A stretch of DNA of 64,000 nt from Rhodospirillales bacterium. Its GTDB lineage: Bacteria; Pseudomonadota; Alphaproteobacteria; Rhodospirillales; UBA2165. The notes under the pieces were generated by a model. It did not search any database. It worked only from the letters and a program-made list of their open reading frames with translations, and was not told the DNA's origin. The stretch lies in contig JADHRD010000001.1 in NCBI GenBank assembly GCA_016777585.1, forward strand, positions 34,056-98,055. Reading direction: 5' to 3'. Position 1 is the stretch's first letter. The number at the start of each line of letters is the position of its first letter. Of this stretch, positions 1-64,000 are shown piece after piece. The position numbers and the translations under genes were made by a program.

Positions 1-627
1 TGTCATCTCTTCACGCCACATGACTGTTGTTTCTAAAACATTTGCTTTATCTATAGAGCATACTCGTTTATCGCGTTTTCCAGCTAAATCCATAGCCACC
101 TTTCCAATACGATGTATCTCAGGTGTTGTATAGGTCAGTGTATTGAAACCTTTTCTTATTCCGTTTTCTAACTCTTCAATACCGCGTGGCTCACCAAAGT
201 AGATACCGCCCGTCAACTCTCTAATAATCATAATATCGAGGCCCTTAACAATGTCTAATTTAAGGGAGGAGGCATCAGCCAGCGCATCAAATACAATAGC
301 GGGACGCAAATTTGCGAATAGTCCAAGTCCTTTACGTATACCCAGCAGACCCCGCTCGGGCTGAACGTCAAAAGGTAGAACTTCCCATTTTGGCCCGCCG
401 ACAGCTCCCATCAAAACTGCATCAGATTTTAATGCTGCTTCTAATGTTTCTTCGGGCAAAGGAACTCCGGTTTTATCGATCGCAGCTCCTCCTATTAATG
501 CTTCTGTAATATTGAAACTAACCGACCGTCTTCGGTCCATCCAGTCAATTACCCTAAGCACTTGAGCTATAATTTCGGGCCCAATACCATCACCGGGAAG
601 AACTAATAAATTTTTAGCATTTGCCAT
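1..627 (-). CDS. leuB: 3-isopropylmalate dehydrogenase (partial, C-terminus outside window)
   Basis: Own translation from ATG at 627: [29 protein letters not shown]...[36 protein letters not shown]; follows leuC-leuD. Not in the ORF track because it is open at the window edge. Confidence 0.95.
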
Positions 628-657
628 TTTTTCTCTTTCGTAATTTTATACTATTTA

Positions 658-1257
658 TTAGGCCACAATAATGTTCTGGCGGGCTTCAAAGGCAGCGATC
701 TTATCTGACTTGGCCATCGTCAATCCAATATCATCGAGACCGTTCATCAAACAGTGTTTTTTAAAAGAATCCACTTCAAACTTTATAATATCACCATCTG
801 GACCCGTAATTTCCTGAGCTTCGAGATTTATAGTCATTGTTGCATTTGCACCAAGTTCAGCATCTTCTGTTAATTTATCAATTTGTTCTTGCGGCAACTT
901 TATTAACAAAATCCCGTTCTTCGAACTATTGTTATAAAAAATATCAGCAAAACTCGGAGCAATTACACATTTGATTCCAAAGTCGAGAAGAGCCCAAGGG
1001 GCGTGCTCGCGAGAGGATCCGCAGCCAAAATTCTTCCCGGCGATCAAAATCTCCGAATTTCTAAATGCTGGTTTATTCAAAACAAATTCTTCACGCTCAG
1101 TTCCATCTTGGTTAAATCGAAGCGTGCTAAAAAGATCTGCACCCAGACCTGTTCGCTTAATTGTTTTCAAAAAGCGAGCAGGAATTATCATATCTGTATC
1201 CACATTTATCAAAGGCAATGGTGCCGCGACAGATGTTAGCGTATTAAATTTCTCCAT
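658..1257 (-). CDS. leuD: 3-isopropylmalate dehydratase small subunit
   Basis: [32 protein letters not shown] motif; next to leuC. Confidence 0.97.
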
Positions 1258-1273
1258 AAGAAATCCCCCTCAA

Positions 1274-2686
1274 TCAATCTAAATCGTTCAAGTCAACGAG
1301 ATGCCCTTTAACTGCTGCGGCTGCCGCCATTGCCGGGCTTACCAAATGCGTTCTGCCTCCGGGTCCTTGGCGACCCTCAAAATTACGATTGGATGTTGAA
1401 GCTGCTCTTTCTCCTGGGCCTAATTTGTCTGCGTTCATTGCCAAACACATTGAACATCCAGCTTCACGCCACTCAAAGCCAGCCTCAATAAAAATCTGAT
1501 CCAAACCCTCTTGCTCCGCTATTTCTTTAACCAAGCCTGAACCCGGGACAACAAGAGCCTGCACCCCATGGGCAACCTTGCGCCCTTCAATAACTGATGC
1601 CGCAGCCCGAATATCTTCAATACGACTATTTGTACATGAACCAATAAATGCTGTATTTATTTTAATGTCCGTCATTGGCATTCCTGCAGTCAGGCCCATG
1701 TATTCCAAGGAACGTTCCATTTTATTTCTTCTATTTATATCAGTTTCTCTGTCCGGATCGGGAACGCAACCATCAATCGCCACAACATCTTCAGGGCTCG
1801 TTCCCCAAGTAACCTGTGGTTTAATCTCAGAAACATCCATAACAATTTCTTCATCAAAAATTGCTGTTTCATCTGTTTTTAGAGTTTTCCAATATTCGAC
1901 TGCAGCTTCCCAAGCCGCACCTTTTGGAGATTTAGGACGACCTTTTAAATATTCAAATGTTTTTTCATCTGGCGCAAAAAGACCCACCCTCGCACCTGCT
2001 TCAATCGTCATGTTGCAGACAGTCATCCGACCTTCCATGGTTAATGATTTGAGGGCATCTCCCGTAAATTCAATAGCTGCCCCTGTACCGCCCGCAGTGC
2101 CAATTTTTCCTATAATTGCTAAAATCAGGTCTTTTGCCGTAATTCCATTGGGTAGTGTTCCATTAACAGTCACCCTCATATTTCTACATTTGGTTAACAA
2201 TAATGTTTGCGTTGCTAAAACATGCTCAACTTCTGAAGTGCCTATTCCAAAAGACATGGAACCAAAAGCCCCATGCGTTGCTGTATGGGAGTCGCCACAA
2301 ACCAATGTTGTGCCAGGTAAAGTAAAACCTTGTTCTGGCCCAACAACGTGGCAAATTCCTTGGCGAATGTCCTTCATCGAATAAAGTTCCACCCCAAAGT
2401 CAGTACAATTTCTTTCGAGAGCCTCAATTTGTATTCTAGACTCTTCATCATCAATTTGTTTATCGCGATCAGTGGTGGGAACATTATGGTCAGCCACAGC
2501 AAGAGTTAAGTCGGGTCGACGTACATTTCTACCCTCATTTCTCAAACCATCAAATGCTTGCGGCGAAGTAACCTCGTGCACAAGATGTCTATCAATGTAA
2601 ACCAAGCAAGTGCCATCTTCTTGTTCATCGACAACATGGGAGTTCCATAGTTTATCGTAAAGGGTAGTTGCATTATTCATATTCAA
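1274..2686 (-). CDS. leuC: 3-isopropylmalate dehydratase large subunit
   Basis: [91 protein letters not shown]. Confidence 0.98.
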
Positions 2687-2738
2687 TTACTCACTATAAA
2701 AAACAAAGTTTCTTTCACTAATAGTCTGGCAAATATAT

Positions 2739-3278
2739 TTATTCTTCGGATTTTTGTTCTACGTTTTCTTCAGTCACGACTGGCGCTACACCCTCGGAGC
2801 TCTCTTGTTTTATCTCTTTTTTTGCTAATGCCTTAGCCGCACTTGCTAATTTATTTTTTTCTTTAAGGGCAACAGCCTTTTCTCGATCAGCAGCAGAAAG
2901 CTTCGCTGCATAACCATCTGTCTGTTCTGCAATTCTAGCCCTCTTGCCCTGCCTGCCCCGAAGGTAATATAATTTGGCTCTTCTGACATCACCTCGACGC
3001 AGAACTTCAATACTGTCTACATTGGGCGAATAAAGGGGGAACACACGCTCAACACCCTCGCCATAAGAAATCTTACGGACCGTAAAATTGGAATGAAGCC
3101 CATCATTCTTTCGCGCTATACAAATACCTTCATAGGCCTGTACACGTTCTCGTTCACCTTCTATTACTTTAACATTAATCTTTACTAAGTCACCGGGCGC
3201 AAACTCTGGCAGATCTTTGTCAGCATTTAATTTAGCTATTTGTTCTTGTTCAATTTCTTCTAATAGATTCATAATCAT
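2739..3278 (-). CDS. rplS: 50S ribosomal protein L19 with C-terminal extension
   Basis: [33 protein letters not shown]...[18 protein letters not shown]; rpsP-rimM-trmD-rplS order. Confidence 0.97.
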
Positions 3279-3304
3279 AACCTCAATTCGTGTTCAAATA
3301 AAAT

Positions 3305-4063
3305 TTAATGTTTAGTTTGAGCTTCCTTAACTCCAGAAATATATTTTGACCAAAGATCAGGGCGTCTTTTGGAAGTGACTTTCTCAGCTTCCATTTTTCT
3401 CCATTCCCTTATCTCAGAATGATGACCCGATAAGAGCACCTTAGGAACTCGTCTTCCTTCCCACACTTGGGGGCGAGTGTAATGAGAGTATTCAAGCAAA
3501 CCATCAACAAAACTCTCATCTAAAGTCGTTTCCGCATTACCAACGACGCCCGGAAGAAGACGGACGCATGCGTCAATAAGAGTTATTGCTGCTGGCTCTC
3601 CGCCAGATAAAACAAAATCACCAATACTAATCTCTTCCATTTTCCACGCATCAATAACTCTATTATCAATGCCCTCGTAACGTCCACACAGCAATATTAC
3701 CCCATCAGTGTTTGCGAGTTCTTGAGCTCTTGACTGATTTAAACATTGCCCTCTTGGCGACAAGTAAATTATAGGACGATTAACATGCGGAACAGATTTA
3801 AGCGCTGCGTCAACAACGTCTGGCCTAATAACCATTCCAGCTCCCCCACCAAACGGAGTATCGTCGACTGTCTGAGATTTGTTATCCGCAAAGTCTCGAA
3901 GATTTATAGTTTCTATATCCCAGAATCCATCAGCTAAAGCTTTGCCGGCCAATGAAAAACCGAGGCAGCCAGGCATCATCTCTGGAAATAGTGTCAAGAC
4001 ACTCGCTTTCCAAGCCCCGCTTTTTTGCACACTTTGTGGTTTATTCATAACTGTGTATTCCAA
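3305..4063 (-). CDS. trmD: tRNA (guanine-N1)-methyltransferase
   Basis: LTLFPEMMPGCLGFSLAGKAL, PFGGGAGMVIRPDV, LLCGRYEGIDNRVID, ISIGDFVLSGGEPAA. Confidence 0.97.
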   Translation of the reverse strand: MEYTVMNKPQSVQKSGAWKASVLTLFPEMMPGCLGFSLAGKALADGFWDIETINLRDFADNKSQTVDDTPFGGGAGMVIRPDVVDAALKSVPHVNRPIIYLSPRGQCLNQSRAQELANTDGVILLCGRYEGIDNRVIDAWKMEEISIGDFVLSGGEPAAITLIDACVRLLPGVVGNAETTLDESFVDGLLEYSHYTRPQVWEGRRVPKVLLSGHHSEIREWRKMEAEKVTSKRRPDLWSKYISGVKEAQTKH

Positions 4064-4086
4064 ATAATATTATTTTAGGTCCGAGT

Positions 4087-4626
4087 TCATTTGTTGTCAT
4101 GGACCTCATCACCAATAACTTCTAAAAGTGGATTAACAACAATTCGCCCTTTATCAAAATCAATTATGGGTATTCCTTTTGACGACATTGTAAACATTTT
4201 AGTTCCACCATCATCTAAACTCACCTCTATAATATCTCCAGCCCCATAATTATCTACCATTATTACTTTCCCAATTCGATTATCCTCAAAATCATCAACG
4301 TCCAAGCCAATTAGATCATGGTAATAAAATTCATCTTCATCCAACTCGGGCAAAACTGCCCTTGTTACATACAATTCCAATCCTTTGATGCCCTCGGCTG
4401 CGTTGCGATCCTCAATTCCACTTAATCGGGCAACTATTCCCTTCTTATTTTTACTAACCAATGTTATTTTATAACTATCTCTTAGAGTTCTATCGAAAAC
4501 CGGTCCAAACGATAAAATATCCTCCTGGTTTTCCATAAAACTTTTAATTTTCACAGCCCCTTTTAACCCATGCACTCCTGCGACAACACCTACGCAAACT
4601 AAATCTTTTTCACTGCAAGGGCTCAT
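4087..4626 (-). CDS. rimM: 16S rRNA processing protein RimM
   Basis: CVGVVAGVHGLKGAVKIKSF and PRC-barrel-like YYHDLIGLDVDD; synteny. Confidence 0.93.
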   Translation of the reverse strand: MSPCSEKDLVCVGVVAGVHGLKGAVKIKSFMENQEDILSFGPVFDRTLRDSYKITLVSKNKKGIVARLSGIEDRNAAEGIKGLELYVTRAVLPELDEDEFYYHDLIGLDVDDFEDNRIGKVIMVDNYGAGDIIEVSLDDGGTKMFTMSSKGIPIIDFDKGRIVVNPLLEVIGDEVHDNK

Positions 4627-4629
4627 CAG

Positions 4630-5241
4630 TTACTTAGCCTTCGCTTCCTTTTCTTCTTTTGCCGGAGTTTCCTCTGCTTTTGCTTCTTCTGCTGGGGCTT
4701 CCTCTGCTTTTGCTTCTTCTGCTGGGGCTTCCTCTGCTTTTGCTTCTTCTACTGGGGCTTCCTCTGCTTTTGCTTCTTCTACTGGGGCTTCCTCTGCTTT
4801 TGCTTCTTCTGCTGGGGCTTCCTCTGCTACCGTCTCAGACACTGTTGGAGTTGGAGCTGAAGCTGCAGTCTCAGCCTCAGCAGCGGCCGCCTCTTGCGCT
4901 GCCTTTTGGGCTTCTTGTTTTTCACGTATTCTCTCAAGTGTCTTTTCTTTTGGTAAATGCTGTTTCGTTTGCTCTGCATGGACAGGTTTTTCAATAATAT
5001 CAGCTGCGCCGAGAAATCTCGCTACACGGTCCGTCGGCAAAGCGCCATGAGCCAGCCAATGTTTGATTCTGTCCTCTTTAAGGACGATTCGTTCTGGATG
5101 ATCTTTTGCGACCATTGGGTTATATGTTCCCACGCGTTCAATAAACCTACCATCTCGAGGACTTCTAGAGTCCGCAACTACGATACGATAGAACGGACGC
5201 TTTTTTGCTCCACCACGCGATAAACGAATTTTTGTAGCCAT
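4630..5241 (-). CDS. rpsP: 30S ribosomal protein S16 with long repetitive acidic/Ala/Lys C-terminal tail
   Basis: [42 protein letters not shown] core, then EEAP(V/A)EEAKA repeats. Confidence 0.97.
4667..4828. repeat. In-frame 30-bp tandem repeat, about 5.4 copies, in the 3' part of rpsP
   Basis: cctctgcttt recurs at 4671, 4701, 4731, 4761, 4791, and cctctgct at 4821; units differ mainly at gctggg versus actggg. Confidence 0.95.
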
Positions 5242-5283
5242 AAATATTTCCTCTTTTCTAAACTAAATTTATAAATTTTAATA

Positions 5284-6660
5284 TCAGAACTTCATTCCTG
5301 ATGGGGGCATCATTGCTCCCATCATGTCGCTATTCATTCCAGGCATCATGCCTTTCATTCCACTTTTCCCCATTTTTTTCATCATTTTTGACATTTGCTG
5401 AAATTGCTTTAACAACCGGTTTACATCCTGAACGCTGGTACCAGAACCCGCCGCAATTCGTTTTCGTCGTTTGGCATTGAGAACTTTAGGATTTCGACGC
5501 TCTTGTATAGTCATAGATAAAATTATTGCTTCTTGCCTAACTATTGCTCGATCGTCAATATTTGCTTCAGCTATTTGTTTTTTCATTTTACCAACACCCG
5601 GGAGCATACCCATTAATCCGCCAATGTCTCCCATATTTTTAATTTGGCCCAATTGCTGTTGCAAATCCTCTAGTGTAAACTGACCCTTAAGCGCTCGCTT
5701 TGCTATTTTTTCAGCATTAGCTTGGTCTAACGTTTCCTCAGCCTTTTCAACTAATCCTACAATATCTCCCATACCCAAGATCCGATTAGCAATTCGATCG
5801 GCTTGAAAGGCTTCTAACGCATTAAGTTTTTCTCCAACACCCATAAACTTAATTGGACAACCCGTAACAGCTCTCATCGAGAGTGCCGCTCCACCACGCG
5901 AGTCTCCATCGACCCTGCTAAGAACTATGCCGGTAATTCCTATTCTCTCTTTAAACTCTCTGGCTACGTTAACTGCATCTTGACCACCCATTGCATCGGC
6001 TACCAATAATGTTTCCGCGGGAACAACGATATTACGGATTTCTGCTACTTCTGCCATGAGATCTTGATCAATTGCTAGCCGACCGGCTGTATCAAGGATA
6101 ACAACATCAAAACCTTCTTTCCGGCCGGTTTCCATGGCTCGTTTTGCTATCCCAACAGGTTGTTCCCCAAAAACCGATTTAAGACAAACAACGTCAGCTT
6201 GAAGAGCGAGCTGAGCAAGTTGTTCCTGAGCAGCCGGCCTTGCAACGTCTAAACCCGCGACCATGACTTTCTTTTTTTCCCGATTTTTTAGTCTTAAAGC
6301 GAGTTTTCCAGTTGTGGTGGTCTTGCCTGAACCCTGTAATCCAACCATCAATATTGGAACAGGTGCCACCGCAGCCAAATTAATCTCAGCATTTTCAGAA
6401 CCCAACATCTCTATTAATTGATCATTAACAATTTTTATGACCATTTGTCCCGGCGTCACACTCTTTGTCACGTCTTGACCGATCGCCGCTTGATTAACCT
6501 TTTCTATAAATTCTTTCACGATAGGGAGAGCAACGTCAGCCTCTAACAAAGCAACGCGGATTTCTCGCATAGCATCAGAAACATCAGAAGCACTCAAAGC
6601 TCCGTGTTTTCTGAGCCTATCGAATATATCACCAAATTTACTTGTTAAACTGTCAAACAA
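5284..6660 (-). CDS. ffh: signal recognition particle protein Ffh
   Basis: GLQGSGKTTTTGKLALRL, DTAGRLAID, Met-rich M domain MMKKMGKSGMKGMMPGMNSDMMGAMMP. Confidence 0.98.
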   Translation of the reverse strand: MFDSLTSKFGDIFDRLRKHGALSASDVSDAMREIRVALLEADVALPIVKEFIEKVNQAAIGQDVTKSVTPGQMVIKIVNDQLIEMLGSENAEINLAAVAPVPILMVGLQGSGKTTTTGKLALRLKNREKKKVMVAGLDVARPAAQEQLAQLALQADVVCLKSVFGEQPVGIAKRAMETGRKEGFDVVILDTAGRLAIDQDLMAEVAEIRNIVVPAETLLVADAMGGQDAVNVAREFKERIGITGIVLSRVDGDSRGGAALSMRAVTGCPIKFMGVGEKLNALEAFQADRIANRILGMGDIVGLVEKAEETLDQANAEKIAKRALKGQFTLEDLQQQLGQIKNMGDIGGLMGMLPGVGKMKKQIAEANIDDRAIVRQEAIILSMTIQERRNPKVLNAKRRKRIAAGSGTSVQDVNRLLKQFQQMSKMMKKMGKSGMKGMMPGMNSDMMGAMMPPSGMKF

Positions 6661-6684
6661 TTTATATTCCCCAAAGTGTCACGC

Positions 6685-6719
6685 AAAAAGCGCCAGTGCG
6701 CGAAACTCGCGGACTGGCG
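6685..6719 (-). terminator. Hairpin plus T-run, terminator-like, 25-59 nt upstream of the ffh start codon
   Basis: Minus strand: CGCCAGT c CGCG agttt CGCG c ACTGGCG then CTTTTTGCG; two stem blocks (7+4 bp) around one mismatch. Confidence 0.7.
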
Positions 6720-6789
6720 GGCAACATCATTTACTACTGCATTTAAAACTTAGCAATAGAGTTGCTACCACTGAATACGTATTAAATTT
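6685..6789 (-). ncRNA. Candidate ~100-nt ffh leader RNA or small RNA
   Basis: Lies between a good minus-strand promoter (6796-6824) and the hairpin/T-run at 6685-6719; also contains TAGCAA(tagag)TTGCTA at 6751-6767. Confidence 0.45.
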
Positions 6790-6795
6790 AGTTGG

Positions 6796-6824
6796 AAATT
6801 AATGACAGTAAACCTATAAGTCAA
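6796..6824 (-). promoter_or_regulatory. Candidate sigma-70 promoter for the ffh leader
   Basis: Minus strand TTGACT - 17 bp - TAATTT. Confidence 0.5.
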
Positions 6825-6947
6825 GGGTTTCTGTATATTATAATTCCATCAAACACTTCCTTGGTGTATCATCGGGAGCATGGGAAACACGCAAACATTT
6901 ACTAAAATGAGTGGACTTAAACGCATTTCGGTTTTATATCGCAACCT

Positions 6948-7763
6948 ATGACAAATATTCAGTTTTTAAAAATGCATGGTTTGGGTAATGATTTTGTGAT
7001 TATCGATAATCGCAAACATATGTTAAATTTAAGTACATCTCAGATTAGGGGGCTTTCAAACCGAAAGAGGGGTATTGGCTGCGACCAACTGATCACGATG
7101 GAAACCTCAAAAACTAATGCAGATATTAAAATGCGCATTTATAATTCTGACGGAAGTGAAGTTGGCGCTTGTGGTAATGCTGCTAGATGCATTGGTCGTT
7201 TGATGATGGATGAAAAGAAAAACACCCAAGTACAAATTGAAGCGATGGATAGAGTATTATTGGCGACCCGATCTAATGAATTAATTAGTGTAAATATGGG
7301 GCAAGCCGCTATTGATTGGCGTGAAATACCATTGTCTCAGAAAATGGATACAATATCACTTGATATAAATGAAGGTATTCTAGAAAATCCAGTTGCCGTG
7401 AATATTGGAAATCCTCACATGGTATTTTTTGTAAAAAATATTAATGAAATTGACCTCGGATCTATTGGTCCAAAACTGGAACACCATAGTTTCTTTCCGA
7501 AAAAGGCAAATATAGAAATTGCTCAAATAATATCATCAGAGAAAATCCGGGTTAGGGTATGGGAGCGCGGTGCTGGCATAACAGAAGCCTGTGGCAGCGG
7601 AGCGTGTGCTGTATTGGTAGCTGCTGTGAGAAGGAACTTATCTGATCGGCGAGCCGAAATTGAATTGGATGGCGGAACACTAGAAATTGAATGGCAAAGA
7701 GATAATTGTGTTTCAATGACTGGGCCCACAGAGATAAACTTTTCCGGAAGTTGCAGTTTATGA
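6948..7763 (+). CDS. dapF: diaminopimelate epimerase
   Basis: MHGLGNDFVIIDNR, MRIYNSDGSEVGACGNAARC, GAGITEACGSGACAVLVAAV. Confidence 0.98.
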   Translation: MTNIQFLKMHGLGNDFVIIDNRKHMLNLSTSQIRGLSNRKRGIGCDQLITMETSKTNADIKMRIYNSDGSEVGACGNAARCIGRLMMDEKKNTQVQIEAMDRVLLATRSNELISVNMGQAAIDWREIPLSQKMDTISLDINEGILENPVAVNIGNPHMVFFVKNINEIDLGSIGPKLEHHSFFPKKANIEIAQIISSEKIRVRVWERGAGITEACGSGACAVLVAAVRRNLSDRRAEIELDGGTLEIEWQRDNCVSMTGPTEINFSGSCSL

Positions 7764-9031
7764 AAAATCAGGAATCAAACCCAGAAGTGGTTACATTTGG
7801 CTGCAGGCTAAATACTGTGGAGTCAGAAATAATTAAAAACCAGGCTATCAAAGGAGGGCTCAGTAATGCCACAATCTTTAATACTTGCGGAGTTACTGAG
7901 GCTGCCGAAAAACAGGCTATCAAAGAAATTAAGAAATTAAAGAGAGAAAACCCAGAGACACAAATCATTGTGACCGGATGCGCGGTACAGATTAATCCAA
8001 CAAAATACAAGAATCTTTCTGAAGTTGATATTGTCCTTGGAAATCACGAGAAACTTCAAGTTGATAGTTATAGATCCAAAAGTCCTTCTGACAATTTCCA
8101 AATCTCCAATATTATGGAGAGGAAAGAAATGGAAGAAAATTTAATTAGCGGATTTGGTAAACGTACTCGCGCATTTATTCAAATACAGCAAGGATGCAAT
8201 CATCGCTGTACTTTTTGCATTATACCTTTCGGGAGGGGCAACAGTAGATCACTTCCGATTGAAAATATTGCGAAACAAATCAATATATTATTAGAGCAAG
8301 GATATAAAGAAGCTGTCCTAACGGGCGTTGATATATCATCTTACGGCCAAGATTTGTCAGTAAAACATTCGTTAGGTTCGATGGTGAAACAGCTATTGGT
8401 TATGCTACCTAATTTAAAACGTTTACGCCTTAGCTCGCTTGATCCTGCGGTGATTGATGATGAACTCCTTGAAATTATCAGCACAGAACCGAGATTGATG
8501 CCTCACTTGCACTTTAGTGTTCAAGCTGGAAGCGATTTGATTTTAAAACGCATGAAACGCAGGCATAGCCGAGAAGGTTTAATAAGTCTGTGTAAAAAGA
8601 TTAAACAGTTACGTCCCGAAATAGTATTTGGGGCAGATATTATTGTGGGCTTTCCAACTGAGACAGAAGAAAATTTCTCGGACACATTGAGGATTGTTGA
8701 TGAGGCAAACCTGACCTACTTACACGTATTTCCTTTTTCAGCCAGACCAGAAACACCAGCTGCACGGATGCCACAAGTTGAGAAAAAAAATATTAAAAAA
8801 CGTTCCGAAATACTCCGAATAAAGGGAGATAAAATCAAAACTGAATATTTTAAAAGTCTAATAGGTAAGGAAGTTACAGCGTTAGTAGAAAAGGGAGATC
8901 AGGGCTACACAGAATCATTCGCACCTATTAAATTTACTGGACCAGTCAAACGGGGGGAAATTGTATCAGCGAAAATTTCTAATTTCTCCAATAAACGATT
9001 ATCCGCAGAAATTATAAATAATATCTTATGA
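7760..9031 (+). CDS. mtaB: tRNA-t(6)A37 methylthiotransferase MtaB family (radical SAM)
   Basis: FGCRLNTVESE, FIQIQQGCNHRCTFCIIPFGRG (CxxxCxxC), GADIIVGFPTETEENF; ATG at 7760 overlaps the dapF stop (ATGA), so the track start at 7706 is too long. Confidence 0.93.
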   Translation: MKNQESNPEVVTFGCRLNTVESEIIKNQAIKGGLSNATIFNTCGVTEAAEKQAIKEIKKLKRENPETQIIVTGCAVQINPTKYKNLSEVDIVLGNHEKLQVDSYRSKSPSDNFQISNIMERKEMEENLISGFGKRTRAFIQIQQGCNHRCTFCIIPFGRGNSRSLPIENIAKQINILLEQGYKEAVLTGVDISSYGQDLSVKHSLGSMVKQLLVMLPNLKRLRLSSLDPAVIDDELLEIISTEPRLMPHLHFSVQAGSDLILKRMKRRHSREGLISLCKKIKQLRPEIVFGADIIVGFPTETEENFSDTLRIVDEANLTYLHVFPFSARPETPAARMPQVEKKNIKKRSEILRIKGDKIKTEYFKSLIGKEVTALVEKGDQGYTESFAPIKFTGPVKRGEIVSAKISNFSNKRLSAEIINNIL

Positions 9032-9981
9032 AAATAGGTAGTTCTTCATCGGATGATTCGGATTGGCTTTCGCGCTTAACAAATGGCCTCAGTCGATCAT
9101 CTCAAAAATTAGGGCAGAGTATCAATGACCTATTTACCCAAAAAAAGTTAAACGATGAGACAATTACAGAACTAGAAGACATATTAATCACCTCTGATCT
9201 TGGTTTTACAACCGCATCAAACTTAACAAAAAAAATTAGATCCTTAAAGTTTAACCAAGAAATCACAGTAGATGAGGTCAAGGCTACGCTTGCAGCCGAA
9301 ATATCAAAAACTATAGAACCCTTCACTCAACCTATCAAAATAAATATAGAATTCTCGCCACACGTTATACTTGTTTGTGGTGTTAATGGAGTTGGTAAAA
9401 CGACTACCATAGGAAAATTAGCTCAAACATATTCTTTTGAGGGAAAAACCGTATGTCTGGCTGCATGTGATACTTTTCGTGCTGCAGCAATTGAACAATT
9501 AGAAATATGGGGGGATCGGGCTAATTGTCACGTTTTTTCTTCTGAAACTGGGAAAGACCCAGCAAGCCTTGCCTTTGACGCACTAAAACATTCTCAAGAT
9601 ATAGGCGCAGATATCCTTATTATTGATACTGCGGGAAGACTCCACAATAAAAAAGAGCTGATGGATGAACTTGAAAAAATAATCAGAGTAATTAAAAAGA
9701 TTAATAGCGATGCGCCTCATGACCGGATATTGGTTTTAGATGCAACAACAGGTCAAAATGCTCATTCGCAAGTCGAAGCTTTTATAGACATAATTGATAT
9801 TTCTGGTCTTATATTAACAAAATTAGATGGCTCTTCAAAAGGTGGCGTTTTAGTTTCTTTAACCGAAAAATTTGGTTTGCCAGTCCACGCGGTAGGTGTT
9901 GGTGAGAGTGTTGAAGACCTCAGACCTTTTGACCCTGATGATTTCTCAAATTCATTGCTGGGAATAAATACTTCTAAATAA
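9028..9981 (+). CDS. ftsY: signal recognition particle receptor FtsY
   Basis: CGVNGVGKTTTIGKLAQ, DTFRAAAIEQL, DTAGRLHNKKELMDEL, TKLDGSSKGGVLVSL. Confidence 0.98.
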   Translation: MKIGSSSSDDSDWLSRLTNGLSRSSQKLGQSINDLFTQKKLNDETITELEDILITSDLGFTTASNLTKKIRSLKFNQEITVDEVKATLAAEISKTIEPFTQPIKINIEFSPHVILVCGVNGVGKTTTIGKLAQTYSFEGKTVCLAACDTFRAAAIEQLEIWGDRANCHVFSSETGKDPASLAFDALKHSQDIGADILIIDTAGRLHNKKELMDELEKIIRVIKKINSDAPHDRILVLDATTGQNAHSQVEAFIDIIDISGLILTKLDGSSKGGVLVSLTEKFGLPVHAVGVGESVEDLRPFDPDDFSNSLLGINTSK

Positions 9982-9985
9982 GTAT

Positions 9986-10231
9986 CTAGACGCGCACATT
10001 TAAATAAAATCCGCGCGGAACATCATCTCGCAATGGTTTATTTACGCTCATTCTCTCGTTTAATTTATCAACCGCACGACGGAATACTGGCTCATCCATT
10101 GGCTTAGTAATTTTAGCTTGACGATCTACATCCTTCGAAGCCTCATAACGAGAGAGGGCTTGTTGACGCGTTTGCCCTCCATGTTTCAGGGGTTCAACGG
10201 TATTGTTCATTATTTTAATAGTATCAACCAT
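9986..10231 (-). CDS. small conserved-looking protein of unknown function
   Basis: 81-aa ORF filling the gap after ftsY; C-terminal DKLNERMSVNKPLRDDVPRGFYLNVRV looks domain-like (weak FlaG-like resemblance only). Confidence 0.55.
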   Translation of the reverse strand: MVDTIKIMNNTVEPLKHGGQTRQQALSRYEASKDVDRQAKITKPMDEPVFRRAVDKLNERMSVNKPLRDDVPRGFYLNVRV

Positions 10232-10497
10232 TTGAAATTCTATTTTTCCCTAAAAACTAAAAACTAGGCCTAACACGCATAAATGCTACCAAACATTATA
10301 ATAGTCTAATAATGTTCTAAAGTAAAAAAGTTAACAAAACCTGATAAATATTTCTAAAAGTAAGGAACAAACTTATTCAACTATTCATTTTTCTGGAATA
10401 TTAATCACCATTTTAAAATAAACTTGTACTAAAATTAGCATGGGCTAAATTAAAAATTAAAACTTAAATAAAATTCGAAACTGGGCGAATCTTAATT

Positions 10498-12384
10498 ATG
10501 GGTGATAAAAACCAAATTGCATCATCGAATGACGGTCAGCCAAATAATGAGACAAATCCACTCTCGACCGACGATGATATGAACAATTCTGAGCAAGTTA
10601 ATAAGGCGCCTAAATCAAATCCAAAAAACTTAAAGTATAATTCGTATTATTATATTTTTATATTCTCAGCACTTCTATCTCTAGGTTGTATAAGTGGAAT
10701 ATTGTTTTACGCTGATGGACTTCTAAGTAAAACTTTGAGACAGGTTCAAGCATCAAGTTATATCGGAAATTTAGTTTCCAAAATTGAATCTGGAATTGTT
10801 GCCCTAAACAGTGATAGCCGCAATTTTATTTTAACAAATGATGCCCGTTATTTTGAAAATTACAAAAGACGGGGTGTGGTAATCATAAGCGACATTAAAT
10901 TAATTCTAAATGATCCTGAAGCCGAAAAAATTAGAGATACAGCGATCGTTATAAATGAAAGCTTAGAAAAGCACTTTACGCAAATTAAAGGCATATCTGC
11001 GATACAGAAGTTACTGAATAGCGGATCGGACACTAGTCTAATATACAATGTTAGAAATAATCAGAAACAATTAGAGAATGAGCTGAAAAATATAGGATCT
11101 AAAAGAAATTATAACGAGATTATACTGATTAATTCTAGATTAAAGTCAAATATTATGGCATTGAGTCAGAATCCCATTCTCGGTAGTATGTATTTTGACT
11201 CTGAAATCTTTATACTGCTTGAAAAATTAATAGAATCGTCACAATTGACCGAAAAGAAAAAACTGTTAAGAATTAAACAAACTCTAAAAACTTCAATCAT
11301 ACAATTATATCAAACAAACTCTCAACTTATTAAGAAAATAAATGGCTTTGATAAATTAATCGCATTTATGGGTCCCAGTCTTGATAAACTAATAAATTAC
11401 TCAAATAATAATAGTCTATCAGCCCGACAAAATAGCGAAATTGTTAGTACAAGAATTCGCAAACTATTAATTATTAGTAGTATTGTAGTTATTCTCTTAT
11501 TTACTTTCGTTGGGCTCATTATGATCTGGAGCATTATAAAACCTATCAAAAAAATATCATCAGTAGCTATTGGTTTAGCTGACGGGGATTATAGCCAGAT
11601 AATTCCTGATTTGAATCAATCATCTATTGCCTCAAACTTATCGCGTACTCTTATAATATTTAAAGAAAATATGAAGAGAGCTGATCGTTTGCGCAAAGAT
11701 TTAGAAATCATACAAAAGGATAGAATTCGCATTGAGGGTCCAAAGCATCTGGATAATCACATAAAAGAAAACGAAATTGCTAATAATCTAAATAGTCAAA
11801 AGTCCAATAATACCATGGCGATACAGAAATTTGAGGCAGCCTCATCTAATCTAGAATTTGAAATCAACAAAAGTGCAATAACCAAGATGAGCGACCAACT
11901 AACATTAACAAGTAAAAATGCTACAGAAGCAGCAGAAGATGCAGAGCGCACAGAACTAATAACAGCAGGGCTTTCAGAAATCATCGTAAAAGTGGAAGAA
12001 AGCGAGAACTTAATGACATATATCAGTGATCAAATGAGTCTTTTGACAGTACAAACAGCTCTTATTGACCCTGATAATGACAGTGAAAAAACCGAAGATA
12101 CTAATACTTTAAATAATTTTGATGAAATCTTAGAGTCCAGAAATAATAAAACAGGACAAACTATAAATGTTCGAACAGCTGCTATCCAAAATAGAATAAA
12201 AAAAGTCTCAAAAATTATACAAGGTATTGGAGTAACAGTCTCTAACATAAGCGAAATCGCAAATGAATTTTCAACAAATGCTTCTGAAGAGGCGCTTAAG
12301 GCAGCAAATAACCTTTTAAATGACTCTGAAGAATTACGTTCAATGTTAGATGACTTACTAGAAAACGTTGAAAATAAAAAATAA
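10498..12384 (+). CDS. membrane protein with two TM segments, HAMP-like linker and coiled-coil; degenerate chemoreceptor-like
   Basis: TM YYYIFIFSALLSLGCISGILFY; TM LLIISSIVVILLFTFVGLIMIW followed by SIIKPIKKISSVAIGLADGDYSQ (HAMP-like); no kinase or GGDEF motif. Confidence 0.75.
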   Translation: MGDKNQIASSNDGQPNNETNPLSTDDDMNNSEQVNKAPKSNPKNLKYNSYYYIFIFSALLSLGCISGILFYADGLLSKTLRQVQASSYIGNLVSKIESGIVALNSDSRNFILTNDARYFENYKRRGVVIISDIKLILNDPEAEKIRDTAIVINESLEKHFTQIKGISAIQKLLNSGSDTSLIYNVRNNQKQLENELKNIGSKRNYNEIILINSRLKSNIMALSQNPILGSMYFDSEIFILLEKLIESSQLTEKKKLLRIKQTLKTSIIQLYQTNSQLIKKINGFDKLIAFMGPSLDKLINYSNNNSLSARQNSEIVSTRIRKLLIISSIVVILLFTFVGLIMIWSIIKPIKKISSVAIGLADGDYSQIIPDLNQSSIASNLSRTLIIFKENMKRADRLRKDLEIIQKDRIRIEGPKHLDNHIKENEIANNLNSQKSNNTMAIQKFEAASSNLEFEINKSAITKMSDQLTLTSKNATEAAEDAERTELITAGLSEIIVKVEESENLMTYISDQMSLLTVQTALIDPDNDSEKTEDTNTLNNFDEILESRNNKTGQTINVRTAAIQNRIKKVSKIIQGIGVTVSNISEIANEFSTNASEEALKAANNLLNDSEELRSMLDDLLENVENKK

Positions 12385-12425
12385 AGTCTTAAATAATAAA
12401 TTTAATTAGTCACAATAACTCAAAC

Positions 12426-13601
12426 TTAATCGTTCAAAAGTGGAATCACACCTGGCAATTTCTTTCCCTCTAGCCATTCTAAGAACGCGCCTCCTGCTGA
12501 GGAAATATATGAGAAAGAATCCGAAACCTGCGCATTTTTTAGTGCAGCCATTGTATCACCGCCTCCAGCGATTGTCGCAAGCTGGCGCTTTGTCGTTAGA
12601 TTGGCAGCAGCCTGCGCAACACAATTGGTAGCATTATCAAATGGCTTAAATTCAAACGCACCCAATGGACCATTCCACAATAAAGTCTTACTATTGTTTA
12701 GTAACGTTATAATAGATGAAACAGTATCTGGCCCAATATCCAATATCATCAAATCAGATGGGACGGAGTCTTTCTTAGCTAATATTGTTTTAGGATTATC
12801 TTCTAATTTTTCTGCTAATATTACATCCGACGGTAGATGAATTTCACAGTCTAGGAGTTTTGCATTTTCAATAACATCGAGAGCAACATTAGCCATATTC
12901 TCTTCACATATTGATCGGCCTACAGGATTCCCTAATGCATATAAAAAGGTATTTGCCATTGCTCCACCCACAATTAGATGATCGACTTTTTTAAGTAGGT
13001 TCTCCAACACACCTAATTTAGTTGATATTTTATTTCCGCCCACAACTGCCACCACTGGATGTATAGGATTACCAAGGGCTAAATCTAAAGCCTGTAGTTC
13101 AGTCTCCATAAGACGTCCTGCAGCTGAGGGCAGCAGATGGGTTATGCCCTCTGTAGATGCATGCGCTCGATGAGAACACGAAAAAGCATCATTAATATAA
13201 ACATCGGCTAATCCGCTTAAAAATTTAGAAAAATCCTGATCATTATTTTCCTCTCCCGGGTTGAACCTAAGATTCTCAAGTAATATAATCTCTCCCGGGC
13301 CAGGTTCTTTATTCCCATCTGGTGAGAAAGTTATGTTACGGTTTGGCATAAGTATTTTTAAAAGTGGTATTAATTGCTCGAGCGAGTAATCCGGAACAAC
13401 TTTCCCGCTAGGACGACCCAAATGACTAGCCAAAATCACTCCCGCACCTTTTTCTAAAATTTCTTTAATAGTTGGAATGATCCTCTCAGCACGAGTTTGA
13501 TCAGTAATTTTTCTTTTATTCATCGGCACATTCAGATCAACTCTAACAAGTGCGCGTCTGCCATTGAGATCGAAGTCATCAAGTGTCTTAAAGTTAACCA
13601 T
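12426..13601 (-). CDS. pgk: phosphoglycerate kinase
   Basis: RRALVRVDLNVPMN, LASHLGRPSG, LLENLRFNPGEE, NGPLGAFE, ATIAGGGDTMAAL. Confidence 0.98.
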   Translation of the reverse strand: MVNFKTLDDFDLNGRRALVRVDLNVPMNKRKITDQTRAERIIPTIKEILEKGAGVILASHLGRPSGKVVPDYSLEQLIPLLKILMPNRNITFSPDGNKEPGPGEIILLENLRFNPGEENNDQDFSKFLSGLADVYINDAFSCSHRAHASTEGITHLLPSAAGRLMETELQALDLALGNPIHPVVAVVGGNKISTKLGVLENLLKKVDHLIVGGAMANTFLYALGNPVGRSICEENMANVALDVIENAKLLDCEIHLPSDVILAEKLEDNPKTILAKKDSVPSDLMILDIGPDTVSSIITLLNNSKTLLWNGPLGAFEFKPFDNATNCVAQAAANLTTKRQLATIAGGGDTMAALKNAQVSDSFSYISSAGGAFLEWLEGKKLPGVIPLLND

Positions 13602-13723
13602 AAGGAGATCCTTTTTAGAGAACCAAAACCGTGATAAGAGTAAAAATAGTTAAATCGAGGTTTGAATAAAAAACTACGTATTCAAAAAATTTAAATATTC
13701 TACACTAATAGTATTATATGCAA

Positions 13724-16405
13724 TCAAGCTGCGTTCAAATTCCTTAGAACATAATGTAGAATACCACCATGGCGATAATATTCTACCTCGTCTGCAGTAT
13801 CTATCCGGCACAATAGCTGTATTGCCTCACTAGATCCGTCTTTTCGCGTGATCGTACAATTTACATCCATAAGTGGCTTAATTCCATTTTTAAGGCCAGT
13901 AATATTATATTTTTCCGTACCATCAAGTTTTAATGTAACCCGATTCTGCCCTTCTTTGAACTGAAGAGGTAAAACACCCATTCCCACAAGGTTAGACCGA
14001 TGTATACGCTCAAAACTCTCGACAATTACTGCTTTTGCGCCCAAAAGAGTAGTACCTTTAGCTGCCCAGTCTCTCGATGATCCATTTCCATAGAGCTTAC
14101 CTCCAATTATGACTAAAGGAACCCCTTCAGATGAATACTGCATTGCTGCATCATAAATAGACATTTCCTTTCCTGAGGGAAAATGCTTGGTTACCCCTCC
14201 CTCAGTTCCGGGAACCATCTCATTTTTAATACGAATATTTGCAAATGTACCCCGCATCATAACTTCATGATTACCTCGTCTAGAACCATACGAATTGAAG
14301 TCTTGAGTGCGTATCTGCCGATCCGTTAAATACGAACCAGCCGGGCTATTTTCTTTTATAGCACCCGCCGGAGATATATGGTCAGTCGTAATGGAGTCTC
14401 CCAATACCGCTAATGCTCGGGCGTCAACAATATCATTAAAATCTCCAGGTTCAAGTGTCATACCCTCAAAAAAACTTGGGTATTTGACGTAAGTGGAGGC
14501 GGATTGCCAATCGTAAGTTTCACTACCCTCTGTCTGGATACCTTGCCATTGCTCTGGGCCTTTCCAAACATCATCCCCGTAACGGTTTGAAAACATTTCA
14601 GGTGTCATATGATTGAGTACTGCTTCACTGACCTCTTTATTAGAAGGCCATATGTCCTTTAGAAATACTGGCTGTCCATCCTTATCATGGCCAAGTGGAT
14701 CATTGTACAAATCAGCTTTCATAGAACCTGCTAAAGCGTATGCAACAACTAACGGAGGGGAGGCCAGATAATTTGTTTTAATTTGAGCGTGAATGCGGCC
14801 TTCAAAATTTCTATTGCCCGATAGAACTGAACAAACAGTCAAATCGCCAGACGTAATTGCCTCATCAACTGGGGTTGGCAATGGACCCGAGTTTCCAATA
14901 CAGGTAGTACATCCGTATCCGACAACATTGAAACCCAGACCATCAAGCTCACTCTGCAAACCAGCATTTTCAAGATAATCTGAAACTACCTTACTTCCAG
15001 GGGCCAATGAAGTTTTAACCCAAGGCTTCGGTTTTAGGCCAGCAACATTGGCATTGCGGGCAAGCAAACCGGCCGCCATCAATACTGAGGGATTTGAAGT
15101 ATTGGTGCAGGACGTTATTGAGGCAATTACGACATCCCCATCCTTTACTTTAAAATCAGCACCCTCTGGTGATTGAGGGCCATTTCCCCTCCCAAGATCA
15201 TCTAGCGTTTGTTCAAATGCTAATGAGGCGTCTTTCAGAGCAATGCGATCTTGAGGTCGCTTGGGTCCAGAAATTGATGATTCCACCGTTGAAATATCAA
15301 GTTCCAGAGTATCTGTAAAAATTGGATCTTCCGAATTAGCATCTCTCCACATTCCTTGCGCCTTTGCATATTCTTCAACCAAAGCAACCCGATCAGGGTC
15401 TCGGGAAGTAAAAGATAAGAATCTTATAGTTTCTCGATCAATTGGAAAAATCCCACAAGTAGCACCATACTCTGGCGCCATATTGGCAATCGTCGCCCTA
15501 TCAGGCAAACTCAATCCATCGAGAGCGCTACCAAAAAATTCAACAAACTTACCCACAACTCCCTTCTCACGGAGCATTTGAACAACACGTAAAACTAGAT
15601 CTGTCGCAGTCGCACCTTCTTTCATCGCTCCTGTCAATTTAAATCCGATAACTTCCGGAACAAGCATTGAGACAGGTTGACCAAGCATAGCAGCTTCCGC
15701 CTCAATTCCCCCTACACCCCAACCAAGGACGGCTAGACCATTCACCATTGTCGTATGACTATCAGTTCCCACCAAAGTGTCAGGATAAGCAATCGTTTTT
15801 CCGTCAACTTCGTCTGTCCAAACCGTTTGTGATAAAAACTCAAGATTAACTTGATGGCATATACCAGTACCCGGAGGTACTACTCGGAAATTATCGAATG
15901 CCTTTGAGCCCCAGCGCAAGAACTCGTATCGTTCTTCATTTCTCTCAAATTCTTTCTCGACGTTTGCATTAAAAGCATTACTTGAACCAAAATTATCAAT
16001 CATAACAGAATGATCTATAACGAGGTCAACCGGACTTAATGGGTTAATTTTCTGGGGATCCCCACCTAAATCTTTCATTGCCTGGCGCATAGCAGCCAAA
16101 TCTACAACCGCTGGAACACCAGTAAAATCTTGCATCAAAACCCTTGCAGGACGAAAGGCTATCTCACTTTTTGAACTTCGATTTTCAAGCCATGCCCCCA
16201 ATGCTTTTACATCGTCGACAGTCACAGAAATGCCATCTTCAAACCGCAGTAGGTTTTCCAAAAGAACCTTTAACGAGAAAGGTAAACGTGAAATATCGCC
16301 TAAACCACCGTCAGAGGCTGCTTTTAGGCTGTAATAATCATAATTTTTGGAACCAACGTTAAGAGACCGACGAGTTTTTAAAGTATCCTGGCCAATTTTG
16401 GACAT
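13724..16405 (-). CDS. acnA: aconitate hydratase A
   Basis: [97 protein letters not shown]. Confidence 0.98.
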
Positions 16406-16592
16406 GTGCGACTCCTGAATTAAAGTTTAGCTTATGAAAAATATTGGGTCAGAAACTGAATTACACCAAGAGTTCCTATAATTCCAGCATTTTTAAATAA
16501 AAAATTAATTTTGGGAACTAATTATAAATTGGTGCAATTATAACTTATGAGAAAACATTGTAACACTAATTAACCTGATATAAGTATTATAC

Positions 16593-17246
16593 ATGGACGT
16601 ATTTTCTGGTGAGAGTTTAACCTGTATTAGGGGTGATAGAGTTGTATTCACCAACCTCAATTTTTCCATTGAGGAGGGAGAAGTGCTTAATTTGCAAGGC
16701 CCAAATGGCAGTGGCAAATCAACTTTACTTCGACTTATGGCCGGGTTAATCAGCCCGCTTGAGGGCAAATTGATTTGGAATGGCAGTGAAGTACAAATTC
16801 AGGAGAGAGATTTTTGTATCTATTTTCACTACGTGGGCCACCAGGATGCCATTAAAAATGCGTTAACAGTTGAAGAGAACTTAAGGTTTTGGTCTGATTT
16901 AAGGTCACTTGGTCAAAATGAGTCTATGATTAAGAGAGCATTAGACACTTTTTCACTTACAGATCTCTCAAGTTTGCCTGCCCGATTTCTCTCAGCTGGT
17001 CAGCGTAAGCGCCTTAATTTAACACGATTATGCACAACAACAGCCCGTCTTTGGATTTTAGATGAACCTGCTAACTCTTTGGACAAAGAGTCATCAGAAA
17101 TTCTTAATGATCTTATTAAGGTTCATCAAAAAGATGGAGGCATTTTGGCCATAGCAACGCACGATATTGTGATGCCAGGAAATAAAATTTTAAATATAAC
17201 CGATTTTAGTGATACCAAAAATTTCAAAGATCTTAACGATGAATGA
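16593..17246 (+). CDS. ccmA: heme exporter ATP-binding protein CcmA
   Basis: LQGPNGSGKSTLLRLMAGL, LSAGQRKRLNLTRL, WILDEPANSLD; first gene of ccm run. Confidence 0.95.
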   Translation: MDVFSGESLTCIRGDRVVFTNLNFSIEEGEVLNLQGPNGSGKSTLLRLMAGLISPLEGKLIWNGSEVQIQERDFCIYFHYVGHQDAIKNALTVEENLRFWSDLRSLGQNESMIKRALDTFSLTDLSSLPARFLSAGQRKRLNLTRLCTTTARLWILDEPANSLDKESSEILNDLIKVHQKDGGILAIATHDIVMPGNKILNITDFSDTKNFKDLNDE

Positions 17247-17916
17247 CTTATTAAAATTTTTATTTTATATAGTAAGACGAGAACTCCGCATGGCCTTTCG
17301 CAATGGCACTGACTCATGGGTTGTAGTGATGTTTTTCATGATTGTGGTGATACTTTTCCCGCTTGGTGTGGGACCAGAACCAGATATACTTAACAAAATC
17401 AGTTCAGGAGTAATATGGGTAGCAGCTTTGTTATCAGCGATGCTCTCAATGGATCGTTTATTTCATGTTGATTATGATGATGGGAGCCTAGAACTCCTCG
17501 TACTCCATCCTCAGCCCCTCGAATTTATTGTTCTCGCCAAGGTATTAGCACACTGGTTAACCACGGGATTACCACTTATTATTGTATCCCCTTTATTGGC
17601 AATATTTTTAAATATGGACATCTCTAGTTATTTTGTTCTTATTATCACGTTGTTTTTGGGAACTCCAACATTGAGCCTCATTGGCTCAATCGGTGCGGCG
17701 CTTATATTGGGTGCACGTCGAAGTGGAGCATTATTATCTTTGATAATATTACCCTTATTTATACCAGTTCTAATATTTGGAGTAAGTGCTGTTGAAGCAT
17801 CCATTTTGGGTGTTTCTAGCAAACCGCAATTATTGATATTAGGTGGATTATTTTTGTTGAGTTCCGCTTTATGCCCTATAGCAAGTGCTGCTTCACTGCG
17901 GCAAGCGATAGAATAA
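17239..17916 (+). CDS. ccmB: heme exporter membrane protein CcmB
   Basis: Membrane protein ELRMAFRNGTDSWVVVMFFMIVVILFPLGVGPEP; in-frame ATG at 17239 overlaps the ccmA stop (track start 17209). Confidence 0.93.
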   Translation: MNDLLKFLFYIVRRELRMAFRNGTDSWVVVMFFMIVVILFPLGVGPEPDILNKISSGVIWVAALLSAMLSMDRLFHVDYDDGSLELLVLHPQPLEFIVLAKVLAHWLTTGLPLIIVSPLLAIFLNMDISSYFVLIITLFLGTPTLSLIGSIGAALILGARRSGALLSLIILPLFIPVLIFGVSAVEASILGVSSKPQLLILGGLFLLSSALCPIASAASLRQAIE

Positions 17917-18049
17917 TCATGGATTTCATTAGCGTAAGATTAAATAAATGATAATGATCGTCCATAAGATCCAATTTCTGCTATTTGCGTATTCATAATT
18001 TTAGGTTATATCGGTATTACTATCTTACTTTAAAGGCTGATTTAATTAA

Positions 18050-18772
18050 ATGATCAACTATTTTGCAAACCCAACCCGTTTTTTAAAAATTGCAAAAGGC
18101 CTGCAACCTATCGTTGCTTTGATCGCGGTAGGTTCAATTTTAACTGGTTTGTATTATTCGCTTATTCAATCTCCGCCGGACTATCAACAAAGTGAAACAG
18201 TTCGCATGATGTATGTTCACGTTCCAGCTGCGTGGATGGCAATGTTCTGTTACGTAGCACTCGCTGGCTTTAGCTCAGTTTTGTTAATTTGGCGACATAT
18301 TGTGGCAGATATACTGGCCAAATCAACTGCACCGATAGGAGCATGTTTTACATTTCTCGCTTTGGCAACAGGATCCTTATGGGGAAAACCAATGTGGGGA
18401 ACTTGGTGGGTTTGGGACGCCCGTCTAACATCAGTTTTAATTCTATTTTTATTATATCTTGGATACATGGTGTTATATAACGCGTTTGATGATCGTAGCA
18501 GAGGGGCCCGAGCAGCAGCAATTTTATCAATTGTGGGTGTCATAAATGTACCAATCATCAAATTTAGTGTGGACTGGTGGAACACACTCCATCAACCGGC
18601 CAGCGTTATTAAAATGGATGGGCCTGCTATACACTCGAGTATGCTTACTCCATTGATACTAATGGCAGTCGGATACACGTCACTTTTTATCTGGATTTTG
18701 CTCATTCGCGCCCGTGCTGAGCTAAATCTTCAAAAAGTTCATGCGCTTAAAATTCGTTTAGCAAAAGTATAG
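18050..18772 (+). CDS. ccmC: heme exporter protein CcmC
   Basis: MMYVHVPAAWMAMFCY, WGTWWVWDARLTSVLILFLLYLGY (WWD motif). Confidence 0.97.
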   Translation: MINYFANPTRFLKIAKGLQPIVALIAVGSILTGLYYSLIQSPPDYQQSETVRMMYVHVPAAWMAMFCYVALAGFSSVLLIWRHIVADILAKSTAPIGACFTFLALATGSLWGKPMWGTWWVWDARLTSVLILFLLYLGYMVLYNAFDDRSRGARAAAILSIVGVINVPIIKFSVDWWNTLHQPASVIKMDGPAIHSSMLTPLILMAVGYTSLFIWILLIRARAELNLQKVHALKIRLAKV

Positions 18773-18775
18773 GTT

Positions 18776-18955
18776 ATGTTAGAGAGTATATACAATTATT
18801 TTATTATGGACGGATATGGTATTTTTATCTGGGTCGCATTTGGTTTATCGTTTGTTATTCTTGCGGGTTTATTCGTACAAAGCATACGATTATTTCGATC
18901 ATCTGAAAAAGCTTTAGAGGATTTACAAATACAGGTTCGTCAAGATGAAAAATAG
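18776..18955 (+). CDS. ccmD: heme exporter protein CcmD (59 aa, absent from ORF track)
   Basis: Own translation: MLESIYNYFIMDGYGIFIWVAFGLSFVILAGLFVQSIRLFRSSEKALEDLQIQVRQDEK*; single TM, YGIFIW, located between ccmC and ccmE and overlapping the ccmE start. Confidence 0.9.
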   Translation: MLESIYNYFIMDGYGIFIWVAFGLSFVILAGLFVQSIRLFRSSEKALEDLQIQVRQDEK

Positions 18956-19391
18956 ACAAAAGCGTTTTTCTTTTATTGGCTTAGGATTTCTTTTAATCGC
19001 AGGTGCCGCTGCACTTGTACTATCAGCTTTCGAAGATAATATAGTATTTTTTCATAGCCCGACGGAGATAGTTAATAAGTTTAGAGCACAAAAACTTAAA
19101 CCAGCTCAACGTCTACGAGTGGGTGGGTTGGTAGAAAAAGGTAGCGTTACAAAAGTTAGTGACGGAGCCACAAATCGATTCAAAGTAACAGACCTTAATA
19201 ACTCTATAATCGTAGAATTTCGTGGCATTCTTCCAGATCTATTCAGGGAGGGGCAAGGCATTGTAGCGGAAGGTTTTTATCAAAATAATATTTTTAATGC
19301 AACAGACGTTTTAGCCAAACATGATGAAACATATATGCCCCCTGAAGTAGCAGAAGCACTTAAAAAATCAGGTCAATGGAAACCCCAATGA
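18945..19391 (+). CDS. ccmE: cytochrome c maturation heme chaperone CcmE
   Basis: VLAKHDETYMPPEVAEALKKSG (heme-binding HxxxY), N-terminal TM. Confidence 0.97.
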   Translation: MKNRQKRFSFIGLGFLLIAGAAALVLSAFEDNIVFFHSPTEIVNKFRAQKLKPAQRLRVGGLVEKGSVTKVSDGATNRFKVTDLNNSIIVEFRGILPDLFREGQGIVAEGFYQNNIFNATDVLAKHDETYMPPEVAEALKKSGQWKPQ

Positions 19392-19460
19392 AAAAAAATA
19401 ACAAAACAAAAATATTAAATATTATTTTAAGCAAGACGCAATTTAGGGTGGGTTAATTAT

Positions 19461-21449
19461 ATGATCATTGAAAGCGGCCATTTCGTTCTAATTCTCTCCC
19501 TTCTGATGGCATTTCTTCAGTCAACGGTGCCGATGATAGGAGTGCACCTACGCAATAATCAGTTAATGGCTATTGCTGCACCCGCGGCAATAATCCAATT
19601 TGTTCTAATTTTAGGTTCATTTCTCGCTTTAACGTACGCATACGTTGTATCTGATTTTTCTGTAATCAACGTTACTTCCAATTCTCATACAGCTAAACCC
19701 CTCTTATATAAAGTGAGCGGAGTTTGGGGTAATCACGAAGGGTCCATGCTACTTTGGGCTCTTATACTCTCAGGCTATGGAGCAGCAATTGCATTATTTG
19801 GTGGCAACTTAACTCCCACTTTAAAAGTTAGAGTCCTTGGGGTGCAAGCTATGCTTGGTGTTGGTATTCTCGCTTTTATTTTGTTCACCTCCAACCCCTT
19901 TTTAAGGGTTTTTCCAGCACCAGAAAATGGTAGTGGTTTAAACCCACTACTACAAGATCCTGGGCTAGCATTTCATCCCCCCTTACTCTATCTAGGTTAT
20001 GTTGGTCTCTCTCTAACATTCTCGTTTGCAGTAGCTGCGCTCATCGAAGGAAGAGTAGATGCAGCTTGGGCACGTTGGGTAAGACCTTGGACTTTAGCCG
20101 CGTGGGGGTTTCTCACCGGAGGCATTGTTCTCGGCTCGTGGTGGGCCTACTACGAATTAGGCTGGGGAGGATGGTGGTTTTGGGACCCCGTAGAAAATGC
20201 CTCGTTCATGCCATGGCTTGCAGCAACTGCGTTATTACACTCTTCCATTGTATCAGAGAAACGGGATAGCTTAAAATCTTGGACGATATTCCTAGCCATT
20301 GTTGCCTTCGGTTTAAGTTTGTTAGGAACTTTTCTGGTGAGATCAGGGGTCATTACTTCTGTACATGCATTCGCATCTGACCCAACTCGTGGAGTGTTTA
20401 TATTACTGTTACTGGTAGTAACGATTGGGGGAGCCTTTTTATTGTTCGCTTGGCGCGGGCCCAGTTTAAAAACAGATGGTATTTTTCATCCTGTCTCTCG
20501 GGAGGGGGGATTGATTCTAAATAATTTTATTCTTACCATCGCGGCCGCGTCAATTCTCCTTGGAACGTTGTATCCGTTATTTGTAGATGTTCTGGAATTA
20601 GGCAAAGTTTCTGTCGGCGCACCATATTTTGAGAGCGTTTTTGTACCAATGATGATACCCATGATTGTCGTTATGGGCATTGCTCCTTTTTTGAGATGGA
20701 AACGTGGCGATTTTAATAAAACTACAAATAAATTAAAGGTCGTGGGGGTAATTTCGCTGATCGGTGGTTGTTTTGTTTGGCTCATAGTTGATCGCTCTAG
20801 TGCTCTATCATCTTTAGGTATAGCATTATCAATTTGGTTGTTTTCAGCGACGTTCGTTGAATTAACCTCCCGTATTAAACTTTTTCAGGTACCCTTAAAA
20901 GATAGTATGCGAAGTATTATACGCCAACCACGGGCAAGTTGGGGGATGACCTTTGCCCATATGGGATTGGCAATAGCGGTAGCTGGTATCACTGCATCGA
21001 GCACCTGGAAAGTTGAGAGCATCCAAGTTATGAAGTTTGGTGACCAAGTTAAAGTCGCTGGTTATACGTATACCCTAAAAGAAGTCAGAAAGGTACAAGG
21101 CCCTAATTACATAGCAACACGCGGGATTTTTAGTGTTAAAAAAGGCGATAACTTTAACGTAACGCTTAAACCAGAAAAACGAGAATATCAAACTCGTACC
21201 ATGGTTACGACTGAAGCCGCAATCTACTCGACATTCTTTGGCGACTTATATGCCGTTGTTGGTGATCGAGATGAAAATTCTGGCGGGTATATCACAAGAA
21301 TCTACTTTAACCCCCTTGTGCCCTGGATGTGGGCTGGCGCTATCCTCATGGTTCTTGGGGCTGCAATTAGTCTGACTGATCGTCGTCATCGCGTTGGAGC
21401 TCCAGCGCGCAATGCAAATATTGGCACTAGTCAGGTCATTGTTAAATGA
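19461..21449 (+). CDS. ccmF: cytochrome c heme lyase subunit CcmF
   Basis: GVWGNHEGSMLLW, LGWGGWWFWDPVENASFMPWL (WWD), many TMs. Confidence 0.97.
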   Translation: MIIESGHFVLILSLLMAFLQSTVPMIGVHLRNNQLMAIAAPAAIIQFVLILGSFLALTYAYVVSDFSVINVTSNSHTAKPLLYKVSGVWGNHEGSMLLWALILSGYGAAIALFGGNLTPTLKVRVLGVQAMLGVGILAFILFTSNPFLRVFPAPENGSGLNPLLQDPGLAFHPPLLYLGYVGLSLTFSFAVAALIEGRVDAAWARWVRPWTLAAWGFLTGGIVLGSWWAYYELGWGGWWFWDPVENASFMPWLAATALLHSSIVSEKRDSLKSWTIFLAIVAFGLSLLGTFLVRSGVITSVHAFASDPTRGVFILLLLVVTIGGAFLLFAWRGPSLKTDGIFHPVSREGGLILNNFILTIAAASILLGTLYPLFVDVLELGKVSVGAPYFESVFVPMMIPMIVVMGIAPFLRWKRGDFNKTTNKLKVVGVISLIGGCFVWLIVDRSSALSSLGIALSIWLFSATFVELTSRIKLFQVPLKDSMRSIIRQPRASWGMTFAHMGLAIAVAGITASSTWKVESIQVMKFGDQVKVAGYTYTLKEVRKVQGPNYIATRGIFSVKKGDNFNVTLKPEKREYQTRTMVTTEAAIYSTFFGDLYAVVGDRDENSGGYITRIYFNPLVPWMWAGAILMVLGAAISLTDRRHRVGAPARNANIGTSQVIVK

Positions 21450-21985
21450 TGAAGCGCCTAGCTTATTTTCTCCCTCTTGTTTTATTAGCAATTCTTGCCG
21501 CATATTTTTCTGCTGGTCTGGGCAGAGATCCTCAAACACTTGACTCAGTTTTAATTAACAAAAAAGTACCAGAATTCTCCCTACCTCCAATAAGAGGTTT
21601 TAATGCGGGTCTATCAAATAACGATTTCTTGAATAAAGTGGTTCTTGTTAATATTTTTGGTTCTTGGTGTGTTTCCTGTCGGATTGAACACCCGTTTCTT
21701 ATGGAATTAAAGAAGAAGGGTGTAATTCCAATTTACGGGATTAATTGGCGAGAGCAGAACCAAGACGATGGGCCCCGATGGTTAAAAAAATTTGGTAATC
21801 CATATAGTTTAATTGGCGATGATCCAAAAAGTAGGGGGGCAATCGCATTTGGTGTCACCGGTGCTCCCGAAACATTCTTGGTTGATCAAAGAGGTATTGT
21901 GAGGCTGAAACATATGGGTCCAATAACCCAGCAAAATTGGAATGATACACTAAAACCGGCAATAGATAAGTTGAAAAATAGATGA
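21446..21985 (+). CDS. ccmG: thiol:disulfide interchange protein CcmG/DsbE
   Basis: NIFGSWCVSCRIEHPFLMEL (WCxxC), GVTGAPETFLVDQRGIV. Confidence 0.95.
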   Translation: MMKRLAYFLPLVLLAILAAYFSAGLGRDPQTLDSVLINKKVPEFSLPPIRGFNAGLSNNDFLNKVVLVNIFGSWCVSCRIEHPFLMELKKKGVIPIYGINWREQNQDDGPRWLKKFGNPYSLIGDDPKSRGAIAFGVTGAPETFLVDQRGIVRLKHMGPITQQNWNDTLKPAIDKLKNR

Positions 21986-22413
21986 AATTCCTGATTTTAA
22001 CAATTACCCTATTATTGAGTTCAAATTTTGTGCATGCTGTCGATCCCGGTGAAATTCTGAAAGATAGCAGTTTAGAAATTCGCGCTCGAGCAATTAGTAA
22101 AGATCTTCGTTGCGTTGTTTGTCAGAACCAATCCATTGATGACTCGGATGCTGAACTAGCCCGAGATCTTAGAATACTTGTTAGAGACCGCATTCTAGAG
22201 GGAGATAGTGATCAAGCTGTCATAGATTATGTTGTTTCAAGGTATGGTGATTTTGTATTACTTAACCCACCGGTGAAAGGTGTAACTTTTGTTCTTTGGT
22301 TTGGTCCAATAGTGATTACATTAATCGGATTTATTTGTTTAATATTATTTTTTCGTCGTCAAAAGCCACTTATTCAAGATTTGAAGAAGAATAATGCTGA
22401 GGTAAAAAAATGA
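21982..22413 (+). CDS. ccmH: cytochrome c maturation protein CcmH
   Basis: LRCVVCQNQSIDDSDAELARDLR (LRCxxCQ). Confidence 0.97.
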   Translation: MKFLILTITLLLSSNFVHAVDPGEILKDSSLEIRARAISKDLRCVVCQNQSIDDSDAELARDLRILVRDRILEGDSDQAVIDYVVSRYGDFVLLNPPVKGVTFVLWFGPIVITLIGFICLILFFRRQKPLIQDLKKNNAEVKK

Positions 22414-23531
22414 CGCTCTTAGTTACTTTTGGAAGCATACTTTTAATTGTCCTGGCACTGCTGACTTTGTCAATATTACGGTCGAAGAAGGCCTTGCTAA
22501 GCAAGCATAACTCAGTCGTCTATCAAGACCAAATTGATGAAATTAAGAGAGATGTCGATCGTGGCCTGCTAAGTAAGGATGAGGCAACGCTGCTCGGAAT
22601 TGAAATACAAAAACGTCTAGAAAAAGCGCCAGCCGAGGACCTTGACCAAGCCCACCGTGATACGCCAATCACAAAGGCTACCATATTAACATGTATTTTG
22701 TTAATTACTATTATTCCAGTAACAACTATTGCTACATATAATTATCTTGGATCTCCAACAAAACCTGACCTACCTTTTGCCTCAAGAAAGGTACCCACTC
22801 CTGTTAATACAGCAGATATTGAGATGAATAAGTTAGTCAACGCTCTAAAGAAACGTATGAACGCAAATCCTGAAAAAATTGATGGTTGGTTGCTGCTTGG
22901 ACGAACGCTCTCAACCTTGAAACGTTTTGATGAAGCTTCTAATGCATTTAAACGCGCCTTTTTAATTGACTCATCAAAGGCGCAAATCGCAACATCAATA
23001 GCAGAAACATTATTTATGGCGCGAAGTGGGCTTTTTAAAGACGAAAGCCGTAAATACCTCAAAATAGCACTAAAATTAAACCCACGAGAATATAAAGCTC
23101 TTTATTATATGGGTCTTGATCTTGCTCGGCAAAATAATTACCGTGAGGCAGTCCAGACTTGGGTAAATTTAATCGCAATTTCACCGAAGGAAGCACCATG
23201 GCTATCTAACGTACGACGACAATTAGCTGAAGTCGCGTCAACCGGTAATCTAACTATTTCTCAATTTATTCCACAATTAAATTCCACTGAGAGAAAAGCT
23301 ACGCTGCCTCCGAGAGGGCCGACCCAAAATGATATTAAGGCGGCACAGGAAATGTCCAATGAAGATAGACAGGCCTTTATTCGCTCAATGGTGGAGAGGC
23401 TCGCAGATCGTTTAAAAGAAAAACCAAACGATTTAAACGGTTGGAGAAGACTAGCTCGAGCATACCGGGTTCTAGGAGAGACAAAGAAGGCCGAACAGGC
23501 AGAAATACGTATAAAAAAATTAAAAAATTAA
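22410..23531 (+). CDS. ccmI: cytochrome c maturation protein CcmI (TPR)
   Basis: N-terminal TMs plus DEIKRDVDRGLLSKDEA and TPR-like repeats; end of ccm operon. Confidence 0.9.
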   Translation: MTLLVTFGSILLIVLALLTLSILRSKKALLSKHNSVVYQDQIDEIKRDVDRGLLSKDEATLLGIEIQKRLEKAPAEDLDQAHRDTPITKATILTCILLITIIPVTTIATYNYLGSPTKPDLPFASRKVPTPVNTADIEMNKLVNALKKRMNANPEKIDGWLLLGRTLSTLKRFDEASNAFKRAFLIDSSKAQIATSIAETLFMARSGLFKDESRKYLKIALKLNPREYKALYYMGLDLARQNNYREAVQTWVNLIAISPKEAPWLSNVRRQLAEVASTGNLTISQFIPQLNSTERKATLPPRGPTQNDIKAAQEMSNEDRQAFIRSMVERLADRLKEKPNDLNGWRRLARAYRVLGETKKAEQAEIRIKKLKN

Positions 23532-23551
23532 ACTCTAAAAATTATATGATA

Positions 23552-24856
23552 TTAATCAAACATTGTATTCGGAAGAAAAGTAGCTATTTCTGGAAAAGCG
23601 ACTAAAATTATTAAACAAACTCCCATCGCGATCCAGAAAGGCCAGATTCCTCTAAAAATCGTCCCCATCGATACATCTTGTGCAACGCTTTTTACAACAA
23701 ATACATTGAGTCCAACAGGTGGGCTTATTAAACCCATCTCTAAAACAATAACTACTACGATCCCAAACCAAATAGGGCTCATTCCTAATTGGGTGATAAC
23801 CTCGAAGGCTACGGGAAGCGTTAAGACAAGCATTGCCAGTCCTTCAAGGAATGTTCCCAAAAATATATAAGTTACTAAAATTAAGATTACTATACCCGTT
23901 TTCCCCACATCAAGATTAACTAAAAATGTTACCAGATCAGCTGGTATATGGGTTAGTGCCATGAAAGGAATAAATACATGCGCACCAATAAGGATCATAA
24001 AAACAGTAGCCGTTGTTTGAAGGGTCTGAAGAATGACAAATGTCATTTTATCTCGATCTAGAGATTTGCGAGATAATGCAACTAGGAATGCCAAAACAGC
24101 TCCGACACCGGCAGCTTCTACAGGTGTGAAAATACCTATATAAATTCCACCAATAGTGGCAACGACTATTGCTACCATCGCAAAAGCTTTACGCAACGAT
24201 CGTATTCTTTCCTTAAAACTACTTATTGGCCCCGCTGGCCCAATTTCTGGTTTTAATCGCGTTACGATTGCAATAGCTAGTAAAAACATACAGGTTAATA
24301 AAATGCCCGGAATAATTCCAGCCATAAAAAGTCGACCTATAGATTGTTCTGTAAGTATCGCGTATATTATTAGGCCCGTTGAAGGTGGAATTAATATTCC
24401 AAGAGTACCGCCTGCGGCAACAGCACCAGTCGCCAAACCATCATCATACTTAAAACGCTTCATCTCAGGGAGAGCAACACGACCCATTGTTATGGCCGAA
24501 GCAATTGAAGAGCCACTCAAAGCTGCAAAGCCAGCGCAACCAGCGATCGTAGCACTGGCTAACCCGCCTCTCCAATGACCTACCCAGCAATACGCGGCAT
24601 TAAAAAGATCGCGGCTCATTCCAGATACACCCGCCAAATTACCCATTAAAACAAACAATGGAATTACCGTAAGAGTTAAGGTCACGGATATTTCAAATGT
24701 TTCTGTGCCTAGAACACTCAACGCTGCCGCGTAACCATTAATGGCCGCTGTTCCAAAAAATCCAACTGCCAACATAGCCATAGCAACGGGAACCCTAAAA
24801 ATTAACATGGCAAATAAAGCAAAAAGACCAATAAAACCAATAGCCGTAACTGACAA
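23552..24856 (-). CDS. TRAP transporter large permease (DctM family)
   Basis: LFVLMGNLAGVSGMSRDLFNAAY, GTLGILIPPSTGLIIYAILTEQSIGRLFMAGIIPGI, ISPPVGLNVFVV. Confidence 0.95.
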   Translation of the reverse strand: MSVTAIGFIGLFALFAMLIFRVPVAMAMLAVGFFGTAAINGYAAALSVLGTETFEISVTLTLTVIPLFVLMGNLAGVSGMSRDLFNAAYCWVGHWRGGLASATIAGCAGFAALSGSSIASAITMGRVALPEMKRFKYDDGLATGAVAAGGTLGILIPPSTGLIIYAILTEQSIGRLFMAGIIPGILLTCMFLLAIAIVTRLKPEIGPAGPISSFKERIRSLRKAFAMVAIVVATIGGIYIGIFTPVEAAGVGAVLAFLVALSRKSLDRDKMTFVILQTLQTTATVFMILIGAHVFIPFMALTHIPADLVTFLVNLDVGKTGIVILILVTYIFLGTFLEGLAMLVLTLPVAFEVITQLGMSPIWFGIVVVIVLEMGLISPPVGLNVFVVKSVAQDVSMGTIFRGIWPFWIAMGVCLIILVAFPEIATFLPNTMFD

Positions 24857-24896
24857 TTACTTCTCCTTTTTATTGGGCATCTAACCCGTCATTCAA

Positions 24897-25409
24897 TTAT
24901 TCTAAATTATATCCACGCAATAGTGCTATTAATTCAAATAGTAAAACGATCGCGTAAAGTGCCATTCCGAAGGCTAAAATCCAAAAAAATGGTTGCAATG
25001 TTATTTCTAATGACCGTGTGGTTTCGCCGTATTCGGCTGCGTTAATTCCACTTCCTATGAGCACCCAAATTAGAATACACATCATTAAGGTGCCGAGTAG
25101 TTTAACAAATATATCAGTCCATCGGGTGAATCTTGGTCCCGTTACGAGACTTAATATTTCTACAATTACTTGTCCACCTTTTCGGCCGCTGTAAGCAACG
25201 CTAAAGGCTACTGTCGCCATAAGAAATATTTGATTAAAATCATCTGTACCAAATATGGGTGAATTAAATACATAGCGAAAGATCACGGCCGTAACGATAA
25301 GCACAGCAAGGCCAATAAGCGCTATCCCACCAGCGTATAAAGTAATAGGATGAATACAACGATCTATAAAGACGAGCGTTGCATCCACCCTGTTCTTCTT
25401 ATCCTTCAT
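24897..25409 (-). CDS. TRAP transporter small permease (DctQ family)
   Basis: 4-TM small protein between DctM and DctP. Confidence 0.9.
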   Translation of the reverse strand: MKDKKNRVDATLVFIDRCIHPITLYAGGIALIGLAVLIVTAVIFRYVFNSPIFGTDDFNQIFLMATVAFSVAYSGRKGGQVIVEILSLVTGPRFTRWTDIFVKLLGTLMMCILIWVLIGSGINAAEYGETTRSLEITLQPFFWILAFGMALYAIVLLFELIALLRGYNLE

Positions 25410-25424
25410 TAAATTGTCTAAACT

Positions 25425-26450
25425 TTACTGAGTAACGGCTTTATAAATTGCCCGAGCAGGTATACCTGCCTTTTCTTTTTTTGCTATAAACTGTTCAACA
25501 GACTGCGCAGTAGCATTATTAAATTCTGCTGCAGCCGACTGAGATAATTGAATAAACTTTACGCCTTTCTGCTCATTCTTTGCTGTCGCAAGCTGTTTAG
25601 CATCAATATTGCCCCAATAATTTGCAGCGAACATACTTAAGCCCCTTCCACTATGTTTATTTATAGCTTTCTTATGCGAGGAAGAGAGGCCTTCGTAGGC
25701 TTGCTTATTCATAAAAATATATAACATTGTTGTGGGGCCATTCATTCCAGCGGTAACGTATTCGCCAGGCTCAGCTAGACGCCAAGGTCTATACAATGCT
25801 CCCGGAGAAATATAAACACCATCTAAAACGCCTGTTTGAAGGGAGTTATAAGCTTTCGTAACAGGCATATAAACAGCCGCAGCTCCCCATGCCCTTAACT
25901 GAGGAATATTGCTTGGTGATGGAGCTCTAATTTTTAAACCTTTAATATCTCCAATTTTTGAAACCGGATTTTTACGAGTAATGAGTATTGCTGGCCAATT
26001 TGCAAAAATACCCAATACTTTTACTTTTGCATACTCTGATTTAAGGTGTTTATCATATATACTCCAAGCTTTCTTTGTAACCTCTTGTGATGAATTGCCC
26101 ACACCTGGTTGTGCGACAGTCATAGTTCGAGGGAATAGTTTTGGAGTATACCCATGCACACCAAAAGTTATTTCCGCTACATTTTCAATGACACGCTTGT
26201 ACTGTGCTTTTGGCCCTTTTCCCAACTGACCGCTAGGGTATAATTTGAGTTTTAATGATCCACCAGTCTCAGATGCAATATTTTTTGCTAAATGCGGCAA
26301 TATTCCCTTATTAACTGGATGTTTTGCTGACATAAAAGTCGCCATTTTTAATTCTTTAGCTTCGGCTTGCCTCAGATCACCTTGCGTAAAGAAAAATGTT
26401 GTTAAAAAAATAACAGCTGTAAATATAAATGACTTTTTGTAAAAAAGCAT
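25425..26450 (-). CDS. TRAP transporter substrate-binding protein (DctP family)
   Basis: KELKMATFMSAKHPVNKGILPHLAK, KGLKIRAPSPSNIPQLRAWGAAAVYMPVTKAYNSLQTGVLDGVYISP; start set to internal MLFYKKSF signal peptide. Confidence 0.9.
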   Translation of the reverse strand: MLFYKKSFIFTAVIFLTTFFFTQGDLRQAEAKELKMATFMSAKHPVNKGILPHLAKNIASETGGSLKLKLYPSGQLGKGPKAQYKRVIENVAEITFGVHGYTPKLFPRTMTVAQPGVGNSSQEVTKKAWSIYDKHLKSEYAKVKVLGIFANWPAILITRKNPVSKIGDIKGLKIRAPSPSNIPQLRAWGAAAVYMPVTKAYNSLQTGVLDGVYISPGALYRPWRLAEPGEYVTAGMNGPTTMLYIFMNKQAYEGLSSSHKKAINKHSGRGLSMFAANYWGNIDAKQLATAKNEQKGVKFIQLSQSAAAEFNNATAQSVEQFIAKKEKAGIPARAIYKAVTQ

Positions 26451-26706
26451 AGTGTAATATCCCCCCAGAATATTTATTTTATAATATTTTTCATAATTCA
26501 TATCTGATAAAATTGAATTTTTAAAATTCAAACAGAAATATAAATTATGGACTTTTCTCCCAGTAGAGAGAGTATATCATTAGTTGCTAATACTAAAACA
26601 AATAATTTTATATTTCACACAACGAAATACTAAGTTAAAATTTTTATATTTAATTTATGATCTATCATTAAAATTTTACCGTTTAGATTTGTTTCGATTA
26701 TATGGA

Positions 26707-27042
26707 TCAATACTTTATGAGATCAATCTTAGATGCCAAAATAAAATCATTCTCATGCAAACCATCAATTTCATGAGTATAAATATAAATTCTAGCATAA
26801 CCCCATCCAAATTCGATATCAGGGTGATGTCCCTCTTCTTCTGCGATTGCTGCAACACGGTCAATGAATTTCAGGGAATGTTTAAAATCTTCAAATTTAA
26901 ATTCACGCTTTAATTTAGAGCTTTGTTCCGTCAAATCCCATTTTGGTATTTGCTTCTTATATTCATTCGCTTCATCTAATGGTAAAGGGATTATGCCACC
27001 TTGACATGAAACACACGACTTATTGTTAAGATCTCCGACCAT
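26707..27042 (-). CDS. phhB: pterin-4a-carbinolamine dehydratase
   Basis: KFEDFKHSLKFIDRVAAIAEEEGHHPDIEFGWGYARIYIYTHEIDGLHENDFILASKID. Confidence 0.92.
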   Translation of the reverse strand: MVGDLNNKSCVSCQGGIIPLPLDEANEYKKQIPKWDLTEQSSKLKREFKFEDFKHSLKFIDRVAAIAEEEGHHPDIEFGWGYARIYIYTHEIDGLHENDFILASKIDLIKY

Positions 27043-27229
27043 GAATTAACTCCATAAGATTAAACATAAGGAAATGATAATAGCTCCGAACTAAAATACC
27101 AATTATATAATATAGACAACCTTTTAGTAAATATGAGATTTGACACCATGATTTGATCATTTAAGCTAAAGATAAATTTAATCTAAACATACAAAAAAGG
27201 GCAGGCGTACTGAGGCCTGGGGAAAATAT

Positions 27230-28435
27230 ATGACTGAAGCGTTTATATGCGATGCAATAAGAACTCCGATTGGCCGTTATGGTGGAAGTCTATCGACAAT
27301 CCGAACAGATGACTTAGCCGCCTTACCAATTTCTGCTTTGATGGAACGAAATTCATCAGTTGATTGGGGGAAAGTCGACGACGTTATTTATGGTTGTGTT
27401 AATCAATCAGGTGAAGACAACCGAAATATTGCAAGGATGGCATTGCTACTAGCAGGACTTCCGGAGGCAGTTCCAGGCGTTTCTGTAAATAGATTGTGTG
27501 CATCTGGAATGCATGCAGTTGGCAGTGCAGCGCGTGGCATTAAATCTGGAGATGCTGATTTATTTATAGCGGGAGGTGTTGAAGGCATGTCAAGATCACC
27601 ATTTGTTATGGCAAAAGCAACTTCCGCCTTTTCTAGAAATGCCGAAATTTATGATACGACAATGGGGTGGAGGTTTGTTAACCCCAAAATGAAGCAGTTG
27701 TATGGTATTGATGAAATGGGCACGACAGCGGAGAATGTAGCAAACGATTTTAATATATCTCGAGAAGACCAGGATCAAATGGCGCTACGAAGTCAAATAA
27801 AGGCTGAAAAGGCCCAATCCAATGGTGATCTCGCAAACGAAATCCTCCCTGTTAATATTCCTCAGCGTAAAGGGGAAGACATTATTTTTGATATGGATGA
27901 ACATTTAAGGCCGGGTTCTACAATAGAAGGCTTACAAAAGCTGCGTCCAGCATTCCAGGAAGGCGGCTCAGTTACCGCAGGTAATTCATCAGGCATTAAC
28001 GATGGCTCCTGCGCATTAATAATTGCGTCTGAAGACACAGCAAAAGCAAATGGACTTACACCAAAAGCGAGAATTCTTGGACTCGCTGCGGGAGGCGTTC
28101 CACCCCGGGTTATGGGCATTGGCCCAGTTCCGTCTACTCAGAAACTAATGGCTCGACTTGGCTTAAAAATGAATGATTTAGATATTATAGAATTAAATGA
28201 AGCATTTGCAGCTCAGGGGCTTGCGGTGCTTCGGGAACTTGGTGTCGATGATGATGACCCTAGAGTAAATCCTCAAGGGGGGGCCATCGCACTTGGTCAT
28301 CCTTTAGGTGCGAGCGGTGCGCGTCTTGTTACCACAGCAATGTACCAACTTCAACGTACTAAAAAGAAAACAGCACTCTGCACAATGTGTGTCGGAGTTG
28401 GTCAAGGCTCCTCTATTATTATTGAGAGGGTATAA
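27230..28435 (+). CDS. acetyl-CoA acyltransferase, 3-oxoadipyl-CoA thiolase (PcaF)-like
   Basis: VNRLCASGMHAVGSAARGIKSG, VEGMSRSPFVMAK, ELNEAFAAQGLAVLRELG, NPQGGAIALGHPLGASGARL, CTMCVGVGQGSSIIIERV. Confidence 0.93.
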   Translation: MTEAFICDAIRTPIGRYGGSLSTIRTDDLAALPISALMERNSSVDWGKVDDVIYGCVNQSGEDNRNIARMALLLAGLPEAVPGVSVNRLCASGMHAVGSAARGIKSGDADLFIAGGVEGMSRSPFVMAKATSAFSRNAEIYDTTMGWRFVNPKMKQLYGIDEMGTTAENVANDFNISREDQDQMALRSQIKAEKAQSNGDLANEILPVNIPQRKGEDIIFDMDEHLRPGSTIEGLQKLRPAFQEGGSVTAGNSSGINDGSCALIIASEDTAKANGLTPKARILGLAAGGVPPRVMGIGPVPSTQKLMARLGLKMNDLDIIELNEAFAAQGLAVLRELGVDDDDPRVNPQGGAIALGHPLGASGARLVTTAMYQLQRTKKKTALCTMCVGVGQGSSIIIERV

Positions 28436-28639
28436 AGTTTAGTTATAAAAATAGGGGTCCCAGTTGATCATCACATTAGTGATAAATACCACAATAATTT
28501 AAACAATTAATGTAGGTTTATTTTTCAGTAAAATCATATCCTTGACCTAAAAAGAATTTTATCACAAATTAATTTTAAGCTGATTCGAAAGACACTAATT
28601 ATAAATATTAAAAAAATTTAAATAGGGATCAAATTTAAT

Positions 28640-29944
28640 ATGACTAAATCGTTTGCTATTGTAGGCTCGGGACCTTCAGGAATGTATGCGGCTGACGCTC
28701 TGCTAAAAAAGTTTCCATCATGCAGAATCTGTGTATTTGATAAAATACCAATGCCCTTTGGGCTTATTCGATATGGTGTAGCCCCTGATCATTTTAAAAC
28801 AAAAAATACGTCTCGTCAGTTTTTAAGAACACTAGAACTGGAACAGGTTCACTATTTAGGTAACGTAGAAGTGGGGCGTGATATATCTACGGACGAACTT
28901 AAAGAGAATTTTGATGCTGTTGTCTATGCAATTGGTGCATATAATGATCGTCAACTAGGTATCAAAGGGGAAAATCTTAGAGGAGTTTATGGCGCTTGTG
29001 CCTTTGTTGGTTGGTATAATGCCCACCCTGATTTCTGCGATCTTAATCCAATGTTAGATGGTGAAACCGTTGCAGTAATTGGAATCGGAAACGTCGCTTT
29101 AGACGTGTGCCGCGTTTTAACCAAAACAAGAACCGAAATGGAAGGGTCCGATATCTCCACTCCAGCATTGGATAGAATCCAGTCCATGCCAATAAGGGAA
29201 GTTCATATGTTTGGCCGTAGGGGACCAATTGAGGCTGGCTTCACACCAAAAGAATTAGGGGAAGTTCGTGACCTCGAGAGATGCGCAGCAATTGTTGATT
29301 CTAAACAGCTTCCACAAAAAATTGAGGGTAATTTTGATACCAGGGAGAAGGGTATTAAAGAAAAGAATTTAAAAATTCTTAATGAATTGGCTGAACAGAG
29401 TAAACCTCAAAAATCCATTAAAATGAATTTTCAATTTTATGCCTCTCCCACAGAGATACTTGGTAAGGAGCGGGTTGAAGGCATTCGTTTAGAGAGAACA
29501 AAAGTAATTGATGGAAAGGCTAGATCAACAGGGGAAGTGTTTGATGTGCCATGTTGTTCAGTAATAACAGCTATCGGTTATCAAGCAGACCCGCCTGAGG
29601 GCCTCAAATTAAATGGTGCAATATTAGAAAATACAAATGGTTGTATTAACGATAATGTCTATGTAGTGGGTTGGGCAAAACGTGGTTCAAGTGGAACAAT
29701 CCCCACTAATGGACCTGACTCTCGAGCGGTAATTGAATTATTATCTGAAACTCTTGAAAATGATAATAATAAAATTAAAGGTGGATATGACTCGATATCC
29801 AAACTGCTTGAGGCTCGTAACGTTCGAACTGTTTCGATAAACGACATGAAAAAAATACAAGCCGCTGAAATTGATAATGCGAGAAAGAACCATCCGTGGG
29901 AAAAATTTACAAAAATAGAGTCAATGTTAGAGGTTCTAAATTAA
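28640..29944 (+). CDS. FAD-dependent ferredoxin/adrenodoxin-NADP reductase (FprA-like)
   Basis: IVGSGPSGMYAADALL, PFGLIRYGVAPDHFKTKNTSRQF, GIGNVALDVCRVL, VVGWAKRGSSGTIPTN. Confidence 0.92.
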   Translation: MTKSFAIVGSGPSGMYAADALLKKFPSCRICVFDKIPMPFGLIRYGVAPDHFKTKNTSRQFLRTLELEQVHYLGNVEVGRDISTDELKENFDAVVYAIGAYNDRQLGIKGENLRGVYGACAFVGWYNAHPDFCDLNPMLDGETVAVIGIGNVALDVCRVLTKTRTEMEGSDISTPALDRIQSMPIREVHMFGRRGPIEAGFTPKELGEVRDLERCAAIVDSKQLPQKIEGNFDTREKGIKEKNLKILNELAEQSKPQKSIKMNFQFYASPTEILGKERVEGIRLERTKVIDGKARSTGEVFDVPCCSVITAIGYQADPPEGLKLNGAILENTNGCINDNVYVVGWAKRGSSGTIPTNGPDSRAVIELLSETLENDNNKIKGGYDSISKLLEARNVRTVSINDMKKIQAAEIDNARKNHPWEKFTKIESMLEVLN

Positions 29945-30057
29945 ACAAAGGATGGGATTTCTTATTCTCTTTAAGCCATAGAGATCCAGCTTTAACAAAT
30001 TTATTTTAAATAAAAATTAAGCTGCCGGATACTTTTTAAAAATATACATGCAATTAC

Positions 30058-30942
30058 TTACAGTGACCTTCGCAAGATGAGAGTTACCCAATCTCCAATT
30101 ATAATTTCTTTGATAAAATAGAATCCTTGCCTTAAATGAGCATTCATAACCCAGTTTTTATCTTTAATAAGAAATCCAGATAGAATAATAATCCCACCGG
30201 GTCTAAGAACAATACCTAAGTCTCTTGAAAGTTTTACCAAAGGACGTGCTAAAATATTACTTGCAACAATATCATATTCGTAACTCTTTATTCTTCGATG
30301 ATTATACCCCTTTGAGGAAATGGCAAATATATTGGAACGAAGGCCATTTTTTTTTAAATTTTCATTACAAACTCTCGTTGAAATTGGATCTATATCAGAA
30401 GCAACGATTGGCATATTCCATAATTTTGCCATTACCATTGCAAGAATCCCTGAACCACTTCCCATGTCCAGACCTCTGCGTGGTTTATTCTTGGAGAAAA
30501 ACTTATCAATTTTATTGAGAGCTATAATACATCCTTTAGTAGTTTCATGCCGTCCTGAACCAAAAGCCTCTCCTGCTGGAATATTCAATCTTATAGAAGG
30601 CAAATAATGTTTCGTTGACCGATTTCCGCCTAGAATAACAAAACGTCCAACCTTTATTGGCGATAAATGTAAAACCTGGCTAACTGTTACATTCTCTATT
30701 TTCTTTGTTTCTAATTTAACCTTTGGAATTTTAATATTTGCAACTTTTGATACCAGCTTTATTACTTTTTTTATAGATAACTCATTACTGGGATTTGTAA
30801 TGAACGCAACTATTTCTGTTGTAGAGGTACTATCATTATTTTTCCACGAGACTGAATCTACAAAATCACTGATACTATCAGCAAAAGTGGGAGCCAAAGA
30901 CTTCGGTGTGGTGAAAGAAATTTGCTTTAAATTTAATGTCAT
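30058..30942 (-). CDS. prmA: ribosomal protein L11 methyltransferase-like
   Basis: PAGEAFGSGRHETTKGCI, RRGLDMGSGSGILAMVMAKLW, DIVASNILARPLVKL. Confidence 0.88.
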   Translation of the reverse strand: MTLNLKQISFTTPKSLAPTFADSISDFVDSVSWKNNDSTSTTEIVAFITNPSNELSIKKVIKLVSKVANIKIPKVKLETKKIENVTVSQVLHLSPIKVGRFVILGGNRSTKHYLPSIRLNIPAGEAFGSGRHETTKGCIIALNKIDKFFSKNKPRRGLDMGSGSGILAMVMAKLWNMPIVASDIDPISTRVCNENLKKNGLRSNIFAISSKGYNHRRIKSYEYDIVASNILARPLVKLSRDLGIVLRPGGIIILSGFLIKDKNWVMNAHLRQGFYFIKEIIIGDWVTLILRRSL

Positions 30943-30947
30943 TAAAA

Positions 30948-33227
30948 TTAAGTGATGTCTACAAAACTATCCATAACTTTTTTTGTCCCAGCCTTCTCAA
31001 AATCAACCTCTAATTTATTACCGTCAACTGAAACTATTCTCCCATATCCAAATTTCTGATGGAAAATACGGACACCCACCACAAAACTATCATGGTCTGA
31101 ACTTTGCGTGATTGGTGAAAAATCTCCATCAATAATTACACCATCACTACTATAACCTCTTTTTTTGGGAGAATTTGCTTCAACACCGCCTAATCTCTCA
31201 AAATTAGATGAGCCTATTTCTCGCGACGTTTTGGTTGATAAATATAAACCTCGTTCTCCGAGAGCCTCTACATTCTTATTTGGTAATTCATCGATAAATC
31301 TAGATGGTAACGAATTCTGCCATTGATTATAAATTCTTCGATTTGCTGCGTAAAAAACAAAAGCCTCTTTTTTTGCTCTTGTTAGGCCAACATAGGCTAA
31401 CCTACGTTCCTCTTCCAAACCATTAAGTCCCTCTTGATCAAGACTGCGTTGATGAGGGAAAAGACCCTCTTCCCAACCTGGTAAGAAGACCATATCAAAC
31501 TCAAGGCCTTTGGCGGCATGTAAAGTCATTAAACTTAGTTTCTCTCCGCTTTTATTTTCTTCATTCTCCATTACTAAACTTACATGCTCAAGAAATCCTT
31601 GAAGATTATCGAAGTTTTCAATACTAGAAACGAGTTCCTTTAAGTTTTCTAGCCTTCCAGGTGCCTCAGGAGATTTATCCGTCATCCACATTTCGGTATA
31701 ACCTGATTCATCGAGTATTATTTCAGCTAACTCAGTATGTAATAAAGTCTCTTTACATAACCGCCACCGCTCGAGAGATTTCAATAGATTACCTAGAGCA
31801 TTACGCGCACGTGGTTTAATTTCGTCAGTTTCAATTATTAATTTAGATGCATCATAAAGTGACAAATCTCTTGCTCTAGCTAATTGATGTAAAGCCTGCA
31901 CAGTTGCCTGACCTAGCCCTCGCTTCGGCACATTTACAATGCGTTCGAATGCCAGATCATCATCAGTACTATTTACAATTCTCAGATATGCAATCGCATC
32001 CCGGGCCTCCTGACGCTCATAAAAACGTGGGCCACCAATAACGCGGTATGGTATACCTGTTAAAATTAGACGTTCTTCAAACTCCCTCATTTGAAAACCT
32101 GCTCGAACCAATATTGCAATTTCTTCGAGTATATTTCCTTTAGCCTGTTTTTCCTCAATAATTTCACAAATAGTTCGAGCCTCTTCAGCACCATCCCAAA
32201 CTGCATTAATTCTAACTGGTTCGCCATCGTCCAGACCAGTCCATAAAGTTTTTCCAAGTCTTCCTTCATTATGTGAGATTAGAACTGAGGCCGCGGATAA
32301 TATGTGTTGTGTCGACCTATAATTCTGTTCCAATTTAATCACACGAGCATTTGGAAAATCAGTCTCAAATTTCAATATATTTCCAACTTCAGCGCCACGC
32401 CAGGAATAGATTGATTGATCATCATCTCCCACACAACAAATATTGCTATGTTCTCTGGCTAATAACCTTAGCCAGAGATATTGTGCAATATTGGTGTCTT
32501 GATACTCATCAACTAACAAATATTGGAATTTCTTTTGATACTCGTATAAAACATCTCCATTCTGCACAAATAGGCTAAGGCAATGAAGTATTAAGTCACC
32601 GAAGTCCACAGCATTTAATGTGATCAAACGACTTTGATAATTTGAATAAAGCTCAATTATTTTACCGTCCGCATAATCAGCGCCTTGGGTATTTTCAACT
32701 TTATCGGGAGTTAACCCTTGATCTTTCCACCTCTGAATTACTCCCAGTAATATTCGTGGGGGCCACTTCTTTTCATCAATCTTTTCCAAGGCCGTTAATT
32801 GTTTAAGTAAACGCAACTGATCGTCACTATCTAAGATCGTAAAGTTATTTTTTAAGCCAACTAATTCTGCATGCCGGCGCAATATTCGTGCGCAGATTGC
32901 GTGAAACGTTCCTAACCACCAACCTTCAACAGCACGTCCCGTAATTTTTGCTACACGATTTTGCATTTCACGTGCAGCCTTGTTAGTAAACGTCACAGCC
33001 ATGATTTCCCAAGGACGGGCATTTCCCTGAACCAATATATGTGCTAATCTTGTAGTAAGTACTCTTGTTTTACCAGTTCCAGCACCAGCTAGCACCAAAA
33101 CAGGACCTTCAATCGCTTTGACAGCTTGAGACTGCTCGAGGTTTAGACCTCGTAAATACGGTAATTTCCCATCGTCTGATATTTCTGGCATTTTTACATG
33201 ATCTGGCAATGCTATATCTTTCTTCAA
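30948..33227 (-). CDS. UvrD/PcrA-type DNA helicase
   Basis: LNLEQSQAVKAIEGPVLVLAGAGTGKTRVLTTRLAHIL, LLVDEYQDTN, GDDDQSIYSWRGAEVGN, LMTLHAAKGLEFDMVFLPGWEEGLFPHQRS. Confidence 0.97.
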   Translation of the reverse strand: MKKDIALPDHVKMPEISDDGKLPYLRGLNLEQSQAVKAIEGPVLVLAGAGTGKTRVLTTRLAHILVQGNARPWEIMAVTFTNKAAREMQNRVAKITGRAVEGWWLGTFHAICARILRRHAELVGLKNNFTILDSDDQLRLLKQLTALEKIDEKKWPPRILLGVIQRWKDQGLTPDKVENTQGADYADGKIIELYSNYQSRLITLNAVDFGDLILHCLSLFVQNGDVLYEYQKKFQYLLVDEYQDTNIAQYLWLRLLAREHSNICCVGDDDQSIYSWRGAEVGNILKFETDFPNARVIKLEQNYRSTQHILSAASVLISHNEGRLGKTLWTGLDDGEPVRINAVWDGAEEARTICEIIEEKQAKGNILEEIAILVRAGFQMREFEERLILTGIPYRVIGGPRFYERQEARDAIAYLRIVNSTDDDLAFERIVNVPKRGLGQATVQALHQLARARDLSLYDASKLIIETDEIKPRARNALGNLLKSLERWRLCKETLLHTELAEIILDESGYTEMWMTDKSPEAPGRLENLKELVSSIENFDNLQGFLEHVSLVMENEENKSGEKLSLMTLHAAKGLEFDMVFLPGWEEGLFPHQRSLDQEGLNGLEEERRLAYVGLTRAKKEAFVFYAANRRIYNQWQNSLPSRFIDELPNKNVEALGERGLYLSTKTSREIGSSNFERLGGVEANSPKKRGYSSDGVIIDGDFSPITQSSDHDSFVVGVRIFHQKFGYGRIVSVDGNKLEVDFEKAGTKKVMDSFVDIT

Positions 33228-33284
33228 AGTTAAATTGGTTTTACCTTAATCTCGAATACTAATTTATACCTAAGTCCAATAATT

Positions 33285-35084
33285 TTATGGAGTGCCTTCG
33301 TGTTCTTCATGACGAGCTCGAACAAGCGCCTGATTATAAGCTGCCATCATATCGGTCTCATTTAAAACCCCGATAAATTTCATTGTTTCATGGTTATTAA
33401 CAACTGCTATAAAATGTTCACCACTGTCTTGCATTACTTTCATTGCATTTTCGAGATCATCATCTTGATCTAAAATTGGCGGATTAATGCGCGCTATATC
33501 GCCGGCATTTATCAGATTATCTACATTATGATCAAAGGCAATATCACTTAAATCCGCAAGTATAATTGTACCAAACAGTTCCCCATCTTCGAGTATTACA
33601 AATAATTCTCCCATCTCAGAAAACTGTAGTTTGTTGCGCAATTCCTCTAAACTTGCGCTTATGCTAACTGTCTCTGCATCAGTATTTGTGATACTCTTTA
33701 CTTTGATACTACGAAGTAAAGTTGTCTCAAATCCACTTTTTAAATCTAGCCCTGCACGCTCAAGCTGCCAATTAAAAAACGATTTTCCTAAAAATTGTTG
33801 CGCAATTATACTTGAAATAACGACCCCGACCATAACTGCAATAGTAAGCGGATAATCATCAGTTAATTCAAAGACAATTAATGTCGTTGAAATTGGAGCA
33901 CCTAATACAGCAGCAGCTACAGCTCCCATTCCAACAATCGTATATGCGCCCGGTCCAGAAGATAAATCTGGAAAAATACTCGTTACGACAATTCCATACG
34001 CACCACCAAGCATTGCTCCCACCATAAGCGATGGCGTAAAAACGCCCCCACCAAACCCACTTCCAATACATATTGAAGTAGATAATATTTTCATAAACAA
34101 AAGAAAAATAAGTAAATACAAGGGTAATTGAGCGTTGAGAGCCATATCAGTCGCTTCATAACCAACACCAAGTACGTGTGGAAACGCCAGCGCAATCAAT
34201 CCTAATAAAAAACCCCCTATACCTGGTCGTATCCAATGAGGGCCAGGTAACTTTTTTATAAGGTCTTCAGAAGCCATTGTTGTTCGCATAAAAATTATGG
34301 CGACAAGACCTCCGGCAATTCCTAAACCCACTACAGCAGGAAACTCCCACAGTGAAGCTAATGACTGCTGTGTGATCTCAAAAGCTGGCGCATCACCAAA
34401 ATAAATTCTTGAAACAATTGTACCTACCACGCTTGAAATAACGATAGGAGCAAAGGCGCTCATTGCAAAATGACCCACTATTACCTCGTGAGCAAATAGC
34501 GCACCAGCAATGGGAGCGTTAAAAGATGCAGCAACGGCCGCCGCAGAGCCACAACCAAGCAAGGCACGCGACAAGGACCGCGTAAGATGAAGTTTTTCAG
34601 AAAACCAAGCCCCTATGGTCGCCCCTAAATGAATAGCTGGCCCCTCCCGTCCTACGGACCCTCCAACACCAATAGAGAAAATACTGGCGATAGATGCACC
34701 AATACCGACACGAAAATTCATTCGTCCACCTTGGAAGACACTTGCCTCAATGACCTTGGAAACGCCACATGGTTTTCTTCCGGGTATTAAATAATAAACA
34801 AATAATCCCACCATCAGGCCTCCCAAAGTTGGGACTAATAATATTCTCCACCAGGGTAATACCAATAAAGAGTTAATTAATTTATCAGATGAGCCCCCAA
34901 GAAAGATGCCTTGAACAAAATCAATGCCCTCTCTGATAAAAATGACACCAATACCTGCAATTGCTCCCACTAACACAGCTAATATCGACAAGATTAGTTG
35001 GTCATTTCGTATTACAAGACGTAGTCTCATTAGTACTCTATTAAGTCTAAGCCGGCGACTATACATATCTTCTAACATTTCCAA
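33285..35084 (-). CDS. ClC-type chloride channel/antiporter with C-terminal CBS domains
   Basis: GSVGREGPAIHLGATIGAW, GSGFGGGVFTPSLMVGAMLGGAYG; C-terminal CBS-like repeats. Confidence 0.93.
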   Translation of the reverse strand: MEMLEDMYSRRLRLNRVLMRLRLVIRNDQLILSILAVLVGAIAGIGVIFIREGIDFVQGIFLGGSSDKLINSLLVLPWWRILLVPTLGGLMVGLFVYYLIPGRKPCGVSKVIEASVFQGGRMNFRVGIGASIASIFSIGVGGSVGREGPAIHLGATIGAWFSEKLHLTRSLSRALLGCGSAAAVAASFNAPIAGALFAHEVIVGHFAMSAFAPIVISSVVGTIVSRIYFGDAPAFEITQQSLASLWEFPAVVGLGIAGGLVAIIFMRTTMASEDLIKKLPGPHWIRPGIGGFLLGLIALAFPHVLGVGYEATDMALNAQLPLYLLIFLLFMKILSTSICIGSGFGGGVFTPSLMVGAMLGGAYGIVVTSIFPDLSSGPGAYTIVGMGAVAAAVLGAPISTTLIVFELTDDYPLTIAVMVGVVISSIIAQQFLGKSFFNWQLERAGLDLKSGFETTLLRSIKVKSITNTDAETVSISASLEELRNKLQFSEMGELFVILEDGELFGTIILADLSDIAFDHNVDNLINAGDIARINPPILDQDDDLENAMKVMQDSGEHFIAVVNNHETMKFIGVLNETDMMAAYNQALVRARHEEHEGTP

Positions 35085-35165
35085 AATCTAAGTTATTCAA
35101 GATTACATTTATGTTTTACTTTGTACTAACCGATTAAAAAATACGTAAAGCATCTAGAAGAAATT

Positions 35166-36020
35166 TTAGTTAAAAACGATGGTTTTGTTACCGTTAAGTA
35201 AGACTCTGTCTTCTAATACAGCTCTTAATCCTCGTGAAAGCACTAAACTTTCAACATCACGCCCCACCGCCACAAGTTCTTCAGGTGTTTGGGTGTGATT
35301 TACCCGTTCAACAGCTTGATCAATAATAGGTCCCTCATCTAGATCTTCAGTAACAAAATGTGCCGTCGCTCCTATTATTTTTACCCCCCTATCATGTGCT
35401 TGATGATAGGGTTTCGCTCCTTTAAAACCAGGTAAAAAAGAATGATGAATGTTAATTACCCGAGGAAAAAGTTGATTGATAAGGTCAGGCGACAAGATCT
35501 GCATGTATCGTGCAAGGACAACAAGCTCAGTTTTTGTTTCTTCAATAATTTCAAGAAGCTGCGTTTCTTTTTCTATTTTTGTTTCTTTAGTAATGGGTAA
35601 GTGATAAAAGGGAAGATCATGCCAGTCTGCTAGAGGTTTTAGATTTTCGTGGTTTGATACAATAGCCGTAATTTCCATGGGCATTGACCCTGTTCTATAC
35701 TTATACAAAATATCGTTCAAGCAGTGTTCGCCCTTTGATACCATTAATATCACCCGTTTTTTATCCAACAGGTTGCGCATTTTCCAAGTCATATCAAAAC
35801 GCTTTGCAACTCTAGAAAAAGCAGACTCCACATCCAATTCAGAAAGCCCTTCGCGATCGACTCGAAATACCATACGACCAAAAAATTTACCGGTTTCACT
35901 GTCTGCAAAATGGGCCGTTTTCATAATAAAACAATCTAATTCGGCTAAACAGCCAGTAGTTGCAGCAACAATGCCTGCCTTATCAACACAACTCATCGTT
36001 AAAACGTATTCTGATGTCAA
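35166..36020 (-). CDS. purU: formyltetrahydrofolate deformylase
   Basis: N-terminal ACT-like; MQILSPDLINQLFPRVINIHHSFLPGFKGAKPYHQAHDRGVKIIGATAHFVTEDLDEGPIIDQ. Confidence 0.96.
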   Translation of the reverse strand: MTSEYVLTMSCVDKAGIVAATTGCLAELDCFIMKTAHFADSETGKFFGRMVFRVDREGLSELDVESAFSRVAKRFDMTWKMRNLLDKKRVILMVSKGEHCLNDILYKYRTGSMPMEITAIVSNHENLKPLADWHDLPFYHLPITKETKIEKETQLLEIIEETKTELVVLARYMQILSPDLINQLFPRVINIHHSFLPGFKGAKPYHQAHDRGVKIIGATAHFVTEDLDEGPIIDQAVERVNHTQTPEELVAVGRDVESLVLSRGLRAVLEDRVLLNGNKTIVFN

Positions 36021-36090
36021 TTTAACCTCACTTAACTCTTAAAATTATCATATTATTTATATTTTTATACCTTTTATTAAACCTAAAAGA

Positions 36091-36170
36091 CTATTGACTG
36101 ATTGAAAGGCATAATGGCTGAACTTTCGATTAGGTCAATAGATGGTTCAAATTTGATTCAACCAAAGTTC
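36091..36170. other. Interleaved inverted repeats in intergenic DNA (candidate structured RNA or regulatory element)
   Basis: CTATTGAC 36091-36098 / GTCAATAG 36134-36141 and GAACTTT 36120-36126 / AAAGTTC 36164-36170, plus GGTT/AACC; followed by a T8 run near 36181. Confidence 0.4.
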
Positions 36171-36480
36171 AATAAAGTAATTTTTTTTATTGATCCTTTT
36201 TATTTAAAAATTACAACTTAATATTCGTTAGATAAACAAATCTTGTTGCACAAATACAACAATTAATAAAAACTATAAAAGTTTTATGATTTGCAATCAT
36301 TATATTAAAAGGAATGCTGTTTATTCTTAAATCGTTGAAGTATATTATTTAAAATTTAGTAACATAATATTAATCCATTATAAGGAAAATGTTACAATAT
36401 CGTGAAAATTAAAACTATCATGCTGGTCGCGTGTCAAATAAAGTTAATTAAAGAACCAGTAAAATAGTATAAAGGTAAAT

Positions 36481-37311
36481 GTGGTGAGCGGAAAATTTTA
36501 TACCATATGTAGAATGGCATTATTAGGATATGCTATATTTGCGATTACTGCTTGTTCTTCGATTCCAGAGAATGATCCCGAGGCAGCGGCAGAATATCGA
36601 AAAATTAATGATCCTGTCGAAAAAGCAAACAGATACATATTCAAATTTAATCAAGGTGTGGACACTGTCGTATTAAAACCAATTACCGGGATATACAGAA
36701 TATTTCCAAAAATTATTAGAAACAGTGTCCATAACTTTTTTCATAACCTAAAAACACCGGTAATCCTAGCGAATGATATTCTTCAAGGAGAACCAGTTAG
36801 AGCTGGTAATACACTTACGCGGTTTGTGATCAATACTACCATTGGGATTGGCGGCGTTAGAGATCAAGCATCAAGCTGGGGTATAGCCCCACATTCAGAA
36901 GACTTTGGCCAAACCCTCGCGGTTTGGGGTTTTGGCGAGGGACCTTACTTAATGCTGCCAATTTTAGGGCCGTCTAACCCTAGGGATGCTATCGGAAAAG
37001 TGGTGGACTATTTTGTTGATCCAATCACATGGTGGGCTCGAAATAACGATGAGGATTGGATCCCAATAACTCGGACTGTAATGAATACGATAAATACGCG
37101 AGATCGCCTATGGGACGTTATTGAAGATCTAGAAAAATCATCAATAGACTATTATGCAGCCGTTCGAAGCCTCTATCGACAACAACGTAATAGGGAAATC
37201 GAAAATGGGCAAAGGCGGAAAGAGAAGAAAAATTCAGACCTATCAGGCTACTTTGATCTAGTAAAAATGGATGATCTTTTTGTAAAGAGCGATGTTGAGC
37301 TGGTAAAATGA
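36481..37311 (+). CDS. mlaA: MlaA/VacJ family lipoprotein
   Basis: Lipobox-like AITACSS; DPVEKANRYIFKFNQGVD; DFGQTLAVWGFGEGPYLMLPILGPSNPRDAIG. Confidence 0.94.
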   Translation: MVSGKFYTICRMALLGYAIFAITACSSIPENDPEAAAEYRKINDPVEKANRYIFKFNQGVDTVVLKPITGIYRIFPKIIRNSVHNFFHNLKTPVILANDILQGEPVRAGNTLTRFVINTTIGIGGVRDQASSWGIAPHSEDFGQTLAVWGFGEGPYLMLPILGPSNPRDAIGKVVDYFVDPITWWARNNDEDWIPITRTVMNTINTRDRLWDVIEDLEKSSIDYYAAVRSLYRQQRNREIENGQRRKEKKNSDLSGYFDLVKMDDLFVKSDVELVK

Positions 37312-37937
37312 AATACCAAAAATTCGGATTTTATTCTGTCTTTGCTGGATTTTATCTATTTTTTTGTGCCCACGTAAGCATGGCACATGCCAATAATATA
37401 AGTGCCGGTGCCGAAATTTTTATTGAAACATTAGCAACAGCAACGCAGAATACATTCTTAAATAAGAATCTCGCCCCATCTGTTCATAAAGAAGAATTCC
37501 GCAAAATTATGGTTGATAACTTTGATTTAAAAGGAGTTGGGAAGTGGGTGATAGGGCGATACTGGCGAAAGTCTTCTGCGAACGAGCGTATTAAATACTT
37601 ACAAGTATTTGAAAATTTCATTGTAGAAAATTATGCCAAACGCTTCAAGGATTATACTAAAGCTGAATTTAAGATTAATGAAACTATAATACGCAATAAT
37701 TCAATATTTGTAAGTTCTGAAATTAATGCATCAGAATCTGAGCCGGTTAGGATCGTATGGCGGGTAAACTACAAAGATGGTGCCTATAAAATAATTGATT
37801 TCCTTATAGAAGGAGTTAGTTGGGCTAGAACACAACGCTCAGAATTTGCATCTGTAATCCGAAATAACGGCGGGAAATTGAGTGCATTGATATCAGCTCT
37901 TAACAAAAAAATTACTTACTTACAAAATCAAAAATAA
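37308..37937 (+). CDS. mlaC: MlaC/Ttg2D family phospholipid-binding protein
   Basis: VDNFDLKGVGKWVIGRYWRKSSANERIKYLQVFENFIVENYAKRF; directly follows mlaA. Confidence 0.88.
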   Translation: MKYQKFGFYSVFAGFYLFFCAHVSMAHANNISAGAEIFIETLATATQNTFLNKNLAPSVHKEEFRKIMVDNFDLKGVGKWVIGRYWRKSSANERIKYLQVFENFIVENYAKRFKDYTKAEFKINETIIRNNSIFVSSEINASESEPVRIVWRVNYKDGAYKIIDFLIEGVSWARTQRSEFASVIRNNGGKLSALISALNKKITYLQNQK

Positions 37938-37941
37938 GAAA

Positions 37942-39621
37942 TTAGTTTCTGGTTAAAGGCTTATACTTAATTCGGTGTGGCTGCTCCGCCAAAGTTCCCA
38001 GGCGTAATTTACGATCGCTTTCATAATCATCGTAATTTCCCTCGAACCAAATTACCTGGCTATCTCCCTCAAAGGCGATTATGTGGGTTGCAATTCTATC
38101 TAGAAACCACCGGTCATGGCTCGTGATTAAAATACAGCCTGGGTATCCAAGCAAAGCCTCTTCCAATGCACGCAAAGTATCAACATCCAAGTCATTCGTT
38201 GGCTCGTCTAACATCAAAACATTGGCTCCAGATTTCATCACCTTAGCCAAATGAACCCTATTGCGTTCACCTCCTGATAGATCACCAACCTTTTTCTGCT
38301 GGTCCGGACCTTTAAAATTAAATTGAGAGACATAAGCCCTACTTTGCATCGATCGATGTCCCAGCTCAACTGTATCCAACCCTTCTGAGATTTCTTCCCA
38401 AACATTTTTTTTATCGTCTAACTCTTGCCGAGATTGGTCCACATAACCAAGTTTTACCGTGTCACCCAACCGAATCGAACCAGAATTACATTCTTCTAAT
38501 CCAGAAATCATATTAAACAGCGTCGTTTTACCAGCGCCATTTGCACCAATTATACCTACTATGGCACCTGGCGGTATCTTGAAATTTAAACCATCAAACA
38601 AAAGTTGTTCATTAAAACCTTTCGAGAGTTCCTCAGCCTCAATTACCAAATCACCAAGTCTTGGACCTTGAGGAATGATAATCTGACTGGTATCGGGATT
38701 CTTATTATCTGCCTCGGATCTGAGTTTTTCAAAAGCTGTAATACGAGCTTTGCTCTTAGCTTGTCGTGCCCGAGGCGATTGCCTAATCCAATCCAACTCA
38801 TTTGAAAGAGTTTTCTGGCGCGCCTGTTCTTGCTTTTCGTCTTGTTGCAAGCGTTTTTGTTTTTGCTCAAGCCACGATGAATAATTACCCTCATAAGGAA
38901 TTCCTTGGCCTCTATCCAGCTCCAATATCCAGCCCGCCACATTATCTAGAAAGTATCTATCATGGGTAATAGCAACCACACAACCCGGGTATTCATGGAG
39001 ATGCTGTTCAAGCCAAGCCACAGACTCGGCGTCCAAGTGATTAGTTGGTTCATCAAGAAGTAATAAATCGGGCTTCTGCAATAAGAGACGACATAAAGCA
39101 ACTCGCCTTTTTTCACCGCCTGAAAGTTTAGTTACGTCTGAATCGCCCGGGGGACAACGCAAAGCATCCATCGCCATTTCTACTGTGCGATCAATTTCCC
39201 AGCCGTTAACTGCGTCAATTTTTTCTTGCAAGTTGCCCTGTTCTTCTAATAGTGCATTCATTTCATCATCCGTCATTGGCTCAGCAAATTTTGCGCTCAC
39301 ATCATTAAATTTATCTACCAATGCTTTAATTTCACCAACTCCTTCCATTGCATTTCCAGCGACGGTTTTGGTTGGATCCAACTCAGGCTCTTGAGGTAAA
39401 TACCCAATGCGTGAGCCGTCTGCGGACCACGCCTCTCCATTATACTCCGTCTCTATTCCAGCCATTATTTTAAGGAGAGTTGATTTACCCGCTCCATTAG
39501 CCCCTAAAACACCAATTTTCGCGCCTGGCAAGAAAGATAAAGAAATATTCTTCATCAATTCACGGCCACTTTGCAACGTCTTATTGAGTTCTTTCATTAC
39601 ATAGATATATTGATAAGACAT
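37942..39621 (-). CDS. ettA: energy-dependent translational throttle-like ABC-F protein
   Basis: [16 protein letters not shown] start, two Walker A ([32 protein letters not shown]), [31 protein letters not shown]; track start 39690 judged too long. Confidence 0.95.
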
Positions 39622-39835
39622 GCTACCTTGCTCCAAAATAAAGTTAATAAATAGTGATATGAAGTTTTTTACCGCAGAGGCCGTCAGCATGCAATCAATG
39701 TAATTATAAAAAAAACAATGTTTAATAATAGTTTCAATATGGGAAAGAATGATAATTTAGATTATTTTATAAATCGGAGCCTTGCCCGAAAAATCTAAAG
39801 GTTTATTTATCCGCTTATTAATTTCCTTAAATTAT

Positions 39836-40540
39836 TCAATCTTTCATATTGACGTCAATATCAATAGAATAACCACCTCTTCTAACCGTTCTAATTAAAT
39901 CATCACCGCCAAATTTGTTCAAGGCTTTACGTAACCTTCTGACGTGCACGTCAACCGTGCGCTCCTCAACATATATATCTCGTCCCCAAACTCGATCGAG
40001 CAATTGCTCTCTTGAATAAACACGTGTGGGACGTTCAATCAGTGTTTGCAATAAACGATATTCCGTAGGCCCTAAGTGGATAAAATACCCATCCCTATGA
40101 ACTTTCTGGGCAGATAAATCTAAGACAATTCCAGCATATTCTAGTTTATTTTCCCCAAAATCGGGGCTTGTACGTCTCAAGATAGCTTTAACACGAGCAA
40201 CAAGCTCAGACGGAGAGAATGGTTTAACAATATAATCATCGGCACCAGCGGTTAAACCAGAAACTTTATCTCCCTCTTCCCCTCTCGCTGTCAGCATTAA
40301 AATTGGTATTCTTTTTGTATCTTTATGCTCACATAAACGCCGACAAACGTCTAATCCAGAGAGTTTAGGTAACATCCAATCGAGTATGACAATGTCGGGC
40401 TTTTCCTCAATAGCCAGCAATAGACCGTCTTCACCATTGGTCGCTATAATAGTTGAAAAACCCTCACTCTCCATATTATATCGAAGCAACTCAACTAAAG
40501 GAGGCTCATCCTCAACAATTAAAATATTTTGTTTCATCAC
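39836..40540 (-). CDS. phoB: phosphate regulon response regulator
   Basis: ILIVEDEPPLVELLRYNMESEGF, DIVILDWMLPKLSG, C-terminal wHTH VDVHVRRLRKAL; last gene of pst block. Confidence 0.96.
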   Translation of the reverse strand: MMKQNILIVEDEPPLVELLRYNMESEGFSTIIATNGEDGLLLAIEEKPDIVILDWMLPKLSGLDVCRRLCEHKDTKRIPILMLTARGEEGDKVSGLTAGADDYIVKPFSPSELVARVKAILRRTSPDFGENKLEYAGIVLDLSAQKVHRDGYFIHLGPTEYRLLQTLIERPTRVYSREQLLDRVWGRDIYVEERTVDVHVRRLRKALNKFGGDDLIRTVRRGGYSIDIDVNMKD

Positions 40541-40561
40541 TATAAAATTTCTTCTTAATTA

Positions 40562-41278
40562 TTAAACATATGCGGAACTTGAATTGTCCCTTTTTATGCG
40601 GCTCTCTTCAGGAATTTTCCCATGCACCATAAAATGAACGTGCTCTGCTATTGAGGTAACATGATCCCCCATTCTTTCTACATTTTTAGAGACAAATAAT
40701 AGGTGTGTACACAAAGTAATGTTTTTTGGATCCTCCAACATATAGGTGAGTAATTCCCTATAGAGGCCCGAGTGGATATGATCAACATCTTCGTCTTTTG
40801 CGCGAACATCGTCAGCTTTTGTTGCGTCCTTTTCAATATATGCATCTAATACATTTTTGATCATACTTTGAACAATCTCTGCCATTTTAGAAACTGTTTT
40901 TAACGGACCAGAGCCCATCAGTGGTAAGTTACCAGTGTCCGATAAAGCGAGTGTACGCTTCGATATATTTTTAGAATAATCGCCAATTCTCTCGAGGTTA
41001 CAGGAAATCTTAGTACATGAAATTATACTCCGTAAATCTGCGGCTACAGGAGATCGAAGTGCTAGAAGACGCACAATTGCTTCGTCAATCTCTAATTCCA
41101 GATTATCAATATGATTATCATGCAATACAACTTCTTTAGCCGCATCCAAATCAAATTTTAATAAAGCGTCAATAGAATCCAACAACTGCTTCTCAACCAA
41201 ACCTCCCATTTCAACGATCTTATTCTGGAGATTATTCAAATCATCATCAAATGCCGTTACAATATGTTCATTGTCCAT
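40562..41278 (-). CDS. phoU: phosphate signalling protein PhoU
   Basis: MGGLVEKQLLDSIDAL...CNLERIGDYSKNISKR...NVERMGDHVTSIAEHVHFMVHG. Confidence 0.97.
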   Translation of the reverse strand: MDNEHIVTAFDDDLNNLQNKIVEMGGLVEKQLLDSIDALLKFDLDAAKEVVLHDNHIDNLELEIDEAIVRLLALRSPVAADLRSIISCTKISCNLERIGDYSKNISKRTLALSDTGNLPLMGSGPLKTVSKMAEIVQSMIKNVLDAYIEKDATKADDVRAKDEDVDHIHSGLYRELLTYMLEDPKNITLCTHLLFVSKNVERMGDHVTSIAEHVHFMVHGKIPEESRIKRDNSSSAYV

Positions 41279-41287
41279 TTTCGTTAT

Positions 41288-42067
41288 CTACCCTATTCTT
41301 CCTGTAATATACGATTGGGTTCGCTCATCTTTGGGCACTGTAAATATATCATCTGTCTTTCCTTCCTCAATAAGCTCACCCAAGTGAAAAAATGCGGTCC
41401 TATTTGATATTCGTGCTGCTTGCTGCATTGAATGCGTGACAATTATAATTGTAAACTTGGATCTTAACTGACCCAATAATTCTTCAATTTTAGCGGTCGC
41501 AATTGGATCCAAAGCCGAACAGGGTTCGTCCATTAAGATAACCTCCGGATGAATGGCAATTGACCGCGCAATGCACAGTCGCTGCTGTTGCCCACCAGAT
41601 AATCCAGTTCCGGGTTCATTTAAGCGGTCCTTTACTTCTTCCCAAAGGCCTGCGGAAGTTAAACTCCATTCTACAATTTCATCTAACTCGTCACGTGAAT
41701 TAGCCATGCCATGAATTCGTGGTCCATAACAAATATTATCATATATTGACTTCGGAAATGGGTTTGGCTTTTGAAAAACCATACCAACACGGGCTCTAAC
41801 TTCCACAGGATCAATTTCTGAGCTGTAAATATTATAATTATCCAATTGAATTTCACCACTTACCACACAGCCATCAATTGTGTCATTCATCCTATTAAGA
41901 CAACGTAAGAAAGTTGACTTCCCGCACCCTGATGGACCTATCAAGGATATAACATCGTGCTCCAAGAAATCTATTGATACCTCGGAGAGGGCCACCTTAC
42001 CATTATAGGAAACCCCAACATTTTTAGCCGACATTTTTGGTTTAGCAGTCAATTTAAACTTCTCCAA
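41288..42067 (-). CDS. pstB: phosphate ABC transporter ATP-binding protein
   Basis: [64 protein letters not shown]. Confidence 0.98.
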
Positions 42068-42109
42068 TTCTTTTAGTATAGACTTTTTTCTATATTATTT
42101 TTTAGAAAC

Positions 42110-43387
42110 TTACCAACGCCTCTCAAAATGTTTTCTCAACAAAATTGCAACCAGATTCATAGTTACAAGAAATAAAAGAAGTACCATGATAGCTGCAGAC
42201 GTTCTCTCAACAAAAGCACGCTCAGGAGCATCAGCCCAGAGAAAAATCTGAACAGGCAAAACTGTCGCTGCGTCGGTTAAATTTCCGGGTACATCGACTA
42301 TAAAAGCAACCATTCCCATCATTAATAGCGGTGCAGTCTCACCTAATGCTTGCGCCATTCCTATAATCGCGCCAGTTAACATTCCCGGCATTGCTAAGGG
42401 AACAACATGATGTAACATTGTTTGGAGGCGGCTTGCGCCCATGCCAAGAGCAGCCTCACGAATAGAGGGTGGCACAGCTTTGAGGGCTGATCGGCTTGAA
42501 ATTATAATTGTGGGCAACGTCATTAGAGCTAATACCGCCCCCCCTGCAATAGGAGCAGATCTAGGCATGCCAAACCAATTCAAGAGCACGGCTAATCCAA
42601 GCAAACCAAATACAATTGAGGGTACTGCGGCCAAATTATTAATGTTAACTTCAATTAGGTCTGACCAGTAATTTTTTTTAGCAAACTCCTCTAAATATAT
42701 GGCCGCACCCACTCCAATCGGGAATGATAAAATCAAAGTTATAAAAAGTGTTAAAATTGAGCCGACTAAGGCCCCCAGTATTCCAGCCTGCTCGGGTTCC
42801 CGGCTATCCGCAGCAGTAAAGAAAGTGACATTAAATTTCTTCTCTATTCGTCCTTCTTGATCTAATTGATCATACCACTTCAATTGCTTATCTGAGATAC
42901 GTCGATTGGTCTCTTCAAGGTCTCGATTTATAAAACCTTTTCTTAGCATATCAATATCCGCAGATGCTTTTACCCATACTCGATAAATACCACCACTTTG
43001 AATTTTATTTTTAAAAAAATACTCCTTAATCTCAAAGCTAATACCATTACTAAATAATTTGTATAACTGCTTCTTATCTCTACGGGACTTTACCTCAGGA
43101 AATTCAGAACGAATTGAAGTTCGAGTAATCCCTCTAAAATTCGCATTTGAGATAGAAGCAACGTCTTCACTGGTAATCTGCACATCAATAGCAATATGGG
43201 TTTGCCAAAATGCGGAATGGCCTTTGAAGATAATAGATGAAGTCAGCACAATCAACATAGATAATGCTATTCCGATTGCGAAAAGACCCAAGTATTTAAA
43301 ATATTTTTCAGATCGATATCGTTTTACAAATCTTTCAGCAGAAAGATTAGGTCCACGATCAATAGATTTAGGCATCGGGTTAATCAT
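42110..43387 (-). CDS. pstA: phosphate ABC transporter permease PstA
   Basis: Permease motif EAALGMGASRLQTMLHHVVPLAMPGMLTGAIIGMAQALGETAPLL; long N-terminal extension. Confidence 0.96.
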   Translation of the reverse strand: MINPMPKSIDRGPNLSAERFVKRYRSEKYFKYLGLFAIGIALSMLIVLTSSIIFKGHSAFWQTHIAIDVQITSEDVASISNANFRGITRTSIRSEFPEVKSRRDKKQLYKLFSNGISFEIKEYFFKNKIQSGGIYRVWVKASADIDMLRKGFINRDLEETNRRISDKQLKWYDQLDQEGRIEKKFNVTFFTAADSREPEQAGILGALVGSILTLFITLILSFPIGVGAAIYLEEFAKKNYWSDLIEVNINNLAAVPSIVFGLLGLAVLLNWFGMPRSAPIAGGAVLALMTLPTIIISSRSALKAVPPSIREAALGMGASRLQTMLHHVVPLAMPGMLTGAIIGMAQALGETAPLLMMGMVAFIVDVPGNLTDAATVLPVQIFLWADAPERAFVERTSAAIMVLLLFLVTMNLVAILLRKHFERRW

Positions 43388-44756
43388 ATTTTTCTCTATA
43401 TTTACGAACGATTATTAGTGCGACGATATTTAGAATTAGCGTGACAACAAATAAGACCAAACCCAAAGCAAATGCAGCCAAGGTTTTTGGACTATCAAAT
43501 TCTTGATCTCCCACCAAAAGAGTAACAATTTGAACAGTTACAGTAGTCACTGCTTCAAGGGGATTGGCAGTAAGTTTAGCTGCTAATCCAGCAGCCATAA
43601 CCACAATCATTGTTTCACCAATCGCTCTACTTACGGCGAGCAGAATAGAGCCCGCTATTCCAGGTAATGCAGCCGGAAGAACAACTTTTTTAATTGTTTC
43701 TGATTTGGTTGCGCCCATAGCATAAGAGCCATCGCGCAAAGATTGAGGCACAGCATTGATAATATCATCGGATAGGGAGGATATGAAGGGTATAATCATA
43801 ACTCCCATAACTAATCCAGCAGCTAAGGCACTCTCTGAAGCAACACTTAACCCCATCGATTCTCCAAAGCCACGAATAACCGGCGCAACAGTTAAAGCTG
43901 CAAAGAATCCATAGACTACGGTCGGAACGCCAGCGAGTATTTCAAGAGTTGGTTTAATCCAGTTGCGAAACTTTGGTGACGCATACTCCGCCATATAAAT
44001 TGCTGACAAAAGACCTATCGGTATAGCCACAATCATAGCAATGAGAGTAATTAAAAGTGTCCCCGCAAATATGGGCACAGCCCCAAAAGCTCCTGAAGCC
44101 CCAATTTGATCGGACCTAAGTGCAGTTTGAGGACTCCAGTGTAAACCGAATAAAAATTCAGCGGGTGAAACCTTGTTAAAAAACCGGATAGACTCGAACA
44201 ATAGTGAGAGGACTATGCCTATTGTAGTTAAAATAGCGATAATTGAACAAACGCCGAGAACCAACGTAAATACTCTCTCTACGGACTGACGGGCTCTCAT
44301 TTTAGGGGATAACTTTTTTCGAGCTATAAAAATACCCAGCATACCAATGGAAAATAGAATTACTATTTTTAAATAAATACCGAGTGATTTTAACTCTAAA
44401 TATCTATTTACTAATTCCAATTTAACTGCAGAGGCTGATTTTAAAGCAAAGGAATTAGTTGCAAGATTTTTAATATCATTCAGCAACAAATCAGGCGTTG
44501 TTGATCCAAGAAAAGCTGTGGTTCTAATTGATTCCAATAAAATACTTTTAATGATTATCGGTTCAATAAAATACCAGAATACCAATACTATCAATGCGGG
44601 GAATGCAAACCAAATTGCAACATAAAAACCATGATATGAGGGCAATGAGTGTAATTCAGTTGAATTTTTTACCGAAGATAGCGCATACCTATGACCAAAA
44701 ATATAAGCGCCAGACAAAACAATAAGGAATATACAGATAAAAGAGAAGGTGTTCAT
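43380..44756 (-). CDS. pstC: phosphate ABC transporter permease PstC
   Basis: DGSYAMGATKSETIKKVVLPAALPGIAGSILLAVSRAIGETMIV. Confidence 0.96.
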   Translation of the reverse strand: MNTFSFICIFLIVLSGAYIFGHRYALSSVKNSTELHSLPSYHGFYVAIWFAFPALIVLVFWYFIEPIIIKSILLESIRTTAFLGSTTPDLLLNDIKNLATNSFALKSASAVKLELVNRYLELKSLGIYLKIVILFSIGMLGIFIARKKLSPKMRARQSVERVFTLVLGVCSIIAILTTIGIVLSLLFESIRFFNKVSPAEFLFGLHWSPQTALRSDQIGASGAFGAVPIFAGTLLITLIAMIVAIPIGLLSAIYMAEYASPKFRNWIKPTLEILAGVPTVVYGFFAALTVAPVIRGFGESMGLSVASESALAAGLVMGVMIIPFISSLSDDIINAVPQSLRDGSYAMGATKSETIKKVVLPAALPGIAGSILLAVSRAIGETMIVVMAAGLAAKLTANPLEAVTTVTVQIVTLLVGDQEFDSPKTLAAFALGLVLFVVTLILNIVALIIVRKYREKYD

Positions 44757-44833
44757 TTTTTCTCATATTTAATAGTGATCGATTTTCTCTAATTTATATA
44801 TAACTATAGAAAAAATCGATCATTTATTACTAA

Positions 44834-45859
44834 TTACATTTTCAATTTAACCATATTTACTGCAGCAGATCCAATCGAATTGCGGTCAGTATCCGGGAGA
44901 GGTATAAGACCTTTATCGATTAAATACCCATCTTCACCCCAGGCTTTTTCATTAGTAAAGGCTGATACAAACTCTTTGATTCCTGGAATAACATTTACAT
45001 GCTGATGCTTAACATAAAAGAATAAAGAGCGAGAAACTCCATACTGCCCACCCGCAATTGCCTCAAAGGTTGGCAAATTTCCATCTACGCTAGCACCCTG
45101 AAGCTTATCAGAGTTTTGATCTAAAAAGCTGAAACCAAAGATGCCAAAAGCGTTCGGGTTTGCTTCTAATTTTTGAACAATTAAATTATCATTCTCACCA
45201 GCTTCAATAAAAGCACCGTCTTCACGCACTGAGTGAGCTATTTTCTTAAATGCTTTTTTATTTTTCTTACGAAGAACAGCCAAACTTGGGAACTTTTTTG
45301 CACCACCCTCAAGAGCTAGTTCACTAAATGCATCACGAGTTCCAGAAGTAGGTGGCGGCCCCAGTACTTCAATTTTCGTACTCGGTAAAGATTTGTCAAT
45401 ATCACTCCAAAGCTTATAAGGATTGTCTACCAACTTTCCATTTACCGGTACTTTATGCGCTAACGCTTGAAAAATATGTTTTTTAGTAATGGCCAACCGT
45501 TTTGATTTTTTTGAATTGGCTATAACAATGCCATCAAAGCCAATTTTCACTTCGGTAATTCCGATGCCTTTATCCATACATTTTTTGTACTCAGATGATT
45601 TAATACGACGAGAGGCATTCGTAATATCCGGGTGTCCTACACCAACACCAGCGCAAAAAAGCTTCATACCCCCGCCCGATCCTGTGCTCTCAACAACTGG
45701 GGTTTTAAAAGAAGTTGTTTTTCCAAAATTCTCAGCAACAGCGGTCGCAAACGGAAAGACTGTCGATGAACCAACTATTCTTATTTGATCTCGAGCTTCA
45801 GAAATAGAAGTAAATGATAATAAAAATAATGCTATTAACCCAAATAAATTTTTTGACAT
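44834..45859 (-). CDS. pstS: phosphate-binding protein PstS
   Basis: IRIVGSSTVFPFATAVAENFGK, ESTGSGGGMKLFCAGVGVGHPDITNASRRIKSSE, PPPTSGTRDAF. Confidence 0.96.
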   Translation of the reverse strand: MSKNLFGLIALFLLSFTSISEARDQIRIVGSSTVFPFATAVAENFGKTTSFKTPVVESTGSGGGMKLFCAGVGVGHPDITNASRRIKSSEYKKCMDKGIGITEVKIGFDGIVIANSKKSKRLAITKKHIFQALAHKVPVNGKLVDNPYKLWSDIDKSLPSTKIEVLGPPPTSGTRDAFSELALEGGAKKFPSLAVLRKKNKKAFKKIAHSVREDGAFIEAGENDNLIVQKLEANPNAFGIFGFSFLDQNSDKLQGASVDGNLPTFEAIAGGQYGVSRSLFFYVKHQHVNVIPGIKEFVSAFTNEKAWGEDGYLIDKGLIPLPDTDRNSIGSAAVNMVKLKM

Positions 45860-45933
45860 GATAAACTCTCACTAAAATTATAAAAAATTAAAATTGTGAA
45901 CGTAATTGATCACAAAATAACTATGAATATCAT

Positions 45934-45977
45934 TGGCGTTACCACTTTATGAAACTTTTGTTACAGTTTTATGACCG
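45934..45977 (-). promoter_or_regulatory. Candidate tandem Pho box upstream of pstS
   Basis: Minus strand, 11-bp phased units: CGGTCATAAAA CTGTAACAAAA GTTTCATAAAG TGGTAACGCCA; the first 18 bp match CTGTCATAAAACTGTCAC at 16/18. Confidence 0.7.
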
Positions 45978-46139
45978 TCAAAAAAAAAATTGTTTTTAAT
46001 TAAACAAAACGGTAATTTAATTATCGTTATACTTAAGGGCAATAATTAAGCGGGAATTTGCATTTAAACTTCGCAAATACTATTAAGTGATTGCATCTAG
46101 GCGATAAACTAAACATTTAAATTTTAGAGAATAATTACT

Positions 46140-47246
46140 GTGAAGAAAGTTTCAGACTTCATACAATTAAAAGGTATTGGTCAAAAAACCACTCTCCTTT
46201 TGGCGGAAAAGGGCATAAACACGCCCCGAAAACTATCGCGATTTAATGCCGCTCGTCTTAAGAATTTAACTGGCCTTAGCAAAAATAAATGTGAGGCACT
46301 AATTTTTAAGGCTAAAACTTTTATAAATCCAAACATACGTAAAAACATGGTTGAAGATGACTGGGTTAAATCCGAGTTGGAGGACTTCTTTGATGAAGAA
46401 CTTGAACTTGAAATGGATGATTACCGAATACCGTCAGGATTAAAAAATTTAATCGATAAAAACAGAAAAACGACACTAGACCGTCGAACATACTTTAAAA
46501 CATTATTACAACTGCAAATGGAGTTAGTGAAATTACAAGATTGGGTTGTAAAAAACAAATATAAATTAGTTGTAATTTTTGAAGGGCGAGATGCTGCTGG
46601 TAAAGGAGGCGTTATAAAAAGAATTACGCAACGTTTAGACCCTCGAATTTGCAAGGTTGTAGCCTTGAAAGCACCAAATGAGCGCGAAAAAACACAATGG
46701 TACTTTCAACGATTTGTAGAACACTTGCCAGCAGGAGGCGAGATTATTCTCTTTGATAGATCTTGGTATAATCGCGCTGGTGTGGAACGAGTGATGAAAT
46801 TTGCAACAAAAAATCAAGTAAATCAGTTCTTTCATGATGCACCTGAATTTGAGCGTATGTTGACAGGGTCTGGAATTAAGGTGGTTAAATACTGGTTTTC
46901 AATCACGGACCAAGAACAACAGTTGCGGTTTATGACACGAATTCACGATCCGATAAAACAGTGGAAATTAAGCGCTATGGATTTGCAATCTCGAGTCAGA
47001 TGGGAGGAATATACCAAAGCAAAAGAGGAGATGATTACGCAAACAAATATTCCAGAAGCTCCCTGGTTCATTGTAGAGGGAAATGATAAAAAGCGCGCAA
47101 GGTTAAATTGCATGGCTCACCTATTAAGCCTCATTCCATATCACGAAGTAAAAAGTAAACAGATAAATCTACCAAAACGAATATCTAATCCCGACTACGA
47201 GCGCGGAGTATTACCAGAAAATTTATACATTCCCGAAAAATATTAA
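46140..47246 (+). CDS. ppk2: polyphosphate kinase 2 family protein with N-terminal helix-hairpin-helix-like region
   Basis: FEGRDAAGKGGVIKRITQRLDPR, LPAGGEIILFDRSWYNRAGVERVM; N-term FIQLKGIGQKTTLLLAEKGINTPRKLSRFNAARLKNLTGLSKNKCEALIFKAK; GTG start. Confidence 0.93.
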   Translation: MKKVSDFIQLKGIGQKTTLLLAEKGINTPRKLSRFNAARLKNLTGLSKNKCEALIFKAKTFINPNIRKNMVEDDWVKSELEDFFDEELELEMDDYRIPSGLKNLIDKNRKTTLDRRTYFKTLLQLQMELVKLQDWVVKNKYKLVVIFEGRDAAGKGGVIKRITQRLDPRICKVVALKAPNEREKTQWYFQRFVEHLPAGGEIILFDRSWYNRAGVERVMKFATKNQVNQFFHDAPEFERMLTGSGIKVVKYWFSITDQEQQLRFMTRIHDPIKQWKLSAMDLQSRVRWEEYTKAKEEMITQTNIPEAPWFIVEGNDKKRARLNCMAHLLSLIPYHEVKSKQINLPKRISNPDYERGVLPENLYIPEKY

Positions 47247-47360
47247 ACTAGAAGCTATCCATTCAAATATTAACAAACTTCTTACTCTATATGCTTTGAA
47301 ATATTGAGATGTTGCTTATTTATATTCTTATAATTCTGTAATTTATTGTCAATAAATCAA

Positions 47361-48425
47361 CTAATGGCTATTATTTATTGGTAAATATACTATAAAAGTT
47401 GAGCCATAACCCTTTTTGCTCTCTATTTTTAATATTCCTCGATGTCTGACTAAAATATGTTTTACAATCGCTAGACCGAGACCTGTTCCACCTAATTCTC
47501 TAGATCGGCTCTTATCAATTCTGTAAAAGCGTTCTGTTAAACGAGGAATGTGTTCTGGAGCGATATCCTCACCTTTATTAAAAATCGAAATAGCTAAACC
47601 TTTCCCGCCAAGATCTGGAATATGTGTAACCATAAAAACTTCAATGATGACTGGAGAATTTTCTTCTCCATATTTTATGGCATTATCAATTAAATTTTGA
47701 AAAACTCTTATCAATTCATCTTGGTCACCAGTTATATTGGGTATTTCAGTCATCTGTTTCATATTAAAATCAATTAGGTTCTTTTTATAGCGGGCTAAAA
47801 ATAACTCTTGATTAGTATTTAAAAGTTGAATGATGTTTATTTGATCTTTTGGTTTTATACTCCCTCGACCCTCAAACTTTGCTAATGACAAAAGATCATC
47901 AACCATACGCTTCATCCGATGAGTCTCATCTTTCATTAACTTTAAAAATCTTAACCTGGCATTTTCATCATCCCTAGCAGGGCCGCTCAGAGTTTCAATG
48001 ATGCCAATTAAAGAAGAGAGCGGTGATTTTAACTCGTGACTTAAATTTGCTATAAAATCTTGGCGTACCTTGTCAGAAAAAATTTGAGATGTAATATCCA
48101 GAAAAACAATCATTATTGAAGCGTTAAAGAATTCAACAAGATTTGCGTTACTAATAATATTAGCTCGTAACACTCGATAAAATGGCACAGTCAAGGAGAT
48201 CTCAATTTCAGAATGTTTTTTTTCTTTTATTGCTAAACTAATTGCCTCAAGTAACTCAGGCACTCGGATAGATAAAGATAAATCACTTCCTAAAGCTCTA
48301 ATATTAAATATTTCAAATGCAGCGCTATTTGCATATTTCAATTCTCGTTTTTCAGTTAATATCATCACGGGAGAAGGAAAGACTTCAAGAAGTCGCATTT
48401 CAGGAGAATCATTGGTATTTGACAT
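47361..48425 (-). CDS. phoR: PhoR-like sensor histidine kinase without apparent TM segments
   Basis: DFIANLSHELKSPLSSLIGIIETLSG (H-box), N/G boxes DNAIKYG, GGTGLGLAIVKHIL; position next to the pst-pho block. Confidence 0.88.
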   Translation of the reverse strand: MSNTNDSPEMRLLEVFPSPVMILTEKRELKYANSAAFEIFNIRALGSDLSLSIRVPELLEAISLAIKEKKHSEIEISLTVPFYRVLRANIISNANLVEFFNASIMIVFLDITSQIFSDKVRQDFIANLSHELKSPLSSLIGIIETLSGPARDDENARLRFLKLMKDETHRMKRMVDDLLSLAKFEGRGSIKPKDQINIIQLLNTNQELFLARYKKNLIDFNMKQMTEIPNITGDQDELIRVFQNLIDNAIKYGEENSPVIIEVFMVTHIPDLGGKGLAISIFNKGEDIAPEHIPRLTERFYRIDKSRSRELGGTGLGLAIVKHILVRHRGILKIESKKGYGSTFIVYLPINNSH

Positions 48426-48557
48426 TTTAGAAATCTCACAAAAAATAAATTTTAAATAAGTTTATCATTGTAGAGTTATATGTCACCTACAAAACAAATG
48501 TCCTAAAAACGAGTGTAATATATAACCGGTTTATCGGTCATTTTTCACTGCAAAATT

Positions 48558-50816
48558 TTAAGTCCAACGGGGCGTATACTTTTGCACTGACTTGTATTGG
48601 TTTGGCATTTTCAAATCATAATTTAAGTTGTTAGCGGCATGACGTGTCCAGTAGGGATCAAAAAGATGCATTCTAGCAATCACGCAAATATCACCTCGCC
48701 CACTCGCTATTATTGAATTTGCATCGGCGTAGGATTGTATATTACCAACGGTCATAGTGGGTATATTAGCTTCCATACGTATTTGATCAGAAAAAGGAAG
48801 TTGAAATAATCTTCCATATTCTGGGTTTTCATCTGAAACAACCTGGCCGGAGGAAACATCTAGAATATCACAACCCAGTGATTTAAAAGTTTTGGCAGTA
48901 TACAATATATCATTCATCTCTACTCCCCCCTCGACCCAATCAGTTGCAGAAATTCTTACTGAGATCGGCTTTGTTTCGGGCCAGATTTGTCTTATCGCTT
49001 TAAATATTTCAACGGGGTATCGAAGGCGATTTTCAATTGATCCACCATATTCATCCGAACGTTTATTCGTTTTTGGAGATAGAAATGTATTGAGCAAATA
49101 GCCATGAGCACAATGAAGCTCAATCATATCAAAGCCAGCTTTTTCAGCTTTTAATGTTGCGGCAACGAACTGTTCACGAACCAAATCCATATCTTGTCGA
49201 TCCATTTCCTTAGGGACAGGATTATTTTTTGAATAAGGTATTGCTGAGGCTGCCATGGTTGGCCATGCACCTTCTTGTAAAGGTGCTTGCTCTCCACCCT
49301 CCCACTGTAGTTTAGTTGATGCCTTGCGACCAGCGTGACTCAATTGAATACCTATTTTTGCGTCTGAATGCTGATGCGTGTAGTCGACTATTCGCGCCCA
49401 CGCGGCGCAATGATTATCATTATACATGCCTGCACAGCCAGGGGTAATTCTACCCTCTTTTGAGACTGCTGTGCTCTCGGTCATAATAAGTCCAGCGCCA
49501 CCAGCTGCTCTACTTCCAAGGTGCACAAGATGCCAATCACCAACGAGGCCGTCATCAGCCGAATACATGCACATCGGAGATACAGCTATACGATTAGGTA
49601 TAACCATGTCTCTTAATTTAAATGGTGTAAAAATTGGAGGTACAGTCTCTTTCTCTTTAGGAATGCCAGTCTGTTCTGAAGCTTTATCCGCTACCCAAGT
49701 ATCAACCTGATTTAGTAGTTCCAAATCACGAAGGCCAAAATTCTGATGGTTAATTCTGAGACTACGTGTCAGCAATGAATAAGAGAATTGCATTGGCTCC
49801 ATTATGTCATGATAACGTTCCACATTCTCAAACCACTCCATACTTACTTGGGCCGCTCTTTGAAGGGCATTTACAATAGGCTCTCTTTTTTCTTGAAAAG
49901 CCGTTAGGGCTGCGTTCAAATCATGGTTATTCTCATTAACAGCCTCAAAAAGTGTAACCGCATCTTCCATAGCAAGCTTAGTTCCTGACCCAATTGAAAA
50001 GTGGGCGGTGTGAAGGGCATCGCCCATCAAAACAATGTTCTTATGAAAATAATTCTTATTTTTTACTCTTGGAAACGTTCTCCAAATTGAGTTATTTGTA
50101 ATGAGTGTATCGTTGCCGAGCTCTTTTTCGAAAACTCTGCCTATATAATCGACCGTATCATCTTCAGAAGCAGTTTCTAGACCAGAGCGTCGCCATGTAT
50201 CCTCTGTCGTTTCTACAATGAATGTCGATCTACCCGGCATATATTGGTAGCAATGTGCCCGCCAGAGCCCACCCTCATACTCGTTAAAATAAAAAGTAAA
50301 CGTATCGAATGCCTTAGTTGAACCAAGCCAAGTAAACTTATTGGGTCGCATGACGACATCAGCTCCAAATTCTTCAGAATATTTACCTCGAATCGAAGAG
50401 GCAATCCCATCACTTGCGAGTATTAAATCAGAATCTTGGTAATCACTTAAATCCTTTACGATAATATCGTGAATAATTGTAACACCTAATTCACGCGCCC
50501 GAGCTTCGAGTATCTGCAGCAATTTAAGACGTTGCATTCCGGCAAAACCATGGCCACGAGAGCGAATTTGATGCCCTTTATGAAACACATCGATATCGTC
50601 CCAATGTACGAAACTATTTGTAATTGCTTTGTATGATTCAATATCCGCATCTTTAAAATTTTCCATGGTCTCGTCCGAAAATACGACACCAAAACCAAAA
50701 GTCACATTATCAGGATTTTGCTCATAAACTGATATATCCCAACTAGGGTTTTCTTTCTTTGCTAAGATTGAAAAATATAAAGAGGCTGGCCCTCCACCAA
50801 TACACGAGATTTTCAT
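48558..50816 (-). CDS. Bifunctional FAD monooxygenase / Old Yellow Enzyme fusion, anthraniloyl-CoA monooxygenase or salicylyl-CoA 5-hydroxylase-like
   Basis: N-term IGGGPASLYFSILAKKENPSWDISVYEQNPDNVTFGFGVVFS, GDALHTAHFSIGSGTKLAMEDA; C-term OYE FTPFKLRDMVIPNRIAVSPMCMYSADDG, IGIQLSHAGRKAST, DMIELHCAHGYLLNTFLSPKTNKRSDEYGGS. Confidence 0.9.
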   Translation of the reverse strand: MKISCIGGGPASLYFSILAKKENPSWDISVYEQNPDNVTFGFGVVFSDETMENFKDADIESYKAITNSFVHWDDIDVFHKGHQIRSRGHGFAGMQRLKLLQILEARARELGVTIIHDIIVKDLSDYQDSDLILASDGIASSIRGKYSEEFGADVVMRPNKFTWLGSTKAFDTFTFYFNEYEGGLWRAHCYQYMPGRSTFIVETTEDTWRRSGLETASEDDTVDYIGRVFEKELGNDTLITNNSIWRTFPRVKNKNYFHKNIVLMGDALHTAHFSIGSGTKLAMEDAVTLFEAVNENNHDLNAALTAFQEKREPIVNALQRAAQVSMEWFENVERYHDIMEPMQFSYSLLTRSLRINHQNFGLRDLELLNQVDTWVADKASEQTGIPKEKETVPPIFTPFKLRDMVIPNRIAVSPMCMYSADDGLVGDWHLVHLGSRAAGGAGLIMTESTAVSKEGRITPGCAGMYNDNHCAAWARIVDYTHQHSDAKIGIQLSHAGRKASTKLQWEGGEQAPLQEGAWPTMAASAIPYSKNNPVPKEMDRQDMDLVREQFVAATLKAEKAGFDMIELHCAHGYLLNTFLSPKTNKRSDEYGGSIENRLRYPVEIFKAIRQIWPETKPISVRISATDWVEGGVEMNDILYTAKTFKSLGCDILDVSSGQVVSDENPEYGRLFQLPFSDQIRMEANIPTMTVGNIQSYADANSIIASGRGDICVIARMHLFDPYWTRHAANNLNYDLKMPNQYKSVQKYTPRWT

Positions 50817-50883
50817 TGAATATTTCCTATTAAACGTAACGTTTTTTATGTCGAAGCATTGCTCTTATCTAATTTGTATAATA

Positions 50884-50912
50884 GTTTAACCTTAAATTAT
50901 TTAAGGTTAAAC
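50884..50912. promoter_or_regulatory. 29-bp perfect palindrome, candidate operator in a divergent promoter region
   Basis: GTTTAACCTTAAA-TTA-TTTAAGGTTAAAC; between divergent starts at 50816 (-) and 50953 (+), beside TATAAT at 50877-50882. Confidence 0.65.
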
Positions 50913-50952
50913 AATCTCTTTTTTTAACGGAAGTCAACACCCAAAAACTCAC

Positions 50953-51360
50953 GTGAGGAACTTAGACATGAAAATATTGCAGCCGGAAAATTGGCCAAAG
51001 CCAAAAGGTTACAGCAACGGCGTCGCAGCAAAGGGAACTCATATTTTTCTTGCTGGAATGGTAGGGTGGAATGAACATGAGAAATTTGAGTCAATAGACT
51101 TTGTTGCACAAGCGCGGCAAGCGTTAAAAAATATTTTAACCGTGCTCAAGGAAGGGGGTGCCGACGCGTCACACATTACCAGAATGACTTGGTATTTTGT
51201 TGATATGGAAGAATATAGAGCGTCTCTTAAACAACTAGGGGCAGTTTATACAGAGGTATTAGGCAAAGTTTATCCCGCAATGACAGGTATACAAGTGGCT
51301 GGCCTAGTTGAGAAAGATGCCCGACTTGAAATTGAGGTCACCGCCATCATACCAGATTAA
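50953..51360 (+). CDS. RidA family (YjgF/YER057c/UK114) protein
   Basis: YSNGVAAKGTHIFLAGMVGW...FVAQARQALKNILTVLKEGGADASHITRMTWYFVDMEEYRA...YPAMTGIQVAGLVEKDARLEIEVTAI. Confidence 0.92.
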   Translation: MRNLDMKILQPENWPKPKGYSNGVAAKGTHIFLAGMVGWNEHEKFESIDFVAQARQALKNILTVLKEGGADASHITRMTWYFVDMEEYRASLKQLGAVYTEVLGKVYPAMTGIQVAGLVEKDARLEIEVTAIIPD

Positions 51361-51384
51361 ATTATCTATTAAAAAAACCTCGCC

Positions 51385-52278
51385 TTAACTCCAATATAAA
51401 TTCATCGGATTATCAACGAGGAGCTTGTATTGGAGCTCTACCGTAGTGGCAATCTTGGGAATGAAATCAACAAGATGTCCATCATCAGGTGTATGACTTT
51501 TTAAGTTTGGATGAGGCCAATCCGTTCCCCACAGAACACGATCCGAGAATGTATCGACAAGTTTTTTAGCGAACGGCACCACATCACTATACCCGTAAGG
51601 CCCCTCGTTTGATAGGCGATCAGGGCAGGTGACCTTTGTCCAGAAGTTTTCGTTTTCTGTCATAAGTTTCATAAAAAGTCCAAACTCGGGCCCGTCAGCC
51701 GACTTTGATACATCTGGACGGCCCATATGATCAATAACGACAGTTGTTGGGAGATTTGAAAAAAAATCGTATAACTCAGGAAGCTCTGGCGCTTCAAAAT
51801 AAATTACGATGTGCCAACCAAACGACTTGATGCGCTCCGCTATTTCAATAAGATCATCAGTTGGCAAGGTATCTACCAACCTCTTCACAAAATTAAAACG
51901 CACACCGCGCACACCCGCTTTATCGAGATCTTGAAGTTCATTATCGGTGACATCACGTTTGACCGTTGCCACCCCCCTCGCTGTATTGTTAGAATTATTC
52001 AGCGCATCAACTAACGCCCGATTATCAGCGCCATGGCAGGTTGCCTGAACAATGACATTCTTGGAAAAACCTATATGTTCCCTTAAGACCCAAAGTTGAT
52101 CTTTTGAAGCGTCGCAAGGCGTATATTTCCGGGTCGCTGCAAAAGGAAACACATCTCCTGGTCCAAAAACATGACAATGGGCATCCACGGCACCCTTTGG
52201 TGGAACGAATGTTGGCTTTGTTGGGCTGGGGTGCCAAACACGCCAATCAGGTGGGTCCATTGGAAAATCTTGACCCAT
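51385..52278 (-). CDS. Amidohydrolase family, 2-pyrone-4,6-dicarboxylate lactonase (LigI)-like
   Basis: GAVDAHCHVFGP, GVRGVRFNFVKRLV, VVIDHMGRPDVS, VLWGTDWPHPNLKSHTPDDG. Confidence 0.82.
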   Translation of the reverse strand: MGQDFPMDPPDWRVWHPSPTKPTFVPPKGAVDAHCHVFGPGDVFPFAATRKYTPCDASKDQLWVLREHIGFSKNVIVQATCHGADNRALVDALNNSNNTARGVATVKRDVTDNELQDLDKAGVRGVRFNFVKRLVDTLPTDDLIEIAERIKSFGWHIVIYFEAPELPELYDFFSNLPTTVVIDHMGRPDVSKSADGPEFGLFMKLMTENENFWTKVTCPDRLSNEGPYGYSDVVPFAKKLVDTFSDRVLWGTDWPHPNLKSHTPDDGHLVDFIPKIATTVELQYKLLVDNPMNLYWS

Positions 52279-52280
52279 GA

Positions 52281-53303
52281 CTAGAGCCCTCTCTTCTTAA
52301 GAAGGCTATCAAGCCTCGGATAAACCCTCCGTGCATTACCTTCATATATCTTAGCAAGATCAACATCGGAGAGATTTAGTGCATCCACGTATCGCTTCGT
52401 ATCATCAAAAAATTGACCGGTTTCGGGGTCAATTCCCCTTACCGCCCCGACCATTTCAGATCCGAACAAAATATTATCGATATCTATAACCTCAAATAAC
52501 AAATCGATGCCAGGCTGGTGATATACACAGGTATCAAAATAAACGTTTTGCATAACATGTCCATTGAGCGTTGGTCGACCAAGCATATCGGCAAGCCCAC
52601 GATAGCGTCCCCAATGATAGGGTACTGCACCGCCACCGTGGGGAATAATAAATCTAAGGTCCGGAAAATCTTTAAAAAGATCACCTTCAATAAATTGCAT
52701 AAACGCATTGGTGTCCGCTGCAATATAATAAGATCCGGTTGCATGAAAAGTTGGATTACAAGAGCCCGACACATGCACCATAGCGGGCACATTAAGCTCG
52801 ACCATCTTTTCATAAAATGGATACCAGTATTTATCCGTCAAAGATGGTGACGTCCAATGCCCGCCAGACGGATCTGGGTTTAAGTTGCACCCAACAAAAT
52901 CGAGTTCAGTGACGCATCTTTCAAGCTCCGCAATAGAGTTATCAAGAGAGCCACGAGGTGTTTGTGGTAATTGACAAACCCCAATGAAGTTATCAGGGAA
53001 AAGATCTGTTACCCGCCAAATAAGATCATTACAAGCAATTGACCAATCAAGAGAAGTTGACTCATCGCCAACATGGGGCTCCATCTTGGAAGCCCTGGGT
53101 GAGAAGATTGTAATATCAGCACCGCGTTCTCTTAGTAGTTTTAATTGATTGGCTTCAATACCCTCTCGAATTTCATCATCACTCATATTCGGTTTGGGGG
53201 GTTGAGGCAAAGCGGGGTTTTCAAGCCGCGCCTTTTGCGCCTCGCGATATTCGAGATGGGCCTTGGGAACAATGGTCTGATGACCATGACAATCAATAAT
53301 CAA
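52281..53303 (-). CDS. Amidohydrolase family, 4-oxalomesaconate hydratase (LigJ)-like
   Basis: MIIDCHGHQTIVPKAHLEYR, LKLLRERGADITIFSPRASKMEPHVGDE, GCNLNPDPSGGHWTSPSLTDKYWYPFYEKMVELNVPAMVHVSGS. Confidence 0.85.
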   Translation of the reverse strand: MIIDCHGHQTIVPKAHLEYREAQKARLENPALPQPPKPNMSDDEIREGIEANQLKLLRERGADITIFSPRASKMEPHVGDESTSLDWSIACNDLIWRVTDLFPDNFIGVCQLPQTPRGSLDNSIAELERCVTELDFVGCNLNPDPSGGHWTSPSLTDKYWYPFYEKMVELNVPAMVHVSGSCNPTFHATGSYYIAADTNAFMQFIEGDLFKDFPDLRFIIPHGGGAVPYHWGRYRGLADMLGRPTLNGHVMQNVYFDTCVYHQPGIDLLFEVIDIDNILFGSEMVGAVRGIDPETGQFFDDTKRYVDALNLSDVDLAKIYEGNARRVYPRLDSLLKKRGL

Positions 53304-53448
53304 TATAAGGTACTTTCACTCATATCTTAAAAAAATGTTAGTGGGCTCAGTTTAGCTCAAAATCACCCCGTTTCGAATACCCTATTTAAAAGGGAAAATA
53401 CAGAAAATTTTTTTTTATTGACTCCGAATTTTATCCTGCAACAAGTAT

Positions 53449-55056
53449 CTATGCACAAAACTCTGCTTTAGGGGACATTTCATCCAAGCTGAATCGTTCC
53501 CGCATCATCATCTCGAGCAACAGAGACTTGTCAGCATGAGCTACTGGATCATTCCACAAGTTATTGAGTTCTAGCGGATCATTGTGACGGTCATACAACT
53601 CACCAAAACAATGCTCCAGCCAATAGGTCAAACGCCATCGCTCTGTAACAAAGGTCCGAGTCTTTAGATATTGACCACAATTGGCATTAAAGGGAATCTC
53701 ATCTTCCTCAACTAGGATACCCAGCCGTGACAGATCGGTGCCCTTTGACACAGCATCCACAACATCAAACCCTTGAATGCCATGATACGGTGCGAGCCCC
53801 GCACGGCCCAGAATTGTTGAGGCAATATCAATCGTTCCGCTGAGTAATTCCGTCCTCTCACCCTTGTGATCCCCGTTTGGATCGGACCACAAGAAAGGAA
53901 CCCGAATTAACCCATCATTATGAAAACAGTGTTTTAGCATTAGACCATGGTCACCCATCAGGTCACCGTGATCAGAGGTGAAAATAACAACAGTTTGGTC
54001 GTCCAACCCAAGTTGCTTCAGTTTATTCAAAATACGGCCAATGGCGTCATCGACAAACGAAATCATGCCGTATGTTAAGGCAACACTCTCTCGAATTTCC
54101 CGCTCGTTAGCGACGTAAGCGGCGGCCTTGATCTTCCGTTCACCGTTTTTATATTGTCGCTCGAGTTCTCTTTGAAACGGCGGCGGGTCATTTTGCTCTT
54201 GACCGAAAGCGTCCGGAACCGGACAATCTGCCGGATTATACATCCCCCAGTATTTGCCAGGCGGAACAAAGGGGTGATGAGGATCGGGAAAACTTACTTG
54301 AATGAAGAAAGGATTATCATCATCTGAAGCCGAGTATTTTTCCAAATATTCTATTGTCGAAGATTCGACATAGGCGGTTGAATGCAATTCTTCAGGCACT
54401 GCTGTCCGCCAGGCCTGTGGCGCAATATAGTTGTTTCCCGGCAATTGATTCTCCGGCCCAACAAGACTTCCAAAATTCTCATACTGTTCATGAGCCCATC
54501 TGGTATAATGCCCACCGACATAATCGCCGTGGTTATTGGCAAACCGAACATATTCGAAACCATAATAGGGTAACATCACCTCTCGGTCTGGGTTTTGCTT
54601 AAACAAATCAACGCGCTCATTTTGATACTCTTTACCACGTCGTGTATTCAAATAGGCATCATTATAATCGTCATACAACGGCAGCCCCCCACCCACCGGA
54701 GGATAATTCCAATCTTCTACTTTCCAGTTGACCATGTTTTGAAGATGAGACTTACCGACAAGGGCTGTATGATATTCTGCCTGTTTCAAGACATTTACAA
54801 ACGTGTTTGAATTCCAAGGCAGAGATAATCCATTCGTCAGCACGCCATTGATGGACGGCATGCGGCCCGTTATTAGTGTGGCACGATTGGGCATGCAGAT
54901 CGGGTTGGAGACATAAAACTTGTCAAATGACAGACCATTAGTCGCGATCGAGTCAATATTTGGCGTACTGATGACAGAATTACCGTAACTGCCAATGTGA
55001 TCGGCCCGATGCTGATCAGTCATGATAAAGAGGAAATTTGGTTTACTTGAGGGCAC
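53449..55056 (-). CDS. Sulfatase family hydrolase (type I, CxPxR)
   Basis: NFLFIMTDQHRADHIGSYG; NPICMPNRATLITGRMPS (CxPxR formylglycine site); VIFTSDHGDLMGDHGLMLKHCFHNDGLIRVPFLW. Confidence 0.92.
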   Translation of the reverse strand: MPSSKPNFLFIMTDQHRADHIGSYGNSVISTPNIDSIATNGLSFDKFYVSNPICMPNRATLITGRMPSINGVLTNGLSLPWNSNTFVNVLKQAEYHTALVGKSHLQNMVNWKVEDWNYPPVGGGLPLYDDYNDAYLNTRRGKEYQNERVDLFKQNPDREVMLPYYGFEYVRFANNHGDYVGGHYTRWAHEQYENFGSLVGPENQLPGNNYIAPQAWRTAVPEELHSTAYVESSTIEYLEKYSASDDDNPFFIQVSFPDPHHPFVPPGKYWGMYNPADCPVPDAFGQEQNDPPPFQRELERQYKNGERKIKAAAYVANEREIRESVALTYGMISFVDDAIGRILNKLKQLGLDDQTVVIFTSDHGDLMGDHGLMLKHCFHNDGLIRVPFLWSDPNGDHKGERTELLSGTIDIASTILGRAGLAPYHGIQGFDVVDAVSKGTDLSRLGILVEEDEIPFNANCGQYLKTRTFVTERWRLTYWLEHCFGELYDRHNDPLELNNLWNDPVAHADKSLLLEMMMRERFSLDEMSPKAEFCA

Positions 55057-55166
55057 TACAACTCCAGACTAAAAGATTGTTCAGAGAGGCATCGCCCACC
55101 TATTCCGTTTGAAATCACGAAACTATTATATTCTTGCCGTTTAATCATATTTTATCTGTCGTAAGA

Positions 55167-56123
55167 TTAAAGAGCGTGGAGATGTGGGTCATCTAAAAAA
55201 TCTTCAGAAATATCTGGTCCCCACTGACTATTCAGTCCGACCGGCATATCCCACCTTTGTGCGGTATGTTTGCTGTTAACGACGTCACCATCGGTCCAAT
55301 GCTCGTGTATACGTCCCCATGGGTCTCGCCAATAATCATAAATTTGACTACCGAGCATATGCCTACCTATACCCCAAGCATGTTTGTAACCTTTCGATTT
55401 CAGATAGTTATGGCCAGTCTGTACATCATCAAAATCAGCCACTTCAAATGAGAGATGGTTGAATTCCGCATGATCAGATTGAATGCCAAGTAAAACATGG
55501 TGGTCTACGTAGGCTTGACCAGCATCGATATGGTTAAAAGTCATCATATCGACGCTTTCATCTTCTCCACTTTTGACGGTATCGGTAGTCGCTAGTCCGA
55601 GAGTTGACTGGTACCATTTATTGAATTTGACCAGATCTTTTGTTTTAACAACGACATGAGCACTTCTCTTGACGAGGCTTGATTGTCCAGGATTAAGAGA
55701 AACACGCTGGAGATCCGTGCGAAGGTTTTTATTTTTACCTGTATTGATCAGAACATCTCGAACCTCGAGATCATCTAAATTTTCCAACCCGTAGATTACT
55801 TCTATGATGCGACCGTCGGGATCCGTAAGTGTAACGCGACTACCGCCACCAGGTTCATCTATTTCATGAATTTCACTCGCACCTGGAACTTTAGAGACTT
55901 TCTCCAAATCATCATAGCTCCTTGCCCACCACGCCATGCCTATGTGGCTCGGCTCACCAAGTTCCGTGACATGAAGGTGATGGTCACCGTCTGTTCCACG
56001 CATATACAGAGCTTTCTTGGTACGGTCAGCTCTAACCATTCCAAAATCGACAAGAAACTCTTCCATCCTATCAAGGTCAGGTGCCCCCAAACGTCCATAG
56101 GCCAAATCAATAACTTTAATCAT
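55167..56123 (-). CDS. Vicinal oxygen chelate extradiol ring-cleavage dioxygenase-like
   Basis: Two VOC halves; DHHVLLGIQSDHAEFNHLSFEV; HAWGIGRHMLGSQIYDYWRDPWGRIHEHWTDGD (typical type I extradiol C-terminus). Confidence 0.85.
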   Translation of the reverse strand: MIKVIDLAYGRLGAPDLDRMEEFLVDFGMVRADRTKKALYMRGTDGDHHLHVTELGEPSHIGMAWWARSYDDLEKVSKVPGASEIHEIDEPGGGSRVTLTDPDGRIIEVIYGLENLDDLEVRDVLINTGKNKNLRTDLQRVSLNPGQSSLVKRSAHVVVKTKDLVKFNKWYQSTLGLATTDTVKSGEDESVDMMTFNHIDAGQAYVDHHVLLGIQSDHAEFNHLSFEVADFDDVQTGHNYLKSKGYKHAWGIGRHMLGSQIYDYWRDPWGRIHEHWTDGDVVNSKHTAQRWDMPVGLNSQWGPDISEDFLDDPHLHAL

Positions 56124-56174
56124 TTCTCCCTCCTATTCACATCCCCAGTTTTCTAGGACATCTACTCGTTTAAA

Positions 56175-57332
56175 TTATATCTCATCTGGACCGGGTTCCA
56201 ATCCAAGTGCAACTCGGCCATAGGTCCCACCGCACCGATCCCAACCAATAGCAATATGGTTGCTAGCAGCTTTGACGTCTCGATACTGCCGCTGGAATGT
56301 TTCGTTCAAATACAAACCATGCGCACCAGACGCTTCGAACAATCGTTCCACGGCTCGTTTGGAAAGTGTGCATGCGTAGGCAGTATCTCTTCGCATCCTA
56401 GCGCGCTTCTCGACTGAAAGTTGACCAAATTCGCGCATTCCAGAAGATGCTTCTTCAGCAATGCGCAATAGAAGAACGCGAGCGAGATCAATCTCGACAG
56501 ACGACTCAGCGACGCGCAATTGCATACTTTCCCTTTCAGCTACTGCGACATTTCGCTGAGAGCGTGCCTTGGTAAATTCCAGATACTCTTCAAGCGCACC
56601 TTCGGCGGCTCCTACAACAACGGATGCCAAAACCGATGGCGGTACCGCCAAATAAGGTGTCTGATAAATCTTGTCTTCATGGCAGGTCGTTCCGGGTGCT
56701 GTTCCTTGGCGCTGATCGGTCCGCGTGATAATTCGATGGTGGGGAACTAACACATCTTTGACGGAAACATGACAGCTTCCTGAGCCGGTAATTCCCATAA
56801 CGTGCCAAGTGTCTTCAATATCCAAACATTCAGCCGGAACTAAACACAAATGATGAGTAAGCTCACCCGTCTTGGCGTGAGGCATCATAAAACCTAGTTC
56901 GGCCCAATTGCCATGAGCCACACCGCTAACAAACCCCCACCTGCCACTAACAATTACACCATCATCCGTTCTTTCTCCTTTACCGCTTGGAGCTACGCCG
57001 GAAACTACTAGTTGATCTGGATTGTTTCCCCAAACTTCCTGTTGCGCCTGTTCGGGATACATCGTGACGTCGAGCACATGAACCGAATACACAGCAGCAA
57101 CCCAGGCTTGAGAGGCATCTCCTTGAGCCAAAGCCATAATAACTGACAGCATGGTTTCCCAATCGGCTTGGTGGCCACCGTACTTTTTTGGCTGCAGGCT
57201 TTTTAATACACCAGAGTCAATATAATCTTGGGCCGTTTCCTTGGGCGTTTTTCTGGCTATTTCTGCATCACGAGCGCGCTCCCTCAAAAGAGGTTTAAGC
57301 GCTATCGCTCTATCAACAAGCTCCTGATTCAT
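56175..57332 (-). CDS. Acyl-CoA dehydrogenase-fold flavin-dependent monooxygenase (HsaA/pigment-production hydroxylase-like)
   Basis: GGHQADWETMLSVIMALAQGDASQAWVAAVYSVH, ERTDDGVIVSGRWGFVSGVAHGNWAELGFM, WHVMGITGSGSCHVSVKDVLVPHHR; internal MNQ start at 57332 preferred by its upstream GGAAGGTAGG. Confidence 0.82.
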   Translation of the reverse strand: MNQELVDRAIALKPLLRERARDAEIARKTPKETAQDYIDSGVLKSLQPKKYGGHQADWETMLSVIMALAQGDASQAWVAAVYSVHVLDVTMYPEQAQQEVWGNNPDQLVVSGVAPSGKGERTDDGVIVSGRWGFVSGVAHGNWAELGFMMPHAKTGELTHHLCLVPAECLDIEDTWHVMGITGSGSCHVSVKDVLVPHHRIITRTDQRQGTAPGTTCHEDKIYQTPYLAVPPSVLASVVVGAAEGALEEYLEFTKARSQRNVAVAERESMQLRVAESSVEIDLARVLLLRIAEEASSGMREFGQLSVEKRARMRRDTAYACTLSKRAVERLFEASGAHGLYLNETFQRQYRDVKAASNHIAIGWDRCGGTYGRVALGLEPGPDEI

Positions 57333-57337
57333 TTTAC

Positions 57338-57502
57338 CTACCTTCCGCACAGAAATGGAACAATTTTTTTTAGCACATAAGAAAAATATTTAAAATAATT
57401 TTTATGGGAACTCCGGTTCGGCCACAACGGTAAAAGGTTTTTAGCCAATAGGGTATCCCGATATTCCTGCGGCAGTTCTTCAAGAGTTCCTAAATTCGCC
57501 AT
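57338..57502 (-). pseudogene. Truncated gene remnant resembling the N-terminus of a gentisate 1,2-dioxygenase-type cupin protein
   Basis: Own translation: MANLGTLEELPQEYRDTLLAKNLLPLWPNRSSHKNYFKYFSYVLKKIVPFLCGR*; strong RBS TAGGAGGGG upstream; AT-rich tail after LLPLWPN. Absent from ORF track (54 aa). Confidence 0.5.
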
Positions 57503-57512
57503 ATGACCCCTC

Positions 57513-59099
57513 CTAAGCTCTCACATTTTTCAAAGCCTGCCGATCAACTTTTTGGGTGCCGGTCTTGGGAAGCTCGTTCATATATTGAATATGGCGGGGG
57601 TATTTATGCGGCAACAGCGATTGTTTGACAAAATTCTTAAGCTCGAGAGAGAACTCATCTCCAACTAGTATGGACGAGCTTGGCACTACATAGGCAACCA
57701 CTGTCATCCGCGCGTCGGCCATTTCCTCAGCTAGAACCGCACACTCTTTCACTTCAGGATGTTCGGCGAGGGCCATTTCTATTTCATGCGGCCATAACCA
57801 TTGCCCGGAAACTTTAACGAGATCATCCGCACGGCCTTTAAAAAAGTAAAAACCGTCAGCATCTCGAATAAACCGGTCACCTGTCCACAACCATTCGCCA
57901 CGCATTGTTTCACTGGTCTTATCTGGACGGTTCCAATAAGTCTCAGCACCTGAAATCCCGCTAACTTCCATGATACCTTCCTCACCGTCAGGTACTTCCT
58001 CGCCAGACGCATCAAGCAATCGAATGGCGTAACCCGGCACGCGCTTTCCTGCGGAACCCAGTTTTTTCTCTGCTTCAGTATTGGAGAGATAAATATGGAG
58101 CATTTCGGTAGAGCCCAGACCTTCGACAATTTCTTGCCCAAATCTATCTCGCCAACTATCAAAAATATTCTTCGAAAGCACTTCGGCGGCGGAGAGGCAT
58201 AGCCGAACAGAAGTTAGATCAGCTGATTGAGAACCCTCATGATTGATCAAGGTATTAAATGCTGTTGGTAATCCGAACAAAACAGTTGGATGATGTTTGG
58301 CTATCTGGTCAAAGATGCGTCCGGGTTCAGGACGCCCCGATGCCAGAACAGCGCTTGCCCCGGCAGCCAACGGAAACATAACCGAATTACCAAACCCATA
58401 AGCGAAAAAAATCTTTGGAATTGAATAACAAACATCTCCTGGCGCCAGTTTAATAATGTTTTGCGCGAAAGCCGTATTTGCATAGAGCAAATCCTCGTGA
58501 CGATGGACGACACCTTTGGGCCGACCAGTCGTACCAGAGGAATACATCCAAAGTGACATATCGTTCTTTGAAGTTGGAACCTCCTCAAGATCGACAGAGG
58601 CATTTTCGACAACCTCCCAAGCTATTCTGGTTCCAGTCGCCTCACCGACCACCACGACTTTGGTGCAATTCGTGTCGACAAGTAGCTCTTCGCTGAAAAT
58701 ATCCTGCATATCTTCAGAAACGATCGCAGCTTTAGCCTCACTATCCGTCAACATATAGCGAATGGCATCTTCCGTTGAGAGAGTATTCGTTAAGATTGGA
58801 ACACACCCCACTTTCATGGATCCCATGATCGCTGCGGGATAAGCGGGCTCATCATCCAGGAAGAGCATAATCCGGTCACTAGGTTTGACTCCAAATTGCA
58901 GAAGCATGTTGCCAATCTGGTTTGCTTCGCCAGCAAGTTGGTCATAGGTTCGATTGCCCGCATCGGAATAGACGGCTACTTTGGAACCTTCCCTTTGCGA
59001 TATATTGTCAAACAACAATCGAGAAGCATTATAAATATTAGGACATGAATAGGCGATCTCATCGGCCATTTTTTGTTTAATAGACACTTGGCTCATCAC
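57513..59099 (-). CDS. Benzoate-CoA ligase family (aryl-CoA ligase)
   Basis: MYSSGTTGRPKGVVHRHEDLLYANTAFAQNIIKLAPGDVCYSIPKIFFAYGFGNSVMFPLAAGASAVL; GEWLWTGDRFIRDADGFYFFKGRADDLVKVSGQWLWPHEIE. Confidence 0.92.
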   Translation of the reverse strand: MMSQVSIKQKMADEIAYSCPNIYNASRLLFDNISQREGSKVAVYSDAGNRTYDQLAGEANQIGNMLLQFGVKPSDRIMLFLDDEPAYPAAIMGSMKVGCVPILTNTLSTEDAIRYMLTDSEAKAAIVSEDMQDIFSEELLVDTNCTKVVVVGEATGTRIAWEVVENASVDLEEVPTSKNDMSLWMYSSGTTGRPKGVVHRHEDLLYANTAFAQNIIKLAPGDVCYSIPKIFFAYGFGNSVMFPLAAGASAVLASGRPEPGRIFDQIAKHHPTVLFGLPTAFNTLINHEGSQSADLTSVRLCLSAAEVLSKNIFDSWRDRFGQEIVEGLGSTEMLHIYLSNTEAEKKLGSAGKRVPGYAIRLLDASGEEVPDGEEGIMEVSGISGAETYWNRPDKTSETMRGEWLWTGDRFIRDADGFYFFKGRADDLVKVSGQWLWPHEIEMALAEHPEVKECAVLAEEMADARMTVVAYVVPSSSILVGDEFSLELKNFVKQSLLPHKYPRHIQYMNELPKTGTQKVDRQALKNVRA

Positions 59100-60235
59100 A
59101 AAGCAGCTTCCTTTTCTCGTAGGTTTAACTGCTCGACAAATCGAGGAGATATTTTTGCGACGTCCTCAATTGAAAGCCGACCCGATCTCAACGCGTAACT
59201 CCTCGCCAACTCCCACGGGTCCAACGCCATATGTTCACCAAAGTTCTCGTACCAAAGTGCAGAAGAAAGAGCGGCTGCGGTGAGTTTTGTGAGCACCGGC
59301 TGTCGCTTCTCTTGGTAGGCCGGCAATGCTTTTGTTACGTCAAAATCGTTTTCCTTCAAAGCGTCGACAAGAGCAATGACATCCTCCATCGCGAGGCGCG
59401 TTCCAGACCCAATTGAATAGTGCGCGGTGTGCAAAGCATCGCCAACCAGCACACGGTTTTTATGATACCAACGGGCATTCTCCAAAACTGGAAAACGCCG
59501 CCATATCGAGTTATTATTTATAAGTGCGTGTCCTTCAAATTCCTCGACAAATATGCCTTCACAGATCTTACGATACTCTTCTTCCAGCATGTTCTCAAAG
59601 CCGGCATTCCGAAAAGCAACTTCATCACATTCGACGAGAAATGTACTTTGATTTGGTGAAAACCGATAATGATGGACATTAAAAAATCCGTATTCAGTTT
59701 CTTTGAAGGTCTGCGTTAGTGTTTCAAAAGGTTTCGTTGTCCCGTACCAGCAGAACCGGTTGTGTAGAAAATAGGTTTTCTCACCATAAGACTGAGGCGC
59801 TTCAGCACGTACCACGGAATTCAAACCATCTGCCGCAATGACCAAATCGGCGCCGTCAAAGACTGACAGAGAATCGATGCGCATATCGTATATAGGTTTT
59901 ACACCTACTTTTGCTGCTTGCTGTTGAAACAACTTAAGCATTTCCAGACGACCAATCGCGCTGAAACCAATGCCATCAACCTTCACTTTCTCACCCTTAT
60001 GGGAGATCGTTATGCCGTCCCAGGTCTCCATTTTAGGTTCAATCAGATCAGCCGTTTCTGGGTCTCCTTCCCTCAGAAATTCAAGGGCGCGCTTTGAAAA
60101 GACGACCCCAAACCCCCAGGTTGCATCCGCGGGAGACTGATCAAAAATCTGAATATCTGCGTCAGGCTTAGCTCGCTTTATTAGCGTTGCCGCGTAGAGC
60201 CCTGCAGGTCCGGCCCCAAGAATTCCGATACGCAT
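59096..60235 (-). CDS. FAD-dependent monooxygenase, salicylyl-CoA/anthraniloyl-CoA hydroxylase-like (standalone)
   Basis: ILGAGPAGLYAATLIKRAKPDADIQIFDQSPADATWGFGVVFSKRALEFL; GDALHTAHYSIGSGTRLAMEDV; similar to the N-terminal half of the 48558-50816 product. Confidence 0.88.
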   Translation of the reverse strand: MRIGILGAGPAGLYAATLIKRAKPDADIQIFDQSPADATWGFGVVFSKRALEFLREGDPETADLIEPKMETWDGITISHKGEKVKVDGIGFSAIGRLEMLKLFQQQAAKVGVKPIYDMRIDSLSVFDGADLVIAADGLNSVVRAEAPQSYGEKTYFLHNRFCWYGTTKPFETLTQTFKETEYGFFNVHHYRFSPNQSTFLVECDEVAFRNAGFENMLEEEYRKICEGIFVEEFEGHALINNNSIWRRFPVLENARWYHKNRVLVGDALHTAHYSIGSGTRLAMEDVIALVDALKENDFDVTKALPAYQEKRQPVLTKLTAAALSSALWYENFGEHMALDPWELARSYALRSGRLSIEDVAKISPRFVEQLNLREKEAAL

Positions 60236-60472
60236 TCCGCATCCCCTTCGTTCACTTTAACCACAAGACAATCATATAATAATTTATACAATATACAATC
60301 TATTATTTTTTAGATAAGTAATAAAAATAGATGACCCACCAGCACGATAAATCCGACACCCAATAAAATAGGCGCCAACCAATCTCTATGGTCGACGCCT
60401 TAAATATTATTATTGTCCTTTAATCTGATTTAATTCAGGTACAGTTCGATCCTAATCAGCAAGTTATTAAAT

Positions 60473-60961
60473 CTATTTTTGCCATGGCCGCTCATAATCT
60501 TTGGCCATATGCCCAGACCCATCTTGATCTCCTTCCGAGAACAACCAACCGTACCCCCCTTTTGGATTTGAGAGAATCTCCCAGGCATTTCCATCTTTAT
60601 CCCAAAAGTAGAAACTGTAGGTACCATGCTGCTTAATGGGTTTCGTAATATTATCGAGCCCCCATTTCTCAGCCTGTTCTTCACACAAACGATGACACTC
60701 ATCAACCTCTTCGTCGGTATCCACATCAAGGCCATTATGAAACAATAGTCCCATTTTCGTTTTTTTGCTTCCGCGCTTAACAGCGGCGTAGGTATGCGTG
60801 CCTCCCAAACGAATCATCAAGGAAATCGGACTGGTCCGAACGACCTCCAACCCTAAAAATTCTTCATAAAACTTTCGACTTGCATCAACGTCGTCAACTT
60901 CAAGCGTACCGTGAGAAAGGAACTTGAGCTTCAATACAGGCTCTACATTTTTGTCCGGCAT
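60473..60961 (-). CDS. VOC family (glyoxalase-like) protein, single domain
   Basis: LSHGTLEVDDVDASRKFYEEFLGLEVVRTS; YSFYFWDKDGNAWEILSNPKGGY. Confidence 0.87.
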   Translation of the reverse strand: MPDKNVEPVLKLKFLSHGTLEVDDVDASRKFYEEFLGLEVVRTSPISLMIRLGGTHTYAAVKRGSKKTKMGLLFHNGLDVDTDEEVDECHRLCEEQAEKWGLDNITKPIKQHGTYSFYFWDKDGNAWEILSNPKGGYGWLFSEGDQDGSGHMAKDYERPWQK

Positions 60962-61158
60962 TTCCGGTACTCCCTAAATATTTCTATTACCTAAATCAAA
61001 AACTGGCTATTTTTTTCTTTATAAAAAAGTATATTATATTATATATCATCTATTGTACAATATATTTTTAATTTCGTTTTTCACAAACGACAACTTCCAA
61101 ATATCATTCAACAACGGCTACCTTAAGAAAAAGCCATCAAAATACTCAAACATAAAAG

Positions 61159-62004
61159 TTGTTATCCGGACCTTATCAGTATAGAAATATTTGTATGATT
61201 CCAGCAAAGAGTTCTAGTTCAAATAAAAATGAGCCTGCAGGTAAAGATGTGCCTACAGGTAAACGTCGTGGCATTAATTCGGTTGAAATCAGTATAAAAA
61301 TTCTGGATGCCATTACAGAATTAGAGCAACCAGCCTCGTTGACCGATATATCCAATCAAGTAGGAATGGGCGTTAGCCAAACCCATCGCTATGTCTCAAG
61401 CTTTCTAAATTGCGGCATCCTTCGACAAGAACCCAATTCAACTCTCTATAAATTGGGCCCTAAGGCACTTCAAATCGGGCTTTCAGCGATTGCTGCCAAT
61501 GATCCAATTTCTCTGACGGATATTATGGCGCGTCAATTTTCCATCGAAAATCGCGCGACAATCTTAATGACTGTTTGGGGAAATAACGGCCCGACAATTA
61601 TTCGTTGGTATCATGGCCAGCCACCAATCTATACGATCCTGACAATAGGTTCTGTGTTGCCGGTAACCCAATCGGCAACGGGCCGGATGTTTATGGCACA
61701 CCTGCCAGAGAGTTTTGTCGAACCCATGCTAAAAAATGAAGGCTGGAAAACACCGCTTGGGCGAAACCCAAAGCTTATCAAGGGTAAAGAAAAAATCTTA
61801 AAAGACGGTTTTGCCGACGTCGATGGCACGGTTGTTCCAGGCCTTCGCGCCTATGCCACCCCAGTTTTTGGTGCAGACAACCAATTAATCGCTGTACTTT
61901 CAGTCGTTGGCTCTGATCAGATCGATCGGTCAATGGATAAAAAATGGATAGCGGAACTCAAAACCCAGTGCAAAGAGTTATCAGCCGAACTGGGCGCGAC
62001 CTAG
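61159..62004 (+). CDS. IclR family transcriptional regulator
   Basis: SVEISIKILDAITELEQPASLTDISNQVGMGVSQTHRYVSSFLNCGIL (wHTH), PVTQSATGRMFMAHLP, GLRAYATPVFGADNQLIAVLSVVG; start could be 61195. Confidence 0.93.
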   Translation: MLSGPYQYRNICMIPAKSSSSNKNEPAGKDVPTGKRRGINSVEISIKILDAITELEQPASLTDISNQVGMGVSQTHRYVSSFLNCGILRQEPNSTLYKLGPKALQIGLSAIAANDPISLTDIMARQFSIENRATILMTVWGNNGPTIIRWYHGQPPIYTILTIGSVLPVTQSATGRMFMAHLPESFVEPMLKNEGWKTPLGRNPKLIKGKEKILKDGFADVDGTVVPGLRAYATPVFGADNQLIAVLSVVGSDQIDRSMDKKWIAELKTQCKELSAELGAT

Positions 62005-62021
62005 AATCCTCTATATCCCTT

Positions 62022-63338
62022 TTATAAAAGAGCAAGGGAGATTGATGGGAATACTATGATGAGCCCAAGAACAATTATCATTGTCAGCATAAACGGAAAT
62101 GCACCGGTAAAAATTTCCGTCAAAGATATTCTGCTATCATCTAAATTTGCTTGAATGACGAAACATGCCATTCCGAGCGGTGGTGTTAACAAACCGACCT
62201 CAATGGCAAGAACCGTAACAATCCCGAACCACACCAAGTCAATTTGATTACCTTCCATTAAAGGTAAAACAAAAGGCAACACGATTAACATAATGGATAC
62301 CGAGTCCAAAAAGGTACCCAAGATTAGCAGGACGAATACGTAACCCAGCAAGATCACAAAATAATTTAGGCCCGCCTCACTGATCATCGCACTGACATCT
62401 CCAGGTATGCCCGTCATTGTAAGCATCGAAGCGTAAAGTTGGGCTGATATAAGCAAAAAACAAATAGAGGATGTGACATAGCCTGTCTCCATTGCCACAC
62501 CCCAAAGTTTCTTAATCGTCAATTTTTTGCGGACAAATCCGATTATAAGCGCACCTAGCGTTCCAACCCCGCCGGCTTCAGTAGGCGTAAACAAACCGCC
62601 ATATATCCCGCCTAAAACAATCATCATTAATATCACGATTGGGAAAAGAAGTTTCCATGTATCATTCTCTTCAACCAAATCTATATCTTGCGCAAAGTCG
62701 CCCTCCGATTGCTTTACAAACTTAGGTGTAAAGACAGACATAAAATAAATCGCGACGACAAAGGCCAAAGCGAGAAGCACACCAGGTATAATCCCGGCAA
62801 TAAATAAATCTCCAACAGATGTTTCTGTTAATACGCCATAAATAATGAGAAGAAGGCTGGGTGGAATGAGCATACCGAGAACGGAGGACCCGGCCACGAC
62901 ACCCACGGCGAATTTAGGGGTGTAGCTATGTCGGATCATTTCAGGAACCGCAACCTTAGTGAATATTGATGCGGAGGCGATCGAAGTTCCTGTTACAGCA
63001 GCGAAAACGGCATTCGCACCGACCGTCGAAACCGCTAATCCGCCTTTAAGACGCGAAAATAATCGGTTTGCAGCCGTGAAAGTATCTTTGCCTATATCAC
63101 CTGCGGCTATTAGCAGACCCATCATGACAAAGAGGGGAATAACTCCGAAAATATAAAAGGAGATTTTTTCCGCGGCCGCGAGCGCCATAAGCTTTCCGGC
63201 AATTTCAAAATCTTTCATAAGCCAGACAGATAAAAAGGATACCGTTATCATGGCAAAAGCAATGTGCATACCGGCCTGGATCAGCACAAGCAAAGAGATG
63301 ATGGCTAGGATGCCAATTTCGAAATTTCCCAGTTCCAT
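62022..63338 (-). CDS. TRAP transporter large permease (DctM family)
   Basis: GVIPLFVMMGLLIAAGDIGKDTF, SSVLGMLIPPSLLLIIYGVLTETSVGDLFIAGIIPGVLL, LTPPLGMACFVI. Confidence 0.95.
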   Translation of the reverse strand: MELGNFEIGILAIISLLVLIQAGMHIAFAMITVSFLSVWLMKDFEIAGKLMALAAAEKISFYIFGVIPLFVMMGLLIAAGDIGKDTFTAANRLFSRLKGGLAVSTVGANAVFAAVTGTSIASASIFTKVAVPEMIRHSYTPKFAVGVVAGSSVLGMLIPPSLLLIIYGVLTETSVGDLFIAGIIPGVLLALAFVVAIYFMSVFTPKFVKQSEGDFAQDIDLVEENDTWKLLFPIVILMMIVLGGIYGGLFTPTEAGGVGTLGALIIGFVRKKLTIKKLWGVAMETGYVTSSICFLLISAQLYASMLTMTGIPGDVSAMISEAGLNYFVILLGYVFVLLILGTFLDSVSIMLIVLPFVLPLMEGNQIDLVWFGIVTVLAIEVGLLTPPLGMACFVIQANLDDSRISLTEIFTGAFPFMLTMIIVLGLIIVFPSISLALL

Positions 63339-63340
63339 GG

Positions 63341-63865
63341 CTATTTCGAAGAACCGCTCCCTGTCTTTTTTAAGTTAAAATAAAGGAACAACAAAATCTG
63401 CACGAATAGCGCCGCACAACCGATCAAAATAAGAAGTTTTATGGGCCATACAGGAATGGTCATTACACCCGGTGTACCTCGATAATAACCTCTTTCAAGC
63501 GATTGCTGGAAAAGCGGGATACTGAAATAGAAAATCAGACCAACAATCACCAATCCATTTAAATCGAATAGGAGCGTCAAAAATCTAGCGAAAACAGGCT
63601 TTCGAGTAGCCAGAGCATTGAACAATACATCCGACCGAATAAATCGTTTATGCCTCAGTGTGTCCGCGGCTTGCAACCAAACTATGGCGACGATCGCCAG
63701 CCCGACAAATTCAGCCACGCCAGGTAGTGGCTGGTTGAAAAACCCGCGCCCAAATACATCAACATTTACGACGACGACCATCGCAAGAATGCCAACAGCT
63801 CCAAGCGCATTAAGAATAAAAGTAATAGAGCCGACCGTAACATTGATCTTGTCTTTAACACTCAT
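63341..63865 (-). CDS. TRAP transporter small permease (DctQ family)
   Basis: VVVNVDVFGRGFFNQPLPGVAEFVGLAIVAIVWLQAADTLRHKRFIRSDVL. Confidence 0.92.
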   Translation of the reverse strand: MSVKDKINVTVGSITFILNALGAVGILAMVVVVNVDVFGRGFFNQPLPGVAEFVGLAIVAIVWLQAADTLRHKRFIRSDVLFNALATRKPVFARFLTLLFDLNGLVIVGLIFYFSIPLFQQSLERGYYRGTPGVMTIPVWPIKLLILIGCAALFVQILLFLYFNLKKTGSGSSK

Positions 63866-63918
63866 AACCGCCTCTATTACCTTTCACAGGGAGTTAGGAT
63901 ATATTCCTTATCTATAAT

Positions 63919-64000
63919 TTATTCTTTGTCCCAATTGCGGATTGGTTTTGCACCGGCTTTACGGACACCGTTCATATAGCTGGACAGAATCTTATTCCCG
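63919..64000 (-). CDS. C-terminal end of a gene upstream of DctQ, probably the TRAP substrate-binding protein (partial)
   Basis: Own translation of the window edge: ...GNKILSSYMNGVRKAGAKPIRNWDKE*; identity inferred from position only. Confidence 0.5.
   Translation of the reverse strand, partial: GNKILSSYMNGVRKAGAKPIRNWDKE

Follow-up and report, generated by a model that had tools for sequence, protein, structure and literature searches.

The presence of a 54-codon open reading frame, starting like a gentisate dioxygenase (GDO), between a CoA-ligase gene and an HsaA-like monooxygenase gene raised the question of what this frame is and how it came to lie there. An earlier note had proposed that an internal deletion removed a ring-cleavage gene from a single operon and that gentisate cleavage could have given way to the extradiol route encoded downstream. 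Coordinates are positions of the 64-kb window, i.e., the whole stretch of DNA that was analyzed, and the segment bearing the insert described below reaches the end of the contig at position 64000.

Results

The truncated gentisate-dioxygenase-like gene (GDO') occupies positions 57338 to 57502 of the minus strand and encodes a 54-aa product with the translation MANLGTLEELPQEYRDTLLAKNLLPLWPNRSSHKNYFKYFSYVLKKIVPFLCGR*. The frame was present exactly as the earlier note had described it, with a strong ribosome-binding site, TAGGAGGGG, immediately preceding the ATG. Together with its spacer, this site spans 57503 to 57515 (minus strand) and overlaps the stop codon of the ligase gene, and the GDO' start lies 10 bp past that stop codon (57513). 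Codons 1 to 30 (57413 to 57502, minus strand) are dioxygenase derived, while codons 31 to 54 form an out-of-family tail in which no coherent match to anything was detected. The last ∼10 codons correspond to the 5' flank of the HsaA-like gene, aligning to a relative of the same genus (G131) from position 57369, and the GDO' stop codon is 5 nt ahead of the likely ATG of the HsaA-like gene (57332). In about 11% of shuffles, an AT-rich tail like that of GDO' stayed open by chance alone.

The identity of residues 1 to 30 was examined with a six-frame search of 297 genomes of the order, in which the best match exhibited 67% identity (E value of 6.8e-8). Matches at an E value of <0.005 were detected in 12 of the 297 genomes, all inside residues 1 to 37 and all representing the start of open frames of 356 to 462 residues. 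These frames were mutually homologous, GDO-like two-cupin proteins and were 56% to 69% identical to a protein of genome G110, the nearest full-length relative of GDO'; this protein scored 272 bits against TIGR02272, below the curated threshold for this family (equivalog cutoff, 442.1 bits), and also matched the solved gentisate dioxygenases 2d40, 4fag, and 2phd. With an HMM of these 12 sequences, GDO' was the sole significant match among 1,793 open reading frames of the window (E = 1.2e-8; model positions 1 to 30). This model is mildly circular because its members were retrieved with GDO' as the query; the remaining ∼315 residues of the members identify the GDO family independently. GDO' carries the conserved N terminus of a GDO subgroup, LGTLEELPxxYRxxLxxxNLxPLWPS, and in the alignment LGTLEELPQEYRDTLLAKNLLPLWPN continues in relatives as (S)LRxxLP..., whereas in GDO' an unrelated AT-rich tail is found instead. 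The GDO' sequence gave no match to TIGR02272, and neither the 54-aa nor a 29-aa peptide gave a meaningful match in Pfam, NCBIfam, or PDB sequence searches, the peptide being too short for these libraries to detect. Overall, these searches indicated that the similarity of residues 1 to 30 to GDO-like N termini is far beyond chance, and the resemblance proposed in the earlier note was borne out.

The remaining ∼315 codons of the broken dioxygenase gene were not found in the assembly. An insertion of the HsaA block into a dioxygenase gene was considered and rejected, as no C-terminal GDO piece was found in the assembly. The two other GDO-like genes of this genome, on contigs C66 and C75, were also considered as the source or the missing part of GDO', and neither was close. 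The gene on C66 (G000:C66:1-751, L001) is 94% identical to the full-length GDO of G131 and is orthologous across the family; it could be missed by completeness-based annotation because it is cut by the contig end.

Comparison of the ligase-to-HsaA junction with related genomes, as the earlier note had suggested, located the break. The HsaA-like flavin monooxygenase gene (56175 to 57350, minus strand) is the first gene of a resident operon that also encodes an extradiol-type (VOC) dioxygenase (55167 to 56123, minus strand), and the two products have 94% and 98% protein identity, respectively, to those of G131. In G131 this operon (94% to 98% protein identity) adjoins a tRNA-Met gene without CehG- or CehH-like genes or a GDO remnant, and a six-frame search of G131 gave no match to the 54-aa frame. 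DNA comparison showed that our contig (C35) is collinear with G131 C8:110423-201826 up to window position 57369 and that contig C92 is collinear with G131 C8:58816-110316 from just beyond tRNA-Met(CAT), next to rpoD. Only ∼107 bp separate the tRNA-Met and HsaA-like genes in G131, compared to at least 6.9 kb at the same site in this genome (at least 278 bp plus 6,631 bp, with the middle unassembled). Since the similarity to dioxygenases extends only to 57413 and the collinear backbone starts at 57369, with 44 bp of AT-rich sequence between them (junction zone, 57369 to 57413), the truncation lies at the junction itself. The sequence downstream of tRNA-Met differed in nearly every family genome examined (L119, L118, L120, L121, and L126); this genome and G189 share a short stretch downstream of tRNA-Met(CAT) at this otherwise variable site.

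The 6,631-bp segment from 57370 to 64000 contains, in addition to GDO', a gene of the benzoate-CoA ligase family resembling CehG (salicylyl-CoA ligase) directly upstream of GDO' (57513 to 59099, minus strand) and an FAD monooxygenase gene resembling CehH (salicylyl-CoA 5-hydroxylase) that overlaps the ligase start (59096 to 60235, minus strand). At higher coordinates are genes for a VOC-family protein (60473 to 60961, minus strand), a divergent IclR-type regulator (61159 to 62004, plus strand), and, at the end of the contig-terminal insert, the large and small permease subunits of what appears from its sequence to be a TRAP transporter (62022 to 63865, minus strand). None of the other family genomes searched contained the ligase (E ≤ 1e-120).

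Two further observations were made on the resident side. A 752-aa protein encoded near the HsaA/extradiol operon (48558 to 50816) has an N-terminal half resembling the FAD hydroxylase of the insert and a C-terminal half that looks, by sequence, like an old-yellow-enzyme domain of the salicylyl-CoA 5-hydroxylase/oxidoreductase type. In addition, a block of ∼18 kb (window ∼38000 to 56000, from the pst/phoU/phoB region through the catabolic operon) is 93% to 98% identical to G131, compared to mostly 83% to 90% for the flanking backbone, and appears to have been recently exchanged.

The genomic setting of CehH-CehG pairs was examined in 80 genome loci, found by a contig scan with an alignment as the query (the ligase alone as the query gave no relatives). 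Gene order was identical in all 80. A GDO gene was present downstream on the same strand in 61, including 8 in which it lies within 300 bp, and 6 further loci were too short to judge; the loci do not amount to 80 independent cases because Bradyrhizobium is heavily sampled. Homologues of the IclR-type gene are divergent in many of these loci too. Several of the plasmid loci annotated with the names cehG, cehH, and cehI have genes for a cupin dioxygenase and a fumarylacetoacetate hydrolase nearby. A dioxygenase slot after the ligase thus fits both the downstream GDO genes and the annotated plasmid loci. A mismatch is that the GDOs usually encoded beside CehH-CehG in relatives represent a different subgroup from that of the GDO' N terminus. 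Moreover, most of the nearest relatives of this N terminus occur in other families, and most do not adjoin a CehG ligase.

Discussion

We consider it likely that GDO' is the 5' remnant of a GDO-type gene of an acquired cluster, cut short where a lineage-specific insertion ends. The third gene of this cluster, after the CehH-like hydroxylase and CehG-like ligase genes, would have been a GDO-type gene of ∼345 codons, and the encoded route would lead from salicylate through salicylyl-CoA to gentisyl-CoA. The cluster would lie in a lineage-specific segment flanked by the tRNA-Met gene on one side and by the resident HsaA/extradiol operon on the other, with a right-hand junction produced by illegitimate recombination or by a (later) deletion across the boundary. 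Formation of this junction most likely took the remaining ∼315 codons, leaving 30 and joining the HsaA operon to the inserted genes. Absence of the ligase from the rest of the family suggested a gain in this genome rather than a loss in G131. A truncated GDO-type N terminus in a catabolic operon was confirmed, but its origin by a mere deletion inside a single operon was not, as the truncation lies where the 57370-64000 segment meets the G131-collinear backbone.

A chimeric assembly is possible because the assembly is fragmented, the segment reaches the contig end, and the insert is not spanned. In that case, the contig end from 57370 to 64000 would come from another organism or strain, joined to C35 at the AT-rich sequence, and there would be no real truncated gene. 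The absence of the segment from the close relative G131 is compatible with such an artifact, as is the termination of C92 278 bp past the point where synteny breaks. The tetranucleotide match of the segment to the backbone (0.733) was the lowest of the windows tested, just under that of the lowest backbone window (0.738), but was inside the range of genus members (0.70 to 0.79) and far from that of outside organisms (0.31 to 0.53). Moreover, the break falls exactly between the tRNA-Met and HsaA-like genes, where the flank varies among the family genomes as it would at a genuinely variable site, and C92 also has non-G131 sequence on its side of the site. We therefore regard a chimera as rather unlikely.

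Two alternatives give GDO' a role. In one, a real and recent fusion would have made GDO' a translated leader through which an acquired IclR-type regulator that responds to salicylate controls the resident HsaA/extradiol operon, an outcome that we regard as improbable. In the other, the 54-aa frame would be kept as a small protein or leader peptide that links the HsaA-like gene translationally to the cluster upstream; its strong ribosome-binding site, the proximity of its stop codon to the HsaA ATG, and the fact that the frame is still open are in keeping with this proposal. However, full-length conservation in relatives, which the earlier note had named as the mark of a genuine small protein, was not observed, as the six-frame search detected no 54-aa homologue in the 297 genomes of the order. 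All significant homologues were N termini of full-length dioxygenases, and the tail has no homologue, while chance alone would give an open frame of this length in about 11% of shuffles. We regard a retained small protein as improbable too. The 54-aa peptide most likely has no catalytic function, and the most that its ribosome-binding site and stop position could confer is a role as a leader that couples translation to HsaA.

The idea that the extradiol route took over from gentisate cleavage, as marked by an internal deletion of the GDO gene, has a negligible chance of being correct: a broken ring-cleavage gene does lie upstream of an extradiol dioxygenase gene, but the extradiol operon belongs to the resident backbone and G131 has it while lacking the insert, no action of HsaA/extradiol enzymes on gentisate is known, and the second, family-wide GDO survives on C66, so that gentisate cleavage has probably been retained. 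This corrects the metabolic interpretation, as there is no sign that one mode of cleavage was swapped for the other. Otherwise, GDO' is a rather commonplace remnant of a gene cut short at a variable site in the chromosome, in which a broken gene end too short for the usual annotation marks an insertion boundary.

With respect to known systems, a genomic island integrated at a tRNA gene encodes an integrase, and its far junction carries the tRNA 3' end as a direct repeat. In the window, no stretch of ≥12 bp matched the 3' end of the tRNA gene, and no integrase was seen in the sequenced part of the incompletely assembled insert; these results do not support its designation as an integrative island. 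With the two-cupin family of gentisate and salicylate 1,2-dioxygenases (TIGR02272; PDB 2d40, 4fag, and 2phd), GDO' shares the N terminus from the first residue. In contrast to these proteins of ∼345 aa, it retains 30 residues and lacks both cupin domains and all metal-binding histidines, and hence it cannot be an active enzyme. The closest parallel in gene content is the CehGH salicylyl-CoA pathway, which is cited in PMC11335346 and PMC13215587. This locus differs from a CehGH cluster in its truncated dioxygenase gene and in that no gene for a CehI-type gentisyl-CoA thioesterase was recognized among the listed open reading frames of the 6.6 kb seen (57370 to 64000, where the contig ends). It shares with such a cluster the tandem arrangement of a CehH-like hydroxylase gene followed by a CehG-like ligase gene, the divergent IclR-type regulator, and the downstream dioxygenase slot.
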